Positions 1 to 64,000 of a stretch of DNA of 64,000 bases are shown in pieces. The first letter of the stretch is position 1; the number at the start of each line of letters is the position of its first letter. Both the position numbers and the translations under genes were made by a program. Source of the stretch: Candidatus Aquiluna sp. IMCC13023. GTDB taxonomy: Bacteria > Actinomycetota > Actinomycetes > Actinomycetales > Microbacteriaceae. The DNA is taken from NCBI RefSeq assembly GCF_000257665.1, contig NZ_AJKR01000003.1, positions 310,001 through 374,000 of the forward strand, given 5' to 3'. The notes under the pieces were generated by a model. That model was not told the origin of the DNA. It did no database searches and saw only the letters and a program-made list of their open reading frames with translations.

Positions 1-1067
1 GACTGAATGTCTTTTTCTCGGAGCATTCCAACGACACCTATTGCTTTTGGCGCTCCGAAGTGCCACTGAATAGAGTTCCTGAGGCTTACCAGGCCAGCTG
101 GGTTGTGGGCACCATCGATTACGACCAGCGGTTGTTTACTTATGACCTGAAGCCTCCCAGGACTGACAGCATCTGCGAGAGCGCTCCTGAGCACCTCGTC
201 AGCGATTGCTCTTCCAAGAAATGCCTCGGTAGCGACAATTGCGGTTGCCGCGTTTTCTGCTTGATGTTGGCCAATGATTGGCATCCAAAGCTCGGGATAC
301 TCGGCCCAAATTCCTTGCACGCTAAACCTGGTTCCGAAGCCATCTGGGCTTATCTCCGAGTAGCCAAATTCATCGCCGGCAATCAAAACTTCCTGAGGTG
401 CACTTGCGCGCAGGATAGATGCCACGCTCTGCTGCTGAAAGCTTGACACCACAATCGAATTCTGCTTTGTAATGCCGGCTTTTGTTTGGGCAATCTCCTC
501 CACGGTGTCACCGAGAGTTTCCTGATGATCAAGGTCTATCGCCGTGAAGACCGCAACATCTGCATCGGCAACGTTGGTAGCATCCCACTCTCCGCCGATT
601 CCAACTTCAAGAACCAAAACATCGATCGGAGCATCCGAAAAGACGTGAAAAGCGAGTGCAGTGAAGGCTTCGAAGAAAGTAAGCGGGTCCTCCCCTTTGT
701 CGGTGAGCTCCTGGTCCACAAGCTCTAGTAGCACCAGATTTTCCTGGTAAGCCTCGATGATCAACTGATCTTCTACCGGCTCACCATCAAGGGCAATGCG
801 CTCGTTGAAAGAGACCAGATGGGGGCTGGTCAACCTGCCGGTTCTCAACCCGTGCTCCCTGAGTAGCCGCTCAATCATTCTTGCTGTCGAACTCTTACCG
901 TTGGTGCCAGTGATGTGAATTACTTTGTAATTGTTTTGGGGGTTTCCCATCATTTCGACTAGTCGTCTGGTGGGCTCCAAGCGAGGCCTTATTTGGTTTT
1001 CAGGCCTCCTTGCGTAAAGGGCAGCAAGAACCTCATCGATAGATTGAGGTTGGCTTTCTAAGGTCAT
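1..1067 (-). CDS. folC: Bifunctional folylpolyglutamate/dihydrofolate synthase (partial)
   Basis: FolC adds glutamate to dihydropteroate and tetrahydrofolates in the cytoplasm (Mur ligase superfamily). The translated minus strand shows the ATP-binding P-loop [10 protein letters not shown] near residue 52, then the conserved GRLTSPHL and a DALD-like region [10 protein letters not shown]. The start is ATG at 1067, whose ATGA overlaps the ileS stop, so the two genes are translationally coupled. The gene runs off the left edge after about 355 codons, so its C-terminal part is not seen. Adjacency to an aminoacyl-tRNA synthetase gene is common for actinobacterial folC. The P-loop makes the family assignment safe. 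Confidence 0.93.
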
Positions 1068-4000
1068 TTTTTGGCCAACGTGATCGCGATGGCCCCGGTT
1101 TCGCCTACTGAAAGCGGCGCTGATATCTGACCGGCAGCAATTTCTATGTCGCTGGACAGGGTTTCCCTTGATATCAAATCGGAATGAGTTTCCAAAGCGG
1201 TTACCGATTCCTCATCGCAAACAAGCTTCAGGGAAATGCGGTCCGAAACATCAAGCCCGAAATCTTTCCTAGCCTGCTGAATGTGTCGAATCGTGTCTCT
1301 GGCAAGCCCCTCTGACTGAAGCTCCGGCGTAAGTCGAGTGTCAAGCAGAATGAATCCCGAACTGGTCACCCCAACTGCAAAATCGCTGGACTCATTGTCC
1401 GCAACAAGAGTCAATTCATACTCGGGCTCCATCAGCAACGTTCCATCAACGAAGATCCCCTCTGCCAACTGTTCCCAGTTGCCCGACTTGGCTTGGCCAA
1501 TGATTCGTTGAACATCCTTGCCAACCCTGGGTCCTAGAGCTCTAGCGTTTACGGACAGCGATTGCTTTAGACCGAAACTCGAGGAGGTTTCGGCGTTGGC
1601 CTCCACGATGTCCACGGCCTTCACGTTGAGCTCATCAGCCAACAACTCGGCATAATCTCGAAGAGAATCAGAACCAACTACAGCAACCGTTATTTTTGCA
1701 AGTGGCTGCCTTACACGAACCCCAGAGGCCTTCCTCAAGGAAAGCCCGGAAGATGCCGCCTCGCGGATTGCATCCATGTCCCGAACTAGCTGAGCATGCT
1801 CCAAGAACTCCTCGGCCTCCGGCCAGCTCTCGAGATGAACGGAGCGACCGTTAGTTAGACCGCGCCACATTTCTTCGGCCACCAGCGGCAGCATGGGAGC
1901 GATCACTCTGAATGCAGCTTCTAGAACCGTGTAGAGAGTGTCGAAGGCATCCTTGTCGCCTTCCCAGAAACGATCTCTGGAGCGCCGGATGTACCAATTA
2001 GTAAGCACTTCAGCGAAATCACGAACTTTGGCAGAGGCCGCGAAGCTGTCAAAAACGTCAAGATCTGAAGTTACCGAGTCAATAAGTTCTCGGGTTTTAG
2101 CAAGAATATATCGGTCTAATAACTGAGTTGAGGCCATCGATGGGCTCGCAGTGTAGCTGGAGGCGTTGGCGTACAGAGCAAAGAAGTAATAGCTATTCCA
2201 AAGCGGCAAAAGCGCTTGACGAACACCTTCTCGAATGCCCTGCTCGGTAACTGAAATATTTCCGCCGCGAAGAATCGGGCTTGACATCAAAAACCATCTC
2301 ATTGCATCAGAGCCGTCACGATCAAATACCTCATTGACGTCCGGATAGTTTCTTAGCGACTTAGACATCTTCTGCCCGTCATTGCCCAAGACAATCCCGT
2401 GGCTCACCGCGTTTTTAAAAGCCGGGCGATCAAATAACGCCGTGGACAAAACGTGAAGGGTGTAAAACCAGCCCTTGGTTTGCCCTACGTACTCGACTAT
2501 GTAGTCGCCGGGAAAATGCGAGTCAAACCAATCCTGATTCTCAAACGGATAGTGAACCTGCGCAAACGGCATCGATCCAGATTCAAACCAGCAATCCAAA
2601 ACCTCCGGCACTCTTCTCATCGTGGACTTGCCGGTTGGGTCATCAGGATTTGGTCTCGTTAGCTCGTCAATGACTGGCCTGTGGAAATCGGTGGGGCGAA
2701 CACCAAAGTCGCGCTCCATTTCATCGAGCGAGCCGTAGACATCAATCCTTGGGTAATTAGGATCGTCCGATTTCCAAACCGGTATCGGAGCTCCCCAGAA
2801 CCGGTTTCTTGAAATTGCCCAATCTCGAACGTTCTCAAGCCATTTTCCAAAGCCACCGTTTTTGGTGTGATCAGGAACCCAGTTGATCTCCTGGTTTAGT
2901 TCAAGCATTCGGTCTTTGACTTTTGTGGTCTCAACAAACCACGATGAAACCGCCTTGTAAATTAGCGGATTCTTGCATCGGTAGCAATGCGGGTAGCTGT
3001 GATCATAAGACGCTTGCCTTATTAATCGACCACTCGCTTTCAAGTCTTGAGTGATTGGCTTATTCGCCTCAAATACATGCTGCCCTTCGTATGGAGCGAT
3101 CAAAGAGGTGAATTCGCCTCTTTCATTGACTGACACATAAGTTGGAATGCCAGCAGCATTGCAGAGCATTTGATCATCTTCTCCATAGGCAGGGGCTTGG
3201 TGGACAATTCCGGTGCCATCCTCGGCAGTTACGTAGTCGCCGACTAACACCTGCCAGGCATTTTCAATGCTGAACTTACTGGCATCGGTGTAGAAGTCAA
3301 AGATTGGCTCATACCTAAGGCCACCTAGATCAGAACCGAGATAAGTCTTAGACACAGCGGCCTGTGCGCTCTCAACATCTTCGAAACCCAGTTCTTTTAG
3401 ATAGTTAGGCAAAAGCGCCGAAGCGATCAAGAATTTTTCATCACCCAAGTCACTGTTTTTAGCATTCACCAAGGAATATTCGATATTCGGCCCAACGGCC
3501 AATGCGAAGTTAGTTGGGAGCGTCCACGGCGTTGTCGTCCATGCAAGTATTTTTACGCCTGAAAGTTCACCTTGGCTCGTTACCGGAAAAGTGACAGTTA
3601 CGGACTGGTCCTGTCTATCCCGGTATACCTCATCGTCCATCTTGAGTTCGTGATTTGAAAGAGGAGTCTCGCATCGCCAGCAGTAAGCCAGGACCTTGAA
3701 GCCCTCGTAGATCAACCCTTTGTTGTGGAGCTGCTGGAAGGCCCAGATAACGCTCTCGGTATAGTTCTGGTCCAGAGTCTTGTAGTCATTATCAAAATCG
3801 ACCCAACGGGCTTGTCGAGTGATGTAGCTGCGCCAGTCCTCGGTGTACTTCAGTACAGAGGTCTTGCAAAATTCATTGAACTTAGCGACTCCATATTTCT
3901 CGATTTCTGGTCGACCGGATATGCCCAAGAGTCGTTCCGCCTCAACCTCTGCAGGCAACCCATGGGTGTCCCAGCCGAACCTGCGTTCAACCCGCTTGCC

Positions 4001-4252
4001 CCTCATGGTTTGGTAGCGAGGCACCAAGTCTTTTGCGTATCCAGTTAGAAGGTGACCGTAATGCGGAAGTCCGTTGGCAAAGGGAGGGCCGTCATAGAAG
4101 ACGAACTCCGGAGCGTCAGCTGCGGCTCGCTGGTCAATTGATTCTTGAAAAGTTCCGTCTTTATCCCAGTAGGCCAGCACCTCCTTTTCAAGTTCTGGAA
4201 AGGACGGCGAGGCGATTGGCCCTTGAGAGGAATTGCGGTGCTTTGGATACAT
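1064..4252 (-). CDS. ileS: Isoleucyl-tRNA synthetase
   Basis: Class I synthetase charging tRNA-Ile. The HIGH-type signature appears as HYGH at residues 64-67 and KMSKS near residue 627, with a CP1 editing domain between them ([11 protein letters not shown]). At about 1062 residues it has the length of the long, eukaryote-like bacterial IleRS class found in many Actinobacteria, a class known for mupirocin tolerance; that property is family knowledge, not shown here. I chose ATG 4252 because the protein then starts MYPKHRN as in relatives. An in-frame ATG at 4285 would add 11 residues, and neither has a clear Shine-Dalgarno. It is divergent from valS with about 73 bases between starts and overlaps folC by ATGA. 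Confidence 0.95.
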
Positions 4253-4325
4253 CACGGCTTTCGGAGAAGTTACGGTCAAGAACAATGTTAATCTAGAGAC
4301 TACGAATATACAGAGGTCATACCTA

Positions 4326-6905
4326 TTGAATAACTACATTCCCGAGCCACTAAGGCCCGCCAGCGTTCCAGAAAAAGCCTCCGTAGAGGGCTTAGAGGCC
4401 AAATGGGCCCCTGTCTGGGAGGCAAATAAAGTTTATGAGTTCGATTCTCAAGCCCTAAAAAGCGACATCTACTCGATCGATACTCCTCCACCAACAGCTT
4501 CCGGTTCCCTGCACGTTGGCCACGTTTTCAGCTATACCCACACTGACGTGGTAGCTCGCTATAAGCGAATGAACGGCAAGGCCGTCTATTACCCAATGGG
4601 TTGGGACGACAATGGCCTTCCAACTGAAAGAAGAGTTCAGAACTATTACGGCGTCAGATGCGACCCTACGCTGCCATTTGACAAAGATTTCCAACCTCCC
4701 CAAACAGGCGGAGATAACAAGTCATCAAGAGTGCAGGACCAGCTTCCGATCTCTAGGCAAAACTTCATCGCGCTGTGTGAACAGCTAACCGAAGAAGATG
4801 AGAAGACCTTTGAAAACCTATGGAGAAATCTAGGCCTGTCGGTTGACTGGGCACAAAGTTATAGAACTATCTCCAAAGAGTCGCAACTTGTTTCCCAGCG
4901 TGCATTTCTGAACAACCTAGCTCGCGACGAGGCTTACTCGCAGATGGCACCAACACTGTGGGACGTGAGCTTTAGGACCGCAGTGGCTCAGGCGGAGCTC
5001 GAAGACCGTGAGATACCAAGTGCATATATCCGAATCGGGTTCGATGGTCCGGATGGCAAGATCTATATCGAAACCACTAGACCAGAGCTAATTCCGGCCT
5101 GTGTTGCGCTGGTTGCTCACCCCGACGACGAAAGATACGCACACCTCTTTGGCAAGACAGCCAGAACTCCGCTATTTGGGGTGGAGGTTCCGATTTTGGC
5201 CCATCGATTGGCACAAATTGACAAGGGCTCGGGCATTGCAATGATTTGCACATTTGGAGACGTCACTGACGTCATCTGGTGGCGCGAACTAAAGCTTCCG
5301 AATCGGCCCATAATCGGGTTTGATGGACGAATACTCCAAGATGCGCCCGAGGCGATAGCAGCCAGCAAGGGTGCTGATCTATACGCGGAGCTGGCAGGCA
5401 AAACCGTCTTTAGCGCCAAGGAAATTTTAGTCAAGTCCCTGCAGGCTTCCGGCGACATGGTCGGAGAAGCCAAGCCGATTACCCACCCTGTGAAGTTCTT
5501 CGAGAAGGGTGAGAAGCCTCTAGAAATAGTATCCACCAGACAGTGGTACATAAAAAATGGTGGCAGCGACAAAAAACTTGGAGAAAGACTAGTAAGCCTC
5601 GGCAAAGAAGTTGCCTTCCACCCGGATTTCATGCGAGTTCGTCTTGAAGACTGGATCAACGGACTAAATGGCGACTGGCTAATTTCTCGCCAACGCTTCT
5701 TCGGCGTCCCGTTACCGCTGTGGTATCCGTTGGATGCCGAAGGCAATCCGGACTATGAAAACCCTATTGTTCCCAACGACACCCAGCTCCCAGTCGACCC
5801 GTCTAGCGATACCCCAGACGGCCATGAGGAGTCAATGCGGGGGCAGGCAAATGGATTTATTGGCGAACTAGACATCATGGACACCTGGGCTACAAGCTCC
5901 CTGACGCCCCAGTTAGCGGGCGGATGGCTATCGAATCCAGAAAAGTTCGCGAAGGTCTTTCCCTACGACCTAAGACCTCAGGGTCAGGACATTATTAGGA
6001 CATGGCTGTTTTCAACCTTGGTTCGCTCTGAACTAGAACACGGCCAAGCCCCCTGGAAGCACGCAGCTATTTCCGGTTGGATCCTAGATCCAGATCGCAA
6101 GAAGATGTCAAAGTCCAAGGGCAACGTAGTCGTTCCAAACGAAATCCTCGAGACACACGGTTCAGATGCGGTTCGATACTGGGCCGCCAGTGCGCGACTT
6201 GGAACCGATGCCGCGTTCGACGAAGGTCAGATGAAAATTGGCAGAAGGCTTGCAATTAAGCTTCTAAACGCTGCCCGCTTTGCCCTTAGCTTTGAACTTC
6301 CAGCCGGCGTCACGGCGGTTACGGAACCGATTGACAAATCTATGCTTGCTAGCCTCCAGGAAGTAATTGCCGCATCAACAGAAGCCTTCGAGGGCTACGA
6401 TCACACTAAAGCGCTTGAAAAAGCAGAGTCCTTTTTCTGGACCTTTACCGACGATTACCTTGAGCTAGTAAAAGAACGTGCCTATGGTCAAGGTGACTTC
6501 ACTGAACAGGAAAAGGGAAGCGCAGTTATAGCTCTTAGACAGGCCCTGGGGGTATTGGTTCGACTATTTGCGCCATTCATTCCCTTTGCAGCCGAAGAAG
6601 TCTGGAGCTGGTGGCAGGACGGCACTGTCCACAAGTCCTCCTGGCCAACTTCCGACGAGATATCAGGCGAAGATTCTGGGCTTATGATCTTGGCGAGTGC
6701 TGCTCTGGTTCAAATCAGAAAGTCAAAGTCGGACAACAAGTTATCGATGAAGGCTGAGATTGCAACTGCGCTTGTCTCTGGACCAGTTGCCATGCAGAGC
6801 ATGGCCAAGGACCTAGCAGCCGTTGGTCACATTGCCGAACTGAACTTCAAAGAAGCTAAAGAAGTGACTGTGACAGATCTAAGGTTTCAGCCGAATCAGG
6901 ACTAG
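4326..6905 (+). CDS. valS: Valyl-tRNA synthetase
   Basis: Class I synthetase for tRNA-Val, about 859 residues. HVGH lies at residues 63-66 within [13 protein letters not shown], and KMSKS near residue 593; the CP1 editing domain lies between. I place the start at TTG 4326 because AGAGG sits 9 bases upstream and the protein then begins at the family's usual point. Longer in-frame starts would run into the ileS 5' region. Divergent from ileS. The stop TAG shares the tetranucleotide CTAG with the stop of the convergent downstream transporter gene. Confidence 0.95.
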
Positions 6906-8053
6906 CGAGTTCTGATAGACCAGACAATTATTCCAGCGACAAGTGCCCAGAAGGCTCCGCCGATGCCGAATACCGATATTCCTGCTGCGCCGATAACAAA
7001 AGTTACAACCCCCGCAAGCCTTGTCGACTCGTCGCTCACTGCGGTTCTAAGTGACGATGCAAAAGTCTTTATGAGCGCGAGGCCGGCCAGCGCTAGTAGC
7101 AGCTCCCTTGGAACCGCCAGCACGAAGGCCGCAAAGACAGAGGCAAATAGCGCGAAAATTAGATAAACAACGCCGCCCCAGGCAGCGGCTTTCCAGCGCT
7201 TTGAGGGATCCTTACCGGCTCCATCGTCGGCATTCAGGGCGGCGGTGATGGCGGCTAGATTCAACCCAAAGCCCCCAAAAAAAGAAGTCACGACAGATCC
7301 AATCCCGGTAGCAACGAAGAGTTTAGAGGTCGGTAGCGGAAATCCCAGCCCGTTCATGATGGCTAGGCCCGGAAGGTTCTGCGAGGCCATAGTGATCAAA
7401 TAAAGCGGGATTCCGATTGCGACTATTACGCCGACATCAAAAACGGGAGAAATCATTTCCAGGTTTGGCCAGAACGACAAGACCTCGAAGTCCGTGGCCT
7501 CTTGACTCATGGCAATGAGTGCAAAACCGATCACTATTGCTATCGGTGAAGCCCAAAGCGGAAGAAGTCGGTTGAGTAAAAGCCAAATAACAATTACTGG
7601 CATTATCAAGAGTGGAAAATCAACACTTGAGTGCACTGTCGCGGCCACAAAAGGGAAGATAACGCCCGCTAACATTGCAGCCGATATCTGGGGAGGTATT
7701 TTGGCGACTAGCCTGCTTAGAGCAGGCCATGCTCCGGTGAGGACCACCAGCAGGCTGCTAACTATAAATGCCCCGACAGCTGTTTCGAAACCGACCCCAA
7801 GCCCCGAGCTAGTTGCCAGAAATGCCGCGCCAGGCGTTGACCAGACGATGCTAATTGGCATTTTGAGCCAAATGCTGAGTGCAATCGACAACACTCCGTA
7901 GCCGATAAGCATTACAACTATTGCGGTTGCAGTCTGGCTCTGGCTTGCTCCCATGGCGCTCAGTCCAGCAATTGCTATACCGAAGGTTGCGATTGATCCG
8001 GTTGTGGAAGCTACTGTGCCAGCAAGGTAGGGCGTGATGGCAGCGTTTTTCAT
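6902..8053 (-). CDS. BenE-family transporter (benzoate/H+ symporter type)
   Basis: A 383-residue integral membrane protein with about 11-12 hydrophobic segments and the BenE/YdcO pattern: SATGASQSQT-like loop, IVWSTPGAAFLA near residue 70, and a long GFGLNLAAITAALN loop around residue 265. BenE proteins are proton-coupled transporters, only one of which is linked to benzoate, so the substrate here is unknown. No benzoate catabolic genes are seen in the window. It starts 19 bases after clpX on the same strand and may be co-transcribed. Its stop overlaps the valS stop at CTAG. Confidence 0.85.
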   Translation of the reverse strand: MKNAAITPYLAGTVASTTGSIATFGIAIAGLSAMGASQSQTATAIVVMLIGYGVLSIALSIWLKMPISIVWSTPGAAFLATSSGLGVGFETAVGAFIVSSLLVVLTGAWPALSRLVAKIPPQISAAMLAGVIFPFVAATVHSSVDFPLLIMPVIVIWLLLNRLLPLWASPIAIVIGFALIAMSQEATDFEVLSFWPNLEMISPVFDVGVIVAIGIPLYLITMASQNLPGLAIMNGLGFPLPTSKLFVATGIGSVVTSFFGGFGLNLAAITAALNADDGAGKDPSKRWKAAAWGGVVYLIFALFASVFAAFVLAVPRELLLALAGLALIKTFASSLRTAVSDESTRLAGVVTFVIGAAGISVFGIGGAFWALVAGIIVWSIRTR

Positions 8054-8072
8054 GGGTGCTGGTGCGTATCCG

Positions 8073-9347
8073 CTAGGCGGATTTGTCTTGAAGTGGCTTG
8101 CGGTGTGGCTGTATTTCAGGGATTGAACCGGTCTTGGCGACCTCTTCAGTAATCATTACAATGCCAGTGCTGTCGCCGCCAGGAAGCTCGTACATTATCG
8201 GACCGAGCAACTCTTCCAGGATAGCCCTGAGCCCTCTAGCGCCGGTCTGACGCTCAAGCGCCGACTCGGCAATATGCTCGATAGCACCGGCCTCAAATTC
8301 GAGATCGAACCCATCAATCTCGAACATTCTCTGGTACTGCTTTATGAGCGCATTCTTGGGTTCGGTAAGAATTTGAATTAGCGCAGACTTATCCAGCTCC
8401 TCCACGGTTGCAATTACCGGAAGCCTGCCAATGAATTCTGGGATGAGTCCAAATTTGCGCAAGTCTTCTGGCTGAACCTGCCTGTAGATATCTACGCCAT
8501 CGTTCTTCTCTTTTAGCTCAGCACCAAAGCCAATACCCTTCTTGCCAGTTCGCTCTGAAACTATTGTCTCTAGGCCCGAAAAAGCTCCCGCAACTATGAA
8601 AAGCACATTGGTGGTGTCCAGCTGGATGAACTCCTGCTGTGGATGCTTCCTGCCGCCCTGCGGAGGTATTGAAGCGACGGTTCCCTCAAGGATTTTCAGC
8701 AAAGCCTGCTGGACACCCTCTCCTGAAACATCTCGAGTTATGGATGGGTTTTCAGATTTTCTTGAGATTTTATCGATTTCATCGATGTAAATAATTCCAG
8801 TTTCAGCTCGCTTGGGATCGTTGTCCGCAGCCTGGAGTAGTTTCAAGAGTATGTTCTCAACATCCTCGCCCACGTAGCCAGCCTCAGTCAAGGCGGTAGC
8901 GTCAGCGACCGCAAACGGAACGTTCAGTCGCTTTGCGAGTGTCTGTGCCAGGTAAGTTTTTCCGCAACCGGTTGGACCAATCATGAGAATGTTGGACTTA
9001 GCAATTTCTATGTCATCGTGCTGCTTGCCCGCGGCCGTAAGCGTGCCGGTCGACCTGATTCGCTTGTAGTGGTTGTATACCGCTACCGCCAGCTGCTTCT
9101 TCGCGCCATCTTGACCGATGACGTATTCATCCAGAAACCCCTTTATTTCTTTGGGGTTTGGAAGCTCCATTGAGGAGAGTTCCTTGGAGACGTTCTGCCC
9201 AAGTTCCTCTTCGATGATTTCGTTGCAAAGCTCAATGCACTCGTCGCAAATGTAGACAGCCGGGCCAGCAATTAATTTGCGGACTTGCTTCTGGCTCTTG
9301 GCACAAAACGTGCACTTTAGAAGCTCACTGGTCTCAGATAGTGTCAT
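8073..9347 (-). CDS. clpX: ATP-dependent Clp protease ATP-binding subunit ClpX
   Basis: AAA+ unfoldase that feeds substrates to ClpP, 424 residues, the usual ClpX length. The N-terminal zinc-binding domain has Cys12, Cys15, Cys34 and Cys37. Walker A (GPTGCGKT) is at residues 124-131, Walker B is in IIYIDEID, and a ClpP-docking type loop (IGFGA) follows. ATG 9347 has AGGG upstream. It lies 56 bases downstream of clpP2; that gap contains a possible GC-rich stem (GCGAGTGG with CCATTCGC on the minus strand) just before the ribosome site. Confidence 0.97.
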
Positions 9348-9403
9348 GACAAAACCCTATAGCGAATGGGCGACTTTTTTGCCGCGCCACTCGCCAAAGA
9401 GAA

Positions 9404-10045
9404 TTAGAGCTTTCTAGAACTAAGAACCTGATCTATCAAGCCGTACTCCATTGCCTCTTGGGCAGTCAAGATCTTGTCGCGGTCGATATCCTTATTGACC
9501 TGCTCCAAACTCTTGCCGGAATGGTGGCTCAATGTGAATTCGAGCCAGTCGCGCATGCGCATAATCTCCTTGGCTTGAATCTCTATGTCAGAAGCTTGAC
9601 CTTGTCCCCCGCCCCCCGACGAAGGCTGGTGGATCAGAATTCGAGCATTCGGCAGGGCAAGACGCTTGCCCTTAGCACCGGCTGCGAGCAGCACAGCTGC
9701 CGCGGAAGCGGCCTGACCCAAGCAAACAGTTTGAATCTGTGGCTTTATGTACTGCATGGTGTCGTAAATGGCTGTCAAAGCAGTGAAAGAGCCGCCGGGA
9801 GAGTTTATGTAAAGGGTGATGTCTCGATCTGGGTCTTGGGACTCAAGAACCAAAAGCTGAGCCATAATATCGTCGGCTGACGCATCGTCAACCTGAACGC
9901 CCAAGAACACAATGCGATCCTCAAATAACTTTGTGTATGGGTTGTGACGCTTGATTCCATAGGAAGTCCGCTCTTCGAACTCGGGAAGAATGTACCTGGC
10001 ACTGGGTGCTGCCACTCGGCCCTGCGATGTCTCGATGAAACTCAT
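9404..10045 (-). CDS. clpP2: ATP-dependent Clp protease proteolytic subunit (ClpP2)
   Basis: Serine protease subunit of 213 residues forming part of the mixed ClpP1P2 barrel of Actinobacteria. The catalytic triad is Ser114 (GQAASAA), His139 (LIHQP) and Asp190. The N-terminal extension of about 40 residues and the glycine-rich stretch after LIHQP fit actinobacterial ClpP2. Only 2 bases separate it from clpP1 upstream, and clpX follows, so the three are one operon. Confidence 0.96.
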
Positions 10046-10047
10046 AA

Positions 10048-10629
10048 TTAGGCCTTTCCAACGCCGGTTGAGCGGCTTGCAAACTCTTGTATTTGGTCAA
10101 TAAAGCCGTACTCGAGAGCTTCTGCAGCGGTGAACCATCGGTCGCGGTCTCCATCGTGCATTACCTCTTCAACGGTCTTTCCAGTTTGCTGCGCTGTGAT
10201 CGCTGCAAGCTGACGCTTCATTGACATGATTAGTTCGGCCTGGGTCTGAATGTCTGAGGCAGTTCCGCCGAAGCCACCAGCTGGCTGGTGAAGCAAAACC
10301 CTGGTGTTTGGAGTGGCGTATCTCTTGCCCTTGGCACCGGAGGAGAGCAAGAACTGGCCCATGGACGCAGCCATTCCAATGCCAACCGTGACGATGTCAT
10401 TTGGCACGTACTGCATGGTGTCGTAGATTGCCATTCCGGCGGTAATTGATCCACCCGGAGAGTTGATGTACAAGAAGATGTCTTTTTCAGAATCCTCGGC
10501 TGCTAGTAGCAAAATTTTGGCGCAAATCTCGTTAGCGTTTTCGTCCCTAACTTCGCTGCCCAACCACACAATGCGGTCTTTTAGCAGTCTGTCAAAAACA
10601 CCTGTTCGCTCCATTTGGGGCATTGCCAT
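10048..10629 (-). CDS. clpP1: ATP-dependent Clp protease proteolytic subunit (ClpP1)
   Basis: ClpP paralogue of 193 residues with Ser89 (GMAASMG), His114 (LLHQP) and Asp163. The start ATG 10629 is fixed by AAGGAG 7 bases upstream; an internal ATG two codons later is less well placed. It is first in clpP1-clpP2-clpX. A ClgR-like palindrome lies about 65 bases upstream at the end of the trigger factor gene, which suggests its own regulated promoter as in corynebacteria and mycobacteria. Confidence 0.96.
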
Positions 10630-10691
10630 TCAAATCTCCTTTAGCTACGTAGTCACTACGATAACTAGCAAAGTTGCAACAACGTGGGCTT

Positions 10692-10709
10692 GTTCGCCTT
10701 AGGCGTTAG
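10692..10709 (-). promoter_or_regulatory. Candidate ClgR operator upstream of clpP1
   Basis: On the minus strand this reads CTAACGCCTAAGGCGAAC, with palindromic core CGCCTWAGGCG. It agrees at nearly all positions with the ClgR consensus as I remember it from Corynebacterium (WNNWCGCYNANRGCGWWS). It abuts the tig stop codon and lies upstream of clpP1. ClgR activates clpP1P2 in Actinobacteria. No clgR gene is in this window, so the match is sequence-based only. Confidence 0.5.
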
Positions 10710-11968
10710 ACCTCGTATTTGACTTTGGCACCCTTGGTGTCAGTAATTTCAGCCTGCGCCACCAAAAAATCAACGGCCTTGCGCCTTTTCAGCTCATCAG
10801 CGTAGAAAGCAACCTGCCCAGAACTAGCGACCTGTTCAATGAACTGGTTCGGCTCCATCTGGTAGTTCCTGGAGGTGAAAGCTAGGTACTCAATCAATTC
10901 CTGGTCCTCAATCTTAATTTCTTCCGCGTCGACAATGGCATCTAGTAGCAATTGAGTCTTGAAGCCCTTTTCAGAGTCTGCTGTTACTTCCTTGCGGTGA
11001 ACCTCGTCCTCTAGACGACCTTCGCCCTCTAGGTGTGCGTCAACTTCCTTCTTGACCGCCACGTCGGACACCGGAATATTTGCTTTAGCGACAAGTTCCT
11101 CAACAATTTTGTCTCTAGCCTGCAGCACCTGCTTGCGACCCAGCTGCTCGGCAAGCTTGGTTTCTAGATCCTTTTTTAGCTCGGCTAGCGTGTCAAACTC
11201 ACTGGCCAGCTGGGCAAAGTCGTCGTCCGCCTTTGGAAGCTCGCGCTCTTTTACAGCCTTCAAAGTGACGGAAACCTCGGCTGCCTGTCCTGCCATCTCG
11301 CCGCCGACAAGCTTCGAGCTAAAGGTTGTGGTCTCACCAGCAGTCAGAGTCTCTAGCGCCTCGTCAATTCCGTCCAGTAGTTGCCCGGAGCCGATTTCGT
11401 AGGAAATGTCCTGAGCGGTGTCGATGTCCTTACCGTCCATCGTTGCTGTTAGGTCGATTGTGGTGAAGTCGCCGGTCTTAGCTGGCCTGTCAACTGTCTT
11501 GAGAGCGCCAAAGCGCGCGCGAAGAGCATCAAGCTCAGTGTCGATATCCATTTTGGCTACCTTGACTGGCTCGACTGTTACCGCAATGTTCTTGTAGCTA
11601 GGAAGTTTGAATTCTGGGCGAACCTCAACCTCTAGAGAAATAATTAGCGGCTTCTCCATTTCAGCAGCGTTCGGCGCTGAGCTGACGTCGGCTTCGGGAG
11701 TCCCAAGTGGCTTTAGCTTCTCAGCCACCAGTGCTTCGCGGTAAAAAGTGTCCATGCCATCGTTGATTGCCTGAGCAATGATCGAGTCCTTACCAACGCG
11801 TTGATCCAAAACCGAGGAGGGAACCTTGCCCTTTCGGAAACCTGGGATGTTCACCTGAGTTGCGACTGACTTGTAGGCCTTGTCCAGTGTGGGCTTGAAT
11901 CCCGCCTGATCAACTTCGATTGTCAGTTTTACTCTGGTCGGGCTCAGTTTTTCAACGGTCGTCTTCAA
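10706..11968 (-). CDS. tig: Trigger factor
   Basis: Ribosome-bound chaperone and peptidyl-prolyl isomerase, 420 residues. The N-terminal ribosome-docking signature GFRKGKVP is at residues 43-50, followed by an FKBP-type domain (about 150-240) and a helical C-terminal chaperone region. I chose TTG 11968: GGAG lies 5 bases upstream, and the protein then begins KTTVEKLSPTRVKL as trigger factors do. Longer frames would read through the tRNA-Pro gene and are not credible. It lies upstream of clpP1P2X, a common arrangement. Confidence 0.95.
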   Translation of the reverse strand: MKTTVEKLSPTRVKLTIEVDQAGFKPTLDKAYKSVATQVNIPGFRKGKVPSSVLDQRVGKDSIIAQAINDGMDTFYREALVAEKLKPLGTPEADVSSAPNAAEMEKPLIISLEVEVRPEFKLPSYKNIAVTVEPVKVAKMDIDTELDALRARFGALKTVDRPAKTGDFTTIDLTATMDGKDIDTAQDISYEIGSGQLLDGIDEALETLTAGETTTFSSKLVGGEMAGQAAEVSVTLKAVKERELPKADDDFAQLASEFDTLAELKKDLETKLAEQLGRKQVLQARDKIVEELVAKANIPVSDVAVKKEVDAHLEGEGRLEDEVHRKEVTADSEKGFKTQLLLDAIVDAEEIKIEDQELIEYLAFTSRNYQMEPNQFIEQVASSGQVAFYADELKRRKAVDFLVAQAEITDTKGAKVKYEV

Positions 11969-12006
11969 CTTATCTCCATGGTTGGGGTTTTTCGTCAAGC
12001 AATTTG

Positions 12007-12080
12007 TCGGGATGACAGGATTTGAACCTGCGACCCTCTGTTCCCAAAACAGATGCGCTACCAAGCTGCGCTACATCCCG
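12007..12080 (-). tRNA. tRNA-Pro (anticodon UGG)
   Basis: The minus strand folds as a full cloverleaf of 74 bases. The acceptor stem CGGGATG pairs with CATCCCG, the anticodon loop TTTTGGGAA contains TGG, and the T-arm is GCAGGTTCAAATCCTG-like. The 3' CCA is not encoded. It sits 38 bases upstream of tig on the same strand, and divergent from the tRNA-Gly gene. Confidence 0.95.
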
Positions 12081-12152
12081 AACATTCTTGACCAAAGGTC
12101 AGGAACTCGACCACTCTACCCCATAGAATGATGTCTCGTCTAACAAAGACGT

Positions 12153-12226
12153 GCGAGTGTAGCTCAATGGTAGAGCCTCAGTTTTCCAAACTGATGACGC
12201 GGGTTCGATTCCCGTCACTCGCTCCA
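12153..12226 (+). tRNA. tRNA-Gly (anticodon UCC)
   Basis: Cloverleaf with acceptor stem GCGAGTG/CACTCGC, D-arm with AGCTCAATGGTAGAGC, anticodon loop TTTTCCAAA (TCC), T-arm CGGGTTCGATTCCCG, discriminator T and an encoded CCA at 12224-12226. A plausible -10 element TAGAAT lies at 12124-12129, about 24 bases upstream. Confidence 0.96.
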
Positions 12227-12252
12227 AGCAAAGACAGTATCGAAACCGGCCT

Positions 12253-13047
12253 TCACGCCTTTTGGCAACTAGAACACCAATAAAGCTTCCTTGAATTCAG
12301 AACCTCAATCGAAATCGGATTCAGGCAATTTCTGCAAGTTAACCCTTCACGCTTATAGACAAAATATCGATCTACGATTGCGGGCCTTCCCTTCAGGTAG
12401 TCATCTCTTGTCAGCATGATTCCGGTCCTGACACCAATTTTCATGAGTGCCACGGCATCGAACCACATTTCTGCAGCCACCTTGCTTGGAACCAATTGAC
12501 CCGGAGTGTATGGGTTCAGGCCAGCGCGAAATAGTAGCTCCGCTCGATAAACGTTGCCGACCCCAGCAATTACGCTTTGATCCATTAGCAATTGCCCGAT
12601 TACAACCTTGCTACTTGCCACCTTTGTGAGAAATCGCTCAAGCTCGTGATCACCCGGGTCTATTCGAAGGGGATCTGGACCTAGCCTGGCCTGTTTCGCA
12701 ATGACCTCTAACTGATCAAGCACTTCGCACGATGTTGGGCCAACAACGTCTGCGACTTGGTCAGTGCTAATAAATCTTGCTCGAACTTGCCCTATTGGAT
12801 CAGGAGGCGTTTCCTCGAAACTTCGAAAGCGCCACTTGCCGTAAATACCTAGGTGAATTCTCACTGTTGCAGCCTCAAAGCCAAGATAAAGCTGCTTACC
12901 AAAAGCCTCGCTCGTCACTAGTTTTTGACCAGAAACTAGTCTCGCGTCGGTAAAGCGCCCTTGCGGAGAAGTCAGCTCGACTGTTTGACCTAGAAAATGT
13001 TTCGAAAAATGTTTTGCCGTTCGGTGAACGGTATGGCCCTCTGGCAT
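12253..13047 (-). CDS. Fpg/Nei family DNA glycosylase (endonuclease VIII-like)
   Basis: Base-excision repair glycosylase/AP lyase of 264 residues acting on oxidised bases. Starting at ATG 13047 gives MPEGHTVHR, which exposes the catalytic Pro2 and Glu3 of the Nei subfamily (PEGH/D as opposed to PELP in Fpg). The C-terminus has a zinc finger with two CXXC pairs (CRNC and CSSC), and an H2TH region precedes it (VIAGVGNVYRAE). A longer in-frame start at 13080 would bury Pro2 and is rejected. It begins 4 bases after rpiB. It resembles actinobacterial Nei1/Nei2; I cannot say which. Confidence 0.9.
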   Translation of the reverse strand: MPEGHTVHRTAKHFSKHFLGQTVELTSPQGRFTDARLVSGQKLVTSEAFGKQLYLGFEAATVRIHLGIYGKWRFRSFEETPPDPIGQVRARFISTDQVADVVGPTSCEVLDQLEVIAKQARLGPDPLRIDPGDHELERFLTKVASSKVVIGQLLMDQSVIAGVGNVYRAELLFRAGLNPYTPGQLVPSKVAAEMWFDAVALMKIGVRTGIMLTRDDYLKGRPAIVDRYFVYKREGLTCRNCLNPISIEVLNSRKLYWCSSCQKA

Positions 13048-13051
13048 CGGA

Positions 13052-13525
13052 TTAGTAAATAACCTCTCCGGTGTTTTCAAACTGCATCAGTTTCCCAATC
13101 CGCCGCACGTGTCGCTCATCATTTGAAAATGGCTGAGTGATGAATATCTTTATTAGCTCGAGCACTTCAGCGTTGTCATGCTGCCTGGCCCCAATTGCCG
13201 CAACATTTGCGTCATTGTGGTCCCTTGCAAGCTGCGCAGTTTCCTTGTTCCAAATAAGTGCTGCCCGAATGCCCTTTACTTTGTTGGCAGACATTTGTTC
13301 ACCATTTCCACTGCCGCCAAGCACGATACCAAGGGCCTCTTCGCCAGCGACTTGGTCTCTGGCAACCGCTAAAGCAGCTCGGATACAAAATCCCGGGTAA
13401 TCATCCAAAGCGTCATAAACCTTCGGGCCGTGGTCCATAACCTCGTGGCCAAGTTCAGTCAGTGAATCGACTAAAAACGCGCTCAACTCCATGCCGGCGT
13501 GGTCGGTTGCTATGTGTATTTTCAT
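13052..13525 (-). CDS. rpiB: Ribose-5-phosphate isomerase B
   Basis: RpiB/LacAB-family sugar-phosphate isomerase of 157 residues interconverting ribose 5-phosphate and ribulose 5-phosphate. Visible motifs are the N-terminal ATDHAG (Asp8, His9) and GGSGNGEQMSANKVKGIR. The latter is the actinobacterial variant, where Glu rather than Cys is thought to be the catalytic base. Its start is 1 base from the upstream DUF1648 gene stop and it is followed 4 bases later by the Nei-type glycosylase, so these form one minus-strand transcription unit. Confidence 0.93.
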   Translation of the reverse strand: MKIHIATDHAGMELSAFLVDSLTELGHEVMDHGPKVYDALDDYPGFCIRAALAVARDQVAGEEALGIVLGGSGNGEQMSANKVKGIRAALIWNKETAQLARDHNDANVAAIGARQHDNAEVLELIKIFITQPFSNDERHVRRIGKLMQFENTGEVIY

Positions 13526-13526
13526 G

Positions 13527-14225
13527 CTATCCCGCTGTCTCTAATTGGTAACTGGCAACAAAGTCTTCTGGCTTGTCCATTCTGAGCGCGAGGGCCTCAC
13601 CCCAGTCAAGTTTTATAAAAACTGCAGACCCAGAACTTGGAATAAACGCAAGGGTGTTGGACGCGTAGCGCAGGCCCCAGCCGCCATAGTCTCTTGCCTT
13701 GAGGTGCATCGGGCCAACTGACTCGATTGCACCAACGGGCACTTTGAGAACCATTACACCTCGAAGCCTGATCTCTAGGTTTTCCCGAATCCTCAAACTG
13801 GGCTTAGCAGAAAATAACCAAACCATGATCGCAACTGGAATCAAAACCAACAAAAACCACTGACCAATAAAGAGGCTCTCATCTGTTTCCATACCCGCCT
13901 GAAGCAAGGTGGTGATGGTCACAACTAGAAGAATCAAGAAAAACAAGCCGATAAGTAGCGATTTCATCAGGGGCTTGAGTAACTTTGCCTTCACGCCGGA
14001 AACCTCAAGAGCAACAAGGCCGGACCAATAAAACACAAAACTAATAGTTACCAGCCACAAATAGCTGTTCAGGTCCAAAAACTGATCAGCTTGTCCGCTG
14101 ACCCCCCAGTGGATGGCAACCGGATCCGGAAGCAATCCTGCTAAAGCCAGTGAAAAACTGACCGCGATAAACCCAATTGTTACAACAGGGGCCACCAAAT
14201 AGATTGCGAGACGTGAGGAACTCAT
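13527..14225 (-). CDS. DUF1648 domain-containing membrane protein
   Basis: Membrane protein of 232 residues with four hydrophobic segments in the first 135 residues and a soluble C-terminal part. The stretch LLPDPVAIHWGVSGQAD (about residues 30-46) is the DUF1648 signature; some DUF1648 proteins are SdpI-like immunity proteins, but nothing here shows that role. It sits between the CPA2 antiporter gene (9 bases upstream) and rpiB (1 base downstream). Confidence 0.75.
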   Translation of the reverse strand: MSSSRLAIYLVAPVVTIGFIAVSFSLALAGLLPDPVAIHWGVSGQADQFLDLNSYLWLVTISFVFYWSGLVALEVSGVKAKLLKPLMKSLLIGLFFLILLVVTITTLLQAGMETDESLFIGQWFLLVLIPVAIMVWLFSAKPSLRIRENLEIRLRGVMVLKVPVGAIESVGPMHLKARDYGGWGLRYASNTLAFIPSSGSAVFIKLDWGEALALRMDKPEDFVASYQLETAG

Positions 14226-14234
14226 GTTTCCAAT

Positions 14235-15419
14235 CTACTTCTTGTCTGACTTGGCATTCAACTTGGGCCGAGTGAAGCGCAAAATCATGGACGCGGTAAA
14301 CGCAGTCAGAATTACATAGGCAAGAGTCAGGGCCTGAAGATTAACGCTCAGTACCGCAGGTGCGGCTAGGGCGGCTATCACGATTGAGAACTCACCGCGC
14401 GGAATCAAGAACGCAGTGGTTCGCCAAACCGCCAACCGGTCTGTGAGATCACGAGTGACCCACCAGCCAACAGCGTACTTGCCGGCAATTCCAACCACCG
14501 TGAGCACGAATGCAAGTGGCAGCACCGCCGGCAACTCCGACGGGTCGGTAGTTATACCGAAAAACAAGAAGAAAATTGCTGCGAAAATATCCCTGAGAGG
14601 CATCAGTCTGGATCTTGCTGCTTCAGCAACTTCACCGGTCAGCAACAGACCAATCAAGAAAGCAGCAACAACCCCCGAGAACCCCACGAGATCAGCCAGG
14701 CCCGCTGCCAACAGCGCAGTTCCGAAAACGGTTAGCAACAGCCCACCGGGCTCGTTCGGGTCCAGGAACTTTTGAAATCTAGAAGAGCCCTTGAAGCTCA
14801 CAAGAATTACTAGGCCGGTGATTGCCAGTGCTAGCCCCACCGTCAATAGGCCGCTCCAGACGCTGACACCGAGAATAACCGCGGAAAGAAGCGGTAGGTA
14901 AGGAGCAAGAGCCAGGTCCTCGAATACCAGCACACCAATGGCACGCTTGGAAACCTCTGACTTCCTAAAGCCCATTTCCTTAATTAGCTGGGCTGCAATT
15001 CCCGATGAAGAAACATAAGTAATGCCGGCAAGAGCTAGGGCACCGGGAATCCCCCAGCCTAAGACGAAGCCAATTAGGAAACCAGGTGTGGCATTCGCGA
15101 TGACATCAATGACACCGGCGCTCTTGCGCTCTTTGAAGGACTTAGCCAAGTCATACGCCGAATACTCAAGACCCAAGAGCAACAAAAGCATGATCGCGCC
15201 AATTTGAGCACCGGTAACTAAGAACTCTTCGCTTAGCGACAGAGGAATGAATCCCCCGTTACCAAGAGCCAGTCCTATCATCAAATAAAGAGGGACCACC
15301 GAGAACTTCATCTTGTTGGCCAAAAAAGCTACCAAACCGAGAACCAGGAGGGCCGCGCCAATCTCAGCGAGCTGTGCTGAGGTCTCGGGTGATGCCGCCG
15401 CCTTCAGGAACTGATTCAT
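14235..15419 (-). CDS. Monovalent cation:proton antiporter, CPA2 family
   Basis: Integral membrane protein of 394 residues with about 12 segments and the Na+/H+ exchanger fold: GLEYSAYDL near residue 85, the discontinuous helix region TYVSSSGIAAQLI, and FEDLALAPYLP near residue 165. It has no C-terminal TrkA-N domain, so it is the short KefB/RosB-like form. Ion specificity cannot be read from sequence. First gene of a minus-strand unit with DUF1648, rpiB and nei. Divergent from pepN, with 76 bases between starts. Confidence 0.85.
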   Translation of the reverse strand: MNQFLKAAASPETSAQLAEIGAALLVLGLVAFLANKMKFSVVPLYLMIGLALGNGGFIPLSLSEEFLVTGAQIGAIMLLLLLGLEYSAYDLAKSFKERKSAGVIDVIANATPGFLIGFVLGWGIPGALALAGITYVSSSGIAAQLIKEMGFRKSEVSKRAIGVLVFEDLALAPYLPLLSAVILGVSVWSGLLTVGLALAITGLVILVSFKGSSRFQKFLDPNEPGGLLLTVFGTALLAAGLADLVGFSGVVAAFLIGLLLTGEVAEAARSRLMPLRDIFAAIFFLFFGITTDPSELPAVLPLAFVLTVVGIAGKYAVGWWVTRDLTDRLAVWRTTAFLIPRGEFSIVIAALAAPAVLSVNLQALTLAYVILTAFTASMILRFTRPKLNAKSDKK

Positions 15420-15495
15420 AAATCAATTATTGCCCAGAGTTTCAGGTAAAAAAGCATCTAGGCTGTTTGGAAACAAAGACTTAATGGAGAAAAAA

Positions 15496-18054
15496 ATGCC
15501 AGGGGAAAATCTGACCCGCCAAGAGGCGCAAGCAAGATCCGCAATAATCGATGTTGATTCCTACATCGTTGAGGTCAATTTGACACAGGATCCCAAGGTC
15601 TTTTCCTACGTCTCGACCGTGAGATTCGCCTGCAGCGAAGAAGGCCAAGAGACTTTTATCGATGCGATTACGACCTCAGTTGAATCAATCGAACTAAACG
15701 GACTGGATTTAGATCCGTCCGAGTACTCCGATGGCACCAGAATCACCTTGCCGAACCTCAAAAGTGAGAACGTTCTCACCGTAAAAGCAAACGGAGTCTT
15801 CTCAAATAGCGGCGAGGGCCTGCACCGGTTCGTGGACCCAGTGGACAACGAGGTTTATTTCTACACCCAGTTCGAGGTACCCGATTCTCGTCGCATGTTC
15901 GCCGTATTCGAGCAACCAGACCTAAAAGCTAGTTTTGAGTTCAAGGTAATAGGAAACCAAGACTGGCAAATGATTTCAAACTCCACTACTCCAAAGCCAG
16001 TGCTAATTGGCGACGGACTCGCGCGATGGGATTTCGCGCCGACCCCAAGGATTTCAAGCTACATCACGGCCTTGGTTGCCGGGCCCTACACCGTTTGGCG
16101 CGATGAACTGACTTCATCAAACGGGCAGATAGTGCCACTTGGAGTATTCTGCCGAAGTTCGCTGGCAACATTTATGGATCCGGAATACATCTTTGACAAG
16201 ACCAAGGCCGGCTTCACCTACTTCGAGAACCTATTTGATTACCCTTACCCGTTTGAGAAGTACGACCAGCTATGGGTCCCAGATTTCAACGCCGGCGCAA
16301 TGGAGAATGCTGGTGCGGTGACTTTCACTGAGAGTTACATTTTTAGATCCGCTGTCACTGACGCAGTAAAAGAGCGACGGGTTGTCACAATTTTGCATGA
16401 GCTTGCCCACATGTGGTTCGGTGACCTAGTGACCATGGTCTGGTGGAATGACCTGTGGCTAAATGAGAGCTTCGCAGAGTATGTTTCTACCCTCGCAACC
16501 GCAGAGGCAACCGAGTGGACAGAAGCCTGGACCACTTTTGCCTCGCTAGAAAAAAGCTGGGCATATCGGCAGGATCAACTGCCTTCCACACACCCGATCG
16601 TCGCTGAGATAGCCGATCTAGAGGACGTCCAGGTGAATTTTGACGGCATTACCTACGCCAAGGGCGCCTCGGTTCTAAAGCAGCTGGTCGCATGGGTTGG
16701 CCAAGACTCATTCATGCGTGGAGTCGGCAACTACTTCAAAAAACACCAGTGGAAAAATACCGAGCTAAGGGACCTGCTCGTTGAGCTCGAAGCCGAGAGC
16801 GGCCGGGATCTAAAAGAGTGGTCTTCACTTTGGCTCGAAACTGCCGGTGTAAATACTCTTCGTCCCGAAATTGAAGTTGATGAAGATGGCAGGTTTACCA
16901 AGTTCGACATCATCCAAACAGCGATTGCTGACTACCCATACCTTCGTCCTCACCGCCTGGGTGTTGGCATGTTTCAGCTTGTTGGCGGTCGCCTTGAGCG
17001 CAATGGCGAGATTGAAATCGATGTTGCGGGGCCAATAACCTCCGTCTCACAGCTACTGGGCGAGGTAAAGCCAGACCTGATACTGATAAATGACAAAGAC
17101 CTTGCCTACGCGAAAATTCGATTGGACGATGGCTCATGGGCAGTAGCGCTGGAGAACTTGTCAGGGATTTCCGATTCGCTTGCAAGAACCATGATTTGGT
17201 CAGCGGCTTGGGATACAACCCGTGACGCCGAGGCGAAGCCCAGAGATTTCATTCAGTTGGTGCTAGATCACATTGCTAGTGAAACCGAGTCCACGACCGT
17301 CACAACATTGCTGCGGCAACTGGTAACAACTGCAACTCTTTACGTGGCTGAAGACAGAAGAACAGAAACAATTGAACACATAGCCCAATCGTTAATTGAA
17401 CTTGCAGAGACTGCGGAGGCTGGGAGTGACAACCAGCTGCAGTTTGCGAAATTCGTTGCTCAGTTCGCAACAACCGACAAGCAACTTGACTGGCTAGACG
17501 CTCTAGTATCCGGCCAGAAAGCCCTGACCGGCCTAACTGTTAACGGAGACCTTCGATGGGAGATTCTGCTTGGACTTGCGGTTGGTAATCGTGCCGACCA
17601 AGACCGAATAGCGACGGAGCTGGCACATGACAACACGGCGAACGGCAAGAAATTCGCAGCCGCTGCTCTGGCTGCAATCTCAACTCCGGTGGCAAAGCTA
17701 GAGGCCTGGGTTGAGCTGACAGAGCGCACCGAGTACTCGAACACGTTGATAAGTTCTGCCTCTGCTAGTTTCGGGCGAGTCTCTGACATAACATTGTTAG
17801 AAATTTATGCGGATAAGTACATGTCTATTGCTCAAAAAATCTGGGAAGAGCGCAGCTACCAAATTGCCTCCTACCTATTGACCAATCTCTACCCAATAGC
17901 CCTTGCAAATAAGAGCTTGGCCGAAAAGACTCAAAAGCTCATTGATTCCAGCTTCGCTCAGTCAAAGCCAGCGTTCAGAAGGACACTGGTGGAGAATCTG
18001 GCAGGCCTGGAACGTGGAATAAAAGCTCAAGCCAAAGACCAAGAGGAGAACTAA
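15496..18054 (+). CDS. pepN: Aminopeptidase N (M1 metallopeptidase)
   Basis: Zinc aminopeptidase of 852 residues. The substrate-anchoring GAMEN motif is at 267-271 and the zinc site HELAH at 301-305 with the third ligand Glu324. The C-terminal half is the ERAP1-like helical domain. ATG 15496 is set by GGAG six bases upstream. An earlier in-frame start (15430) lies outside the family alignment. The stop TAA is followed immediately and in the same frame by the mscS ATG. Confidence 0.95.
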   Translation: MPGENLTRQEAQARSAIIDVDSYIVEVNLTQDPKVFSYVSTVRFACSEEGQETFIDAITTSVESIELNGLDLDPSEYSDGTRITLPNLKSENVLTVKANGVFSNSGEGLHRFVDPVDNEVYFYTQFEVPDSRRMFAVFEQPDLKASFEFKVIGNQDWQMISNSTTPKPVLIGDGLARWDFAPTPRISSYITALVAGPYTVWRDELTSSNGQIVPLGVFCRSSLATFMDPEYIFDKTKAGFTYFENLFDYPYPFEKYDQLWVPDFNAGAMENAGAVTFTESYIFRSAVTDAVKERRVVTILHELAHMWFGDLVTMVWWNDLWLNESFAEYVSTLATAEATEWTEAWTTFASLEKSWAYRQDQLPSTHPIVAEIADLEDVQVNFDGITYAKGASVLKQLVAWVGQDSFMRGVGNYFKKHQWKNTELRDLLVELEAESGRDLKEWSSLWLETAGVNTLRPEIEVDEDGRFTKFDIIQTAIADYPYLRPHRLGVGMFQLVGGRLERNGEIEIDVAGPITSVSQLLGEVKPDLILINDKDLAYAKIRLDDGSWAVALENLSGISDSLARTMIWSAAWDTTRDAEAKPRDFIQLVLDHIASETESTTVTTLLRQLVTTATLYVAEDRRTETIEHIAQSLIELAETAEAGSDNQLQFAKFVAQFATTDKQLDWLDALVSGQKALTGLTVNGDLRWEILLGLAVGNRADQDRIATELAHDNTANGKKFAAAALAAISTPVAKLEAWVELTERTEYSNTLISSASASFGRVSDITLLEIYADKYMSIAQKIWEERSYQIASYLLTNLYPIALANKSLAEKTQKLIDSSFAQSKPAFRRTLVENLAGLERGIKAQAKDQEEN

Positions 18055-18915
18055 ATGACCTTTACCGAATTCATGTCCGAATGGTCTGCACTGGTAGCCA
18101 TCGTCATCATCCTTGCCGCAGCTGTCGTTCTGCGCGTGCTGTTGAAGGTGGCATCAAAAAGAATTGTGAGAACCATTGTCTCGGGTGTTCAGCGCGTTAA
18201 AAAAGATGAACGCCTGGACGAGCTGATGCTGGAGCAGCGACTTACGCAACGAACTAGAACCATCGCGTCGGTACTGGACAATTTCGCCACCTGGGCAATC
18301 GCCATAACCGCGCTAGTGATGATTCTTAGCGAGCTTGGCATTAACGTAGGGGCGCTAATCGCCGTCTCGACGGTTCTGGGTGCGGCCATTGGCTTCGGCG
18401 CTCAGTCATTAGTGAAGGACATTCTCTCGGGAATATTTATAGTCTTCGAAGATCAGTACGGAGTTGGTGACTGGGTCGAAATAGGGGACGTGTCCGGAGA
18501 AGTTGAACGTGTAGGCCTTAGGGTCACCGAAGTTCGAGATATTCACGGAACGCTTTGGTTTGTGAGAAACGGTGAGATTGTCCAGGTTGGCAATGCTTCT
18601 CAGGAGTGGGCAGCCGCGCTCTTGGACTTCCCGTTTGCATATGACAACGACGTTGATCAAGTCCAGGACATCATACAAACGACCGCTGACGAAATGCGCA
18701 AGTCTAAGGAGTGGAGTAGGGACATGATTGCAGATGCTGACATGTGGGGAATGCAGCACATCTCAGGTGAGCAGTTTGTTATTCGGGTGTCAATACGAAC
18801 TCTCCCTAATCGCCAGTGGGCGGTTTCAAGAGAGCTGAGAAAACGTTGCAAGCAAGCCTTCGACAAGCAAAACATCGGCCTCCTTCGTGCAAGCAAAATC
18901 AACCTGGCCAAGTAA
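18055..18915 (+). CDS. MscS-family small-conductance mechanosensitive channel
   Basis: Membrane protein of 286 residues. Segments lie at about 8-30, 72-92 and 97-125, the last being the glycine/alanine-rich pore helix ending in GFGAQSLVKDILSG, which is the MscS signature. The MscS beta domain follows (GDWVEIGDVSGEVE). GAGGAG within the end of pepN gives good spacing to ATG 18055. Translated directly after the pepN stop, and its own TAA is followed in frame by the globin TTG. Confidence 0.92.
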   Translation: MTFTEFMSEWSALVAIVIILAAAVVLRVLLKVASKRIVRTIVSGVQRVKKDERLDELMLEQRLTQRTRTIASVLDNFATWAIAITALVMILSELGINVGALIAVSTVLGAAIGFGAQSLVKDILSGIFIVFEDQYGVGDWVEIGDVSGEVERVGLRVTEVRDIHGTLWFVRNGEIVQVGNASQEWAAALLDFPFAYDNDVDQVQDIIQTTADEMRKSKEWSRDMIADADMWGMQHISGEQFVIRVSIRTLPNRQWAVSRELRKRCKQAFDKQNIGLLRASKINLAK

Positions 18916-19293
18916 TTGCAGGATTTCTACCAGCGAGTTGGCGGCGAACCGGTTTTTGAAGAGCTGACTCGAAACTTCTACAAGGGAGTCGCGATCGACC
19001 CGATTCTCAAGCCCATGTATCCGGAGGAAGACCTTGAGCCTGCCCGTGTCAGGCTTCAGTTATTTCTGGAACAGTACTGGGGCGGGCCAACTACCTACCA
19101 GGAGACGCGAGGTCACCCACGGCTCAGAATGCGTCACAACGGTTTCAAAATAAATCCAGCCGCAAAAGCGGCTTGGCTAATGCACATGCAACGCGCAATT
19201 AAGGAGCTCTCGATTTCTGAGATGGATCGAGACGAACTCTGGGACTATATGGAACGGGCTGCTAACTCGATGCTAAATACCTTCGAGGACTAG
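18916..19293 (+). CDS. glbO: Group II truncated haemoglobin (trHbO)
   Basis: Haem protein of 125 residues matching mycobacterial GlbO: YQRVGG at the N-terminus, YPEEDL, FLEQYWGGP, and GHPRLRMRH with the proximal His. These proteins bind O2/NO and are linked to respiration and stress. The start is TTG 18916, directly after the mscS TAA in the same frame; no other start would give the complete N-terminus. The ribosome site is weak, so translation may depend on mscS. Its stop TAG overlaps the opposing gene at CTAG 19290-19293. Confidence 0.93.
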   Translation: MQDFYQRVGGEPVFEELTRNFYKGVAIDPILKPMYPEEDLEPARVRLQLFLEQYWGGPTTYQETRGHPRLRMRHNGFKINPAAKAAWLMHMQRAIKELSISEMDRDELWDYMERAANSMLNTFED

Positions 19294-19949
19294 GAAAACC
19301 TGAAGCTTTCCTTCGCTATTACGTGACCGTAGTCGCTGCTAAGACGAATCCAGCCATGCGCCCTGTATACCTCGACGGGAATACCTTTTTGCATGAATCC
19401 CAACCCAGCCATAGCAAAGGCTGAACCGGCTGGAAAGTTGTGTTCAATTCCCACCGCTTTACCCCAAATCTGCAGTCTTACCCGCGCGGCGATGGCACTC
19501 CCAATACTCTCTGGAAGCGCCTCGGCCACGGCAGCAATACCGTCTTTTGCCCACGCAGAAATTTTCTCTTGTTCGACTTCGCCAGCACGTACCCAGCCCT
19601 GACGTGGTGGCGAAATGCCAGCCCAGCCGACCCTGGCGGCAGTTTTTGGTAGCACCAACACCAGCTCATCGCTCTCGATGCTCTTATCTACAGACGCCAA
19701 TAAGTCTTCAATTGTAAAAAGTGAGTCGAGCTCGTTTTGGGAAGTTAGGTTGATGGTTCTAAGCCCAATTACCGTGAGCCCGTCTCCCAGTAAAGATCCG
19801 GCATAAATCGGACTGACATAAACCGCTAATACAGACCCAAAAGCCCGAAGTCGAACTGCGCCAGTGCTATCTAATCTCAATGCCCTTTTTAGATAACCTG
19901 CGAGATCGACAAGGTCATTCGGGTCTTTAAAGGAGAGATTTTTATCCAT
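19290..19949 (-). CDS. Conserved hypothetical protein
   Basis: Soluble protein of 219 residues that I do not recognise. It has no signal peptide, no membrane helix and no obvious catalytic motif. It contains a mid-region with TAARVGWAGISPPRQGW and an alanine-rich helix, suggesting a small alpha/beta protein. ATG 19949 has GGAG 6 bases upstream; an upstream TTG is less likely. Convergent with glbO and divergent from the thioesterase gene. Confidence 0.75.
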   Translation of the reverse strand: MDKNLSFKDPNDLVDLAGYLKRALRLDSTGAVRLRAFGSVLAVYVSPIYAGSLLGDGLTVIGLRTINLTSQNELDSLFTIEDLLASVDKSIESDELVLVLPKTAARVGWAGISPPRQGWVRAGEVEQEKISAWAKDGIAAVAEALPESIGSAIAARVRLQIWGKAVGIEHNFPAGSAFAMAGLGFMQKGIPVEVYRAHGWIRLSSDYGHVIAKESFRFS

Positions 19950-19986
19950 GGTCAACTCCTAAACTAGTCAATGAGAGAAGGTTTTT

Positions 19987-20865
19987 ATGCAAGATTCAGT
20001 TATTCCTCAGGACCCAGTCGCAGATTTAGTTCGAATCTTGGACCTGGAACAACAGAGCCCAACTACTTTTCTCGGTCAGACTCAGTGGATGCCACATGGC
20101 AGAGTCTTTGGCGGACAGGTTTTGTCGCAATCCCTTGTGGCGGCATCCAGGACAATTGACGCCGGCCGCCCGGTTCACAGTCTTCACAGTTACTTTTTGC
20201 GCCCAGGAGACGTGGCCAAGCCGATTGAGTTCGAAGTTGACATCCTTCGAGATGGTCGCAGCTTCTCGGCTCGACGTGTTCAGGCCAGTCAAGAAGGAAA
20301 GGCAATTTTCTCGATGATTGCGTCTTTTCAAGACCCAAGCGGTGGGATGAGTCACTCGGATGCCATGCCAGAAAACCTTCCGGAACCAGAAGATCTTCCA
20401 TCTGCGGCAACAATCCTTGCGAACTTTGATCACCCGATCACCAATTACTGGGCCAAAGCCCGGCCGTTTGATCTTCGGCACACCGCTGAACCCGTATACC
20501 TAACCGCAGCCAAGGAGCAGTCAGCTAAGCAATGCGTCTGGTTCAAACCCATAACGCAGCTGCCAGCTGACGACGGAGTTGAGATCGCGAGCTTGGCATA
20601 CGCAAGTGATTACTCAATCCTTGAGTCGATAATGAGACGCCACGGCGTTAGCTGGGCACACAAGGGCCTCAGTTCAGCAAGCCTGGACCACGCAATGTGG
20701 TTTCATCAAAAGCCCGACTTTAGCGACTGGCTATTGTATGTTCAGCACTCCCCCGCGGCGCAAAACAGCCGCGGACTGGCACTCGGCCAAATTTTCAATA
20801 GAAACGGGAGCCTGGTTGCCTCTGTCGCTCAAGAAGGAATGCTGAGGATTCCGGAACTTTCCTAG
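19987..20865 (+). CDS. tesB: Acyl-CoA thioesterase II
   Basis: Double-hotdog thioesterase of 292 residues that hydrolyses acyl-CoA to free acid and CoA. The N-terminal hotdog carries GRVFGGQVLSQS and the C-terminal one ends with SLDHAMWFH and LALGQIFNRNGSLVAS. The Asp of YASDY and the Gln of GQIF match the catalytic residues known for E. coli TesB. AAGG precedes ATG 19987. The stop overlaps the ettA stop at CTAG. Confidence 0.94.
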   Translation: MQDSVIPQDPVADLVRILDLEQQSPTTFLGQTQWMPHGRVFGGQVLSQSLVAASRTIDAGRPVHSLHSYFLRPGDVAKPIEFEVDILRDGRSFSARRVQASQEGKAIFSMIASFQDPSGGMSHSDAMPENLPEPEDLPSAATILANFDHPITNYWAKARPFDLRHTAEPVYLTAAKEQSAKQCVWFKPITQLPADDGVEIASLAYASDYSILESIMRRHGVSWAHKGLSSASLDHAMWFHQKPDFSDWLLYVQHSPAAQNSRGLALGQIFNRNGSLVASVAQEGMLRIPELS

Positions 20866-22544
20866 TCTCTGGTAAGCCTGCGGTAAGTGGAGCGGTGAGG
20901 CTTTGCAGCATCAGGTCCCAGTCGCTTGATTTTGTTTTCCTCGTATGAATCGAAGTTACCCTCAAACCAGTACCAGTTATCCGGATTTTCATCCGTGCCC
21001 TCGTGAGCCAAAATGTGGGTTGCCACCCGGTCAAGGAACCAGCGATCGTGTGTAATCACCACGGCGCAACCGGGGAATTCCAAAAGAGCATTTTCCAAAG
21101 ATGACAAGGTTTCCACGTCCAGATCGTTGGTTGGCTCGTCAAGGAGGAGGAGGTTTCCACCCTTCTTTAGAGTCAAAGCAAGATTCAGTCGATTCCTCTC
21201 ACCGCCCGAGAGAACTCCAGCTTTCTTCTGTTGGTCCGCGCCCTTAAAACCGAAGGCTGCAACATAAGCCCTGGACGGCATTTCAACTTGTCCAACCCGG
21301 ATGTAATCAAGCCCACCCGATACGACCTCCCAGAGTGACTTATTCGGATCGATGCCCTCTCGAGACTGGTCCACGTAGCTTATCGAAACGGTCTCACCAA
21401 TCTTGAGCTCCCCGCTGTCGATCTGATGCATGCCGGTTATGCACTTGAACAAAGTCGATTTTCCAACGCCATTGGGGCCGATAATTCCAACTATTCCATT
21501 TCTGGGAAGAGTAAAGCTCAAGTCGCTGAAAAGAGGACGGTCCTCGAAGCCCTTGGAAATCTTCTTCGCCTCTATAACAATGTCGCCGAGCCTCGGCCCA
21601 GGAGGAATTTGAATTTCCTCAAAATCCAATTTTCTAGTCTTGTCTGCCTCTGCGGCCATTTCCTCATATCTGGAAAGCCTGGCTTTTGATTTAGTCTGCT
21701 TGGCCTTGGGGCTTGATCTAACCCACTCAAGCTCGTCAGCAAGGCGCTTTGACAATTTGGCGTCCTTCTTGCCGGCAACCTGCAACCTTTCCTGCTTCTT
21801 TTCCAGGTAGGTCGAATAATTGCCTTCATACGGGTAAGCACGACCGCGATCTAGTTCGAGAATCCACTGGGCCACGTTGTCTAGGAAGTACCTATCGTGA
21901 GTCACGGCGAGCACTGCGCCCGCGTACTGCGCTAGGTGCTGCTCAAGCCACAAGACACTCTCGGCGTCCAAGTGGTTCGTTGGCTCATCAAGTAGAAGTA
22001 AGTCCGGCTTTTGAAGCAGAAGCTTGCACAAAGCCACTCTGCGCCTTTCGCCACCCGAGAGGTTGGTGACTGGAGTGTCTCCAGGTGGGCAGCGCAGCGC
22101 ATCCATGGCCTGCTCTAGTTGATTCTCAAGATCCCAACCATCAGAAGCGTCTATCTGCTCCTGAAGTGTGCCCATTTCTGCCAAAAGAGTGTCATAGTCG
22201 GCTTCTGGACTGGCAAGCTCTGCGCTAATTTCATTGAATCGCTCAATCTGAGCCATGGTTTCAGCAGCGGCTTCCTGGACATTGCCAAGCACCGTCTTTT
22301 CTTCGTTGAGGGCAGGCTCCTGCATCAAGATGCCAACGGTCGCATCCGGTGATAACCGGGCCTCTCCGTTCGAAGGGTTATCTAACCCAGCCATAATCTT
22401 TAGAACAGACGATTTACCCGCACCGTTTGGCCCAACAACACCGATTTTTGCACCGGGGTAAAACGCAAGTGTTACATCATCAAGAATCACTTTGTCGCCG
22501 TGCGCTTTACGCGCTTTGATCATTTGGTAAATAAATTCAGCCAA
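20862..22544 (-). CDS. ettA: Energy-dependent translational throttle protein EttA (ABC-F)
   Basis: Soluble ABC-F ATPase of 560 residues that binds the ribosomal E site and gates the first elongation cycle according to ATP/ADP. It has two nucleotide-binding domains: Walker A GPNGAGKS at 38-45 and GPNGVGKS in the second half, signatures LSGGERRRV and LSGGERNRL, and an EttA-type linker (YEGNYSTYLEKK). No membrane segments. The start TTG 22544 gives MAEFIY, the family's usual N-terminus. A long imperfect inverted repeat lies in its leader. Confidence 0.94.
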   Translation of the reverse strand: MAEFIYQMIKARKAHGDKVILDDVTLAFYPGAKIGVVGPNGAGKSSVLKIMAGLDNPSNGEARLSPDATVGILMQEPALNEEKTVLGNVQEAAAETMAQIERFNEISAELASPEADYDTLLAEMGTLQEQIDASDGWDLENQLEQAMDALRCPPGDTPVTNLSGGERRRVALCKLLLQKPDLLLLDEPTNHLDAESVLWLEQHLAQYAGAVLAVTHDRYFLDNVAQWILELDRGRAYPYEGNYSTYLEKKQERLQVAGKKDAKLSKRLADELEWVRSSPKAKQTKSKARLSRYEEMAAEADKTRKLDFEEIQIPPGPRLGDIVIEAKKISKGFEDRPLFSDLSFTLPRNGIVGIIGPNGVGKSTLFKCITGMHQIDSGELKIGETVSISYVDQSREGIDPNKSLWEVVSGGLDYIRVGQVEMPSRAYVAAFGFKGADQQKKAGVLSGGERNRLNLALTLKKGGNLLLLDEPTNDLDVETLSSLENALLEFPGCAVVITHDRWFLDRVATHILAHEGTDENPDNWYWFEGNFDSYEENKIKRLGPDAAKPHRSTYRRLTRD

Positions 22545-22572
22545 GAAAACTGCCCATCCAATTTGGAAAAGG

Positions 22573-22666
22573 GAAACCCCTCTTCGTCGTTTGCTCCGGG
22601 AAAAGTTTATCCCAGTGCTAAAAGGCGCATTGCCCTTTGAAATTGCAAGTGACGAAGAGGGGGTTC
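22573..22666 (-). promoter_or_regulatory. Long inverted repeat in the ettA leader
   Basis: GAAACCCCTCTTCGTC (22573-22588) pairs with GACGAAGAGGGGGTTC (22651-22666), 15 of 16 positions, around a 62-base interior. The interior contains two further possible stems: GGGA with TCCC, and AAAGGC with GCCcTTT. It lies between the SSB paralogue and ettA, both on the minus strand, and ends about 28 bases before the ettA TTG. It could be a structured leader, or a compound terminator for the upstream gene. I recognise no known RNA family. Confidence 0.5.
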
Positions 22667-22704
22667 GGGTCTGGAGTTTAGGGGGCGCCAGACCTCATCG
22701 GGCT

Positions 22705-23109
22705 CTAAGCAGGCTGGAGCGTAGAGTCCGAATCTTCGGCTTGCTGGTCTTGGCGAGCAGCCCTTTCAAATGTGCTGGTGCCAAACAACAGATCGTGCCC
22801 AAGGCAATCCGCCTCAATTTCAACTGTTGTTCCTGTGCGCTCGCCATTGTCCCAATCGCGCACTTTTAGACGACCGCTGACCAAAATTCTGTCACCCTTA
22901 GCGAGCGACTCATTCGCGTTGACCGCAAGTTGCCTAAAAGCCACCACCGTGAACCAGTTGGTGTCACCGTCAGTCCAAGCATCTGTCTCTTTATCGAAAT
23001 GTCGACTTCCGGATGCTAAGCGAAATGAAGTGACTGAGAGCCCCTCGGATGTGACTATGTTTCTCGGGGTAGTGGCAACCAGACCGACTGCCGTATATGT
23101 TTCTGCCAT
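22705..23109 (-). CDS. Single-stranded DNA-binding protein paralogue
   Basis: OB-fold protein of 134 residues: N-terminal strand ETYTAVGLVATTPRNI, then SFRLAS, WFTVVAFRQLAVNANESLAKGDRILVSGRL. The C-terminus lacks the acidic DDDIPF-type tip that recruits partner proteins in canonical SSB, so it is likely the accessory SsbB-type paralogue of Actinobacteria rather than the replicative SSB. ATG 23109 is preceded by AAGGAAAGG. Confidence 0.85.
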   Translation of the reverse strand: MAETYTAVGLVATTPRNIVTSEGLSVTSFRLASGSRHFDKETDAWTDGDTNWFTVVAFRQLAVNANESLAKGDRILVSGRLKVRDWDNGERTGTTVEIEADCLGHDLLFGTSTFERAARQDQQAEDSDSTLQPA

Positions 23110-23194
23110 TTATGAGCCTTTCCTTGTGATGCCGGAAAGTTTGACAAATGCTTTAGAAGCTTTGTGACTCGGAAACGAATCTGTGGAAAACTTT

Positions 23195-23716
23195 TTATCT
23201 CAGAAGGCTTGTGAACTTTGCTCTGACCTTGGAGACCTTAGGAGCTACCACGGCAAGGCAGTAGCCCTGGTTGGGGTTTTTGTCGAAATAATCCTGGTGG
23301 TAATCCTCGGCCTCGAAGTTTTCGCCCAGAGGGGTAACTTCGGTGACTACGTTTGGACCCCAGATATCCTTGGCTCTCTCGACGGCATCGGTAAAAACTT
23401 CCTTTTGAGATTCACTCGTGTAAAACATCGCTGATCGATACTGATCACCCACGTCAGCACCCTGGCGATTCAGCTGAGTTGGGTCGTGCAAAGTGAAGAA
23501 AATATCCAGTATTTGCTCTGAAGAAATCTCATCGGGATCAAAGGTGACGTTCACGACCTCAGCGTGGCCAGTGTTTCCATTGCAGATATCCTCGTAGCTC
23601 GGATGAGGTTTGTGGCCACCCGTGTACCCACAGGTCACCTCTCCGACACCTCTGAATTGGACATAGGCTGAATCGAGGCACCAAAAACACCCGCCGGCAA
23701 CTACAAAAGTTTCCAT
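23195..23716 (-). CDS. msrA: Peptide-methionine (S)-S-oxide reductase
   Basis: Repairs oxidised methionine using thioredoxin. The protein is 173 residues with the catalytic motif GCFWC at 9-13 (nucleophile Cys10), the GYTGGH element near residue 30, and a resolving cysteine in NPNQGYC near the C-terminus. AGGAAC precedes ATG 23716. A thioredoxin gene lies about 1 kb away on the other strand. Confidence 0.96.
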   Translation of the reverse strand: METFVVAGGCFWCLDSAYVQFRGVGEVTCGYTGGHKPHPSYEDICNGNTGHAEVVNVTFDPDEISSEQILDIFFTLHDPTQLNRQGADVGDQYRSAMFYTSESQKEVFTDAVERAKDIWGPNVVTEVTPLGENFEAEDYHQDYFDKNPNQGYCLAVVAPKVSKVRAKFTSLLR

Positions 23717-23788
23717 AATGTTCCTAAACTTAGACGGTTACCCAATTGATTCCCAATTGGTATTTTGAAAGGTACGGCACAAGCCTAA

Positions 23789-24727
23789 TTGACTCAAAAA
23801 CACCCGACGCTTGGCGTGCTATACGCGGCCAGCGCAGCAATATTATTTGGCCTTAATGCCTCCACCACCAAAGTGATAATCCAATCGGGTGTCACACCTG
23901 AACAAGCCGTTTTGGTTCGGTCTATTGCTGCAGGCCTGATTGCTCTTGTCTGGGCCCTAATTGCAAACCGATCAGATCTTCGGGTGGAGAAAAGGCTCAT
24001 CCCGCGACTTCTACTCTTAGGAATCTTTGGAGTGGGAACCCTTCAGTGGGCCTACTCGCAGGCAGTGGTTCTTCTTCCGGTTGGCATCGCGTTGCTCATT
24101 GAGTACACCGCAGTGCTTTGGGTGCCAATAATCGCTTTGCTTTTTTTCAAGGAAAAGGTAAAAAAGCAGATCTGGTTTGGCGCTGCTCTAGTCCTTGGCG
24201 GCCTGGCCGTAGTTGCCCAAATTTGGGATAGTCAACTTAGTGGCCTGGGAATGCTTTATGCGCTTGGGGCTGCCGCCTCGTTAACCACCCACTTCATAGT
24301 TGGTGAGCGAATACAGCGGCATTTGCCCACAAACGTAACCATGGCCTATGGGATGGGTATCGCATCGCTACTCTTCCTTCCTTTTTCAAGGCTGAATGAA
24401 TTTGATTACGGAAGCCTGACCGACGGCCTAGATCTGAGTGGGAACCTGGCCGGAATAACAGTTCCGCTATGGGTAATGCTTCTCCTGCTCGGGGTGGCCG
24501 GAAGTTTCCTGCCTATGGCTTTTACTTTTCTCGCGCTTCGTCACCTTGGAGCAACTTTGGTGGGCGTGGTGGCCACATCGGAGACAATTCTGGCCGCACT
24601 GTTCGCCCTACTTTGGCTCGGGGAGCTGATTAGCCTGACCCAAGCCCTCGGAGGTATGGTGGTTATTGTAGGTATCGTTTTGGCACAAACGTCTAAGCGG
24701 CAAAGGATAGTAAAGGTGGTTGATTAG
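23789..24727 (+). CDS. EamA/DMT-superfamily transporter (RhtA-like)
   Basis: Membrane protein of 312 residues with ten hydrophobic segments forming two EamA repeats; the second repeat ends with ATLVGVVATSETILAALFALLWLGE. Members export amino acids or metabolites; the substrate is not predictable. The start is TTG 23789 with a weak ribosome site. A single base separates its stop from the thioredoxin start, so the two are probably co-transcribed. Confidence 0.85.
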   Translation: MTQKHPTLGVLYAASAAILFGLNASTTKVIIQSGVTPEQAVLVRSIAAGLIALVWALIANRSDLRVEKRLIPRLLLLGIFGVGTLQWAYSQAVVLLPVGIALLIEYTAVLWVPIIALLFFKEKVKKQIWFGAALVLGGLAVVAQIWDSQLSGLGMLYALGAAASLTTHFIVGERIQRHLPTNVTMAYGMGIASLLFLPFSRLNEFDYGSLTDGLDLSGNLAGITVPLWVMLLLLGVAGSFLPMAFTFLALRHLGATLVGVVATSETILAALFALLWLGELISLTQALGGMVVIVGIVLAQTSKRQRIVKVVD

Positions 24728-24728
24728 A

Positions 24729-25106
24729 TTGGCAACAATAAACTTGGTCCAAGCGGACTTCGAGGCAACAGTAAACAAAGAAGGCATCACCCTTGTGGAT
24801 TTTTGGGCCGAATGGTGTGGCCCGTGTAAAACCTTCGGTCCAATATTCGAGGAGGCCTCAAACGGTCATCCAGAAATTACCTTCGCCAAGGTTGACACTG
24901 AGGCGGAACAAGAACTTTCCGGAATGGCCGGCATCTCTTCAATCCCGACCCTGATGATCTTCCGAGATGGAATTTTGCTGTTCAGCCAAGCAGGCGCGTT
25001 GCCGGCTCCAGCACTGAACGAATTGATCGGCAAAGTTCAGGACCTGAACATGGCTGACGTTCACGCGGAAATCGCAAAGCAGCAATCTGAACCCGAAGCA
25101 AGCTAG
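24729..25106 (+). CDS. Thioredoxin
   Basis: Small redox protein of 125 residues with active site WCGPC (Cys30 and Cys33) and the cis-proline loop SIPTL. TTG 24729 is preferred over TTG 24720: AAAGGTGG lies 10 bases upstream of it, and the protein then starts MATINLV as thioredoxins do. A hydrophilic tail of about 20 residues (KQQSEPEAS) follows the fold. Located directly behind the EamA gene. Confidence 0.92.
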   Translation: MATINLVQADFEATVNKEGITLVDFWAEWCGPCKTFGPIFEEASNGHPEITFAKVDTEAEQELSGMAGISSIPTLMIFRDGILLFSQAGALPAPALNELIGKVQDLNMADVHAEIAKQQSEPEAS

Positions 25107-25115
25107 CAACCGAAC

Positions 25116-25343
25116 TTGAAGAACAATTCAATTGCCATGTTGGCCACAATTGCCGGCATCGGTATTTTGGCTTGGCTGATTGGATTTTTTGACCCGACGA
25201 CCTGCACTCCTGATGTTCAGGTCGCGGGGTGGTCATCCTGCGAGGAAATTGCCAACCAAAGAACCATCGCTCTGTATGCGCTAATTGGCGTGACTGTCGC
25301 AGGAGTGCTTATAACCACAGTTCTGAAACGAAAAAAGAAGTAG
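25116..25343 (+). CDS. Small two-helix membrane protein, unknown function
   Basis: A 75-residue protein with hydrophobic segments at about 6-25 and 48-68, a Cys-containing loop (TTCTPDVQVAGWSSC) between them and a basic tail KRKKK. The two loop cysteines could form a disulfide outside the membrane. The start is uncertain: TTG 25116 lies 9 bases after the thioredoxin stop, and ATG 25137 is possible. It appears to be the last gene of the EamA-thioredoxin unit. Confidence 0.6.
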   Translation: MKNNSIAMLATIAGIGILAWLIGFFDPTTCTPDVQVAGWSSCEEIANQRTIALYALIGVTVAGVLITTVLKRKKK

Positions 25344-25388
25344 CTACTTTTTTTGACGGGCTCTTGGATTTTTCGCAAGAGAATTTCT

Positions 25389-26504
25389 CTAAATCAATTC
25401 CTGTGTGTCAACAAACTTCAATTCTGGAAAAGCTTGCGCTACAGCAGGGTGCGTAATAATTCCTTCGTGAACGTTTAGGCCCAGTGCCAAAGCGGCATCA
25501 TTTTTGAGTGCGGCTTTCCAGCCCTTTGTTGCAAGCTGCATTACATAGGGCAATGTTGCGTTGGTTAGGGCCCGCGTTGAGGTCGAGGGCACCGCACCCG
25601 GCATGTTTGCAACGCAGTAATAAATAGTTTGGTGGACCTGGAAGGTCGGTTCGTCGTGGGTAGTTGGCCTCGAGTGCTCAAAGCAGCCACCTTGATCAAT
25701 AGCGATGTCAACCAGAACTGCTCCGGACTTCATCCCGCTCACCATTTTGTCAGTAACTAGCTTTGGAGCCCGCTCACCCGGTATCAGAACTGAACCGATC
25801 ACTAGATCTGCATCCTTTAGCTGCTCGGCAATCTCGTAGGAAGTCGAAGCCCTGGTTTGCACCTCGGAATTGAAACGTTCGTCAATCTCCCTGAGTCTTG
25901 GAAGCGATAGGTCAATAACTGTCACATCTGCGCCCATCCCATTGGCAACCAAGGCAGCTTCGGTTCCGGCCACACCGCCGCCGATTACGACGACCTTGGC
26001 ACGCGGCGTTCCAGGCACTCCACCCATAAGCATTCCGGCACCGCCGTTGGTCTTCATCAACTGGTAAGCACCTATCTGAGCCGAGAGCCTGCCTGCAACC
26101 TCACTCATCGGTTGCAATAAAGGAAGTGACCGGTTGGCAAGCTGAACTGTCTCATAGGCGATTGCAGTGGTCCCGGAATCGATAAGAGCATCGGTACATT
26201 CCCTGGAAGCTGCAAGGTGAAGATAAGTGAAGAGCACTTGACCCTTGCGCATCAGCGGGTACTCCATGGCTATCGGCTCTTTTACCTTGCACAGCAATTC
26301 AGCCTTGGACCAAATCTCTTCGGCAGTGGCTGCAATAGTTGCGCCTGCCTTTTGGTATTCGTCATCCCGAAAACCCGAGCCTTCGCCGGCGCTTGACTGG
26401 ACCAGAACCTCATGACCGCGCGTAACCAGCTCGTGAACACCGGCAGGTGTGAGAGCGACTCGAAATTCGTTGTTCTTAATTTCCTTTGGGACGCCAACTA
26501 ACAT
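25389..26504 (-). CDS. ald: Alanine dehydrogenase
   Basis: NAD-dependent L-alanine dehydrogenase interconverting alanine and pyruvate plus ammonia, 371 residues. N-terminal MLVGVPKEIKNNEFR, catalytic lysine region CKVKEP, HLAAS and the Rossmann motif VVIGGGVAGTEAA are all visible. ATG 26504 is fixed by AGGAG five bases upstream. It is divergent from an Lrp/AsnC regulator, the arrangement of ald and aldR in mycobacteria, so alanine-responsive control is likely. Confidence 0.96.
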   Translation of the reverse strand: MLVGVPKEIKNNEFRVALTPAGVHELVTRGHEVLVQSSAGEGSGFRDDEYQKAGATIAATAEEIWSKAELLCKVKEPIAMEYPLMRKGQVLFTYLHLAASRECTDALIDSGTTAIAYETVQLANRSLPLLQPMSEVAGRLSAQIGAYQLMKTNGGAGMLMGGVPGTPRAKVVVIGGGVAGTEAALVANGMGADVTVIDLSLPRLREIDERFNSEVQTRASTSYEIAEQLKDADLVIGSVLIPGERAPKLVTDKMVSGMKSGAVLVDIAIDQGGCFEHSRPTTHDEPTFQVHQTIYYCVANMPGAVPSTSTRALTNATLPYVMQLATKGWKAALKNDAALALGLNVHEGIITHPAVAQAFPELKFVDTQELI

Positions 26505-26566
26505 TTTTTCTCCTAGAGCAAGTGACTTGAATTCTTGCAAATTATTCGCTCAGTTGGCTAAAATAC

Positions 26567-26577
26567 GAAGAATCTTC
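26567..26577. promoter_or_regulatory. Palindromic element in the ald-lrp intergenic region
   Basis: GAAGAATCTTC is a near-perfect 11-base palindrome in the 123-base space between the divergent ald and Lrp/AsnC genes. It is a reasonable site for the Lrp-family regulator, but short palindromes arise by chance and no second copy was noted. Confidence 0.3.
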
Positions 26578-26627
26578 ACTAATTGCGCTAATATCCATGG
26601 TATCTATTGAAAAATGAGGTTTTTCAC

Positions 26628-27110
26628 ATGCTCAAGTCGCAGAATATTCGAATCGACTCCGAGGTTGACGAAATCGACCGCTCGATTCTTTCGATACTCG
26701 GCAGAAATGGTCGTATTTCGAACGCTGATCTAGCAAGTCAAGTTGGAATAGCAGCCTCGACCTGTCTGGGAAGAGTTCGCAATCTGGTTCAGCGCAAGGT
26801 GATTAGATCATTTGCCGCCGACATCGCTCCCGAGGCTCTTGGGTTAGAGCTCCAGGCTCTTATTTCTGTTTCACTTCGAGCAGGGGCGCGAGCAAACCTG
26901 GCCAGCTTTATGACAGCAATGCGAGAGCACCCACAAGTGATACAAGTGTTCTTTCTCGGCGGTGCGGAGGATTTCATTGTGCACATCGCGGTCGCAGACT
27001 CCGACGCCGCCAGAGAGTTTGTGCTAGATCAACTAAGCAACAATGCATCTGTGGCAACAACAAGAACTAACATCGTCTTCGACCACTTTCACAAGGGGCC
27101 AATTAGCTAG
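26628..27110 (+). CDS. Lrp/AsnC-family transcriptional regulator (AldR-like)
   Basis: Feast/famine regulator of 160 residues: N-terminal winged helix-turn-helix (SNADLASQVGIAASTCLGRV at about 35-55) and C-terminal RAM ligand-binding domain. ATG 26628 is chosen because GAGG lies 8 bases upstream; a TTG at 26607 is weaker. It faces ald and is followed 25 bases later on the same strand by the PLP decarboxylase, so it may control both alanine and agmatine nitrogen use. Confidence 0.9.
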   Translation: MLKSQNIRIDSEVDEIDRSILSILGRNGRISNADLASQVGIAASTCLGRVRNLVQRKVIRSFAADIAPEALGLELQALISVSLRAGARANLASFMTAMREHPQVIQVFFLGGAEDFIVHIAVADSDAAREFVLDQLSNNASVATTRTNIVFDHFHKGPIS

Positions 27111-27135
27111 AGTTGGGCCTATCGGGAGGGTCAAC

Positions 27136-28494
27136 ATGACTGAGGCAATGCATCAAGCTGGAGCAGACAGCAAACTCCGTGAGGCCATCTATAAGTACGC
27201 AGCTGAGCGAATGGCCATGGACCCGGTTCCACTGGATGGACCGCGCTCAAGAAGTGAGCTGGAAGCTAACGCCGGGATCACAATAAGCGAGATTGGCATC
27301 GGCGGACAGAAAGCTCTATCTATCTTCGATGAGGTTCTAGCCCCCGCCACCATCTCCACTGATCACCCCAATTTTCTGTCGTTCATCCCTGCTGCGCCAA
27401 CCGAGGCCGCGACTCTTTTTGATCTGGTGGTTTCCGCAAGCTCTATCTACGGCGGCTCATGGACCGAAGGTGCTGGAGCCGTTTTCGCGGAGAATCAAGT
27501 CCTTGAATTTCTGGCCAGTGAAGCAGGACTTCCTAAGGGGGCCGGTGGAGTTTTTGTTCAGGGCGGCACGCTAGGAAACCTATCTGCGCTTGTGGTTGCT
27601 CGCGATGTCGCAGAGGCCAAGCACGGGCGTCAAAATTGGGCAATAATCTGCAGCTCAGAGGCGCATTCGTCAGTCAAGTCCGTCGGAAAAGTAATGGGCG
27701 TGACGGTCCTTTCTGCTGACGCCAGTAAGACTGGCTCGTTGACCGGCGCCGCCGCCGAATCTGCAATTCAAGAAGCCAAGAAGCAGGGGCTGATTCCCTT
27801 TGCCCTGGTTGGCACAAGCGGCACCACAAATTTTGGAATCATCGACAAACTAGATGAGCTCGCGGATGTTGCCACCGCTAACGATCTTTGGTTCCACGTT
27901 GATGGAGCGTACGGTTTGGCAGGGGTCTTGGTTCAAGAACTAAAGCATCTTTATTTGGGACTAGAAAAAGCTGATTCATTCATCGTCGATCCGCATAAAT
28001 GGTTATTCGCACCCTTTGACGCTTGCGCCCTTGTATATCGCAACCCGGATCTTGCTCGCCAAACCCACACCCAGCACGGCGAATATTTAGAGACCCTAAA
28101 TAAGAATCATGACTGGAACCCATCTGATTTTGCTTTCAACCTCACTAGACGAGTTAGAGGATTGCCTCTCTGGTTTTCACTCGCAACCTACGGGGTTGCC
28201 GCTTACCGATCAGCCATCAAATCAAATGTTGATCTTGCAAAGAAAATAAGTATCGAAATTTCTACCCGCCCCCACCTCAAGCTGGTTCGCGAGCCGCAGC
28301 TTTCGGTCGTAGTTTTCGAGAGGGACGGCTGGGAAGCCAACGACTATGAGAAGTGGTCCAAAAAACTACTGGAATCCCAGTTTGCATTCGTTGTTCCATC
28401 AAGCCACCTAGGCAAGCCAAACACGAGGTTTGCAATAGTCAACCCGACTACAAAGTACGAGGATCTCGTCGCAATCCTGGACACGATGGAATAG
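27136..28494 (+). CDS. Group II PLP-dependent decarboxylase
   Basis: Amino-acid decarboxylase of the aromatic-L-amino-acid/glutamate decarboxylase fold, 452 residues. The PLP lysine is Lys288 in VDPHKWLF, with HVDGAYG upstream carrying the pyridine-nitrogen Asp. GGGAGGG gives a strong ribosome site for ATG 27136. It lies two bases before the N-carbamoylputrescine amidase gene, so its substrate is probably linked to agmatine or putrescine metabolism. Substrate identity (arginine, aromatic amino acid, diaminobutyrate) cannot be read from sequence. Confidence 0.88.
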   Translation: MTEAMHQAGADSKLREAIYKYAAERMAMDPVPLDGPRSRSELEANAGITISEIGIGGQKALSIFDEVLAPATISTDHPNFLSFIPAAPTEAATLFDLVVSASSIYGGSWTEGAGAVFAENQVLEFLASEAGLPKGAGGVFVQGGTLGNLSALVVARDVAEAKHGRQNWAIICSSEAHSSVKSVGKVMGVTVLSADASKTGSLTGAAAESAIQEAKKQGLIPFALVGTSGTTNFGIIDKLDELADVATANDLWFHVDGAYGLAGVLVQELKHLYLGLEKADSFIVDPHKWLFAPFDACALVYRNPDLARQTHTQHGEYLETLNKNHDWNPSDFAFNLTRRVRGLPLWFSLATYGVAAYRSAIKSNVDLAKKISIEISTRPHLKLVREPQLSVVVFERDGWEANDYEKWSKKLLESQFAFVVPSSHLGKPNTRFAIVNPTTKYEDLVAILDTME

Positions 28495-28496
28495 CC

Positions 28497-29489
28497 GTGA
28501 AACTAACCCAAGTTGTGTCACCGAAATCTCTAAGCCGTGTTCGAGAGCCTGAGCGCGCAGTAACCAAGGTTGCTGCAGTTCAAATCAGCCACAATGTCGA
28601 TTCAGCGGCTCACATAGCCACAGTTATTGAAGCTGTCGAGATTGCCGTTGAGGCGGGCGCCCAAATAATTTTTCTTCCCGAGCTCACGCTTTCAAGATAT
28701 CCGGCAGACACCTTGCCCACGGGGACACCGAGCCAAAATGCCGAGCAACTGGACTCCGGACCAACATTTAGCCTAATTTCAGAACAGGCCAAGAAATACG
28801 GCGTAGTTATTCACGCATCGCTTTATCAAGAGGCGGGCCTCACCGATGGTAGAGGCCTAAACACAGCAATCGTCGTTGGGTCAAATGGCCAGCTGCTGGG
28901 CTCAACCCCAAAGCTCCATATTCCAGTCACCGAGGGTTACTTTGAAGACAAGTATTTTGCTCCGGGACAAGGCAATAATCCGTACCCCGTTTTCGAAATG
29001 GATCTAGTTGGAAAAGCAAAGCTTGGCCTACCAACTTGCTGGGATGAATGGTTCCCCGAAGTTGCAAGATCTTACGCCTTGGCGGGAGCGGATATTCTTT
29101 GCTATCCAACCGCCATTGGCTCCGAGCCTGACCATCCCGATTTTGACACTGAACCACTTTGGCGCCAGGTCATTATCGGTCACGCGATTGCCAACGGTTT
29201 ATTCATTGTTGTTCCAAACCGATGGGGTAACGAGGGTTTGTTGGATTTTTACGGTTCATCATTCATCGTCGACCCCTACGGTCGCATTCTGGCTCAGGCC
29301 GGCCGGTCCGGCAATGAGGTTTTGGTGGCCGAGCTCGACCTAGACCAACGAAGAGATTGGTTGGAACTGTTTCCCTTCTTTGCCACCCGAAGACCAGATA
29401 CCTATAGTTCCCTATCAGCTGCAGTCACCAACAACAGAGCCCCTGGGGGCAAAGGCGAGCACGGGGGTATTCCGGGGTTGACTCCATGA
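28497..29489 (+). CDS. aguB: N-carbamoylputrescine amidase
   Basis: Nitrilase-superfamily hydrolase of 330 residues converting N-carbamoylputrescine to putrescine, CO2 and ammonia. The catalytic triad is Glu62 (LPELTLS), Lys139 (TPKLHIP) and Cys181 (PTCWDEW), with the AguB-like EGYFEDKYFAPG after the lysine. The start is GTG 28497, two bases after the decarboxylase stop; an N-terminal extension of about 25 residues precedes the domain. Its TGA overlaps the aguA ATG (ATGA), which strongly supports the paired pathway. Confidence 0.92.
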   Translation: MKLTQVVSPKSLSRVREPERAVTKVAAVQISHNVDSAAHIATVIEAVEIAVEAGAQIIFLPELTLSRYPADTLPTGTPSQNAEQLDSGPTFSLISEQAKKYGVVIHASLYQEAGLTDGRGLNTAIVVGSNGQLLGSTPKLHIPVTEGYFEDKYFAPGQGNNPYPVFEMDLVGKAKLGLPTCWDEWFPEVARSYALAGADILCYPTAIGSEPDHPDFDTEPLWRQVIIGHAIANGLFIVVPNRWGNEGLLDFYGSSFIVDPYGRILAQAGRSGNEVLVAELDLDQRRDWLELFPFFATRRPDTYSSLSAAVTNNRAPGGKGEHGGIPGLTP

Positions 29490-30493
29490 CCTACGTGATG
29501 CCCCCGGAATGGGACCAGCACGAACGAACCTGGATCGCATTCCCGCACGATGGTTACACGCTCGGCGAGACGCCCGATGAGCAATACGCGGCCCGAAAAA
29601 CTTGGGCCAATGTCGCCAATACGGCAAGTAACTTTGAAAAAGTGACCGCCATTGTCCACCCCAAAGACCTTGCCATGGCAAAAAAGTTTCTGTCCAGGCA
29701 AGTCGAAATCTTTGACTTAGTAATTGACGATGCCTGGGTAAGAGACAGTGGTCCCACCTTTGTCAAAAACGAAGCTGGTGAGCTTGCCTGCGTGAACTGG
29801 GTGTTTAACGGCTGGGGCGCTCAAAGCTGGGCGAGCTTCGAAAACGACAGCAAGATTGCTACAGAAATAGCGGGCTTTCTGGGGGCCCCACGAGTAGACA
29901 GTGAAATGGTAAACGAAGGTGGCGGTATTCACGTCAACGGCCAAGGCCAAGTGCTACTTACCGAAACCGTTCAACTAGACCCGGGTCGGAATCCAAACTG
30001 GACCAAGGAGCAGGTTGAGGAGGAACTTTCCAGAACCATTGGCGTGAGTGACTTTGTTTGGCTGAAGCAAGGACTCACCAGAGACTATGACGAATTCGGC
30101 ACTAGGGGCCATGTTGACATTGTGGCCTGCTACTTACCCGACCAAAGAGTGCTATTTCATGACCAAAAAAATCAGAATCACCCAGACTTTCCCGTGAGCG
30201 AAGCGGTCAAACAACAACTTGTTGACGCTGAGCTTGCCCCAGTATCGCTTCCTGCCCCAACGACCCTCCGGGACGATGAAGGTTTCGTTGATTACAGCTA
30301 CGTCAATCACTACGTTATGAATGACGCTGTCTTACTTGGAAGTTTTGAAGATCAAAACGACAAAGAGGCTCAGGCAATTTTGAGAGAGTGCTACCCCGAT
30401 AGAGAAGTAGTTTTGATTGACGCTCGTGAGCTATTTGCCCGCGGTGGTGGAATTCATTGCATAACACAGCAGGAACCTGTCAGTAAACCCTAA
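29486..30493 (+). CDS. aguA: Agmatine deiminase
   Basis: Pentein-fold enzyme of 335 residues converting agmatine to N-carbamoylputrescine and ammonia. The nucleophile is Cys325 in GGGIHCITQQEP, with WVRDSGP near residue 83 and GTRGHVDIV near 212 supplying the catalytic acid residues and His. Translationally coupled to aguB by ATGA. Together with aguB it gives the two-step route from agmatine to putrescine, releasing nitrogen. Confidence 0.95.
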   Translation: MTYVMPPEWDQHERTWIAFPHDGYTLGETPDEQYAARKTWANVANTASNFEKVTAIVHPKDLAMAKKFLSRQVEIFDLVIDDAWVRDSGPTFVKNEAGELACVNWVFNGWGAQSWASFENDSKIATEIAGFLGAPRVDSEMVNEGGGIHVNGQGQVLLTETVQLDPGRNPNWTKEQVEEELSRTIGVSDFVWLKQGLTRDYDEFGTRGHVDIVACYLPDQRVLFHDQKNQNHPDFPVSEAVKQQLVDAELAPVSLPAPTTLRDDEGFVDYSYVNHYVMNDAVLLGSFEDQNDKEAQAILRECYPDREVVLIDARELFARGGGIHCITQQEPVSKP

Positions 30494-30527
30494 ATTTCAC
30501 GATAACATTTGGGAAACAATGTCGTAG

Positions 30528-30561
30528 TCGGGGATTTTCCGGCTCGTTTACCTATTCCCGA
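30528..30561 (+). promoter_or_regulatory. Stem-loop just before the ABC binding-protein start
   Basis: TCGGGGAT (30528-30535) pairs with ATTCCCGA (30554-30561), 8 base pairs including one G-U, directly before the AGAGG ribosome site of the lipoprotein gene at 30576. It could modulate translation initiation. No U-run follows, so it is not a terminator. Confidence 0.35.
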
Positions 30562-30575
30562 GAGGCCCAACTGTA

Positions 30576-31619
30576 ATGGCAACAAGAACAACCATTCGTA
30601 AGCGCTTTTTCGCACTTGCAGCAGTAACAGCAATTGCATCATTAGCACTAACTGGCTGCGCAAGCACCGAAACCGAGTCGTCTGATCTAGGCGAACTAAA
30701 TGTTCAGTTCAGCTGGATCAAGAACGCCGAATTTGCAGGCGAGTACTTCGCTGATTCGAACGGCTACTACTCCGAAGCTGGTTTCAGTTCAGTCAACTTC
30801 ATCGCTGGCCCAACTGCAACCGCAGCTGTAGTTCTCTCGGGTGAAGCACTGGTCGGTCTATCCGATCCAATTGCGGTCACCCCAGTAATCCTTGAAGAGG
30901 GAGCACCTCTGAAGATCATCGGTGCTACCTACCAAAAGAACCCTTTCACTATTTTGTCCTTGAAAGATGGTGGCAACATTGCCACTGCCCAGGACCTAAT
31001 CGGTAAAAGAATTGGTGTTCAAGCTGGTGGCAACGAGACCCTGTTTGATGCCCTGTTGGCAGCTAACGGCATCTCGCAGGATCAGGTAACAAAGGTTCCA
31101 GTTGAATATGACCCAGCTCCACTTGTAAACGGTGAAGTTGACGGATTCCTGGCATACGTTACCAACGAGTCAATCACCGTTGCGAACCTGGGTTTTGAAG
31201 TCACGAACTTGCTGTTTGCTGACAACGGCTTGCCGTTTGTAGCCGAGGCATTTGTAGTTACCCAAGATTCAATCGACAACAACCGCGCTGCCTTGAAGTC
31301 CTTCCTTTACGCAACCGCACGCGGTTGGAAGGATGCAATCGCTGAACCTAACGAGGGTGCGCGTTTGGCAGTTGAGGTTTACGGCAAGGACCTAGGTCTG
31401 GACATAGGCAAGGAACAGCAGCAGTCCGTTGCTCAGAACTCTCTACTGGTGGTAACGGATGAGACAGTCGCTAATGGCCTGTTGACTATCTCAGAGGCGA
31501 TGCAGGCGAGCAACATTGCCACGCTTTCGGGAGCTGGCTATGCAATTACCGCGGACCAGCTGTTTGACATGAGCTTGCTGGCTGAGGTCTATCAAGAGCA
31601 CCCAGAACTTTTGGAGTAA
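30576..31619 (+). CDS. ABC transporter substrate-binding lipoprotein, NMT1/THI5-like
   Basis: Secreted lipoprotein of 347 residues with a basic N-terminus, hydrophobic segment and lipobox ALTGC (Cys28). The mature part has the NMT1/THI5-like fold: FSWIKNAEFAGEYFADSNGYY and GDPI-like LSDPIAVTPVILEEG. Family members bind pyrimidine precursors, taurine, sulfonates or other small nitrogen compounds. The position after aguBA suggests a nitrogenous ligand such as a polyamine relative, which is inference. Followed by ATPase and two permease genes. Confidence 0.88.
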   Translation: MATRTTIRKRFFALAAVTAIASLALTGCASTETESSDLGELNVQFSWIKNAEFAGEYFADSNGYYSEAGFSSVNFIAGPTATAAVVLSGEALVGLSDPIAVTPVILEEGAPLKIIGATYQKNPFTILSLKDGGNIATAQDLIGKRIGVQAGGNETLFDALLAANGISQDQVTKVPVEYDPAPLVNGEVDGFLAYVTNESITVANLGFEVTNLLFADNGLPFVAEAFVVTQDSIDNNRAALKSFLYATARGWKDAIAEPNEGARLAVEVYGKDLGLDIGKEQQQSVAQNSLLVVTDETVANGLLTISEAMQASNIATLSGAGYAITADQLFDMSLLAEVYQEHPELLE

Positions 31620-31628
31620 CCTTCCCTC

Positions 31629-32450
31629 ATGAGTTTTGAAAATGCCACTGCCCAGAGTGAATCTACTTTGGGCAGTGGCATCACTATTTCCGGACTGTCC
31701 AAAGTGTTTAAATTGGGAAACAGTTCGATTACCGCACTCGAAGACACCACCCTGCACTCAGATAAGGGCAGCTTCTTGTCGTTACTAGGTCCATCAGGTT
31801 GCGGGAAGTCAACAATTCTTCGAATCCTCGCCGGACTCGAAAGCCCCACGGCTGGAAGCGTAACCGTGGACGGAATGGACCCAAGCCAGCTCAGACGCGA
31901 TCACAGACTAGGAATCGCATTTCAGGACTCCGCGCTTATGCCGTGGCGAAGTGTCGTTGCCAATATCAGGCTTCCCTTTGAATTAGCGCGAGTTAGCCCA
32001 GATGAGAGCCTCATTTCAGATCTAATAAAGCTTGTGGGCCTGCAGGGCTTTGAAAATGCCAAGCCAGCTCAACTGTCCGGAGGCATGAAACAGCGCGTCT
32101 CGATCGCCAGAGCATTGGTAGTACAGCCTTCAGTCCTACTGCTTGATGAACCTTTCGGGGCTCTAGACGACATGACCAGGCAACGGTTGAACCTTGAGCT
32201 CTTGCGAATTTGGACCGAAAAACCTGCCACGACACTGATGGTTACCCATGGGATCTCGGAGGCGATATTTTTGAGCGATCAGGTGGCCGTAATGAGCCCA
32301 AGGCCTGGCCGAATCAAAGAAATTATTCAAGTCGACCTGCCCAGACCACGCACGCCAGAGATGATGCGAACCCCTGAGTTCCATGCACTCCACGACCATG
32401 CATCAGATCTCCTATTTGGCGGCAATGGCGCAGCAGTTGGCGATGAGTAG
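31629..32450 (+). CDS. ABC transporter ATP-binding protein (SsuB/TauB type)
   Basis: ATPase of 273 residues with Walker A GPSGCGKS at 54-61, signature LSGGMKQRV and Walker [13 protein letters not shown]. The first 17 residues precede the domain and are encoded by a strong hairpin (31642-31681). ATG 31629 has only a distant GGAG upstream; a TTG at 31668 would remove the extension and is an alternative start. Overlaps the first permease gene by 8 bases. Confidence 0.92.
31642..31681 (+). promoter_or_regulatory. Perfect 13-bp inverted repeat at the start of the ATPase gene
   Basis: ATGCCACTGCCCA (31642-31654) is exactly complementary to TGGGCAGTGGCAT (31669-31681). In RNA the stem extends three more pairs with one G-U, leaving an 8-base loop. 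It begins 22 bases after the binding-protein stop codon and lies inside the first codons of the ATPase. Such intra-operon hairpins can protect the upstream mRNA and lower downstream expression. No U-run follows. Confidence 0.7.
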
Positions 32451-33273
32451 CGCAACCACCGTGCGCAGCAAGCTCCGCTTGCCAACCTGGGCTGGCGGCG
32501 TGATTGGTATTGTCTCCACCCTTGCCATTTGGTGGTTGCTGGCTGAAACAGTTTTTGCAAGCGTGGGAACCAGACCGGATGGTTCCGGTGGAGCCATCCC
32601 CACCCCCTTGGAAGTTGTAGTTCAACTATTTGAAGATGGCTTTGAGTTTTACTGGCGAAACGGAATTATTACCCTTACCGAAGCGGCCATTGGTTTTGCC
32701 TGGGGAAACGCATTGGCACTTGTCTTTGCCGGCATTGCGCTGGTACTGCCAAGACTTGAAACACTCACAACTCAAATCGCGGTAATTACCTACTGCATCC
32801 CAATCGTTGCTATCGGGCCTATCGTGCGACTCATTGTTGGTGCGCCCGGGGCCGGCGAACCGGCCGGTGCTGCAGTAGTTCTGGCTGCACTGAGCGTCTT
32901 TTTCACAACCATGATTGGAGCCCTAACTGGCGTGAAGGCAACTGATAGGAGGATGCTCGATGTGGTGACTGCCTACGGTGGCGGTGCGCTCCAACGACTG
33001 TTTCGGGTGCAACTGCTCTCAGCGTTGCCGTCTATCTTCGCAGCCTTCAAAATAGCCGCACCAGCTGCGTTTTTGGGTGCAATCCTCGGTGAATATGTGG
33101 GTGGTCCAGATGTTGGCTTTGGGCCAGCCATGGTCAATGCCCAGCAGAGCCTTGAAATCGCGAGAGTTTGGGGCGTTGCGCTCATTTCTGGTTTGATCGC
33201 CGGTGGCGGTTACGCACTATTTAGCATTATTGGCAGGCTACTTACCCCTTGGGCGAAGGTGACTAGCCGATGA
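32443..33273 (+). CDS. ABC transporter permease (SsuC/TauC type)
   Basis: Inner-membrane permease of 276 residues with about six segments and an EAA-type coupling loop ([22 protein letters not shown]). ATG 32443 overlaps the ATPase stop by 8 bases. An upstream in-frame start exists but would lie deep in the ATPase gene. It pairs with a second, non-identical permease gene, so the transporter is probably heterodimeric in the membrane. Confidence 0.9.
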
Positions 33274-34142
33274 ACTTCAAGATAGAAGACTCTCAAGATC
33301 GCTCAATGATTGCTGTTCGCAGCAAGGTCAAGCGCGATGCTGCAAAACAAACAGCCAAGATCATTACGCAGTCAATTGGCAACACTGCCCTTTCGCTAGT
33401 TGTGGTTTTAATCCTCTGGGTATTCGCACTCTGGGCATTCGATGTCAGCCCATATATTGGCAAGGGCCCCCTCGATGTCTTCAACTGGCTGTTCCTAGTT
33501 GAAGGTGCCATGGAGAATCAGGCTCTGGTAATTTCCGCTCTTACCCAAACCATGTTCGATGCCGGGATCGGTTTTGCCTTTGGGTTGTTTTTTGCAACAT
33601 TTATTTCGGTGCTTTTCGCCCTGTTCAAATCGGTCGAGCAGGCACTGATGCCGATTGCGATGTTGCTGCGTTCAGTGCCGCTAATTGCAATGGCGCCGAT
33701 TCTGATTCTAATTTTTGGCAGAGAGCAAGTCACGGTTGCAGTGATGGGGGCAATTGTGGTTTTGTTTCCAGCGCTTGTAAACATTGTCTTTGGCCTAAGG
33801 TCCGCATCTGAGGCAACCCTCGATGTTGCCACCGTATATGGCGCGAACAAGCTTGCTGCCCTTAGGTATGTTGCTTTTCCCAGTTCGCTACCCTCATTCT
33901 TTGCAGCGGTAAAGATTTCGGTCCCAGGCGCAATTACGGGGGCACTATTGGTCGAGTGGTTAGCAACCGGCCAGGGCATCGGCTATGGGATTATTTCGGC
34001 CGTTGGCAGGGCAAAGACGAACGAGGTTTGGGCCTATGTTGTTGTCATTACGTTGGTTTCCATCTTGCTTTATAACCTGATTGGGCTTTTTGAAACCTAC
34101 ATTCTCAAGCGATTCGCGCCGCAGGCCTGGAAGTCCCGCTAG
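33270..34142 (+). CDS. ABC transporter permease (SsuC/TauC type), second subunit
   Basis: Permease of 290 residues, about six segments after a charged N-terminal stretch of about 30 residues, with the coupling loop VYGANKLAALRYVAFPSSLPSF. ATGA overlap with the first permease gene. NMT1/SsuA-type systems often use a single permease gene, so two paired ones deserve note. Last gene of the operon. Confidence 0.9.
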   Translation: MNFKIEDSQDRSMIAVRSKVKRDAAKQTAKIITQSIGNTALSLVVVLILWVFALWAFDVSPYIGKGPLDVFNWLFLVEGAMENQALVISALTQTMFDAGIGFAFGLFFATFISVLFALFKSVEQALMPIAMLLRSVPLIAMAPILILIFGREQVTVAVMGAIVVLFPALVNIVFGLRSASEATLDVATVYGANKLAALRYVAFPSSLPSFFAAVKISVPGAITGALLVEWLATGQGIGYGIISAVGRAKTNEVWAYVVVITLVSILLYNLIGLFETYILKRFAPQAWKSR

Positions 34143-34230
34143 AAAGCGTGAAGTAACCGTCTCTGCCTATTTTTTATAGCCATCTCAAACCTTCATCCAA
34201 CTAGAATCATCGGGTTGAAAGGAAGTGGCT

Positions 34231-37239
<3,009 letters not shown>

Positions 37240-37240
<1 letters not shown>

Positions 37241-37935
37241 TGAGCATTCACATTGGGGCCGAACCTGGAGAAATTGCGGACACGGTTTTGTTGCCTGGAG
37301 ACCCTCTTCGTGCAAAGTGGATCGCGGATACCTTCTTCGAAAACCCGGTTCAGTACAACTCGGTAAGAAACATGTTTGGATCTACTGGCACTTATAACGG
37401 TCAGCGAGTCTCGGTTCAGGGCACAGGTATGGGCGCCCCATCAATCGGAATCTACGCTCACGAGCTTTTCGAAGATTTCGGTGTTCAAAAAGCAATCCGG
37501 GTTGGCACCTCGGGTGGATTGGCCCCAACCAAACTTCGCGATGTAGTAATTGCCATGACCTCTTCTACCGACTCTCAAATAAATCGTCGCGCCACCAACG
37601 GCCTGGATTTTGCTCCAAGTGCAGACTACGAACTCCTTGAAAAGGCAGTTGCGAAGGCAAGAGAGCTTGAAGTCCGCTTTCATGTCGGCGGCATAGCTTC
37701 CGGTGATCTTTTCTATGACACCACGGACTCGCTAGAGCAGTGGAAAAAGCTTGGGATTCTGGCTCTAGAAATGGAAACCAACCAGCTCTACACTCTCGCG
37801 GCCAGGTTTGGCCGAAAAGCACTGAGCATTGTCACGGTGTCAGACATGATGGATGGCTCTGGCCACACCTCCTCAGAAGAGCGAGAATCTGGATTCGCAA
37901 ACATGGTCGAAATAGCGCTAGCAGCCTCCAGGTGA
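37240..37935 (+). CDS. deoD: Purine-nucleoside phosphorylase, hexameric type
   Basis: Phosphorolytic cleavage of purine (deoxy)nucleosides, 231 residues. N-terminal MSIHIGAEPGEIADTVLLPGDPLRAK, GTGMGAPS for phosphate binding, LALEMETNQLY for ribose binding and the catalytic Asp in TVSDMM are all present. GTG start overlaps the argG stop (TAGTG). The next gene starts inside its stop codon (GTGA). Confidence 0.94.
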
Positions 37936-38342
37936 AGTACATAAAAGTTCTGCTTCAAATTGGCCTTGGGTTTGGTTTGTTATCCGCCGGTATTTCTCAC
38001 CTGACTACCGCGCGAGCTGAATTCCGGGCTCAGGTTCCGACCTGGCTTCCGTTTGATGCTGACTTCGTAGTTATCGCATCGGGAATTGTGGAAATTTCCT
38101 TGGGACTTGGTCTCTTAGTGCTCTGGACACAGCTGCCGCGAAAGCTGATTGGGTTGGCAGCAGCCTTGTTTTTCATCGCTATATTCCCCGGCAATCTTTC
38201 GCAGTGGATAAACGGACTTAGCGCATTCGGCCTGGACACTGACCAAGCTCGATTCGTGAGGTTATTCTTCCAACCGGTTTTGGTTGTTTGGGCCCTCGTT
38301 TCCACCAATGCTTATCGCCTACTCAGGCGCAAGAAAACATAG
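37932..38342 (+). CDS. DoxX-family membrane protein
   Basis: Membrane protein of 136 residues with four hydrophobic segments. The first carries the DoxX-like pattern LLSAGISHLTTARAEF followed by VPTWLPF. The family is a broad set of quinone- or thiol-linked or unknown membrane proteins. GTG 37932 overlaps the deoD stop (GTGA), so it is coupled to it. Confidence 0.7.
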   Translation: MKYIKVLLQIGLGFGLLSAGISHLTTARAEFRAQVPTWLPFDADFVVIASGIVEISLGLGLLVLWTQLPRKLIGLAAALFFIAIFPGNLSQWINGLSAFGLDTDQARFVRLFFQPVLVVWALVSTNAYRLLRRKKT

Positions 38343-38365
38343 CTTCACTGCAGTAACATCTTGGA

Positions 38366-38995
38366 GTGCCAACAACCCAAAACATAATCGGCTTCTTGCT
38401 GCTGTCAATGGTCATAATTCTGGTACCGGGACCAAGTGTGCTGTTTGCAATCGGTCGAGCATTGGTGCTTGGGACAAGAGCCGCGCTTATAAGCGTTTTT
38501 GGAAACGCACTGGGTGTTGGATTACAAATTCTTATTGTGGCTCTGGGGCTCGGTGTTCTTATCCAACAATTTCCCGATCTATTTTTTGTCATCAAGGTAG
38601 TTGGCGCACTAATGATCGGCTACTTGGGATTAAAAGCAATCTGGCAGCGCAAAAAACTTGATGCAAGTAACGCCTCGGTTTCACCTTCGGGCAAAAAAGT
38701 CTTGAGTGAATCAATAGTTGTTGGCATTACGAATGCTAAAACCTTGGTGTTCTTCATTGCAGCGTTGCCAAGCTTCGTTGATCCCTCGGGTGGCAACCCC
38801 AGCGCACAAATGCTTGTACTCGGTGCGCTATTTCTAATAATTGGAGTAACAAGCGATTCGGTTTATGCGATTGCAGCCGGTAAGGCACGGCACTGGCTTG
38901 GCGGTTCAGAAAAACGACTGGCTAACTTCCGCGGAATCGGTGGCCTAGCTCTGGCACTCTTAGGCCTCTACATGCTGCTGGATGCGCTCCTGTAA
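38366..38995 (+). CDS. LysE/RhtB-family amino-acid exporter
   Basis: Membrane protein of 209 residues with six segments and the RhtB signature: LVPGPSVLFAIGRALVLGTRAAL near residues 20-40 and GITNAKTLVFFIAALPSFV near 118. Exports amino acids or related metabolites; substrate unknown. Start GTG 38366 lies within a GGAG-like context. Last gene of the argG-deoD-doxX run; four bases separate its stop from the convergent kinase gene. Confidence 0.87.
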   Translation: MPTTQNIIGFLLLSMVIILVPGPSVLFAIGRALVLGTRAALISVFGNALGVGLQILIVALGLGVLIQQFPDLFFVIKVVGALMIGYLGLKAIWQRKKLDASNASVSPSGKKVLSESIVVGITNAKTLVFFIAALPSFVDPSGGNPSAQMLVLGALFLIIGVTSDSVYAIAAGKARHWLGGSEKRLANFRGIGGLALALLGLYMLLDALL

Positions 38996-38999
38996 CAAG

Positions 39000-39905
39000 C
39001 TAGCCTTTTCGTCTTTTGAGCATTAGCGAGTCGACCTCTTGCCTCAATGGAATCGAATTGGACGCTCCCCTTGATTGAACGGAAATCCCTGCGGCTACGG
39101 TGCCAAGTTCTGCGGCCTCCAATGGGGTTAGGCCTTGCGCTAGTCCCGCCACCACGTAGCCGCAAAAAGTGTCCCCGGCACCGGTCGCATCAATCGCATC
39201 GACGGCCATTGCGTCAACATGGCCAAGGAGCTGTCCATCAGCAAATACCGATACCCCCTGGGCGCCTTGAGTAACAAACACTAGCCCCACATTTTTGGAA
39301 AGCTCTGCACCGGCGCTTTCAAAGTCCGCCCCACCTGCGATTTGAGTAACTTCAGTTTCATTGAGAGTAATAATGTCTATGAATTCCAGCAGCTTGGGGT
39401 CAAACTCCGATGATGGTGCGGGGGTGAGGACAACTCTCCAGCCAGCCTTCTTGGCCAGCTCGGCAACTACTAGGTTGCTGTCATTTCCAATCTCCAACTG
39501 CAGAACAAGAAGTCCTGCTCCATCTTGAAAGTTTTGCTCTTTTAATTTGGGGCTGTAATTAGCTCCTGGAACAACTGCGATCTGATTCTCGCCGTCTTGA
39601 TCTACGAGTATGAAAGCCTTACTGGTTGCAGTTCCAGCGTCGAGGATTCTGGAGAAGACCACTTTTTGTTCAACCAGAAAGTTCGTCAAAAACTTACCGT
39701 CGTCATCGTCCCCAACTGCAAACTGGAAAGTTACGTCACCACCGGCCCGATGGATTGCAACAGCCTGATTCAGACCCTTTCCTCCGGCAAAGCGTCCCGA
39801 TTGTGATGCCAATACAGTTTCCCCGGGCAAGGGCAGCTTTTTCATAAAGACCGAGTAATCAGCGTTGATGCTGCCAACTACTGCGATGGATATCCCTTGT
39901 TTCAA
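39000..39905 (-). CDS. rbsK: PfkB-family carbohydrate kinase, ribokinase-like
   Basis: Kinase of 301 residues. N-terminal VVGSINADYSVFMKKLPLPGET, GGKGLNQAVA for sugar binding and the C-terminal DATGAGDTFCG with catalytic Asp245 place it with ribokinases. It has the NXXE element (LNETE). TTG 39905 is supported by AAAGGGGA four bases upstream. A ribose-specific role is likely but not certain, since no rbs transporter is adjacent. Confidence 0.85.
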   Translation of the reverse strand: MKQGISIAVVGSINADYSVFMKKLPLPGETVLASQSGRFAGGKGLNQAVAIHRAGGDVTFQFAVGDDDDGKFLTNFLVEQKVVFSRILDAGTATSKAFILVDQDGENQIAVVPGANYSPKLKEQNFQDGAGLLVLQLEIGNDSNLVVAELAKKAGWRVVLTPAPSSEFDPKLLEFIDIITLNETEVTQIAGGADFESAGAELSKNVGLVFVTQGAQGVSVFADGQLLGHVDAMAVDAIDATGAGDTFCGYVVAGLAQGLTPLEAAELGTVAAGISVQSRGASNSIPLRQEVDSLMLKRRKG

Positions 39906-40157
39906 TCAGTCCCCTTTGGATTCAAGACGGTTATAGGCCGCTGCCTGTTAAGAATAGCTATAGGACTGCAAATAGAGGTCATGGATACCTACATAAAAAG
40001 ATCCCCGGCCATTGCCCCGACACTGTGCTAACCCGTCAGTTTGAAAATAGGCTAGCCAACTTCTGCCGGCAAGACTGAGTCCAAAGTGAACAAGCGTTCA
40101 CGGAATACTAATTGGCAGAGATTTAACAGCGGATCCTTAGATCGAGAGGCTAACTTT

Positions 40158-40988
40158 ATGGAGATGAAAAACTACTCGAGAAGTTGGCCGATGCTCAGAG
40201 CGCAAGGAATGGCTGGAGCGATTCTGCTGGTGGCAACTGGCTGCGCTTCCGCACCTGGACCAAAGGCAATCGCCCAAATGGAGCATGTCCACAGTGTCGC
40301 AGCTGACGGGGGTAACTTTTACCTTGCCAGCCATCATGGTATTTACAAATGGTCCGACGAGGGATGGAACCTAATCGGCGAAGAATTCGATGCCATGGGT
40401 TTGACGATTGATAAGGGCGTTTTCTACGCCAGTGGCCACCCAGGACCCGGACAAGATTTTCCTAACCCTCTCGGGATACTTGAGTCTCGCGACAACGGAG
40501 ACACTTGGACGCCAAAATCCTTGACCGGTGAGGTCGACTTCCACCTGCTCGAGGTCTCAGGAGACTCACTGGTCGGTGTCGCAGCTAACTACGGCGTGGT
40601 TGTCGGATCCCAAGATGGAGCTGTTACTTGGTCCAACATTGCAACCCCAAGCCTGACAAGTTTGAGCCTAAATCCAAATAACGGTCTGCAGTTCCTGTTA
40701 ACCTCTGAGGGCTTCCTGTATCTAACCGAAGACTCAGGGCTTTCCCTCACAGAAATAACTGCACCTTCTGGGCTAACAAAAGTCGACTGGTCTGACAGCG
40801 GGATCATCCTCGCTACCGACTCAACGATTTACAGGAGCCCCGAACTGGGAATGCCATTCCTTGAAATGTCGGGATCGTTCACCGGCATACGAGATGTAGC
40901 AGCTAGCGGTGTCAGCATTATTGTCCTAGACGAGCAAGGGGCGTATGTCTCTACCGATAACGGCAAGGTTTTTAGTCTGCTGCCCTAA
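40158..40988 (+). CDS. Secreted lipoprotein, BNR/sortilin-type beta-propeller (F510_1955-like)
   Basis: A 276-residue protein with a lipoprotein signal ending VATGC, followed by repeats resembling Asp-boxes: SRDNGDTW, TEDSGLS and STDNGKVF. The first mature block (EHVHSVAADGGNFYLASHHGIYKW) matches the F510_1955 family of predicted glycosyl-hydrolase-like propellers. No catalytic residues are evident, so a binding role is as likely as an enzymatic one. ATG 40158 has GAGAGG eight bases upstream. Stands alone. Confidence 0.75.
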   Translation: MEMKNYSRSWPMLRAQGMAGAILLVATGCASAPGPKAIAQMEHVHSVAADGGNFYLASHHGIYKWSDEGWNLIGEEFDAMGLTIDKGVFYASGHPGPGQDFPNPLGILESRDNGDTWTPKSLTGEVDFHLLEVSGDSLVGVAANYGVVVGSQDGAVTWSNIATPSLTSLSLNPNNGLQFLLTSEGFLYLTEDSGLSLTEITAPSGLTKVDWSDSGIILATDSTIYRSPELGMPFLEMSGSFTGIRDVAASGVSIIVLDEQGAYVSTDNGKVFSLLP

Positions 40989-41139
40989 GGCAATTGACTA
41001 GCGGGTAAAAGCCTCCGCCGTCATTCTGTCCCAAATCTGAGTATGTTTCATGCTTAGCCCGCAACCTAAACTAGAGCTAGAATTTTGGGAACTATAAGCC
41101 GAGGCAGAATGTTAGTACCACTGACAAGAGAGGCCTCAC

Positions 41140-41427
41140 ATGTACACAGCAACATGGAACGGCAAAGTAATTGCGAAGTCTGATAAGACAGTGGAGATCG
41201 AAGGAAACCAGTACTTCCCCCTCGACTCGGTCACAACGGATTACCTCACGGATTCCCAAATGCAGACGAACTGCCCGTGGAAGGGAACCGCAAGCTATTT
41301 CAACCTAAATGTTGATGGTAAAACCAGCAAAGACTCGGCATGGACCTACAAAACCCCAAAGGACGGCGCAGCTTCGATCGCCGGTCACGTGGCCTTTTAC
41401 CGAATGGTCGAGGTTTCCAAAGGCTAA
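41140..41427 (+). CDS. DUF427 family protein
   Basis: Small soluble protein of 95 residues. ATWNGKVIAKSDKTVEIEGNQYFPLDSV and CPWKGTASYFNL are the DUF427 hallmarks. The family has a beta-tent fold and no settled function. AGAGG lies six bases before ATG 41140. Only 21 bases separate it from the osmoprotectant ABC ATPase gene, so it probably belongs to that operon. Confidence 0.85.
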   Translation: MYTATWNGKVIAKSDKTVEIEGNQYFPLDSVTTDYLTDSQMQTNCPWKGTASYFNLNVDGKTSKDSAWTYKTPKDGAASIAGHVAFYRMVEVSKG

Positions 41428-41448
41428 CTAGTAGCCGGAATTTGACCA

Positions 41449-42165
41449 TTGATTGAATTTAGAGACGTCTCAAAGACATATGGCCAGGACTTAGCCGTTG
41501 CTGACTTTTCGCTCACTGCGCCGAGCGGCAAAATTACCGTTCTCATGGGTCTTTCGGGTTCCGGTAAAACAACTCTTCTTCGCACCGTGAACAAGCTTGT
41601 GCAGCCGACCAGCGGATCTGTGCTAATCGACGGCAATGAGATCGCGGACCTGGATTCGGTGGTTCTCCGACGGTCCATTGGCTATGTCATGCAGGAGGTT
41701 GGGCTACTCCCCCACAAGAGCGTTTTAGACAACGTGACCCTGATCGCCAACATAGCCGGTCAAACCAAAGATGAAGCGCTAAGAAACGCCCTTGAGCTAC
41801 TTGAACTCGTCGGCATTGGTAGCAGTTTCCACGATCGTTTTCCAGGACAGCTGTCCGGCGGACAACAGCAGCGAGTTGGTGTCGCAAGAGCCCTTGCAAT
41901 CAGGCCGAACATTCTTCTTATGGATGAGCCGTTTGGAGCGGTAGATCCGATTGTCCGAGAGGAACTGCAAGACGAGTTGATTCGAATTCAACGCCAGCTT
42001 TCGCTCACCATTATTTTGGTTACTCACGACCGCTACGAAGCGATCAAGCTAGCTGATCAGCTGGTGGTTTTGAGCCAGGGCGCGAAGATCGAACAGGTCG
42101 GTACCCCAAAGGAGCTAACTGAAAAGCCAGCCAACAAGTTCGTGCAAAAACTACTTGGTCTGTAG
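41449..42165 (+). CDS. Osmoprotectant ABC transporter ATP-binding protein (OpuCA/ProV-like)
   Basis: ATPase of 238 residues with Walker A GLSGSGKT at 34-41, signature LSGGQQQRV and LLMDEPFGAVDP. It ends right after the ATPase domain and so lacks the C-terminal CBS pair that senses ionic strength in OpuA/OpuCA. TTG 41449 gives MIEFRDVSKTYG, the expected start. First transporter gene of a four-gene set with two permeases and a binding protein. Confidence 0.9.
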   Translation: MIEFRDVSKTYGQDLAVADFSLTAPSGKITVLMGLSGSGKTTLLRTVNKLVQPTSGSVLIDGNEIADLDSVVLRRSIGYVMQEVGLLPHKSVLDNVTLIANIAGQTKDEALRNALELLELVGIGSSFHDRFPGQLSGGQQQRVGVARALAIRPNILLMDEPFGAVDPIVREELQDELIRIQRQLSLTIILVTHDRYEAIKLADQLVVLSQGAKIEQVGTPKELTEKPANKFVQKLLGL

Positions 42166-42176
42166 CGGGGGCAATT

Positions 42177-42818
42177 ATGGAGTGGGCCGCTAAAAACTTT
42201 GACTTCGTGCTTCAACTCTCGGTAGCTCATTTACTGATTTCCCTTGTGCCACTTTTCTTGGGTTCAGTCTTTGCCTTTGCTTTAGTCAGGCTCACTCCAG
42301 CAAGGCTCGCAGGAACCATTGGCACCACTTTTAGTGCGATCTACGCAATTCCGTCGCTTGCAATCTTCGTGGCATTGCCCGCGGTAATCGGAACCAGCTA
42401 CCTAGGCCCGACCAACGTAGTAATCGCCCTGAGCGTTTATGTTGCAGCATCGATGTTCTTCTCCACCCGCGATGCGTTTGGCCAGGTGCCCAAACCAGCA
42501 GTTTTTATCGCCAGAGCTCAAGGGTTGAGCCCACTTCAGCTTTTTGTTCACGTGGAGCTACCCCTTGCTATCCCTGGTCTCATCGCAGGGCTGAGGGTAG
42601 CGGCGGCAAGCACTGTGTCCATGGCATCGATCGGGGCCATAGTCGGAGTTAGAAATCTGGGCTACTTATTTTTGGATGGCTTCCAACGAAAAATACCCGA
42701 GGAGATACTCACCGGGCTGTTTGCGATTTTTCTAATCGGCATTGCGATGGATATTGGGCTTATGGCTCTAGGTAGGGTCCTCACGCCATGGACCAGAAGA
42801 TCGGCCCAGCGTGTTTAG
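42177..42818 (+). CDS. Osmoprotectant ABC transporter permease (OpuCB/ProW-like)
   Basis: Permease of 213 residues with about five to six membrane segments; central YAIPSLAIFVALP and the coupling loop ARAQGLSPLQLFVHVELPLAIPGLIAG are typical of glycine-betaine/choline/carnitine systems. ATG 42177 with GGGG nearby. Its stop overlaps the second permease gene by 8 bases. Confidence 0.9.
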   Translation: MEWAAKNFDFVLQLSVAHLLISLVPLFLGSVFAFALVRLTPARLAGTIGTTFSAIYAIPSLAIFVALPAVIGTSYLGPTNVVIALSVYVAASMFFSTRDAFGQVPKPAVFIARAQGLSPLQLFVHVELPLAIPGLIAGLRVAAASTVSMASIGAIVGVRNLGYLFLDGFQRKIPEEILTGLFAIFLIGIAMDIGLMALGRVLTPWTRRSAQRV

Positions 42819-43476
42819 CATCGGTGAGCTCTTCGACTGGCTCACGGATCCTGAAAACTGGGCTGGCCGATACGGTCTTGCCAACTTATTTTTAGAACAT
42901 TTGACACTCACCCTTGTGTCCCTTGCAATTGCAGGACTTCTTGCGATTCCGATCGGCATAGCCATCGGCCAATCCGGACGCGGCGAGAGTCTGGTGATAG
43001 CGATATCGTCCGCCTCGAGGGCTATCCCCACGATGGGCCTGATGTTCGCGCTGGTGATGCTAATGGGTGTTGAATTTAGGCAGTTCGCTGTAGTTTTGGC
43101 GCTGGTGAGTATCGCGATTCCACCTGTTTTGGCAGGGGCTTATGCGGGCATTAAATCAGTACCAATAGCTATCCGTGAAGGCGCTCGAGCTCAAGGCATG
43201 ACCACGTGGCAGCAAATTAGGCATGTTGGCTTGCCACTTTCGGCACCCTCCATGGTTGGTGGCTTCAAGATTGCCTACCTTCAAGTAGTCTCCACTGTGG
43301 TGCTTGCGCCCCTTGTTGGACTTGGTGGCTTGGGCTTTGGAATCATTCAGGGTCTGGCGCTTCGAGATTTCGCTCAATTAACGGGAAGTGCTTTGGTCAT
43401 TGTGTTGTTGTCCATTACCGGAGAGAGGCTTTTAGCCAAGGTACAGAGTAAATTAGTGCGCCGGCTCATTCACTAA
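42811..43476 (+). CDS. Osmoprotectant ABC transporter permease (OpuCD-like)
   Basis: Permease of 221 residues with SRAIPTMGLMFALVML and the coupling loop ARAQGMTTWQQIRHVGLPLSAPSMVGG. GTG 42811 lies inside the end of the preceding permease gene. With OpuCB it forms the membrane channel. Confidence 0.9.
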   Translation: MFSIGELFDWLTDPENWAGRYGLANLFLEHLTLTLVSLAIAGLLAIPIGIAIGQSGRGESLVIAISSASRAIPTMGLMFALVMLMGVEFRQFAVVLALVSIAIPPVLAGAYAGIKSVPIAIREGARAQGMTTWQQIRHVGLPLSAPSMVGGFKIAYLQVVSTVVLAPLVGLGGLGFGIIQGLALRDFAQLTGSALVIVLLSITGERLLAKVQSKLVRRLIH

Positions 43477-43507
43477 TCAAATCGATAGACAACCAGAAGG
43501 AAATCCA

Positions 43508-44374
43508 ATGAAAAAATCCACTAAGAGTGCAATTGCTCTCAGCGCTGTTGCAGTACTGGGGCTTGCAGGCTGCGCTGATTCAAATAGCGAGCCGCTTGTA
43601 ATCGGCTCCCAGGCTTACTACTCAAACGAAATAGTTGCCGAGGTATACGCTCAGGTTCTAGAAGACGCCGGATACTCGGTTGACAGGCAGTTTGCCCTAG
43701 GACAGCGCGACGTTTATGTACCCGCGCTTTTGGCCGGCGAAGTAGATCTTTTCCCTGAGTACACCGGAAACTTGCTGCAGTACTTCGACCCCGAAGCCAC
43801 CGCAACCGCCGAAGAAGACGTTTACCAAGCCTTGCAGGCCGCATTACCAGCAGGCCTAACCGCACTTGCTCTCTCAGGAGCCTCCGATCAGGACTCGTAC
43901 AACGTCACAAGTGACTTTGCAATGAAGAACAACTTAACCTCTATTGCAGATCTTGCTGGAGTATCCGGAATACGTCTAGGTGGCGCCCCAGAGCTAGCTG
44001 AGAGACCATACGGACCAACTGGCCTCCTAAGCTCCTACGGCGTGACCGTGGAGTTTGAGGCCACTGGAGACACCACCGTTGAGTCACTGGTCGCAGGGCT
44101 GATTGACATGGCAAACGTCTATAGCGCTGACCCACGAATCCAGCAGCTTGGACTGGTCACATTGACAGACCCGCAGGGACTTTTCCTGTCGTCTAACCTT
44201 GTGCCGATTGCCTCGGATGCCGTGAATCAAGAAGCACGCGATCTAATCAGTGCCGTTTCATCGGCTATGACAGCAGCAGACCTAGTTGCCCTCAACGTTA
44301 GAAGCGTTGACGAGCAACTGTCATCGGCTGAAATTGCCAGGGACTGGTTGCTATCAGAAGGCCTTATTGACTAA
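43508..44374 (+). CDS. Osmoprotectant-binding lipoprotein (OpuCC/OsmF-like)
   Basis: Lipoprotein of 288 residues with signal peptide and lipobox GLAGC. The mature domain begins IGSQAYYSNEIVAEVYAQVLEDAGYSV and contains EVDLFPEYTGNLL, characteristic of OpuAC/YehZ binding proteins for betaine, choline or carnitine. AGAAGGAAAT precedes ATG 43508. Placing the binding protein last is the Opu/Yeh order. A strong terminator follows. Confidence 0.92.
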   Translation: MKKSTKSAIALSAVAVLGLAGCADSNSEPLVIGSQAYYSNEIVAEVYAQVLEDAGYSVDRQFALGQRDVYVPALLAGEVDLFPEYTGNLLQYFDPEATATAEEDVYQALQAALPAGLTALALSGASDQDSYNVTSDFAMKNNLTSIADLAGVSGIRLGGAPELAERPYGPTGLLSSYGVTVEFEATGDTTVESLVAGLIDMANVYSADPRIQQLGLVTLTDPQGLFLSSNLVPIASDAVNQEARDLISAVSSAMTAADLVALNVRSVDEQLSSAEIARDWLLSEGLID

Positions 44375-44387
44375 AGCAAGTAATTAG

Positions 44388-44431
44388 AAATACCCAGTGC
44401 GCTTTTAGAAAGCGGACTGGGTATTTTTTTT
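44388..44431 (+). terminator. Intrinsic terminator of the osmoprotectant operon
   Basis: AAATACCCAGT (44388-44398) pairs with ACTGGGTATTT, with an inner stem CGCTTT/AAAGCG, followed by a run of eight Ts. It lies 13 bases after the binding-protein stop. About 250 bases without a gene follow before the convergent dehydrogenase. Confidence 0.93.
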
Positions 44432-44679
44432 GCAAAGGAGTTATCGCGCAAGTGGCAACGAACCCAAAAAATTCTTAGTTAGAACCGCTTGTCTTTTTTC
44501 GCTGTCCTTGTTGAAAATGCGGCTGAGTCTATTCCTCTTCCCCCGAATCGAGGGAGTTTGCACCTTTCACGTGGAAACCAGTGGATCGAATTGGAACATT
44601 CGCGAAGTACTCTCCTGTCTCTTTTGAACGTGCTCTGCCATTTGCTTCTCTTGTTTCCTAGTTTTAGTTTTTGGTCTAT

Positions 44680-45720
44680 TTATTCTGGGATTATCGCCAC
44701 TTTGAGCGCTGATGGATGATCCATCATCTCTACAGCCTCTAAGTATTGATCGAGGTTAAACCGGTGAGTAACGAGCTTTGCAGTTTCAACTTGGTAAGTA
44801 TCTATGAGCCTTATAGCCTCTCGATAATCAGGTACCGTTGAGTTGGAACTGCCAACAACCGAAAGCTCCTTGTAGTGAATTAAATTTGAATCAATCTCTG
44901 CGTTTTGATTCACCGGAAAACCAGCAAACATACTCACCCTTCCCCTATTGGCTGCCAGCTGAAGAGCCTGATTTACCAGAGTGGGTACTCCTATACATAA
45001 AATTACAACTTGGGCCCCAGCCCCACCTGTCTCTTCTAGCACAATTGCGGATAGATCCTCTGTAGTCGGGTCGACAGCAATGTCTGCACCGAAATCTAAT
45101 GCGAGTCTTCTTCTAAACTCAAGAGGCTCACTCAGAATTACGGTCGCGGCACCCGATAGTTTCGCAAGCTTCGCATGCATCAGACCTATTGCTCCTCCAC
45201 CAATAACCAACACGGTGTCCGCGGATGTTATTTGCAAAAACTTTTGCCCGTGAATAATGCACGAAAGAGGTTCCGCTAAGGACACTGCAACAGGATCATG
45301 ATCGCCTTTATAGCTAACTAAAACCCCATCGGAAACGGCCTTCGCCGGAATGAGAATAAATTCGGCTAGGCCACCGTCTGTCTGGTGTCCTAGCACTAGG
45401 GCATTCTTGCAGAGATGAGAACGCTTCTCCGAACACTCCGCACATGTGCCGCAGGAATAAGTCGGACTCATTCCTACCTTGTCTCCTATTTCGTAGCCGA
45501 CAACATGGTCACCCATTTCAACAACTTCTCCAGCGACTTCATGGCCTAAAATCCTGGGAGCCACGACCCCTTTCCTCTTGATTCCAAGGGCGATTCGTAA
45601 ATCGGTACCACAAATAGTGTTGCTAGAAATTTTCAGCAACACCTCGCCAACGGCTGGTTTTGGCTTTTCCACTTCAGTGACCACTACGTCTCCAGGTCCC
45701 CTATAAACAATTGCCTTCAT
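44680..45720 (-). CDS. Zinc-dependent medium-chain polyol/alcohol dehydrogenase
   Basis: MDR-superfamily enzyme of 346 residues, like sorbitol/threonine dehydrogenases. Catalytic zinc ligands Cys37 and His60-Glu61, structural zinc cysteines 90, 93, 96 and 104, and the Rossmann motif VIGGGAIGLMHAKLA are present. It likely oxidises a polyol to a ketose (or the reverse) with NAD(P). Last gene of the sugar module; ATGA overlap with the SorC regulator gene. Confidence 0.88.
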   Translation of the reverse strand: MKAIVYRGPGDVVVTEVEKPKPAVGEVLLKISSNTICGTDLRIALGIKRKGVVAPRILGHEVAGEVVEMGDHVVGYEIGDKVGMSPTYSCGTCAECSEKRSHLCKNALVLGHQTDGGLAEFILIPAKAVSDGVLVSYKGDHDPVAVSLAEPLSCIIHGQKFLQITSADTVLVIGGGAIGLMHAKLAKLSGAATVILSEPLEFRRRLALDFGADIAVDPTTEDLSAIVLEETGGAGAQVVILCIGVPTLVNQALQLAANRGRVSMFAGFPVNQNAEIDSNLIHYKELSVVGSSNSTVPDYREAIRLIDTYQVETAKLVTHRFNLDQYLEAVEMMDHPSALKVAIIPE

Positions 45721-46718
45721 ATGGAACTCGTTCTTCCTTCGGTTGAGTGTGTTGTTGCTATGGATGATGAAATAAGGCTTCTGGCTGTTGAGCTGTCGGT
45801 AATCAAAATGTCTATGTATTCGCCGAGAGCTGCAGCTTGAATAATCTGAAGCTTGTCCTGTCCGAAAGCCACCGCAACAGTATTTTTTATATTTTTAATT
45901 CTTTGAGGCTTCAGCCCAATCACCCTGGAGGTGAACTTCGAGACAACCTCTCTACCCCTACTGTCGATCAAAATACCCGACACGTCACCGACTGCACCGA
46001 GCACCAACGCGTCAGAAACCTCGTCGGCTGTCAAGTATCCGGCGGCAACCAATGCAGATGAATTCAGGTTTATAGCGCCCAGGCCAACCAGAGCGCAATC
46101 AGCAGCCTCAGCCGCATCCAGCACCTTGGAAATAGCCGATTGTCGCAGTAACGACAGCGCCGAAGCCTCATCATCAACAACCAGAGGAGCGTTTAGAAGT
46201 TCATAAGTACCTTTTAGCTTTCTTGCAGCCATTTTTGTTAGCTCAACGCCATCGTTGGTCGAGTCACTCGTGCCCATGGAGCCGATCATCTGAATCACGT
46301 GAACTTGTTTTTCTGGATTTGTCTCTAAGTTTTCAACAACTAACTTCGTAGCGCTGCCCCAGCAGATTGCTAGGGAGCCAGTTTTAGTAACTTGCTGATC
46401 AATGCACTTGGCACCAAGTTCGCCGATAATCCTTCCTTCGTCTCTGGTTATAGCGCTCTCCAAATTCGAGACCCAAACCTCACGCAACTTCAAGATTTTT
46501 AATAGTTGTTTTTCTAACTGCGAATCCCGGGCCAGGGGGTGGTTTATCTTGAAGTCGACTATTCCGGAATCAATAGCCTCTTTCAACATCCGGCTCACAG
46601 TTGATCTCGAAGCGTGAATTCGAGACGCTATAAGTTTTTGGTCCATTCTCTGAATGAAGTGCATCTCGGCTACGCGAGCCAAGTCATTCGCCCTTCCACC
46701 GCTCGTTAGCTGAGGCAT
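45717..46718 (-). CDS. SorC-family sugar-responsive transcriptional regulator
   Basis: Regulator of 333 residues: N-terminal helix-turn-helix with DQKLIASRIHASRSTVSRMLKEA at about 30-52 and a C-terminal SorC sugar-phosphate-binding domain (IGSMGTSDSTNDGVELT). Members such as LsrR, EryD and SorC respond to phosphorylated sugars made by an adjacent kinase. Overlaps the FGGY kinase by TAATG and the dehydrogenase by ATGA. A palindrome upstream of the kinase gene (48330-48362) is its likely operator. Confidence 0.9.
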   Translation of the reverse strand: MPQLTSGGRANDLARVAEMHFIQRMDQKLIASRIHASRSTVSRMLKEAIDSGIVDFKINHPLARDSQLEKQLLKILKLREVWVSNLESAITRDEGRIIGELGAKCIDQQVTKTGSLAICWGSATKLVVENLETNPEKQVHVIQMIGSMGTSDSTNDGVELTKMAARKLKGTYELLNAPLVVDDEASALSLLRQSAISKVLDAAEAADCALVGLGAINLNSSALVAAGYLTADEVSDALVLGAVGDVSGILIDSRGREVVSKFTSRVIGLKPQRIKNIKNTVAVAFGQDKLQIIQAAALGEYIDILITDSSTARSLISSSIATTHSTEGRTSSI

Positions 46719-48262
46719 TAGGTATCTCGCTGCTTCGATTTCTGGGCCGCAGAGAGCTGGTGCATTATTGGCTTTAGTGCCTCATAAGATTTTTGGTATG
46801 CGAGAAAGAACTCCTCGTACCTCTGGTGCACTTCGCTATTAGGCAACACAACCCTGTCCCTGTGTACCATCGCATCCACGGCGTCATTTATGTCTTTGTA
46901 TAGCCCTGCTCCGACGGCACCAAGTATTGCCGGTCCCAAGCTCGCTGTCTCTGAAACCTTAGTGACTTCGACTGGAACATTCGAAATGTCCGCGTGGAGC
47001 TGAAGCCAAAGATCGCTATTTGTTGCCCCTCCGGCTGCAACAACTCGATCAATTTGGTGTCCCTGCTCTCGGAATCTGCGCATGGTATTTTCGCTACCGA
47101 AGCAGACCGACTCGATCATTGCTCGAAAGATGTGTTCCCTTCGGTGGCTCAACGAAAGGCCCAGTATCGCCCCGCGAGACAATGCGTCCACATAAGGAGT
47201 CCTGTTTCCCTGAAAATGATCCAGCACAATGAGCCCATCTGACCCTGGTGGAAGCTTTGAAGCAAGCGGAGACAAAGCTTCAAAAAAGTTGTCCTCAACC
47301 TCTTCCGACTGAACCAGGCGCCTAAACCAACCAATCATTGAACCGCTGGAAGTCTGTCCCCCTTCCACCGTGTACTGACCATCGATAACGGCCCCAGGAT
47401 AGCCACCCCAGGTTCCCTCCCCATGAACACGGTTCTTGGTTTGAAGCAGCAGGAGATGAGACGACCCAGTGATAAGCGCCATGGCTCCAGGCTCTACGAC
47501 GCCTAGCCCTATTTGAGCCACAAATGCATCAGCGCCTCCGGTCACAACAACTACGTTTTCATCTAAGCCGAGCTCATCCTGGACTCGTTTCGTGAGCTTG
47601 CCTATTGGCGTACCCATGGGCAGAACAACTTCGGGAAGCTTCTCTACCAAATCGGGCATACCGAGGGTTGCGTACAGCTCACGTGCCCAACCCCCGTTTT
47701 CCACGTCGTAATAGGCGCGAATAGCAGCATTATTTTGAGATGCCACTTTTTCCCCGGTTAGCCTCCAAGTTAGGTAGTCAGCGTATTCCGCCATCCACGT
47801 AGTCTTTGCGAAAATTTCCGGCTGATTACGAGAAAGCCACAGTGCTTTGGACGGAAGCCATTCTGCCGAGGCATGTACTCGACCGCTAAGAAGTAGTGCC
47901 GGAGAGCCGCTGTCTGCCACTATCCGGGCTTCCTCTTCCGCCCTAACGTCCATCCAGATGATTGCTGGTCGGAGTACGTTACCCGAATCATCGAGGCACA
48001 CAACGGTGCAGCTTGTGGCCCCAACGCAGATTGAGGCTATGTCACTCGACTCGGCGCCGATGTTACTCATTGCGCTCCGAATGCCCGACACTGCGGCCTT
48101 CCACCAATGCTCTGGGTTTTGCTCGGCCCAACCGGGCTGAACGAAATTAGTTTCGTAGGCGTTTCTCACGAAAACCAAGGGGTTTCCATCAAGATCAAAA
48201 ATGCCAACCCTGAGGCCCTCTGTGCCACCGTCTATGCCGATCATGTAGGGACCACTTTTCAT
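46718..48262 (-). CDS. FGGY-family carbohydrate kinase (ribulokinase-like)
   Basis: Sugar kinase of 514 residues. N-terminal phosphate loop IGIDGGTEGLRVGIFD, WMDVRAEEEA near residue 107, and the second-domain loop VAAGGATNSDLW. The block ATSCTVVCLD resembles the TCSLV-type motif reported for D-ribulokinases, but substrate remains open. ATG 48262 has GGGGAGGGAG four bases upstream, the strongest ribosome site in the module. It heads a sub-operon kinase-sorC-dehydrogenase, separated from the genes upstream by 138 bases. Confidence 0.9.
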   Translation of the reverse strand: MKSGPYMIGIDGGTEGLRVGIFDLDGNPLVFVRNAYETNFVQPGWAEQNPEHWWKAAVSGIRSAMSNIGAESSDIASICVGATSCTVVCLDDSGNVLRPAIIWMDVRAEEEARIVADSGSPALLLSGRVHASAEWLPSKALWLSRNQPEIFAKTTWMAEYADYLTWRLTGEKVASQNNAAIRAYYDVENGGWARELYATLGMPDLVEKLPEVVLPMGTPIGKLTKRVQDELGLDENVVVVTGGADAFVAQIGLGVVEPGAMALITGSSHLLLLQTKNRVHGEGTWGGYPGAVIDGQYTVEGGQTSSGSMIGWFRRLVQSEEVEDNFFEALSPLASKLPPGSDGLIVLDHFQGNRTPYVDALSRGAILGLSLSHRREHIFRAMIESVCFGSENTMRRFREQGHQIDRVVAAGGATNSDLWLQLHADISNVPVEVTKVSETASLGPAILGAVGAGLYKDINDAVDAMVHRDRVVLPNSEVHQRYEEFFLAYQKSYEALKPIMHQLSAAQKSKQRDT

Positions 48263-48329
48263 TTTGCTCCCTCCCCTTTCCCTTGGTATTTATCCCTAAA
48301 ACCAAGCTACGGTGACTTCGAAACCCTTG

Positions 48330-48362
48330 TGCAACTAATTCCATCATTCGCAATTAATTGCA
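48330..48362. promoter_or_regulatory. Imperfect palindrome, candidate SorC operator
   Basis: TGCAACTAATT (48330-48340) and AATTAATTGCA (48352-48362) are inverted with one mismatch and an 11-base spacer. The right arm itself is part of the perfect palindrome GCAATTAATTGC. It lies about 70 bases upstream of the FGGY kinase start in the only sizeable gap of the module. Confidence 0.45.
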
Positions 48363-48400
48363 TTTAAATATTTCAAGAACATTCTCAGTAGTGGTCGCCT

Positions 48401-49492
48401 TTATTTCCTGAGATTTGAAAAATTAGCCAACGGAACCTTTAGCTCTCCGTTTGAAATTAGCTCCAAGTCGTCGGCGAAGAGAAAACACCCTTGCTCCCTA
48501 AGGTCCTTGACAATGTCCCAGTGCAGTGCGGATTCATTAACCCCAAGCGAGTCTGGGTATGCCCTACCTAGGGCTATGTGCACCGTGCCTAAAATTTTTT
48601 CGTCAAGAAGCAGGTCTCCGGTGAGGGTTTTCATGTTTGGGTTAGTGCCAATTCCAATTTCCCCTAGATGTCTCGAACCATCATCTGTCTCCAAAACTGC
48701 AGACACCAAATCAGCTCCTTCAGTTGCAGAAAAAGATACGACTTTGCCACCCTCGAAATACAGGATGAGGTCCCGAATCGCGACGCCCGAAAACCAGAAC
48801 ACTCCAGGAAATTTGATATGGCCATTGACGCTGGTTTCAATTGGGGCAGTTGCCACTTCCCCGTCTGGGAGATTCATCTCGCCGGCAAAAGACAGCCATC
48901 TTCTCCCCGCTACTCCCAAAACTAAATCCGAATCTCTGGAAAGAATTCTTATCTGACTGACCTCGGCAAGTCGGTCACACAGCGATAGCTGCAGGTCACC
49001 AACTTTTCCCCAATCGGCAATTGAACTGTCGAAAAACTCATGCAACAACTCCTCATGGTCCACGTTGATCATATTCGACCACTCGATTGCTGGAATACGG
49101 ACAATGCACCATCTAGTCTGTTGCCAGCGCTTGGTGGACACAATTCCCTTGCCTTTGCGCAGCAGAGCAATTTTGCGCTGATCGACATCGAAATCCGGAG
49201 TCACCATGCCCCTGAAGGAAACATGCACATCGGCCCACTCCATTGCTGCGACTTCTAGCCCAGCAGGGCTCCCAAGTGTCTCATCCGAGGCAAATTCTTG
49301 GGCGAATCGATCAAATCTTTCATCGGTCGCCATAACTTGTGGGTACGCTCCAACCTTGTAGCACTCAGCCACAAAAGCAGAAACAGCTTCCATGCATCGA
49401 AAATCGGTCATAAACATCGACACCTTGGTATTGGAAGTTATGTCAAGGCCGCGGATTAGCTGGTGGGCCAGCAAGCTCCAACGATTATCCAT
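48401..49492 (-). CDS. M29 family (aminopeptidase T/AmpS-like) metalloenzyme
   Basis: Soluble protein of 363 residues. The M29 metal ligands are all present at the expected spacing: Glu212 (PDGEV), Glu278 (GEIGIG), His305 (TVHIALG), Tyr312, His324 and Asp326 (LHWD). M29 proteins are dinuclear-metal aminopeptidases, and the same fold includes NicX-type 2,5-dihydroxypyridine dioxygenase, so peptidase activity cannot be assumed. The N-terminal domain is shorter than in AmpS (about 410 residues). Overlaps the FGGY kinase gene upstream by 8 bases, so it is part of the sugar operon. Confidence 0.85.
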   Translation of the reverse strand: MDNRWSLLAHQLIRGLDITSNTKVSMFMTDFRCMEAVSAFVAECYKVGAYPQVMATDERFDRFAQEFASDETLGSPAGLEVAAMEWADVHVSFRGMVTPDFDVDQRKIALLRKGKGIVSTKRWQQTRWCIVRIPAIEWSNMINVDHEELLHEFFDSSIADWGKVGDLQLSLCDRLAEVSQIRILSRDSDLVLGVAGRRWLSFAGEMNLPDGEVATAPIETSVNGHIKFPGVFWFSGVAIRDLILYFEGGKVVSFSATEGADLVSAVLETDDGSRHLGEIGIGTNPNMKTLTGDLLLDEKILGTVHIALGRAYPDSLGVNESALHWDIVKDLREQGCFLFADDLELISNGELKVPLANFSNLRK

Positions 49493-51005
49493 CTCGAGCC
49501 CTTAATGACCTCTTGGTTCCTAGGGCTCTTGTCGCTTCGTATAAAGCCTTGTAGTCCTCGTGGTCAAGTTGCAGCCTGGACTGCATGTCCCTGTTCACTC
49601 CAACCTGCGCTTCAGAACCTACCCAATTCAAAATTTCACTGCGGGATGTCAGATGGCCAACAGCGTATGCAGCAATGGCAGCGTCACCAAAAGCGGCGCC
49701 GACGCTACTAGCGACAGTCTGTGGTTTATCTAAGATCGCGGACACGGATTCGATTAATATCGTGTTTTTTGTTCCTCCCCCGATTGCCTTTATTCTCTCA
49801 GGCTCAATTCCATTAGTGGAATACGTTTCAAATGCGTACGACAAAGAATGGGCTATTCCCTCTATCGCAGCCCTAGCGATATCGGACCTTGTATGAGAGA
49901 GAGAAAGTCCAAAGAAGATCCCGCGGCTATTTGCGTCTTGAACTGGCGTGCGCTCGCCACTCAAATGAGCCTGGAAAATAACCCCATTAGCTCCAACTTT
50001 GGATTGCATAGCAAGGTCAATAAGTTCAGTGAATAATTTCTCATCCCCTTCAGAGCTGTCAATATCTAATAAATCGCAGATCCATCGGGTTACTGTTCCA
50101 GCTGTAGCCGTCCCGGCTGCAGCTACGAAGCTCTTTGGAAAGACAAAGGGAGCAGACCAAAGATCACTACTTGACTTTGGGGCATTCAGGACGTTAATCA
50201 TGTAGCCGGCAGAGCCGTACTGGATCATAGTGTCACCAGCCTCAACAACACCCGCACCAACTGCTTCGGCTGGCGAGTCTGTGGTGCCAACCGCCACCAC
50301 AGTACCCTCAGGGATGCCGGTGGCCAGAGCCGCGGCATGAGTAACGTAACCGGCTATTTCAGTGGCCCACGCAAGATTTGGAAGTTGCGCTGCAGAGACG
50401 AAGTCCTCGCAACCCGTAATGTCCCATTTCTGCTGCTTGAGATCATAAAGCGGGTGAAAATAACCGGCAGTCCCATGATCCATGGTTACTTCACCCGTGA
50501 GCTTCGCGACCAAAAAACTTTGACTGGTGACATACCATTCAGTCATGGCGGCAATTTCTGGTTCATTTTGAGCAACCCACATCACTTTGGGCCCCGCCGA
50601 CTGACTGCTTAATGAGTTACCTGATTTTGCAAATATCTCGTCGTCGCCAAATCTTTCTCTTAGCTCGGAAATCTGCTTACCAGCTCGAGCGTCAACTCCA
50701 TACAAAATGCCAGGCCTGAGGGGAGCTAGGTTTTTGTCAATTGGCAAAACGCAAGGTCCTATCGCGCTGCAAGCCATCGCCGCGATGGTGCTCGATTTGG
50801 CGACTTCGGTTTTCATTAGCCTTTTAGCAACAAAAACTAGATCAGCCCACCAAACTTCTTCTGCATCTTGCTCAACATAGTTTTCGCGAGGGGTCGAGAT
50901 AGAGTGCCTCTTCGAAGCGCTTGCCTGCACCACACCCTGCTCATCGACCAAAACACCTTTAGTCTCGAAGGTTCCGATGTCTATGCCTAGAAATAAATTC
51001 ACCAT
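49485..51005 (-). CDS. FGGY-family carbohydrate kinase (xylulokinase-like)
   Basis: Second FGGY kinase of the module, 506 residues and clearly different from the first. Phosphate loop LGIDIGTFETKGVLVD, YGVDARAGKQI near 104, GTTDSPAEAVGAG and the C-terminal loop KAIGGGTKNTI. Substrate unknown; the overall pattern is closest to xylulokinase-type members. It lies 7 bases after the BtpA-family gene and overlaps the M29 gene. Confidence 0.88.
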   Translation of the reverse strand: MVNLFLGIDIGTFETKGVLVDEQGVVQASASKRHSISTPRENYVEQDAEEVWWADLVFVAKRLMKTEVAKSSTIAAMACSAIGPCVLPIDKNLAPLRPGILYGVDARAGKQISELRERFGDDEIFAKSGNSLSSQSAGPKVMWVAQNEPEIAAMTEWYVTSQSFLVAKLTGEVTMDHGTAGYFHPLYDLKQQKWDITGCEDFVSAAQLPNLAWATEIAGYVTHAAALATGIPEGTVVAVGTTDSPAEAVGAGVVEAGDTMIQYGSAGYMINVLNAPKSSSDLWSAPFVFPKSFVAAAGTATAGTVTRWICDLLDIDSSEGDEKLFTELIDLAMQSKVGANGVIFQAHLSGERTPVQDANSRGIFFGLSLSHTRSDIARAAIEGIAHSLSYAFETYSTNGIEPERIKAIGGGTKNTILIESVSAILDKPQTVASSVGAAFGDAAIAAYAVGHLTSRSEILNWVGSEAQVGVNRDMQSRLQLDHEDYKALYEATRALGTKRSLRARDG

Positions 51006-51012
51006 GGGAGAC

Positions 51013-51825
51013 CTAAAAGCCAGACCGCATCTGACGAACCTCAGTCATTAGCTTTTCTACCCTCTTTGAATCTGTGGCGTTCTCGAAGATGCCATCGCGC
51101 TTGAAATACGTGCCGACTATTGCGGCGTCTGCGATGGAAAGTAACTCCACTACTGTTTTGTCAGTAACTCCGGTGTTTACGAAAACAGCAGTATTTCCCG
51201 CGTTCTCCTTCACTTTGGCCAAGACGCTGGAGTCGGTTGCAGCCCCTGCGGTTAGCCCGGACACACAGAGCCCGTCTGGTTGGCAATTGAAAACAGTTGA
51301 CTTAGTAATCTCTTCCACTGATCTTGACCCGACATAGCTGGCTGCTTCCGGAACGACATTGTAAAGAAGTTTCACGTTCTCCCCCGAGACCGCATTGCGG
51401 TGCCGAGCAACCTGACCAACATTGGTGTCCCACAAACCGAAATCTGATGCGTACACACCGGTGAAGATCTCCCGAACAAATGCTGCGCCAGTTGCAACAG
51501 CTAGATCAATAGAAGCGGTCGCGTCCCACAAAACATTTACACCATATGGAGTATTAATTTCACTCCGTAGTTCGCCGATTATTCGTGCCATAACAATCGC
51601 TGTAATTGGCTCGGTTTTTGTCAAGTAGGGAAGACTAAATTCATTGGAAATGAGAACACCGTCAACTCCACCTTCTTGAAGTGCTGCTAAATCCGCCTTC
51701 GCTAGCTCAATTATTTTGTCTAAGCCACCCTTCTTGTCGTAACCAGTGTCGCCCGGCATCGCCTGTAGGTGGCACATGCCGATGACCGGCTTCTGAACCC
51801 TGAATGTATCAACTAACCATGACAT
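51013..51825 (-). CDS. BtpA/SgcQ family TIM-barrel protein
   Basis: Protein of 270 residues matching the BtpA/SgcQ family: VIGMCHLQAMPGDTGYD at the N-terminus, GVDGVLISNEFSLPY, VNVLWDATASIDLAVATGAAFVRE and a phosphate-site-like VFVNTGVTD. BtpA was named from a cyanobacterial photosystem I assembly factor, but relatives such as E. coli SgcQ sit in sugar operons, and the fold suggests a sugar-phosphate lyase or isomerase. ATG 51825 has AGAAGGAG ten bases upstream. Located between the dehydrogenase and the second FGGY kinase. Confidence 0.87.
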   Translation of the reverse strand: MSWLVDTFRVQKPVIGMCHLQAMPGDTGYDKKGGLDKIIELAKADLAALQEGGVDGVLISNEFSLPYLTKTEPITAIVMARIIGELRSEINTPYGVNVLWDATASIDLAVATGAAFVREIFTGVYASDFGLWDTNVGQVARHRNAVSGENVKLLYNVVPEAASYVGSRSVEEITKSTVFNCQPDGLCVSGLTAGAATDSSVLAKVKENAGNTAVFVNTGVTDKTVVELLSIADAAIVGTYFKRDGIFENATDSKRVEKLMTEVRQMRSGF

Positions 51826-51881
51826 ATTCTTGAATCTCCTTCTGTTTTGCATCTAATGGGCCACGCGAGTGGGTTGCGCCA

Positions 51882-52760
51882 CTAACCCTTTAGGTCTACA
51901 CCGGCTTTCTTGGACAAGACTTTGATTAGCGCCGAAGCATTTTCCTCACCCCAACCCTCACCTACTGCTTGTGTGATTATTTCTAGTGTGGCCTCCGTCG
52001 CGGGAACGGGGGACTGCATGCGATCAGCAAATGCTTTTACAAGTTTCGCGTCTTTAAGCATCAGCCTCAATGCAAAGCTTGGCGAGTAATCGCCTCTAAT
52101 TACAGATGCCCCTACACCATCAAAAATTGGTGACCTAAAGTCGGTCACGTGTAAGACATCCAACACGTCGCTTAGGTCAAGGTTTGCCTTCTTGGCCAAA
52201 GTTAGCGCCTCTCCAAGAGCTTCAAGCTGGGCGGCCACAATTAGGTTGCCAACGAGCTTCATCTGAGCTCCGCTTCCGGATGCTCCCATGTAGTGAGCAG
52301 TTTCACTTATTGGCCCCAAAACCTCCTGAGCCTTATCAAATACTTCTTTATCTCCTCCCGCTACTATCCATAATCCGCCAGCGTTCGCCTCGCCTTTAGA
52401 TCCAAAGACAGGAGCATCCAAAAATCTAATTCCCTTAGTGGTGAAGCCAAGGGATTCCTTAGCGCTGGTAAGAGGATCAATTGTTGAAAGATTAATCACT
52501 ATTGTTGGAGAGGACGCCTCAGACAAGACGCCGCCGTTAGACAGGACAACGTCCTCAACGGCCTTGTCGTCAGCCAAGCAGTACATCACGTAATCAAAGC
52601 CCTTAACCGCTTCGCTGATTGATGACGCTCTTTTGGCTCCGAGGCTCTCGACGTCAAAAGCACTTCTGTTCCATGCAGTGACTTCGTGCCCTTTCTCCAC
52701 GAGATTTTTGACCATTCCCTGACCCATAGTTCCAAGCCCTAGAAAACCGATAGTTGACAA
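51882..52760 (-). CDS. Beta-hydroxyacid dehydrogenase (3-hydroxyisobutyrate dehydrogenase family)
   Basis: NAD(P)-dependent dehydrogenase of 292 residues: Rossmann motif GFLGLGTMGQGM at 5-16, substrate loop DAPVFGSKGEANAG and catalytic Lys168 in GAQMKLVGN. Relatives reduce tartronate or succinic semialdehyde or oxidise threonate and 3-hydroxyisobutyrate. TTG 52760 follows AAAGGAGG by five bases. Within the sugar operon it probably acts on a C3-C4 hydroxy acid or aldehyde (inference). Confidence 0.88.
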   Translation of the reverse strand: MSTIGFLGLGTMGQGMVKNLVEKGHEVTAWNRSAFDVESLGAKRASSISEAVKGFDYVMYCLADDKAVEDVVLSNGGVLSEASSPTIVINLSTIDPLTSAKESLGFTTKGIRFLDAPVFGSKGEANAGGLWIVAGGDKEVFDKAQEVLGPISETAHYMGASGSGAQMKLVGNLIVAAQLEALGEALTLAKKANLDLSDVLDVLHVTDFRSPIFDGVGASVIRGDYSPSFALRLMLKDAKLVKAFADRMQSPVPATEATLEIITQAVGEGWGEENASALIKVLSKKAGVDLKG

Positions 52761-52797
52761 TTTATCCTCCTTTGATTTGGTTGCGAATACTTAGTAG

Positions 52798-53409
52798 CTA
52801 GTTAGCGGCTTTCCAGGATCTCAGTAGATACCAAAACGCGGTAGCGCCCGGATCCTGCAATCCAACACTTCGCTCCTGCAGCCAAGATGCTCTGCCTCGA
52901 CGAGACTGCAATGCCCTGGTGTCAACAACTGCTTTTTCTGCAGCAGCAATGCCCGCCTCTAAAGCAACCGCAGGGTCCGATTCGGCTGCCATCGCATTGG
53001 CGGCTGGAACGATAGCGTCAAGAATTGTCTTGTCTCCAACTTGGGAACGTCCACGTTTCGCAATTGATTCGCCTGCGGCCAGAGTAAAAGCGGCTGTGTC
53101 CGCAATAGTTATCTCACTCTTGCCCTCCCAGAGATTAGAGCCAGCCAGAAGAGCGCCGGCAACAAGTGCGGCCATTGTTGACGGGTTAGCATCAGCAAAG
53201 GACGTGGCACAGGCTTGAGCGATGTCAACCGGACTCGCATTCTCTGGAAGTGACGCTAGGGAAGAAGTAATTGCGTCGGCTCCAAGAGAAATAGTTACCC
53301 CCAGGTCCCCATCTCCCAGCGCAGCGTCTAAATCACGAAACTCGTCAGCGTAATTCTTTAGGTCGGCGAGTGTATTTCGAATAGCTTGATTCATCTCTAT
53401 ACCGTTCAT
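52798..53409 (-). CDS. dhaL: DhaL-type dihydroxyacetone kinase, ATP-binding subunit
   Basis: Nucleotide-binding subunit of 203 residues. The three Mg-binding aspartates Asp28, Asp33 and Asp35 (LDAALGDGD) and the lid motif GRASWLQERSVGLQDPGATA are intact. The usual GGASG loop is replaced by a PSTMAALVAG stretch, which is unusual. No PTS subunit DhaM is seen, so ATP is the probable phosphate donor with DhaL acting directly. Seven bases downstream of dhaK. Confidence 0.9.
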   Translation of the reverse strand: MNGIEMNQAIRNTLADLKNYADEFRDLDAALGDGDLGVTISLGADAITSSLASLPENASPVDIAQACATSFADANPSTMAALVAGALLAGSNLWEGKSEITIADTAAFTLAAGESIAKRGRSQVGDKTILDAIVPAANAMAAESDPAVALEAGIAAAEKAVVDTRALQSRRGRASWLQERSVGLQDPGATAFWYLLRSWKAAN

Positions 53410-53416
53410 TATTTAT

Positions 53417-54418
53417 CTAACCTTCTTTGAAAAATGGTGACTCAGCGGGCGCGTTCAGAAGCTCTAAGCGAGCGGCATTTAATTTCAAGAGAGAGAGAGA
53501 CGCCCCTGCCATTTCAAGGCTGGTGGCATATTCACCGACGTAAGATTTACCAATCGCAATTCCCTTACCGGCTAAGAGTTTGTTTACTTGGCGATACATG
53601 ACGTAAAGCTCTTCGAGTGGAGTGGACCCCATCCCATTTACTAGAACGGCAACACTATCTCCCGAGACAATAGACAGATCGGCAACGATTGGATCAAGCA
53701 GTCTGGCAACAATCTCATCCGCTGTTTCCAGTTCCCCTCTGTGGATTCCGGGCTCTCCGTGGATTCCAATTCCAACTTCCATTTCACCTTCCGGAAGCTC
53801 GAAACTGGCCTTACCCGTGGTTGGGAAGATCGTGGGAGAAAGACCTATGCCCATAGTTCCCGTGTTTTCGACAACGTCCTGAGCAGCAGCAGCTACCTCG
53901 TCAAGCGAATCTCCCCGCTGTGCAGCGGCACCCGCAGCCTTAAACGCGAAGAAGATACCGGCAACACCACGACGGTCCGCTGCTCTTTCTCTTGGCTGGC
54001 TGGCAACGTCATCACAACCGAGGACCGTTCTGGTTTCGATGTTTTCAACCTCAGCCATCTCGGCCGCAAGATCAAAATTAAGTACATCCCCTCCGTAGTT
54101 TCCGTAAAGGTAAAGCACACCCACTCCCCCAGAAACTGCCCTCGTTGCCTCCAAACACTGCTTTGACGAAGGAGACGAAAAGACGTTTCCAATTGCAACT
54201 CCGGAGGCTAGGCCTTTCCCAACGTAACCCTTGAATAAAGGTAGGTGACCTGAGCCACCTCCAGTGACAATTCCAACCTTGCCTTGCTCTGGCGAATCCG
54301 CCCGGACAAGCACCCGTTTGTCGGCCGAAGCCAAGCGGACCATACCCGGATGAGCAAGAATCAATCCCTCAATCATTTCATCGACGAAGTTATCGGGGTT
54401 GTTTATTATTTTCCTCAT
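53417..54418 (-). CDS. dhaK: DhaK-type dihydroxyacetone kinase, substrate-binding subunit
   Basis: Subunit of 333 residues that binds the ketose covalently. His58 (GGGSGH), Asp111 (NYGGDVLNF) and the hemiaminal-forming His220 (GIHGEPGI) are conserved. The pocket rim differs from E. coli DhaK: GHLPLFKGYVGKG replaces GHEPMHCGYIGQG. With an RbsC-type importer beside it, the substrate may be a larger ketose such as erythrulose rather than dihydroxyacetone; this is inference from the variant pocket and the context. ATG 54418 lies two bases after the permease stop. Confidence 0.9.
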   Translation of the reverse strand: MRKIINNPDNFVDEMIEGLILAHPGMVRLASADKRVLVRADSPEQGKVGIVTGGGSGHLPLFKGYVGKGLASGVAIGNVFSSPSSKQCLEATRAVSGGVGVLYLYGNYGGDVLNFDLAAEMAEVENIETRTVLGCDDVASQPRERAADRRGVAGIFFAFKAAGAAAQRGDSLDEVAAAAQDVVENTGTMGIGLSPTIFPTTGKASFELPEGEMEVGIGIHGEPGIHRGELETADEIVARLLDPIVADLSIVSGDSVAVLVNGMGSTPLEELYVMYRQVNKLLAGKGIAIGKSYVGEYATSLEMAGASLSLLKLNAARLELLNAPAESPFFKEG

Positions 54419-54420
54419 GT

Positions 54421-55512
54421 TTATTTCCTTGCTTTCTTTTTGAACCAGTTGGCTTTGTTTAGGCCCTTATTCAGTTTTCGCTTCGTCGAGGCCTGATCCA
54501 AGATCATGACCAGGATCAGAATGGCCCCCTGCGCTATTGAATATTCGTAGGCCGATAAGCGGATTGCATTAAATCCACTCGCAACCGTTTGCAGAGTCAG
54601 GGTTGCAAGAACGACCCCGGTCACGGTTGCAAAACCACCTGCAGGGTTTGTGCCACCCAGAACTGCTATGACGATTACCAACAATACGTAGGAGCTTCCG
54701 TAGTCTGCACTCGAGGTTGGGTTTCTAGCGAGGAACAAAACACCCGCACAGCCTCCAAGTAAACCAGTCAGCATGTAAGTGCTCATTAGTACTTGTCTCG
54801 AGTTAATCCCCGAGTACCTGGCGGCTACGGGGTTGGTACCCAAAAGCTGCGTTTTTCTTCCCAGAGAGGTTTTGTTTAGAAAAATGGCTACAAGTCCTGC
54901 GATTACAAGTAGTGCTATGAAAGTCGTTGGCATTCCAAGAACACCAGCCTTGCCCACTGCGGCTAATTCTTCGGGAGCTCCATACAGGGTTTTTCCTCCG
55001 GTCCAGACAATGGCCAAACCATTGAAAATTTGCATGGAGCCAAGCGTTGCCAGAATGGGTGCTATTCCAACGTAGCTAATCAAGAAACCGTTAAATAAAC
55101 CTCCGGCAAGGCCGACAACTAATCCAAGTAAAACTATGAATGGCATCATTTGAGCAGCCCTCGCAGGATCGCTAGCCATTAGCGACGAATAGAGGGTGGT
55201 TATTGTTATTGCAGAGAGATTAGCCACTGCAACGGTGGACAGATCTATGCCCCCCGTAAGCATGGCTACCATCATTGCTACCGCAATTACTCCAATTTCC
55301 GGAGATGCAATCATAATGTTCTGGAGGTTTACCGGATTGAGGAAGATATCTGGCTGCAGATAAGTAAAAAGGGCAAATGACCCAATCAAAATTAGAAGCA
55401 TCCTGCTAGTTCCCCGGTCGCCTCTAGCTCTCACAATAAAATCTCGAGTTATCGTGTCCAAGCGATTGTTTGCCGATACAAGAGAAGGCCTTGTGCTGCT
55501 TTTGCTATTCAA
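54421..55512 (-). CDS. Sugar ABC transporter permease, RbsC/LsrD type
   Basis: Permease of 363 residues with about nine to ten segments and the BPD_transp_2 pattern: MLTGGIDLSTVAVANLSA, GLFNGFLISYVGIAPILATLGSM and VLGGTNPAGGFATVTG. TTG 55512 lies four bases after the stop of the other permease gene. Basic C-terminal tail. Two distinct permeases, as in Lsr-type importers, imply a heterodimer. Confidence 0.92.
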   Translation of the reverse strand: MNSKSSTRPSLVSANNRLDTITRDFIVRARGDRGTSRMLLILIGSFALFTYLQPDIFLNPVNLQNIMIASPEIGVIAVAMMVAMLTGGIDLSTVAVANLSAITITTLYSSLMASDPARAAQMMPFIVLLGLVVGLAGGLFNGFLISYVGIAPILATLGSMQIFNGLAIVWTGGKTLYGAPEELAAVGKAGVLGMPTTFIALLVIAGLVAIFLNKTSLGRKTQLLGTNPVAARYSGINSRQVLMSTYMLTGLLGGCAGVLFLARNPTSSADYGSSYVLLVIVIAVLGGTNPAGGFATVTGVVLATLTLQTVASGFNAIRLSAYEYSIAQGAILILVMILDQASTKRKLNKGLNKANWFKKKARK

Positions 55513-55515
55513 TTT

Positions 55516-56562
55516 TTATGCCCCCAACTGTGCTGTTACGAAGGATCTCTTGGTTTTTCTCTTTGCAGAAAGAGCTTGAATACCGACACCAACAATCAGT
55601 AAAACCCCCACAGCTGCTCGCTGCCAAGCTGTTGGAACTCCGGCCAAGAGAAGGCTGTTGTTGATTACTTGAATCAGTAAAACCCCCAGCACTGTGCCAA
55701 GCACAGAACCCCGTCCACCGAACACCGAAGCTCCACCCAGCACGACAGCCGCGATGACATCCAACTCGTTGCCAACGAGGTCCTGGGGATTAGCGTTTCT
55801 TCCAAGAGTCACATGAAAGACTCCGGCCACCGCGGCCAGCACACCAACCAAGATGTAAACCATCATTTGAATGCGAACCACGGGAAAGCCGGCCCTCCTA
55901 GCAGCCTCGTCATCGCCTCCTATCGCAAAGATGGCGCGTCCAAACATCGTTCGCTTCAGCATCCAGGCGACCAAAATCGTGAGAATGATTACCGGAACCA
56001 CCAACACGTGCAAGAACGCCCCGCGTTCTTGCTCGTTCACAATTGAAATGATGTTAGTTTTAGCTACCTCATCAAGGGACATTGGTGGGTTGGCTATGTA
56101 CTTAGAGCCCACATAAGCTATCAATACGCCCCGAAAAAGACCTTGTGTTCCCAGGGTCACAATTAGGGTAGGCAATCTGAAATTTGCTATGACGGCGCCA
56201 TTGACAAGACCTAGCAGGGCACCAAAACAAGCAGCCATTAGGGTGATGACGATTAATCCCGGATCAAAATTTCCATCTTGAGCAATTTTGACTGCGGTGT
56301 ACGCAGAGAAGATTGCAATTGCCGCGAAGGAAACGTCAATTCCGCCGGAGATGATCACAATCAGAACACCGAGTGCGAATATAAGCGGAACAATAGATCC
56401 GCGCATTATTGAAAACATGGTTGTCAACGAAAAGAACACCGGATTGAGGATGCTAATTGCAACTACTATGACGACTAGGACAAGTGCAAGCACTCCCTCA
56501 TTATTAGAACCCCGCAGTCCGGCTAGCATTTCTAGAGGTCTCCGAGTCGCAAAAATACTCAT
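55516..56562 (-). CDS. Sugar ABC transporter permease, RbsC/LsrC type
   Basis: Permease of 348 residues, about nine segments, with IISGGIDVSFAAIAIFSAY, GAVIANFRLPTLIVTLGT and VVLGGASVFGGRGSVLGT. ATG 56562 overlaps the ATPase stop (ATGA). Works with the adjacent permease and the RbsA-like ATPase. Confidence 0.92.
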   Translation of the reverse strand: MSIFATRRPLEMLAGLRGSNNEGVLALVLVVIVVAISILNPVFFSLTTMFSIMRGSIVPLIFALGVLIVIISGGIDVSFAAIAIFSAYTAVKIAQDGNFDPGLIVITLMAACFGALLGLVNGAVIANFRLPTLIVTLGTQGLFRGVLIAYVGSKYIANPPMSLDEVAKTNIISIVNEQERGAFLHVLVVPVIILTILVAWMLKRTMFGRAIFAIGGDDEAARRAGFPVVRIQMMVYILVGVLAAVAGVFHVTLGRNANPQDLVGNELDVIAAVVLGGASVFGGRGSVLGTVLGVLLIQVINNSLLLAGVPTAWQRAAVGVLLIVGVGIQALSAKRKTKRSFVTAQLGA

Positions 56563-58064
56563 GCTGTCGTCATTTCTTGAATGTTGGTTGCTGTAATTTG
56601 TGATCCAGTCAGAGTGTCAACAATCTCGCCCTGGCGAACAACCAAGACGCGGTTGCAAACAGAAACCAACTCGAGGGAGTCATCGGAAATTACGATAACC
56701 CCCCTTCCTAGATTTGCCTCGTTCCGAAGAATTTCGAGTATTTGTTCTTTTGACCCTATGTCTACTCCCACAGTTGGACCGTTGAGAATCAAAACCTTGG
56801 GTTGGTTGGCCAGAAGTTTTCCTAGCACTACTCGTTGAGCGTTTCCCCCTGAAAGAGATCTCACCGGAGCCGAAACGCTTTTCGCCTTAATCTTCAACCG
56901 GTCAAACATTGACTGAGTGGTCTTGGAGATACCCTCTCCGTCCAATAGACCGAAAGCACTCCTGTGTTTGTCGAGTGATCCCGCGATGATGTTGTCCCCG
57001 ACAGATTTGTCCAGAAAAAGCCCCTGAGTTAGACGATCCTCAGGTAAGTACCCAATCCCCGCCTTGATGGCGTCGCGAATAGTACGAACTCGTATGGCCT
57101 GTCCGTCAATTTCAATTGTTCCGGATTCAGCTGGCCTCACCCCAAACAGAGCTTCTGCAATTTCAGTTCTTCCAGAACCGAGTAGCCCGGTAATTCCCAA
57201 AATTTCACCACTATGAAGAGTGAAGCTAACATCATTAAATGCGCCAGAGGAGCACAGGTGCGACACCTCCATTAACGGTTTTGCTGTCATGACCGGAGAA
57301 GTTATTTCCCTGGCCTCACTAACGTCGCGCCCGGTTATGTATTGAGTCAGGGATTTTCTGTCGAACTCGCTAGCTATACCTGAAATAATGTGCTTTCCGT
57401 TTCGTAGGATCGTTACATCTTGCGAAACTTGGAGTGACTCTTCGAGCTTGTGGCTTACAAAAACTAGCGCTACCCCTCTCTCCCTAAGCTTCCGCACCAC
57501 ATCGAAGAGATAGTCAACTTCGGTGTGAGTAAGGGCAGTAGTGGGTTCGTCCATCACAATAACTCTTGCATCATTTATCAAGGCCCTGCAAATGGCTGTT
57601 AATTGCTTATCTGCCACAGATAGAGCTTCAACTTTTGCACTAAGGTCCAGTGTCAATCCGAGCTCTTTGATAATCGTCGCGGCGGCGATTTTCGCCTTAC
57701 TCGCTGAAAATAGTTTTGCCCTAATCGCCACTTGAGAGGTGATCGTAATGTTTTCCGCAACAGACAGATTTGGGAATAGGGAGAAGTCTTGGTAAATAAC
57801 TTGGATGCCGGCCATTATCGATGAAAATGGGGATAGCTTTTCCTGAAGTTTTCCATCAATGTAAATGGACCCAGAATCTGGTTGCTCAACACCGCTGATT
57901 ATTTTAATCAGAGTAGATTTACCACACCCGTTTTCACCGGCTAGGCAGTGCACGTTTCCAGCCGTAAGTGCCATTGAGACCTCATCTAAGGCCTTCACCC
58001 CGCCGTAGGTCTTGACGATGTTCTTTACCTCTAGCACTGGTAAAGCTCTATATGCTTTGGCCAT
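56559..58064 (-). CDS. Sugar ABC transporter ATP-binding protein, RbsA-like (tandem domains)
   Basis: Two-domain ATPase of 501 residues. The first domain has Walker A GENGCGKS (43-50) and an intact VIVMDEPT, with a degenerate signature LSVADKQL. The second has GLLGSGRTE, signature LSGGNAQRV and a Walker B reading LILNGPTVGVD, where the usual Asp-Glu pair is Asn-Gly. The second site may therefore bind but not hydrolyse ATP. Preceded by a hairpin terminator that follows the binding-protein gene. Confidence 0.92.
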   Translation of the reverse strand: MAKAYRALPVLEVKNIVKTYGGVKALDEVSMALTAGNVHCLAGENGCGKSTLIKIISGVEQPDSGSIYIDGKLQEKLSPFSSIMAGIQVIYQDFSLFPNLSVAENITITSQVAIRAKLFSASKAKIAAATIIKELGLTLDLSAKVEALSVADKQLTAICRALINDARVIVMDEPTTALTHTEVDYLFDVVRKLRERGVALVFVSHKLEESLQVSQDVTILRNGKHIISGIASEFDRKSLTQYITGRDVSEAREITSPVMTAKPLMEVSHLCSSGAFNDVSFTLHSGEILGITGLLGSGRTEIAEALFGVRPAESGTIEIDGQAIRVRTIRDAIKAGIGYLPEDRLTQGLFLDKSVGDNIIAGSLDKHRSAFGLLDGEGISKTTQSMFDRLKIKAKSVSAPVRSLSGGNAQRVVLGKLLANQPKVLILNGPTVGVDIGSKEQILEILRNEANLGRGVIVISDDSLELVSVCNRVLVVRQGEIVDTLTGSQITATNIQEMTTA

Positions 58065-58095
58065 ATCTTTTCTTCGCCTAAATGGTGTGGTTCGG

Positions 58096-58135
58096 AAAAA
58101 ACAAGGTGCTCTAGGTCTAAGAACCTAGAGCACCT
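58096..58135 (-). terminator. Intra-operon terminator/attenuator after the binding-protein gene
   Basis: AGGTGCTCTAGGT pairs perfectly with ACCTAGAGCACCT around a 6-base loop, and on the minus strand is followed by TGTTTTTT. It lies 29 bases after the binding-protein stop and 31 bases before the ATPase start. Partial termination here would give more binding protein than the membrane and enzyme components. Confidence 0.85.
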
Positions 58136-58164
58136 CATCTTTCCTGTTTATTTCTATGACAGTT

Positions 58165-59205
58165 TTAGAACTTGTACTCCGAAGCATTGGTTTTGTCTAC
58201 GATGACCGCAGCCTCACCAACCCAGACGTTGTCAAATCCAGCTAGCTTCTGTAGAGAGTTGTAACCCTCGATACCTAGGTCGGTTCCCTCGGAAAGAGAT
58301 CCTCCATCAGCCAGAATCTGAGCAATCTTTAACTGAGCTTTCCCGGCAAGTGCTGGGTCCCAGAAGAAGATCTTGTCGATTGAGCCGTCATCCAGGTACT
58401 TAGATGCGACAGATGGAATAGAGGTTCCCATTACGCAAACGGAGTCCTGAAGTCCAGCCTCCTGAACCGCGCGACCGATACCGGCGACGTCAGTTCCAGC
58501 TGAACCCTGGAAACCCTTGATGTCTGGATACTTAGCTAGAAGCTCCTTGGCTCGCTCGTAAGCAACAGTCTCGTCTTCCTTGCTCTCTACTGGGTCTTCA
58601 ACACGAACTAGATTTGGGAAGTTTGCCTGCTGCTCTGCATAGGCACCTTCAACCCAAGTCATGTGCGTCTTTGCAGTTAGTCCACCGACGAAGGAGACAT
58701 ACTGGCCTTCGTTACCCATGCACTTTGCAAGGTTAATCATGATTTGCTCGCCGTACCATGTGTTGTCGAACGCTTCAATGTCTGCGTCGACATTGACCAT
58801 ACCGGCCGCTTCATGGGAAACAACGATGACTCCAGCTGCGCGGGCCTGCTTCAGAATGTCCTCTAGAGCCTCCGGCGAATTTGGAACGACTGCAATTGCG
58901 GTCGGATTCTGAGCGAGAAGGTTCTGGATAATCGAAAGCTGCTTTTCAGGGCTAGCGTCGTCTCCTCCTTCTTGACGAGCATCGATGCCGGTTTCGGCAG
59001 CGAACTCGACAACGCCTTCCTCCATGCGGTCAAACCAACCAATTCCGGTCAGCTTTACAACTACAACCATGGACTGTGCTGTTGTTGGTGCTGAGCCAGC
59101 GGAATCTTCGACTGCAACTGGATCTGCTGTGGTGGTACAACCGGCCATGACCAAGACTGATGCGCTCGCGACGGCTGCAGTAAGTAGATGCTTCTTCAAA
59201 TTCAT
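58165..59205 (-). CDS. Sugar ABC transporter substrate-binding lipoprotein (RbsB/LsrB-like)
   Basis: Periplasmic-binding-protein type I lipoprotein of 346 residues with lipobox VMAGC (Cys23). The mature part contains VVVKLTGIGWFDRMEEGVVEFAAETGID and SFVGGLTAKTHMTWVEGAY, resembling the rhamnose/autoinducer-2 branch of the family. Ligand unknown. ATG 59205 has GGGAG upstream. First gene of the operon and divergent from the DeoR regulator. Confidence 0.92.
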   Translation of the reverse strand: MNLKKHLLTAAVASASVLVMAGCTTTADPVAVEDSAGSAPTTAQSMVVVVKLTGIGWFDRMEEGVVEFAAETGIDARQEGGDDASPEKQLSIIQNLLAQNPTAIAVVPNSPEALEDILKQARAAGVIVVSHEAAGMVNVDADIEAFDNTWYGEQIMINLAKCMGNEGQYVSFVGGLTAKTHMTWVEGAYAEQQANFPNLVRVEDPVESKEDETVAYERAKELLAKYPDIKGFQGSAGTDVAGIGRAVQEAGLQDSVCVMGTSIPSVASKYLDDGSIDKIFFWDPALAGKAQLKIAQILADGGSLSEGTDLGIEGYNSLQKLAGFDNVWVGEAAVIVDKTNASEYKF

Positions 59206-59314
59206 TTACGAACTCCCTTATGTTTTTCCCTTGCGGTAGTGTTGATGCTCAGGACCCGCACGATTGCCTGACTCAAAAACTTTGGCAATGTGCTGCATGT
59301 TTGTCAAACCAAAA

Positions 59315-59341
59315 CGTGCATAATTCGTGCATTCCGTGCAT
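59315..59341. repeat. Three CGTGCAT direct repeats between the binding-protein gene and deoR
   Basis: CGTGCAT occurs at 59315-59321, 59326-59332 and 59335-59341, with 11- and 9-base periods, about one helical turn. It sits in the 216-base divergent region, about 110 bases from the binding-protein start and 80 from the regulator start. A related TGCATG lies at about 59294. Likely operator of the DeoR protein encoded next door. Confidence 0.5.
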
Positions 59342-59421
59342 ATTGTGAGCAAACCGTTACATAAATTCTGCTATCTTGTGGAATAACCGTAGTTTTGACA
59401 TCAATTTCAAGGAGAACGACT

Positions 59422-60174
59422 GTGTCGAGAAAAGCACAGATTCTGGAGATAATCCAGGCTCGTGGATTTCAGAGCGTTCGCAAACTTGCGAGTGAACTTC
59501 AAGTAGATGAATCGACCATTAGGCGCAACCTTGAGAAGTTAGAGGCCCTTGAGCTTGTCCAAAGAATCCACGGCGGAGCAAGCCCGCTTCGTCCCGCGGA
59601 AACCCCTGCTGTTTTGAAGCAACAGCTCCATGGAGCCGAGAAAAGGGCAATCGGTGAGGCTATGGCCGATCGAATCCCCGACGGCCAAGTGCTGCTTCTT
59701 GATAGCGGCACAACAACCTTAGAAGTAGCCAAAGCGCTAAAGAATTCGCTTCTAACCGTGGTCACCAACGACCTGATGATTGGTATAGAAGTTGCCAGGA
59801 AGCCTGGAATCAATTTAGTTTTTATAGGTGGAGAATTACTCCCAGACCTGTACACGATGTGGGGTCCAACCGCCGTTCAGCAAATTGAACAACTTAGAGT
59901 CGATGTTGCCATTTTTGGCGCGGACGCAGTTAATGAACATGGAATTTTCAACAACACAAGTTACGAAATTGAATCCAAACGAGCCATGCTAAAGATTGCC
60001 AGTCAAGCATTTTTCGTTGCTGATAGTTCCAAATTTCATCGCAAGGCATTGTTCAAAGTCTTTGGTTTAGAAAGTTTCCTGACCGGGATATCAGATGATT
60101 ATCTCGACCCAATTGTTGCCTCAAAGTTACCTCTGCCAATAATTAGAGTCGTCTCCAAAGCTGACTCGGTCTAA
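59422..60174 (+). CDS. DeoR-family transcriptional regulator
   Basis: Repressor-type regulator of 250 residues: N-terminal helix-turn-helix (SVRKLASELQVDESTIRRNLEKLE at about 18-41) with the RIHGGA motif, then a DeoRC sugar-phosphate-binding domain (LLLDSGTTTLEVAKAL, FIGGELL, FGADAV). GTG 59422 is set by AAGGAG seven bases upstream; a TTG at 59395 is inferior. It faces the sugar ABC operon and probably senses a phosphorylated intermediate made by one of its kinases. Confidence 0.9.
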   Translation: MSRKAQILEIIQARGFQSVRKLASELQVDESTIRRNLEKLEALELVQRIHGGASPLRPAETPAVLKQQLHGAEKRAIGEAMADRIPDGQVLLLDSGTTTLEVAKALKNSLLTVVTNDLMIGIEVARKPGINLVFIGGELLPDLYTMWGPTAVQQIEQLRVDVAIFGADAVNEHGIFNNTSYEIESKRAMLKIASQAFFVADSSKFHRKALFKVFGLESFLTGISDDYLDPIVASKLPLPIIRVVSKADSV

Positions 60175-60797
60175 CTTGGACATGGAACGACTTGTTCTAT
60201 TCATAGGTAGATCAGTCACTTGCCACCATCTCAGAAAGTTGGAAATTTCCCTAGAATAATGGGGCTCGGGAGCAGCAGCAGCCTCAAGTGCTAAGCGCGC
60301 GCTCTTTTGCGTCACTCATTCAATTTCCAGCAAACTTGGGAACAGGGAAAGCTGATTAAGCAAGTTGCATCCAAGTCACAGCTTTTTGACTGGGCCATTT
60401 GGCTTTGTTCCGCTTACCATCGTCAACGACCCTAGCAACGGGTTAACGTGTGGCTGGAAAGTTGAGATCAACTGATCCTGCACCCCTCGGGCTAACTGCA
60501 AATATTGATGCCAAGACTCGGATTTTCTATGCGACCTACTGCCGCGCAACTTTGACCTCAATCGAGAGACTTTGGGGCTGAATACTGCCCCAGGTGAGAC
60601 ACTTCCTTTGACGCACCGTCCGGTGACCACTTTCATTCGATCTCCGTGGTGGATTTGAGCAATCTTCTCTCTCAGCCGCAAGGGTCTTCGACCCTTTTGG
60701 GACGGCCGGCACAGAGCTCAGTTTCCCACCTTCCTAATTCCACTAGTCGTAATCGAATTATCAGTTATCGGGTTTTGCACCAAATAGATGAACGTCT
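60175..60797. other. 620-base region without a convincing gene
   Basis: No reading frame here resembles a protein I know. I see the palindrome GGAAATTTCC (60241-60250) followed by a TAGAAT box (60252-60257), the palindrome AGCGCGCGCT (60294-60303) followed by CTTTT, and a compact hairpin AAGGGTC-TTC-GACCCTT (60680-60696) followed by TT. These could delimit a small RNA or a relict gene, but I cannot support either. Confidence 0.5.
60680..60698 (+). terminator. Weak hairpin, possible terminator
   Basis: AAGGGTC and GACCCTT form a 7-base-pair stem with a 3-base loop, followed on the plus strand by only two further Ts. It lies in the gene-poor stretch downstream of deoR; too weak to be confident. 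Confidence 0.3.
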
Positions 60798-61064
60798 ATG
60801 TATGCTGTTGTGATGAGCGAATGGAACTACACCAAGTGCACAAAACCATTTAATAGCATTGAGGAGGCCGAAGCTTTCATGGTTGAGAAGGACTTTGCCG
60901 GACACATCCTCAAGCGAGACAACGGATACGCGGCGGTTTGCCCGGCCTACCCGGATGGTTACTATCCCGATGCGGTATTGGTTCTCTCCAGAGACAACGA
61001 GAAAAAAGAGCTTTCGAACGCCGCCAAGCAACTCCCAATTACATCCGCCAGCGACTGCTGCTAG
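60798..61064 (+). CDS. Small hypothetical protein
   Basis: An 88-residue soluble reading frame, unrecognised. It has an acidic/aromatic composition (MSEWNYTKCTKPFNSIEEAEAF), no signal or membrane segment, and ends in CC. The body resembles a compact alpha/beta domain, and codon use looks natural. The start could be ATG 60798 or ATG 60813; there is no clear ribosome site. It may or may not be expressed. Confidence 0.5.
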   Translation: MYAVVMSEWNYTKCTKPFNSIEEAEAFMVEKDFAGHILKRDNGYAAVCPAYPDGYYPDAVLVLSRDNEKKELSNAAKQLPITSASDCC

Positions 61065-61086
61065 GGCTGATGCCGGCGACTCGGCT

Positions 61087-61701
61087 CTAGCGCTGGCGTC
61101 TTCTCTTAACTGCCCGGGATATCCGCATGACAATGCCAACCAAAATCACTAAGTAGACCATTAGAGAAAATACCCATTTGATGGCTGAGGCTGTTGAGGC
61201 AATAAGAGCCGTCGAAGAGGAAATCGCGCCATCAGCAAGGAACTGGTTTGAGAGCGCTGCTAGAGCGTAATTCTCTAGCCAATCAAAGACCACTTGACCA
61301 AATGGGAGCAGATTAAGAACCCCGAACCTTTGAGAATATGGTTTAAACAACACCGACACCCAGATCACATACATTAGCCCGTAGATCAGCCCGAAAAGAG
61401 TGTCCCAAATCTGGTTGAAACTAATGTAGGCATCGATCATCTGGTCAGAGCGTTCTGCAAAGAAAGCCAGAATCTCTGCTTGGCCAAAGCCCAACGAAGT
61501 TCCTAGTGACCTAACAGTGCTGTTGGCCACTTCAAAAGCGGCCCCCTTGCCGGTTAGGAAGAAGACCAAGTAGCCACCAAAGACAGAGGTTGCCAGCAAC
61601 CCGGTAACCAGGTTTGATTTCGTGTAGAAAAACTTTGACGCGCTGCCTAAGGGTCCCGACGGTTTCGGCAGATCTAGACTTTCGGCGCTTTTGCTTGACA
61701 T
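61087..61701 (-). CDS. Hypothetical multi-pass membrane protein
   Basis: Protein of 204 residues with four hydrophobic segments (about 31-52, 95-120, 135-155 and 168-192), a hydrophilic N-terminus of about 25 residues and a strongly basic C-terminus. No family recognised. It carries a charged loop SQRFGVLNLLPFGQVVFDWLE between segments. ATG 61701. Its neighbours do not suggest a function. Confidence 0.65.
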   Translation of the reverse strand: MSSKSAESLDLPKPSGPLGSASKFFYTKSNLVTGLLATSVFGGYLVFFLTGKGAAFEVANSTVRSLGTSLGFGQAEILAFFAERSDQMIDAYISFNQIWDTLFGLIYGLMYVIWVSVLFKPYSQRFGVLNLLPFGQVVFDWLENYALAALSNQFLADGAISSSTALIASTASAIKWVFSLMVYLVILVGIVMRISRAVKRRRQR

Positions 61702-62100
61702 CTTTTGACTCTCTAGCTCGATGCTCTTGATAAGAAGCAGTAATGTTCGCTGTTGACCGCATTGGAGATTGAGGCTTTTCGAGATTACGGTGGCCCGTAC
61801 CCTCTATGCGTTGACAGCCTAGGTGTAGTTTTGGGTATAAAGGAATCAATGACTTGAAGCGCGCGCCGAACTTGGCAAGCATCGAATCTGCAAACTAGTC
61901 CTATGTCCTTTTGCATAACTCCCCTAGACTTCTAACGAGCCGGTACTAAATCACTGTCTTGCGTCGTAGAACGACCCCCACGAAACTGTGGCTTAACTTT
62001 TTCTTTCGGCGAACGAATTCATCCATCGATGTCTTCGCCGTATTCCCCAAGAACTTGGGCTCAAAAGTGATGCGTCGCATCACATGAAAGTAATTACATT
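61702..62100. other. 400-base intergenic region upstream of the helicase gene
   Basis: No credible gene. It holds a possible CCAC/GTGG stem followed by a T-rich stretch around 61978-62005, then two palindromes close to the helicase start. The length and structure suggest a long helicase leader or a promoter region for both neighbours. Confidence 0.5.
62046..62083 (+). promoter_or_regulatory. Two adjacent palindromes in the helicase leader
   Basis: CCCAAGAACTTGGG (62046-62059) and GTGATGCGTCGCATCAC (62067-62083) are each perfectly self-complementary around 2- and 1-base centres. They end 17 bases before the helicase ATG. They could be protein-binding operators or leader hairpins controlling helicase synthesis, as with cold-shock helicases. 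Confidence 0.45.
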
Positions 62101-63462
62101 ATGTCTTCAAAGACCTTTATTGACCTTGGCGTGCCAGCCGAAATTGCGGCTGTGCTAAGTGCTCAAGGCATTGATACACCGTTCCCCATCCAAGTAGATT
62201 CGCTACCGGACACCCTGGCGGGCAGAGATGTTTTAGGTAGAGGTAAAACTGGATCTGGCAAAACCTTGGCTTTTGGCATCCCAATGGTGGCCAGGCTTGC
62301 TGTTTCCTCAAACAGTAACCATGGAATGCTTAAGCCAAGAGGCTTGGTACTCGCACCAACCCGTGAACTAGCCACGCAGATTACAAACGCGCTCCAACCA
62401 TTGGCTAACGCTATGGACCTAAGAGTGACAACAATCTTTGGAGGAGTTCCTCAAAAGAAGCAGGTTCAAGCACTCAGGGATGGTGTCGAGATTATCGTCG
62501 CGACCCCCGGCCGACTCGAAGACCTAATGGCTCAGGGCATTTTGAAGTTAGATGCGATTGAGATCACAGTGTTGGATGAAGCTGACCACATGGCGGACCT
62601 TGGTTTCTTGCCGGGGGTTACCAGGATTTTGAATGCCACTCCGAGAGGCGGCCAGCGCCTATTGTTCTCGGCGACCTTGGATAACGGAGTAAAAAAGCTC
62701 GTAGATAAGTTTTTGCAGAACCAGGTTATGCACGCAGTTGACGAAGCCAACTCCCCGGTTACCCAGATGACCCACCACGTGCTTGAAGCTTCTGACGCGG
62801 AAGCAAAGAAGCGATTGGTTTACGCCCTGGCTTCCGGAACAGGAAGAAGAATCTTGTTCATGCGAACCAAGCACCACGCCAAAAAACTTGCTAAAGCACT
62901 GACTCAAGCCGGCATACCGGCCGTTGATCTACACGGCAATCTTTCCCAAGCCGCTAGGGATCGAAATCTAGAGGCTTTTAGCTCTGGTCGGGCCAAAGTA
63001 CTAGTGGCTACAGACGTTGCAGCAAGAGGTGTTCACGTTGACGGAGTAGACCTCGTAATTCACGTTGATCCACCTGCTGAGCACAAGGCATACCTTCACC
63101 GCTCTGGCAGAACAGCAAGGGCTGGAGCATCGGGTGATGTGGTGACGATATCTCTGCCGACCCAACGCAAAGATTTATCTGACTTGCTAAGCAAAGCCAA
63201 GATCTCCGTGAAGCCAAGGTCCGTCACTGAAAAGTCACCGGAAGTAATAGCTCTCATTGGAGAAGTTGCCGAATATGTGAAGCCAACTGCTCCAGTAGTC
63301 CAACCCAAAAAGACTGGCACATCGACTGGTCGAAATGCCCAGCGAAAGCGAGCACTGAGCGAATCTGGGAAGCCTCAAAATCAGCAGTCAAGAGCACCCG
63401 GTTCGAGACCCCATTCGCAAGGCGCAACAAATGGATCGCGTCGCCGCCAAAATTCGAGATAG
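62101..63462 (+). CDS. DEAD-box ATP-dependent RNA helicase
   Basis: RNA helicase of 453 residues: Q motif (IDTPFPIQ), motif I GKTGSGKT near 48-55, PTRELA, TPGR, motif II LDEADHMADLGF, SAT, and HRSGRTARAG. The C-terminal 70 residues are basic and low-complexity (KKTGTSTGRNAQRKR, ending SRRRQNSR), typical of RNA-binding tails. Likely roles are ribosome assembly or RNA turnover at low temperature. ATG 62101 has only a weak ribosome site. Confidence 0.93.
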   Translation: MSSKTFIDLGVPAEIAAVLSAQGIDTPFPIQVDSLPDTLAGRDVLGRGKTGSGKTLAFGIPMVARLAVSSNSNHGMLKPRGLVLAPTRELATQITNALQPLANAMDLRVTTIFGGVPQKKQVQALRDGVEIIVATPGRLEDLMAQGILKLDAIEITVLDEADHMADLGFLPGVTRILNATPRGGQRLLFSATLDNGVKKLVDKFLQNQVMHAVDEANSPVTQMTHHVLEASDAEAKKRLVYALASGTGRRILFMRTKHHAKKLAKALTQAGIPAVDLHGNLSQAARDRNLEAFSSGRAKVLVATDVAARGVHVDGVDLVIHVDPPAEHKAYLHRSGRTARAGASGDVVTISLPTQRKDLSDLLSKAKISVKPRSVTEKSPEVIALIGEVAEYVKPTAPVVQPKKTGTSTGRNAQRKRALSESGKPQNQQSRAPGSRPHSQGATNGSRRRQNSR

Positions 63463-63486
63463 GTCGAGTGCCCGCTAAATAAAAAG

Positions 63487-63515
63487 TGCCCTCGGCAGGA
63501 ATCGAGCCTGCGACC
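63487..63515 (-). pseudogene. 3' fragment of a tRNA gene (tRNA-Arg-like), possible att relic
   Basis: On the minus strand the sequence ends as a T-arm (GCAGG-CTCGATT-CCTGC) and a 3' acceptor strand CGAGGGC plus discriminator A. The matching 5' acceptor GCCCTCG, D-arm and anticodon arm are absent. The pattern resembles actinobacterial tRNA-Arg(CCU), a frequent integration target. It lies between the helicase and SDR genes with no integrase nearby. Confidence 0.65.
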
Positions 63516-63523
63516 AAGAACTC

Positions 63524-63551
63524 TTGTCACGCCATTTCAGCCTGCTAGCCT
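63524..63551 (+). promoter_or_regulatory. Probable promoter of the SDR gene
   Basis: TTGTCA (63524-63529), 16-base spacer, TAGCCT (63546-63551), then the ATG six bases later at 63558. The geometry fits a leaderless transcript starting at or next to the A of the start codon, common in Actinobacteria. Confidence 0.5.
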
Positions 63552-63557
63552 GAAAAC

Positions 63558-64000
63558 ATGTTCGATCTATCTGGAACCACCGCCCTGGTAACCGGAGTTG
63601 GCGCAAAAGGTGGCATTGGCTTTTCCATCGCGCAGCACCTACTGCTTCAGGGTGCCTCGGTGCACATCACCTCAACAACCAAAAGGGTTCATGAACGTGC
63701 CGACGAACTAATAGAACTGCTGCAAGAAACTTCAGGAACAGGTATTTCTAGAGTCAGCGCCACGATCGCTGATTTGACGGACTCAGACCAGGTCCAACAG
63801 CTGTTTTTCGGCCTTAAAAAACTCGACATTTTGGTAAACAACGCGGGCATGACCTCGGCCAAGGCTCCACTTGGCGATGACGAGACTACCGACCTAACCC
63901 AAATCAGCGATGAGTCTTGGGCATTGGGCACTTCTCGAAATCTGGACACGGTTTTCAAAGTCACTCGAGCCGCACTCCCGCTTCTTCGAGTATCCACCAG
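63558..64000 (+). CDS. Short-chain dehydrogenase/reductase (partial)
   Basis: N-terminal 147 residues of an SDR enzyme, cut by the window end. The cofactor motif is TGVGAKGGIGFSIA (about residues 12-25), followed by NNAG near residue 93. The YxxxK active site would lie beyond the edge. The loop between the glycines is one residue longer than the usual TGxxxGIG. No ribosome site is seen before ATG 63558, consistent with leaderless translation. Substrate unknown. Confidence 0.88.
   Translation, partial: MFDLSGTTALVTGVGAKGGIGFSIAQHLLLQGASVHITSTTKRVHERADELIELLQETSGTGISRVSATIADLTDSDQVQQLFFGLKKLDILVNNAGMTSAKAPLGDDETTDLTQISDESWALGTSRNLDTVFKVTRAALPLLRVST

Follow-up and report, generated by a model that had tools for sequence, protein, structure and literature searches.

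An M29-fold protein encoded in a conserved BtpA and FGGY kinase cassette, with a predicted role as a metal hydrolase in sugar catabolism

Introduction

Why should a protein with the metal site of an aminopeptidase be encoded within a carbohydrate operon? The question is raised by a gene of Candidatus Aquiluna sp. IMCC13023, located in a 64,000-nucleotide stretch of contig NZ_AJKR01000003.1 (positions 310,001 to 374,000) that we call the window. The original prediction for this DNA noted an M29 metal site in a sugar-kinase operon and proposed a sugar-derived substrate. Genome annotation calls proteins of this kind aminopeptidases; the conserved cassette that we describe points to a sugar pathway instead.

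Results

The M29 open reading frame occupies positions 48401-49492 on the minus strand, exactly as predicted, and encodes 363 amino acids from an ATG start. It is the sole M29 gene found in the 1.36-Mb genome (99% complete). The anticipated overlap with an FGGY kinase gene (49485-51005) amounts to 8 bp at the end of that gene and takes in the M29 start codon. The two genes close a minus-strand operon that opens with the importer's sugar-binding lipoprotein (58165-59205) and continues with a sugar ABC double ATPase (56559-58064) and two sugar permeases (permease 1, 55516-56562; permease 2, 54421-55512), all assigned by inspection and conserved position. Profile matches identified the following genes as a DhaK-like (Dak1) kinase subunit (53417-54418) and a DhaL-like (Dak2) subunit (52798-53409), both accessory and the latter found chiefly in actinobacterial loci, and a 3-hydroxyisobutyrate/tartronate-semialdehyde/threonate dehydrogenase-like (HIBADH-like) oxidoreductase (51882-52760), an accessory gene present in some relatives. 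Between this oxidoreductase and the FGGY gene lies a TIM barrel of the BtpA/SgcQ family (51013-51852; profile and model). BtpA and the FGGY kinase, the latter xylulokinase-like by profile and below the XylB cut-off, are the conserved partners. A divergent DeoR-family regulator (59395-60174, plus strand), assigned by inspection and conserved position, keeps its position in several relatives. No peptide importer was seen near the M29 gene, in line with the original prediction.

Profile matches place a second FGGY kinase (46718-48262) 138 bp downstream of the M29 gene, followed by a SorC-type sugar-binding regulator resembling LsrR and Bacillus DeoR (45717-46718) and a zinc alcohol/polyol dehydrogenase (44680-45720), all on the minus strand. 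We considered these three genes as part of the module and dropped them, as the relatives' loci do not retain them alongside the cassette; together (46718-44680) they resemble a second module, for a sugar or polyol. Relatives of the second FGGY kinase and of the HIBADH-like gene also adjoin the cassette in two loci of Spirochaetes (L052 and L073). Past the operon end, the plus strand encodes an ABC importer (41449-44374) that by inspection resembles the glycine betaine/choline (OpuC-type) kind. Scans for promoters and terminators gave no matches above chance, and a scan for viral contigs gave none. An attempt to infer the substrate from FGGY equivalog models was abandoned, with all scores below the cut-offs.

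The protein matches the Peptidase family M29 profile (PF02073) with an E-value of 5.5e-43 and 147.7 bits, against a cut-off of 27, so the match is not due to chance. All six predicted ligands, Glu212, Glu278, His305, Tyr312, His324 and Asp326, were found. Five of them are invariant in the alignment of 77 members of the protein's clade (defined below) and likewise in 29 M29 proteins outside it, and Tyr312 is a tyrosine in 97% of the clade members. The predicted near-identity of ligand spacing holds for most pairs and fails for Tyr312 to His324, which are 12 residues apart in comparison with about 26 in canonical AmpS. The segment, some 14 residues shorter than that of AmpS, is common to other short-type M29 proteins. 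DEKI and HWD motifs were rejected as cassette-specific signatures: solitary short M29 proteins have them, and the motifs served as the search seed. The M29-fold protein carries an intact dinuclear-type metal ligand set.

A structure model built from 76 homologues (mean pLDDT 96.7) matched PepS (4ics) with Z 38.0 over 347 residues and an rmsd of 2.4, then AmpS (Z 37.4) and AmpT (32.2), followed by NicX (7cn3; 26.8) and crocagin proteins (about 11); fold neighbors were also sought with Foldseek. These neighbors bear on two alternative readings. The protein may be a true aminopeptidase, either acting on a glycosylated or aminoacylated sugar to free its amino acid, or simply recycling peptides while cotranscribed with the sugar genes. 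The solved M29 enzymes closest in fold are aminopeptidases, from which the ligand set alone cannot tell it apart, and all six ligands are kept. There is also a precedent: M42 proteins first annotated as cellulases turned out to be aminopeptidases (PMC3511314).

Alternatively, the protein might be a mononuclear iron dioxygenase like NicX, as hinted in the original prediction, or another nonhydrolytic enzyme of the M29 fold. NicX is the first fold match after the peptidases, and the shared fold stands; the chemistry does not. The iron of NicX is bound by His265, Ser302, His318 and Asp320 (PMC7910607), a His-Ser-His-Asp site that the M29 protein does not reproduce: with residue equivalence taken from spacing and not from a residue-level structural alignment, both glutamates and the three His/Asp ligands are invariant in 77 of 77 clade members. 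Since the full E/E/H/Y/H/D set is kept, the site is of the hydrolase type. Furthermore, the host lineages include Bellilinea and Leptolinea, which are anaerobes. A dioxygenase or other nonhydrolytic function is, in our judgment, highly improbable.

To place the gene in a wider context, we used an M29 sequence motif, without regard to gene neighborhood, to search about 85,000 species genomes and found 357 relatives, of which 80 loci were retained. Close relatives are sparse within the order, present in 4 of 396 genomes drawn from it, the window's own included. The window operon mapped onto the relatives' loci, where BtpA, FGGY and M29 genes co-occur and are mostly adjacent. A codirectional FGGY gene lies within 8 kb in 75 of 83 clade loci, BtpA in 60 and both in 57; these counts come from related genomes, and the loci are not independent. 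In nine further loci, BtpA lies on the opposite strand, and several of the loci lacking partners are short contigs. Among 29 M29 loci outside the clade, FGGY was found once and BtpA never. A locus drawn by BtpA alone (L130) had the same cassette.

All three genes occur together in Actinomycetota, Chloroflexota, Atribacterota, Desulfobacterota, Spirochaetota and Deinococcota. Their order varies (M29-FGGY-BtpA, BtpA-FGGY-M29 and BtpA-M29-FGGY), and the associated importers are CUT2-like ABC systems or, in many Chloroflexota, CUT1-like. The cassette-linked M29 proteins form one tree branch with support 0.97. Seven residues (W86, R94, G116, S119, R132, R310 and K329) are constant, or almost constant, within the clade and uncommon in other M29 proteins; conservation in the C-terminal part (297-303 and 323-330) is partly inflated by the search motif. 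This set would suit a substrate unlike that of other M29 proteins, perhaps an anionic one, since several of the seven are basic. From gene content, then, a cassette spread over at least six phyla appears to import and break down a sugar, and the M29 protein appears to belong to it. Because this context is conserved across phyla, the protein probably acts on a sugar-derived metabolite, the substrate class originally proposed.

The same data weigh against the aminopeptidase reading. The cassette contains no peptide importer, the tie to FGGY and BtpA over six phyla is closer than a housekeeping role in peptide recycling would explain, and the clade-specific residues are absent from solitary short M29 proteins. 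We therefore think a true aminopeptidase unlikely and retain the catabolic hydrolase as the preferred reading.

Other neighbors of M29 genes were also noted. On Deinococcus plasmids (L111 and L137), a short M29 protein that has the HWD motif lies in another conserved row, with ketopantoate reductase-like, Gfo/Idh, DUF885, RraA and SDR proteins and oligopeptide-type ABC permeases. In L083 and L087, an apparent IF-2B/MtnA-like gene is found beside M29; a gene of this type (aldose-1-phosphate isomerase type) is next to BtpA in L102 (8727-10491).

The original prediction had pointed to the Escherichia coli sgc operon, where the aminopeptidase-like SgcX stands beside a BtpA homolog. The parallel proved stronger than claimed. 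SgcQ of both E. coli and Salmonella shares 57% identity with the BtpA of the window, and IQ-TREE joined SgcQ, rhizobial BtpAs and the bulk of the M29-linked BtpAs in a single clade with support 100/100. In sgc operons, which also encode PTS components and an RPE-family protein, the unrelated M42 protein SgcX fills the hydrolase position; the M42 protein was confirmed in a Salmonella sgc locus. The M29 protein and SgcX probably do the same job. Phyllobacterium and Sinorhizobium plasmids carry BtpAs 58-60% identical to that of the window, in a row that lacks a kinase and includes a PIG-L de-N-acetylase, an alpha/beta hydrolase, a xylose-isomerase-like barrel and a Gfo/Idh oxidoreductase; we infer that the PIG-L protein and the alpha/beta hydrolase may occupy the same slot as M29. 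BtpAs of 30-46% identity, whose partners are either PfkB kinases or FGGY together with SDR, fall outside the 100/100 clade, and three M29-clade loci (L068, L070 and L087) have a BtpA of this other kind, outside the main clade. A displacement of M29 by M42 within the BtpA tree was considered and dropped: FastTree nested the groups, but the AU test in IQ-TREE did not reject a separate M29 group (p 0.215 for sgc and PIG-L BtpAs outside the M29-linked group).

The BtpA model matches TIM barrels with phosphate ligands. A BtpA profile compared with the PDB gave weak matches to TrpA, GGGPS and OMPDC, and a PDB sequence search with BtpA alone gave just chance matches to myoglobin. Elsewhere, BtpA genes often adjoin FGGY or PfkB kinases. 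What the loci most often have in common is a kinase or PTS next to BtpA; combined with the phosphosugar-barrel fold, this suggests a phosphorylated substrate for BtpA.

More distant BtpA loci contain hydrolases of other families. A metallophosphoesterase-like protein lies between BtpA and a second FGGY type in four of them (L093 and L124 by profile, L125 and L126 by inspection), and an alpha/beta hydrolase lies near BtpA in L115. An actinobacterial locus (L099, 4777-10387) combines BtpA with a PfkB kinase, an ABC sugar importer and a PTE-family hydrolase of the phosphotriesterase/lactonase type. In a Chloroflexota locus (L113, 5190-10793), a BtpA of 32% identity accompanies a PfkB kinase, a GARS-like phosphoribosylglycinamide synthetase paralog, an M42 protein and a CUT2-like transporter with an apparent BMP-type binding protein, another combination of BtpA, aminopeptidase-like protein and amide ligase.

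Discussion

Taken at the level of gene context and residue conservation, our analyses favor, if by no wide measure of confidence, the M29 gene encoding a dedicated dinuclear-metal catabolic hydrolase of a conserved sugar module, outside general peptide degradation. The bond cleaved would be an amide or lactone in a sugar intermediate that is probably phosphorylated. In the pathway that we envisage, the importer would bring in a monosaccharide derivative and the FGGY kinase would phosphorylate it, a step that the PTS would perform in sgc. On the M29 protein, a metal-activated water would attack the amide or lactone carbonyl of the intermediate, either before or after phosphorylation by FGGY. 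BtpA would next rearrange or cleave the phosphosugar, and DhaK/DhaL and the dehydrogenase would process the products.

An amide is weakly favored over a lactone, because the counterpart PIG-L and M42 families cut amides; the induction of sgc on nitrogen-containing carbon sources (PMC13343008) would fit the same choice. The analogy with the ula pathway favors a lactone, as does the OMP decarboxylase/HUMPS-family barrel that adjoins the M29 gene in four loci (L008, L030, L034 and L039). A narrower form of the preferred reading would make the protein a UlaG-like phosphosugar lactonase, opening a lactone formed from the kinase product ahead of a phosphate-binding TIM barrel. Besides those four loci, it draws on the PTE-family hydrolase at one distant BtpA locus, as the PTE family includes phosphosugar lactonases, and on dehydrogenases able to make lactones, which are common in the cassettes. 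However, we know of no M29 lactonase, PIG-L and M42 are amide hydrolases, and the type of dehydrogenase differs among the loci. This narrower version seems to us rather doubtful; the broader reading of a catabolic hydrolase, with either bond, is the one that we retain.

More tentatively, and with somewhat less than even confidence, BtpA, FGGY and M29 may form the core of an undescribed and widespread catabolic pathway in which the M29 fold serves as a phosphosugar amide or lactone hydrolase, with sgc as its PTS/M42 version. In the literature searched, we found no papers on BtpA with FGGY, M29 or aminopeptidases or on the function of the cassette. The substrate of sgc was unknown as of 2026, and growth of its mutants was unimpaired on 190 carbon sources (PMC13343008). 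The conserved cassette links this orphan operon to a kinase and an importer that many culturable bacteria encode together, which opens a route to the substrate through knockouts and screens of the binding protein. If the reading is true, it would add one more nonpeptidase function to the M29 fold and give a first indication of what this branch of the BtpA family catalyzes.

Among known systems, AmpS, PepS and AmpT share with the window protein the M29 fold (Z 32-38) and the six metal ligands. They are about 50 residues longer, have the longer Tyr-to-His segment, lack W86, R94, S119, R132, R310 and K329 of the clade and lie outside sugar-kinase cassettes. The solitary short M29 proteins, such as those of Listeria, Anoxybacillus and the Deinococcus plasmids, have the same DEKI..GT.H and HWD-type motifs and short Tyr-to-His segment but belong to other tree branches and have no BtpA or FGGY neighbors. 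The 2,5-dihydroxypyridine dioxygenase NicX has the M29-like fold overall, whereas its mononuclear iron site with a serine ligand and its chemistry are unlike those of the window protein. The ascorbate ula pathway, with the lactonase UlaG and the barrel UlaD, may offer a working analogy of a phosphosugar, a metal hydrolase and a phosphate-binding TIM barrel, although its hydrolase fold differs from M29. The sgc operon of E. coli and Salmonella (SgcX, B, C, Q, A, E and R) has in common with the cassette a BtpA of the same clade, a metal hydrolase that resembles aminopeptidases, the uptake and phosphorylation of a sugar and a DeoR-family regulator. It differs in using a PTS where the window cassette has an ABC importer and an FGGY kinase, in having the M42 protein SgcX in the role of the M29 protein, and in encoding, alone of the two, the ribulose-phosphate-epimerase-like SgcE.
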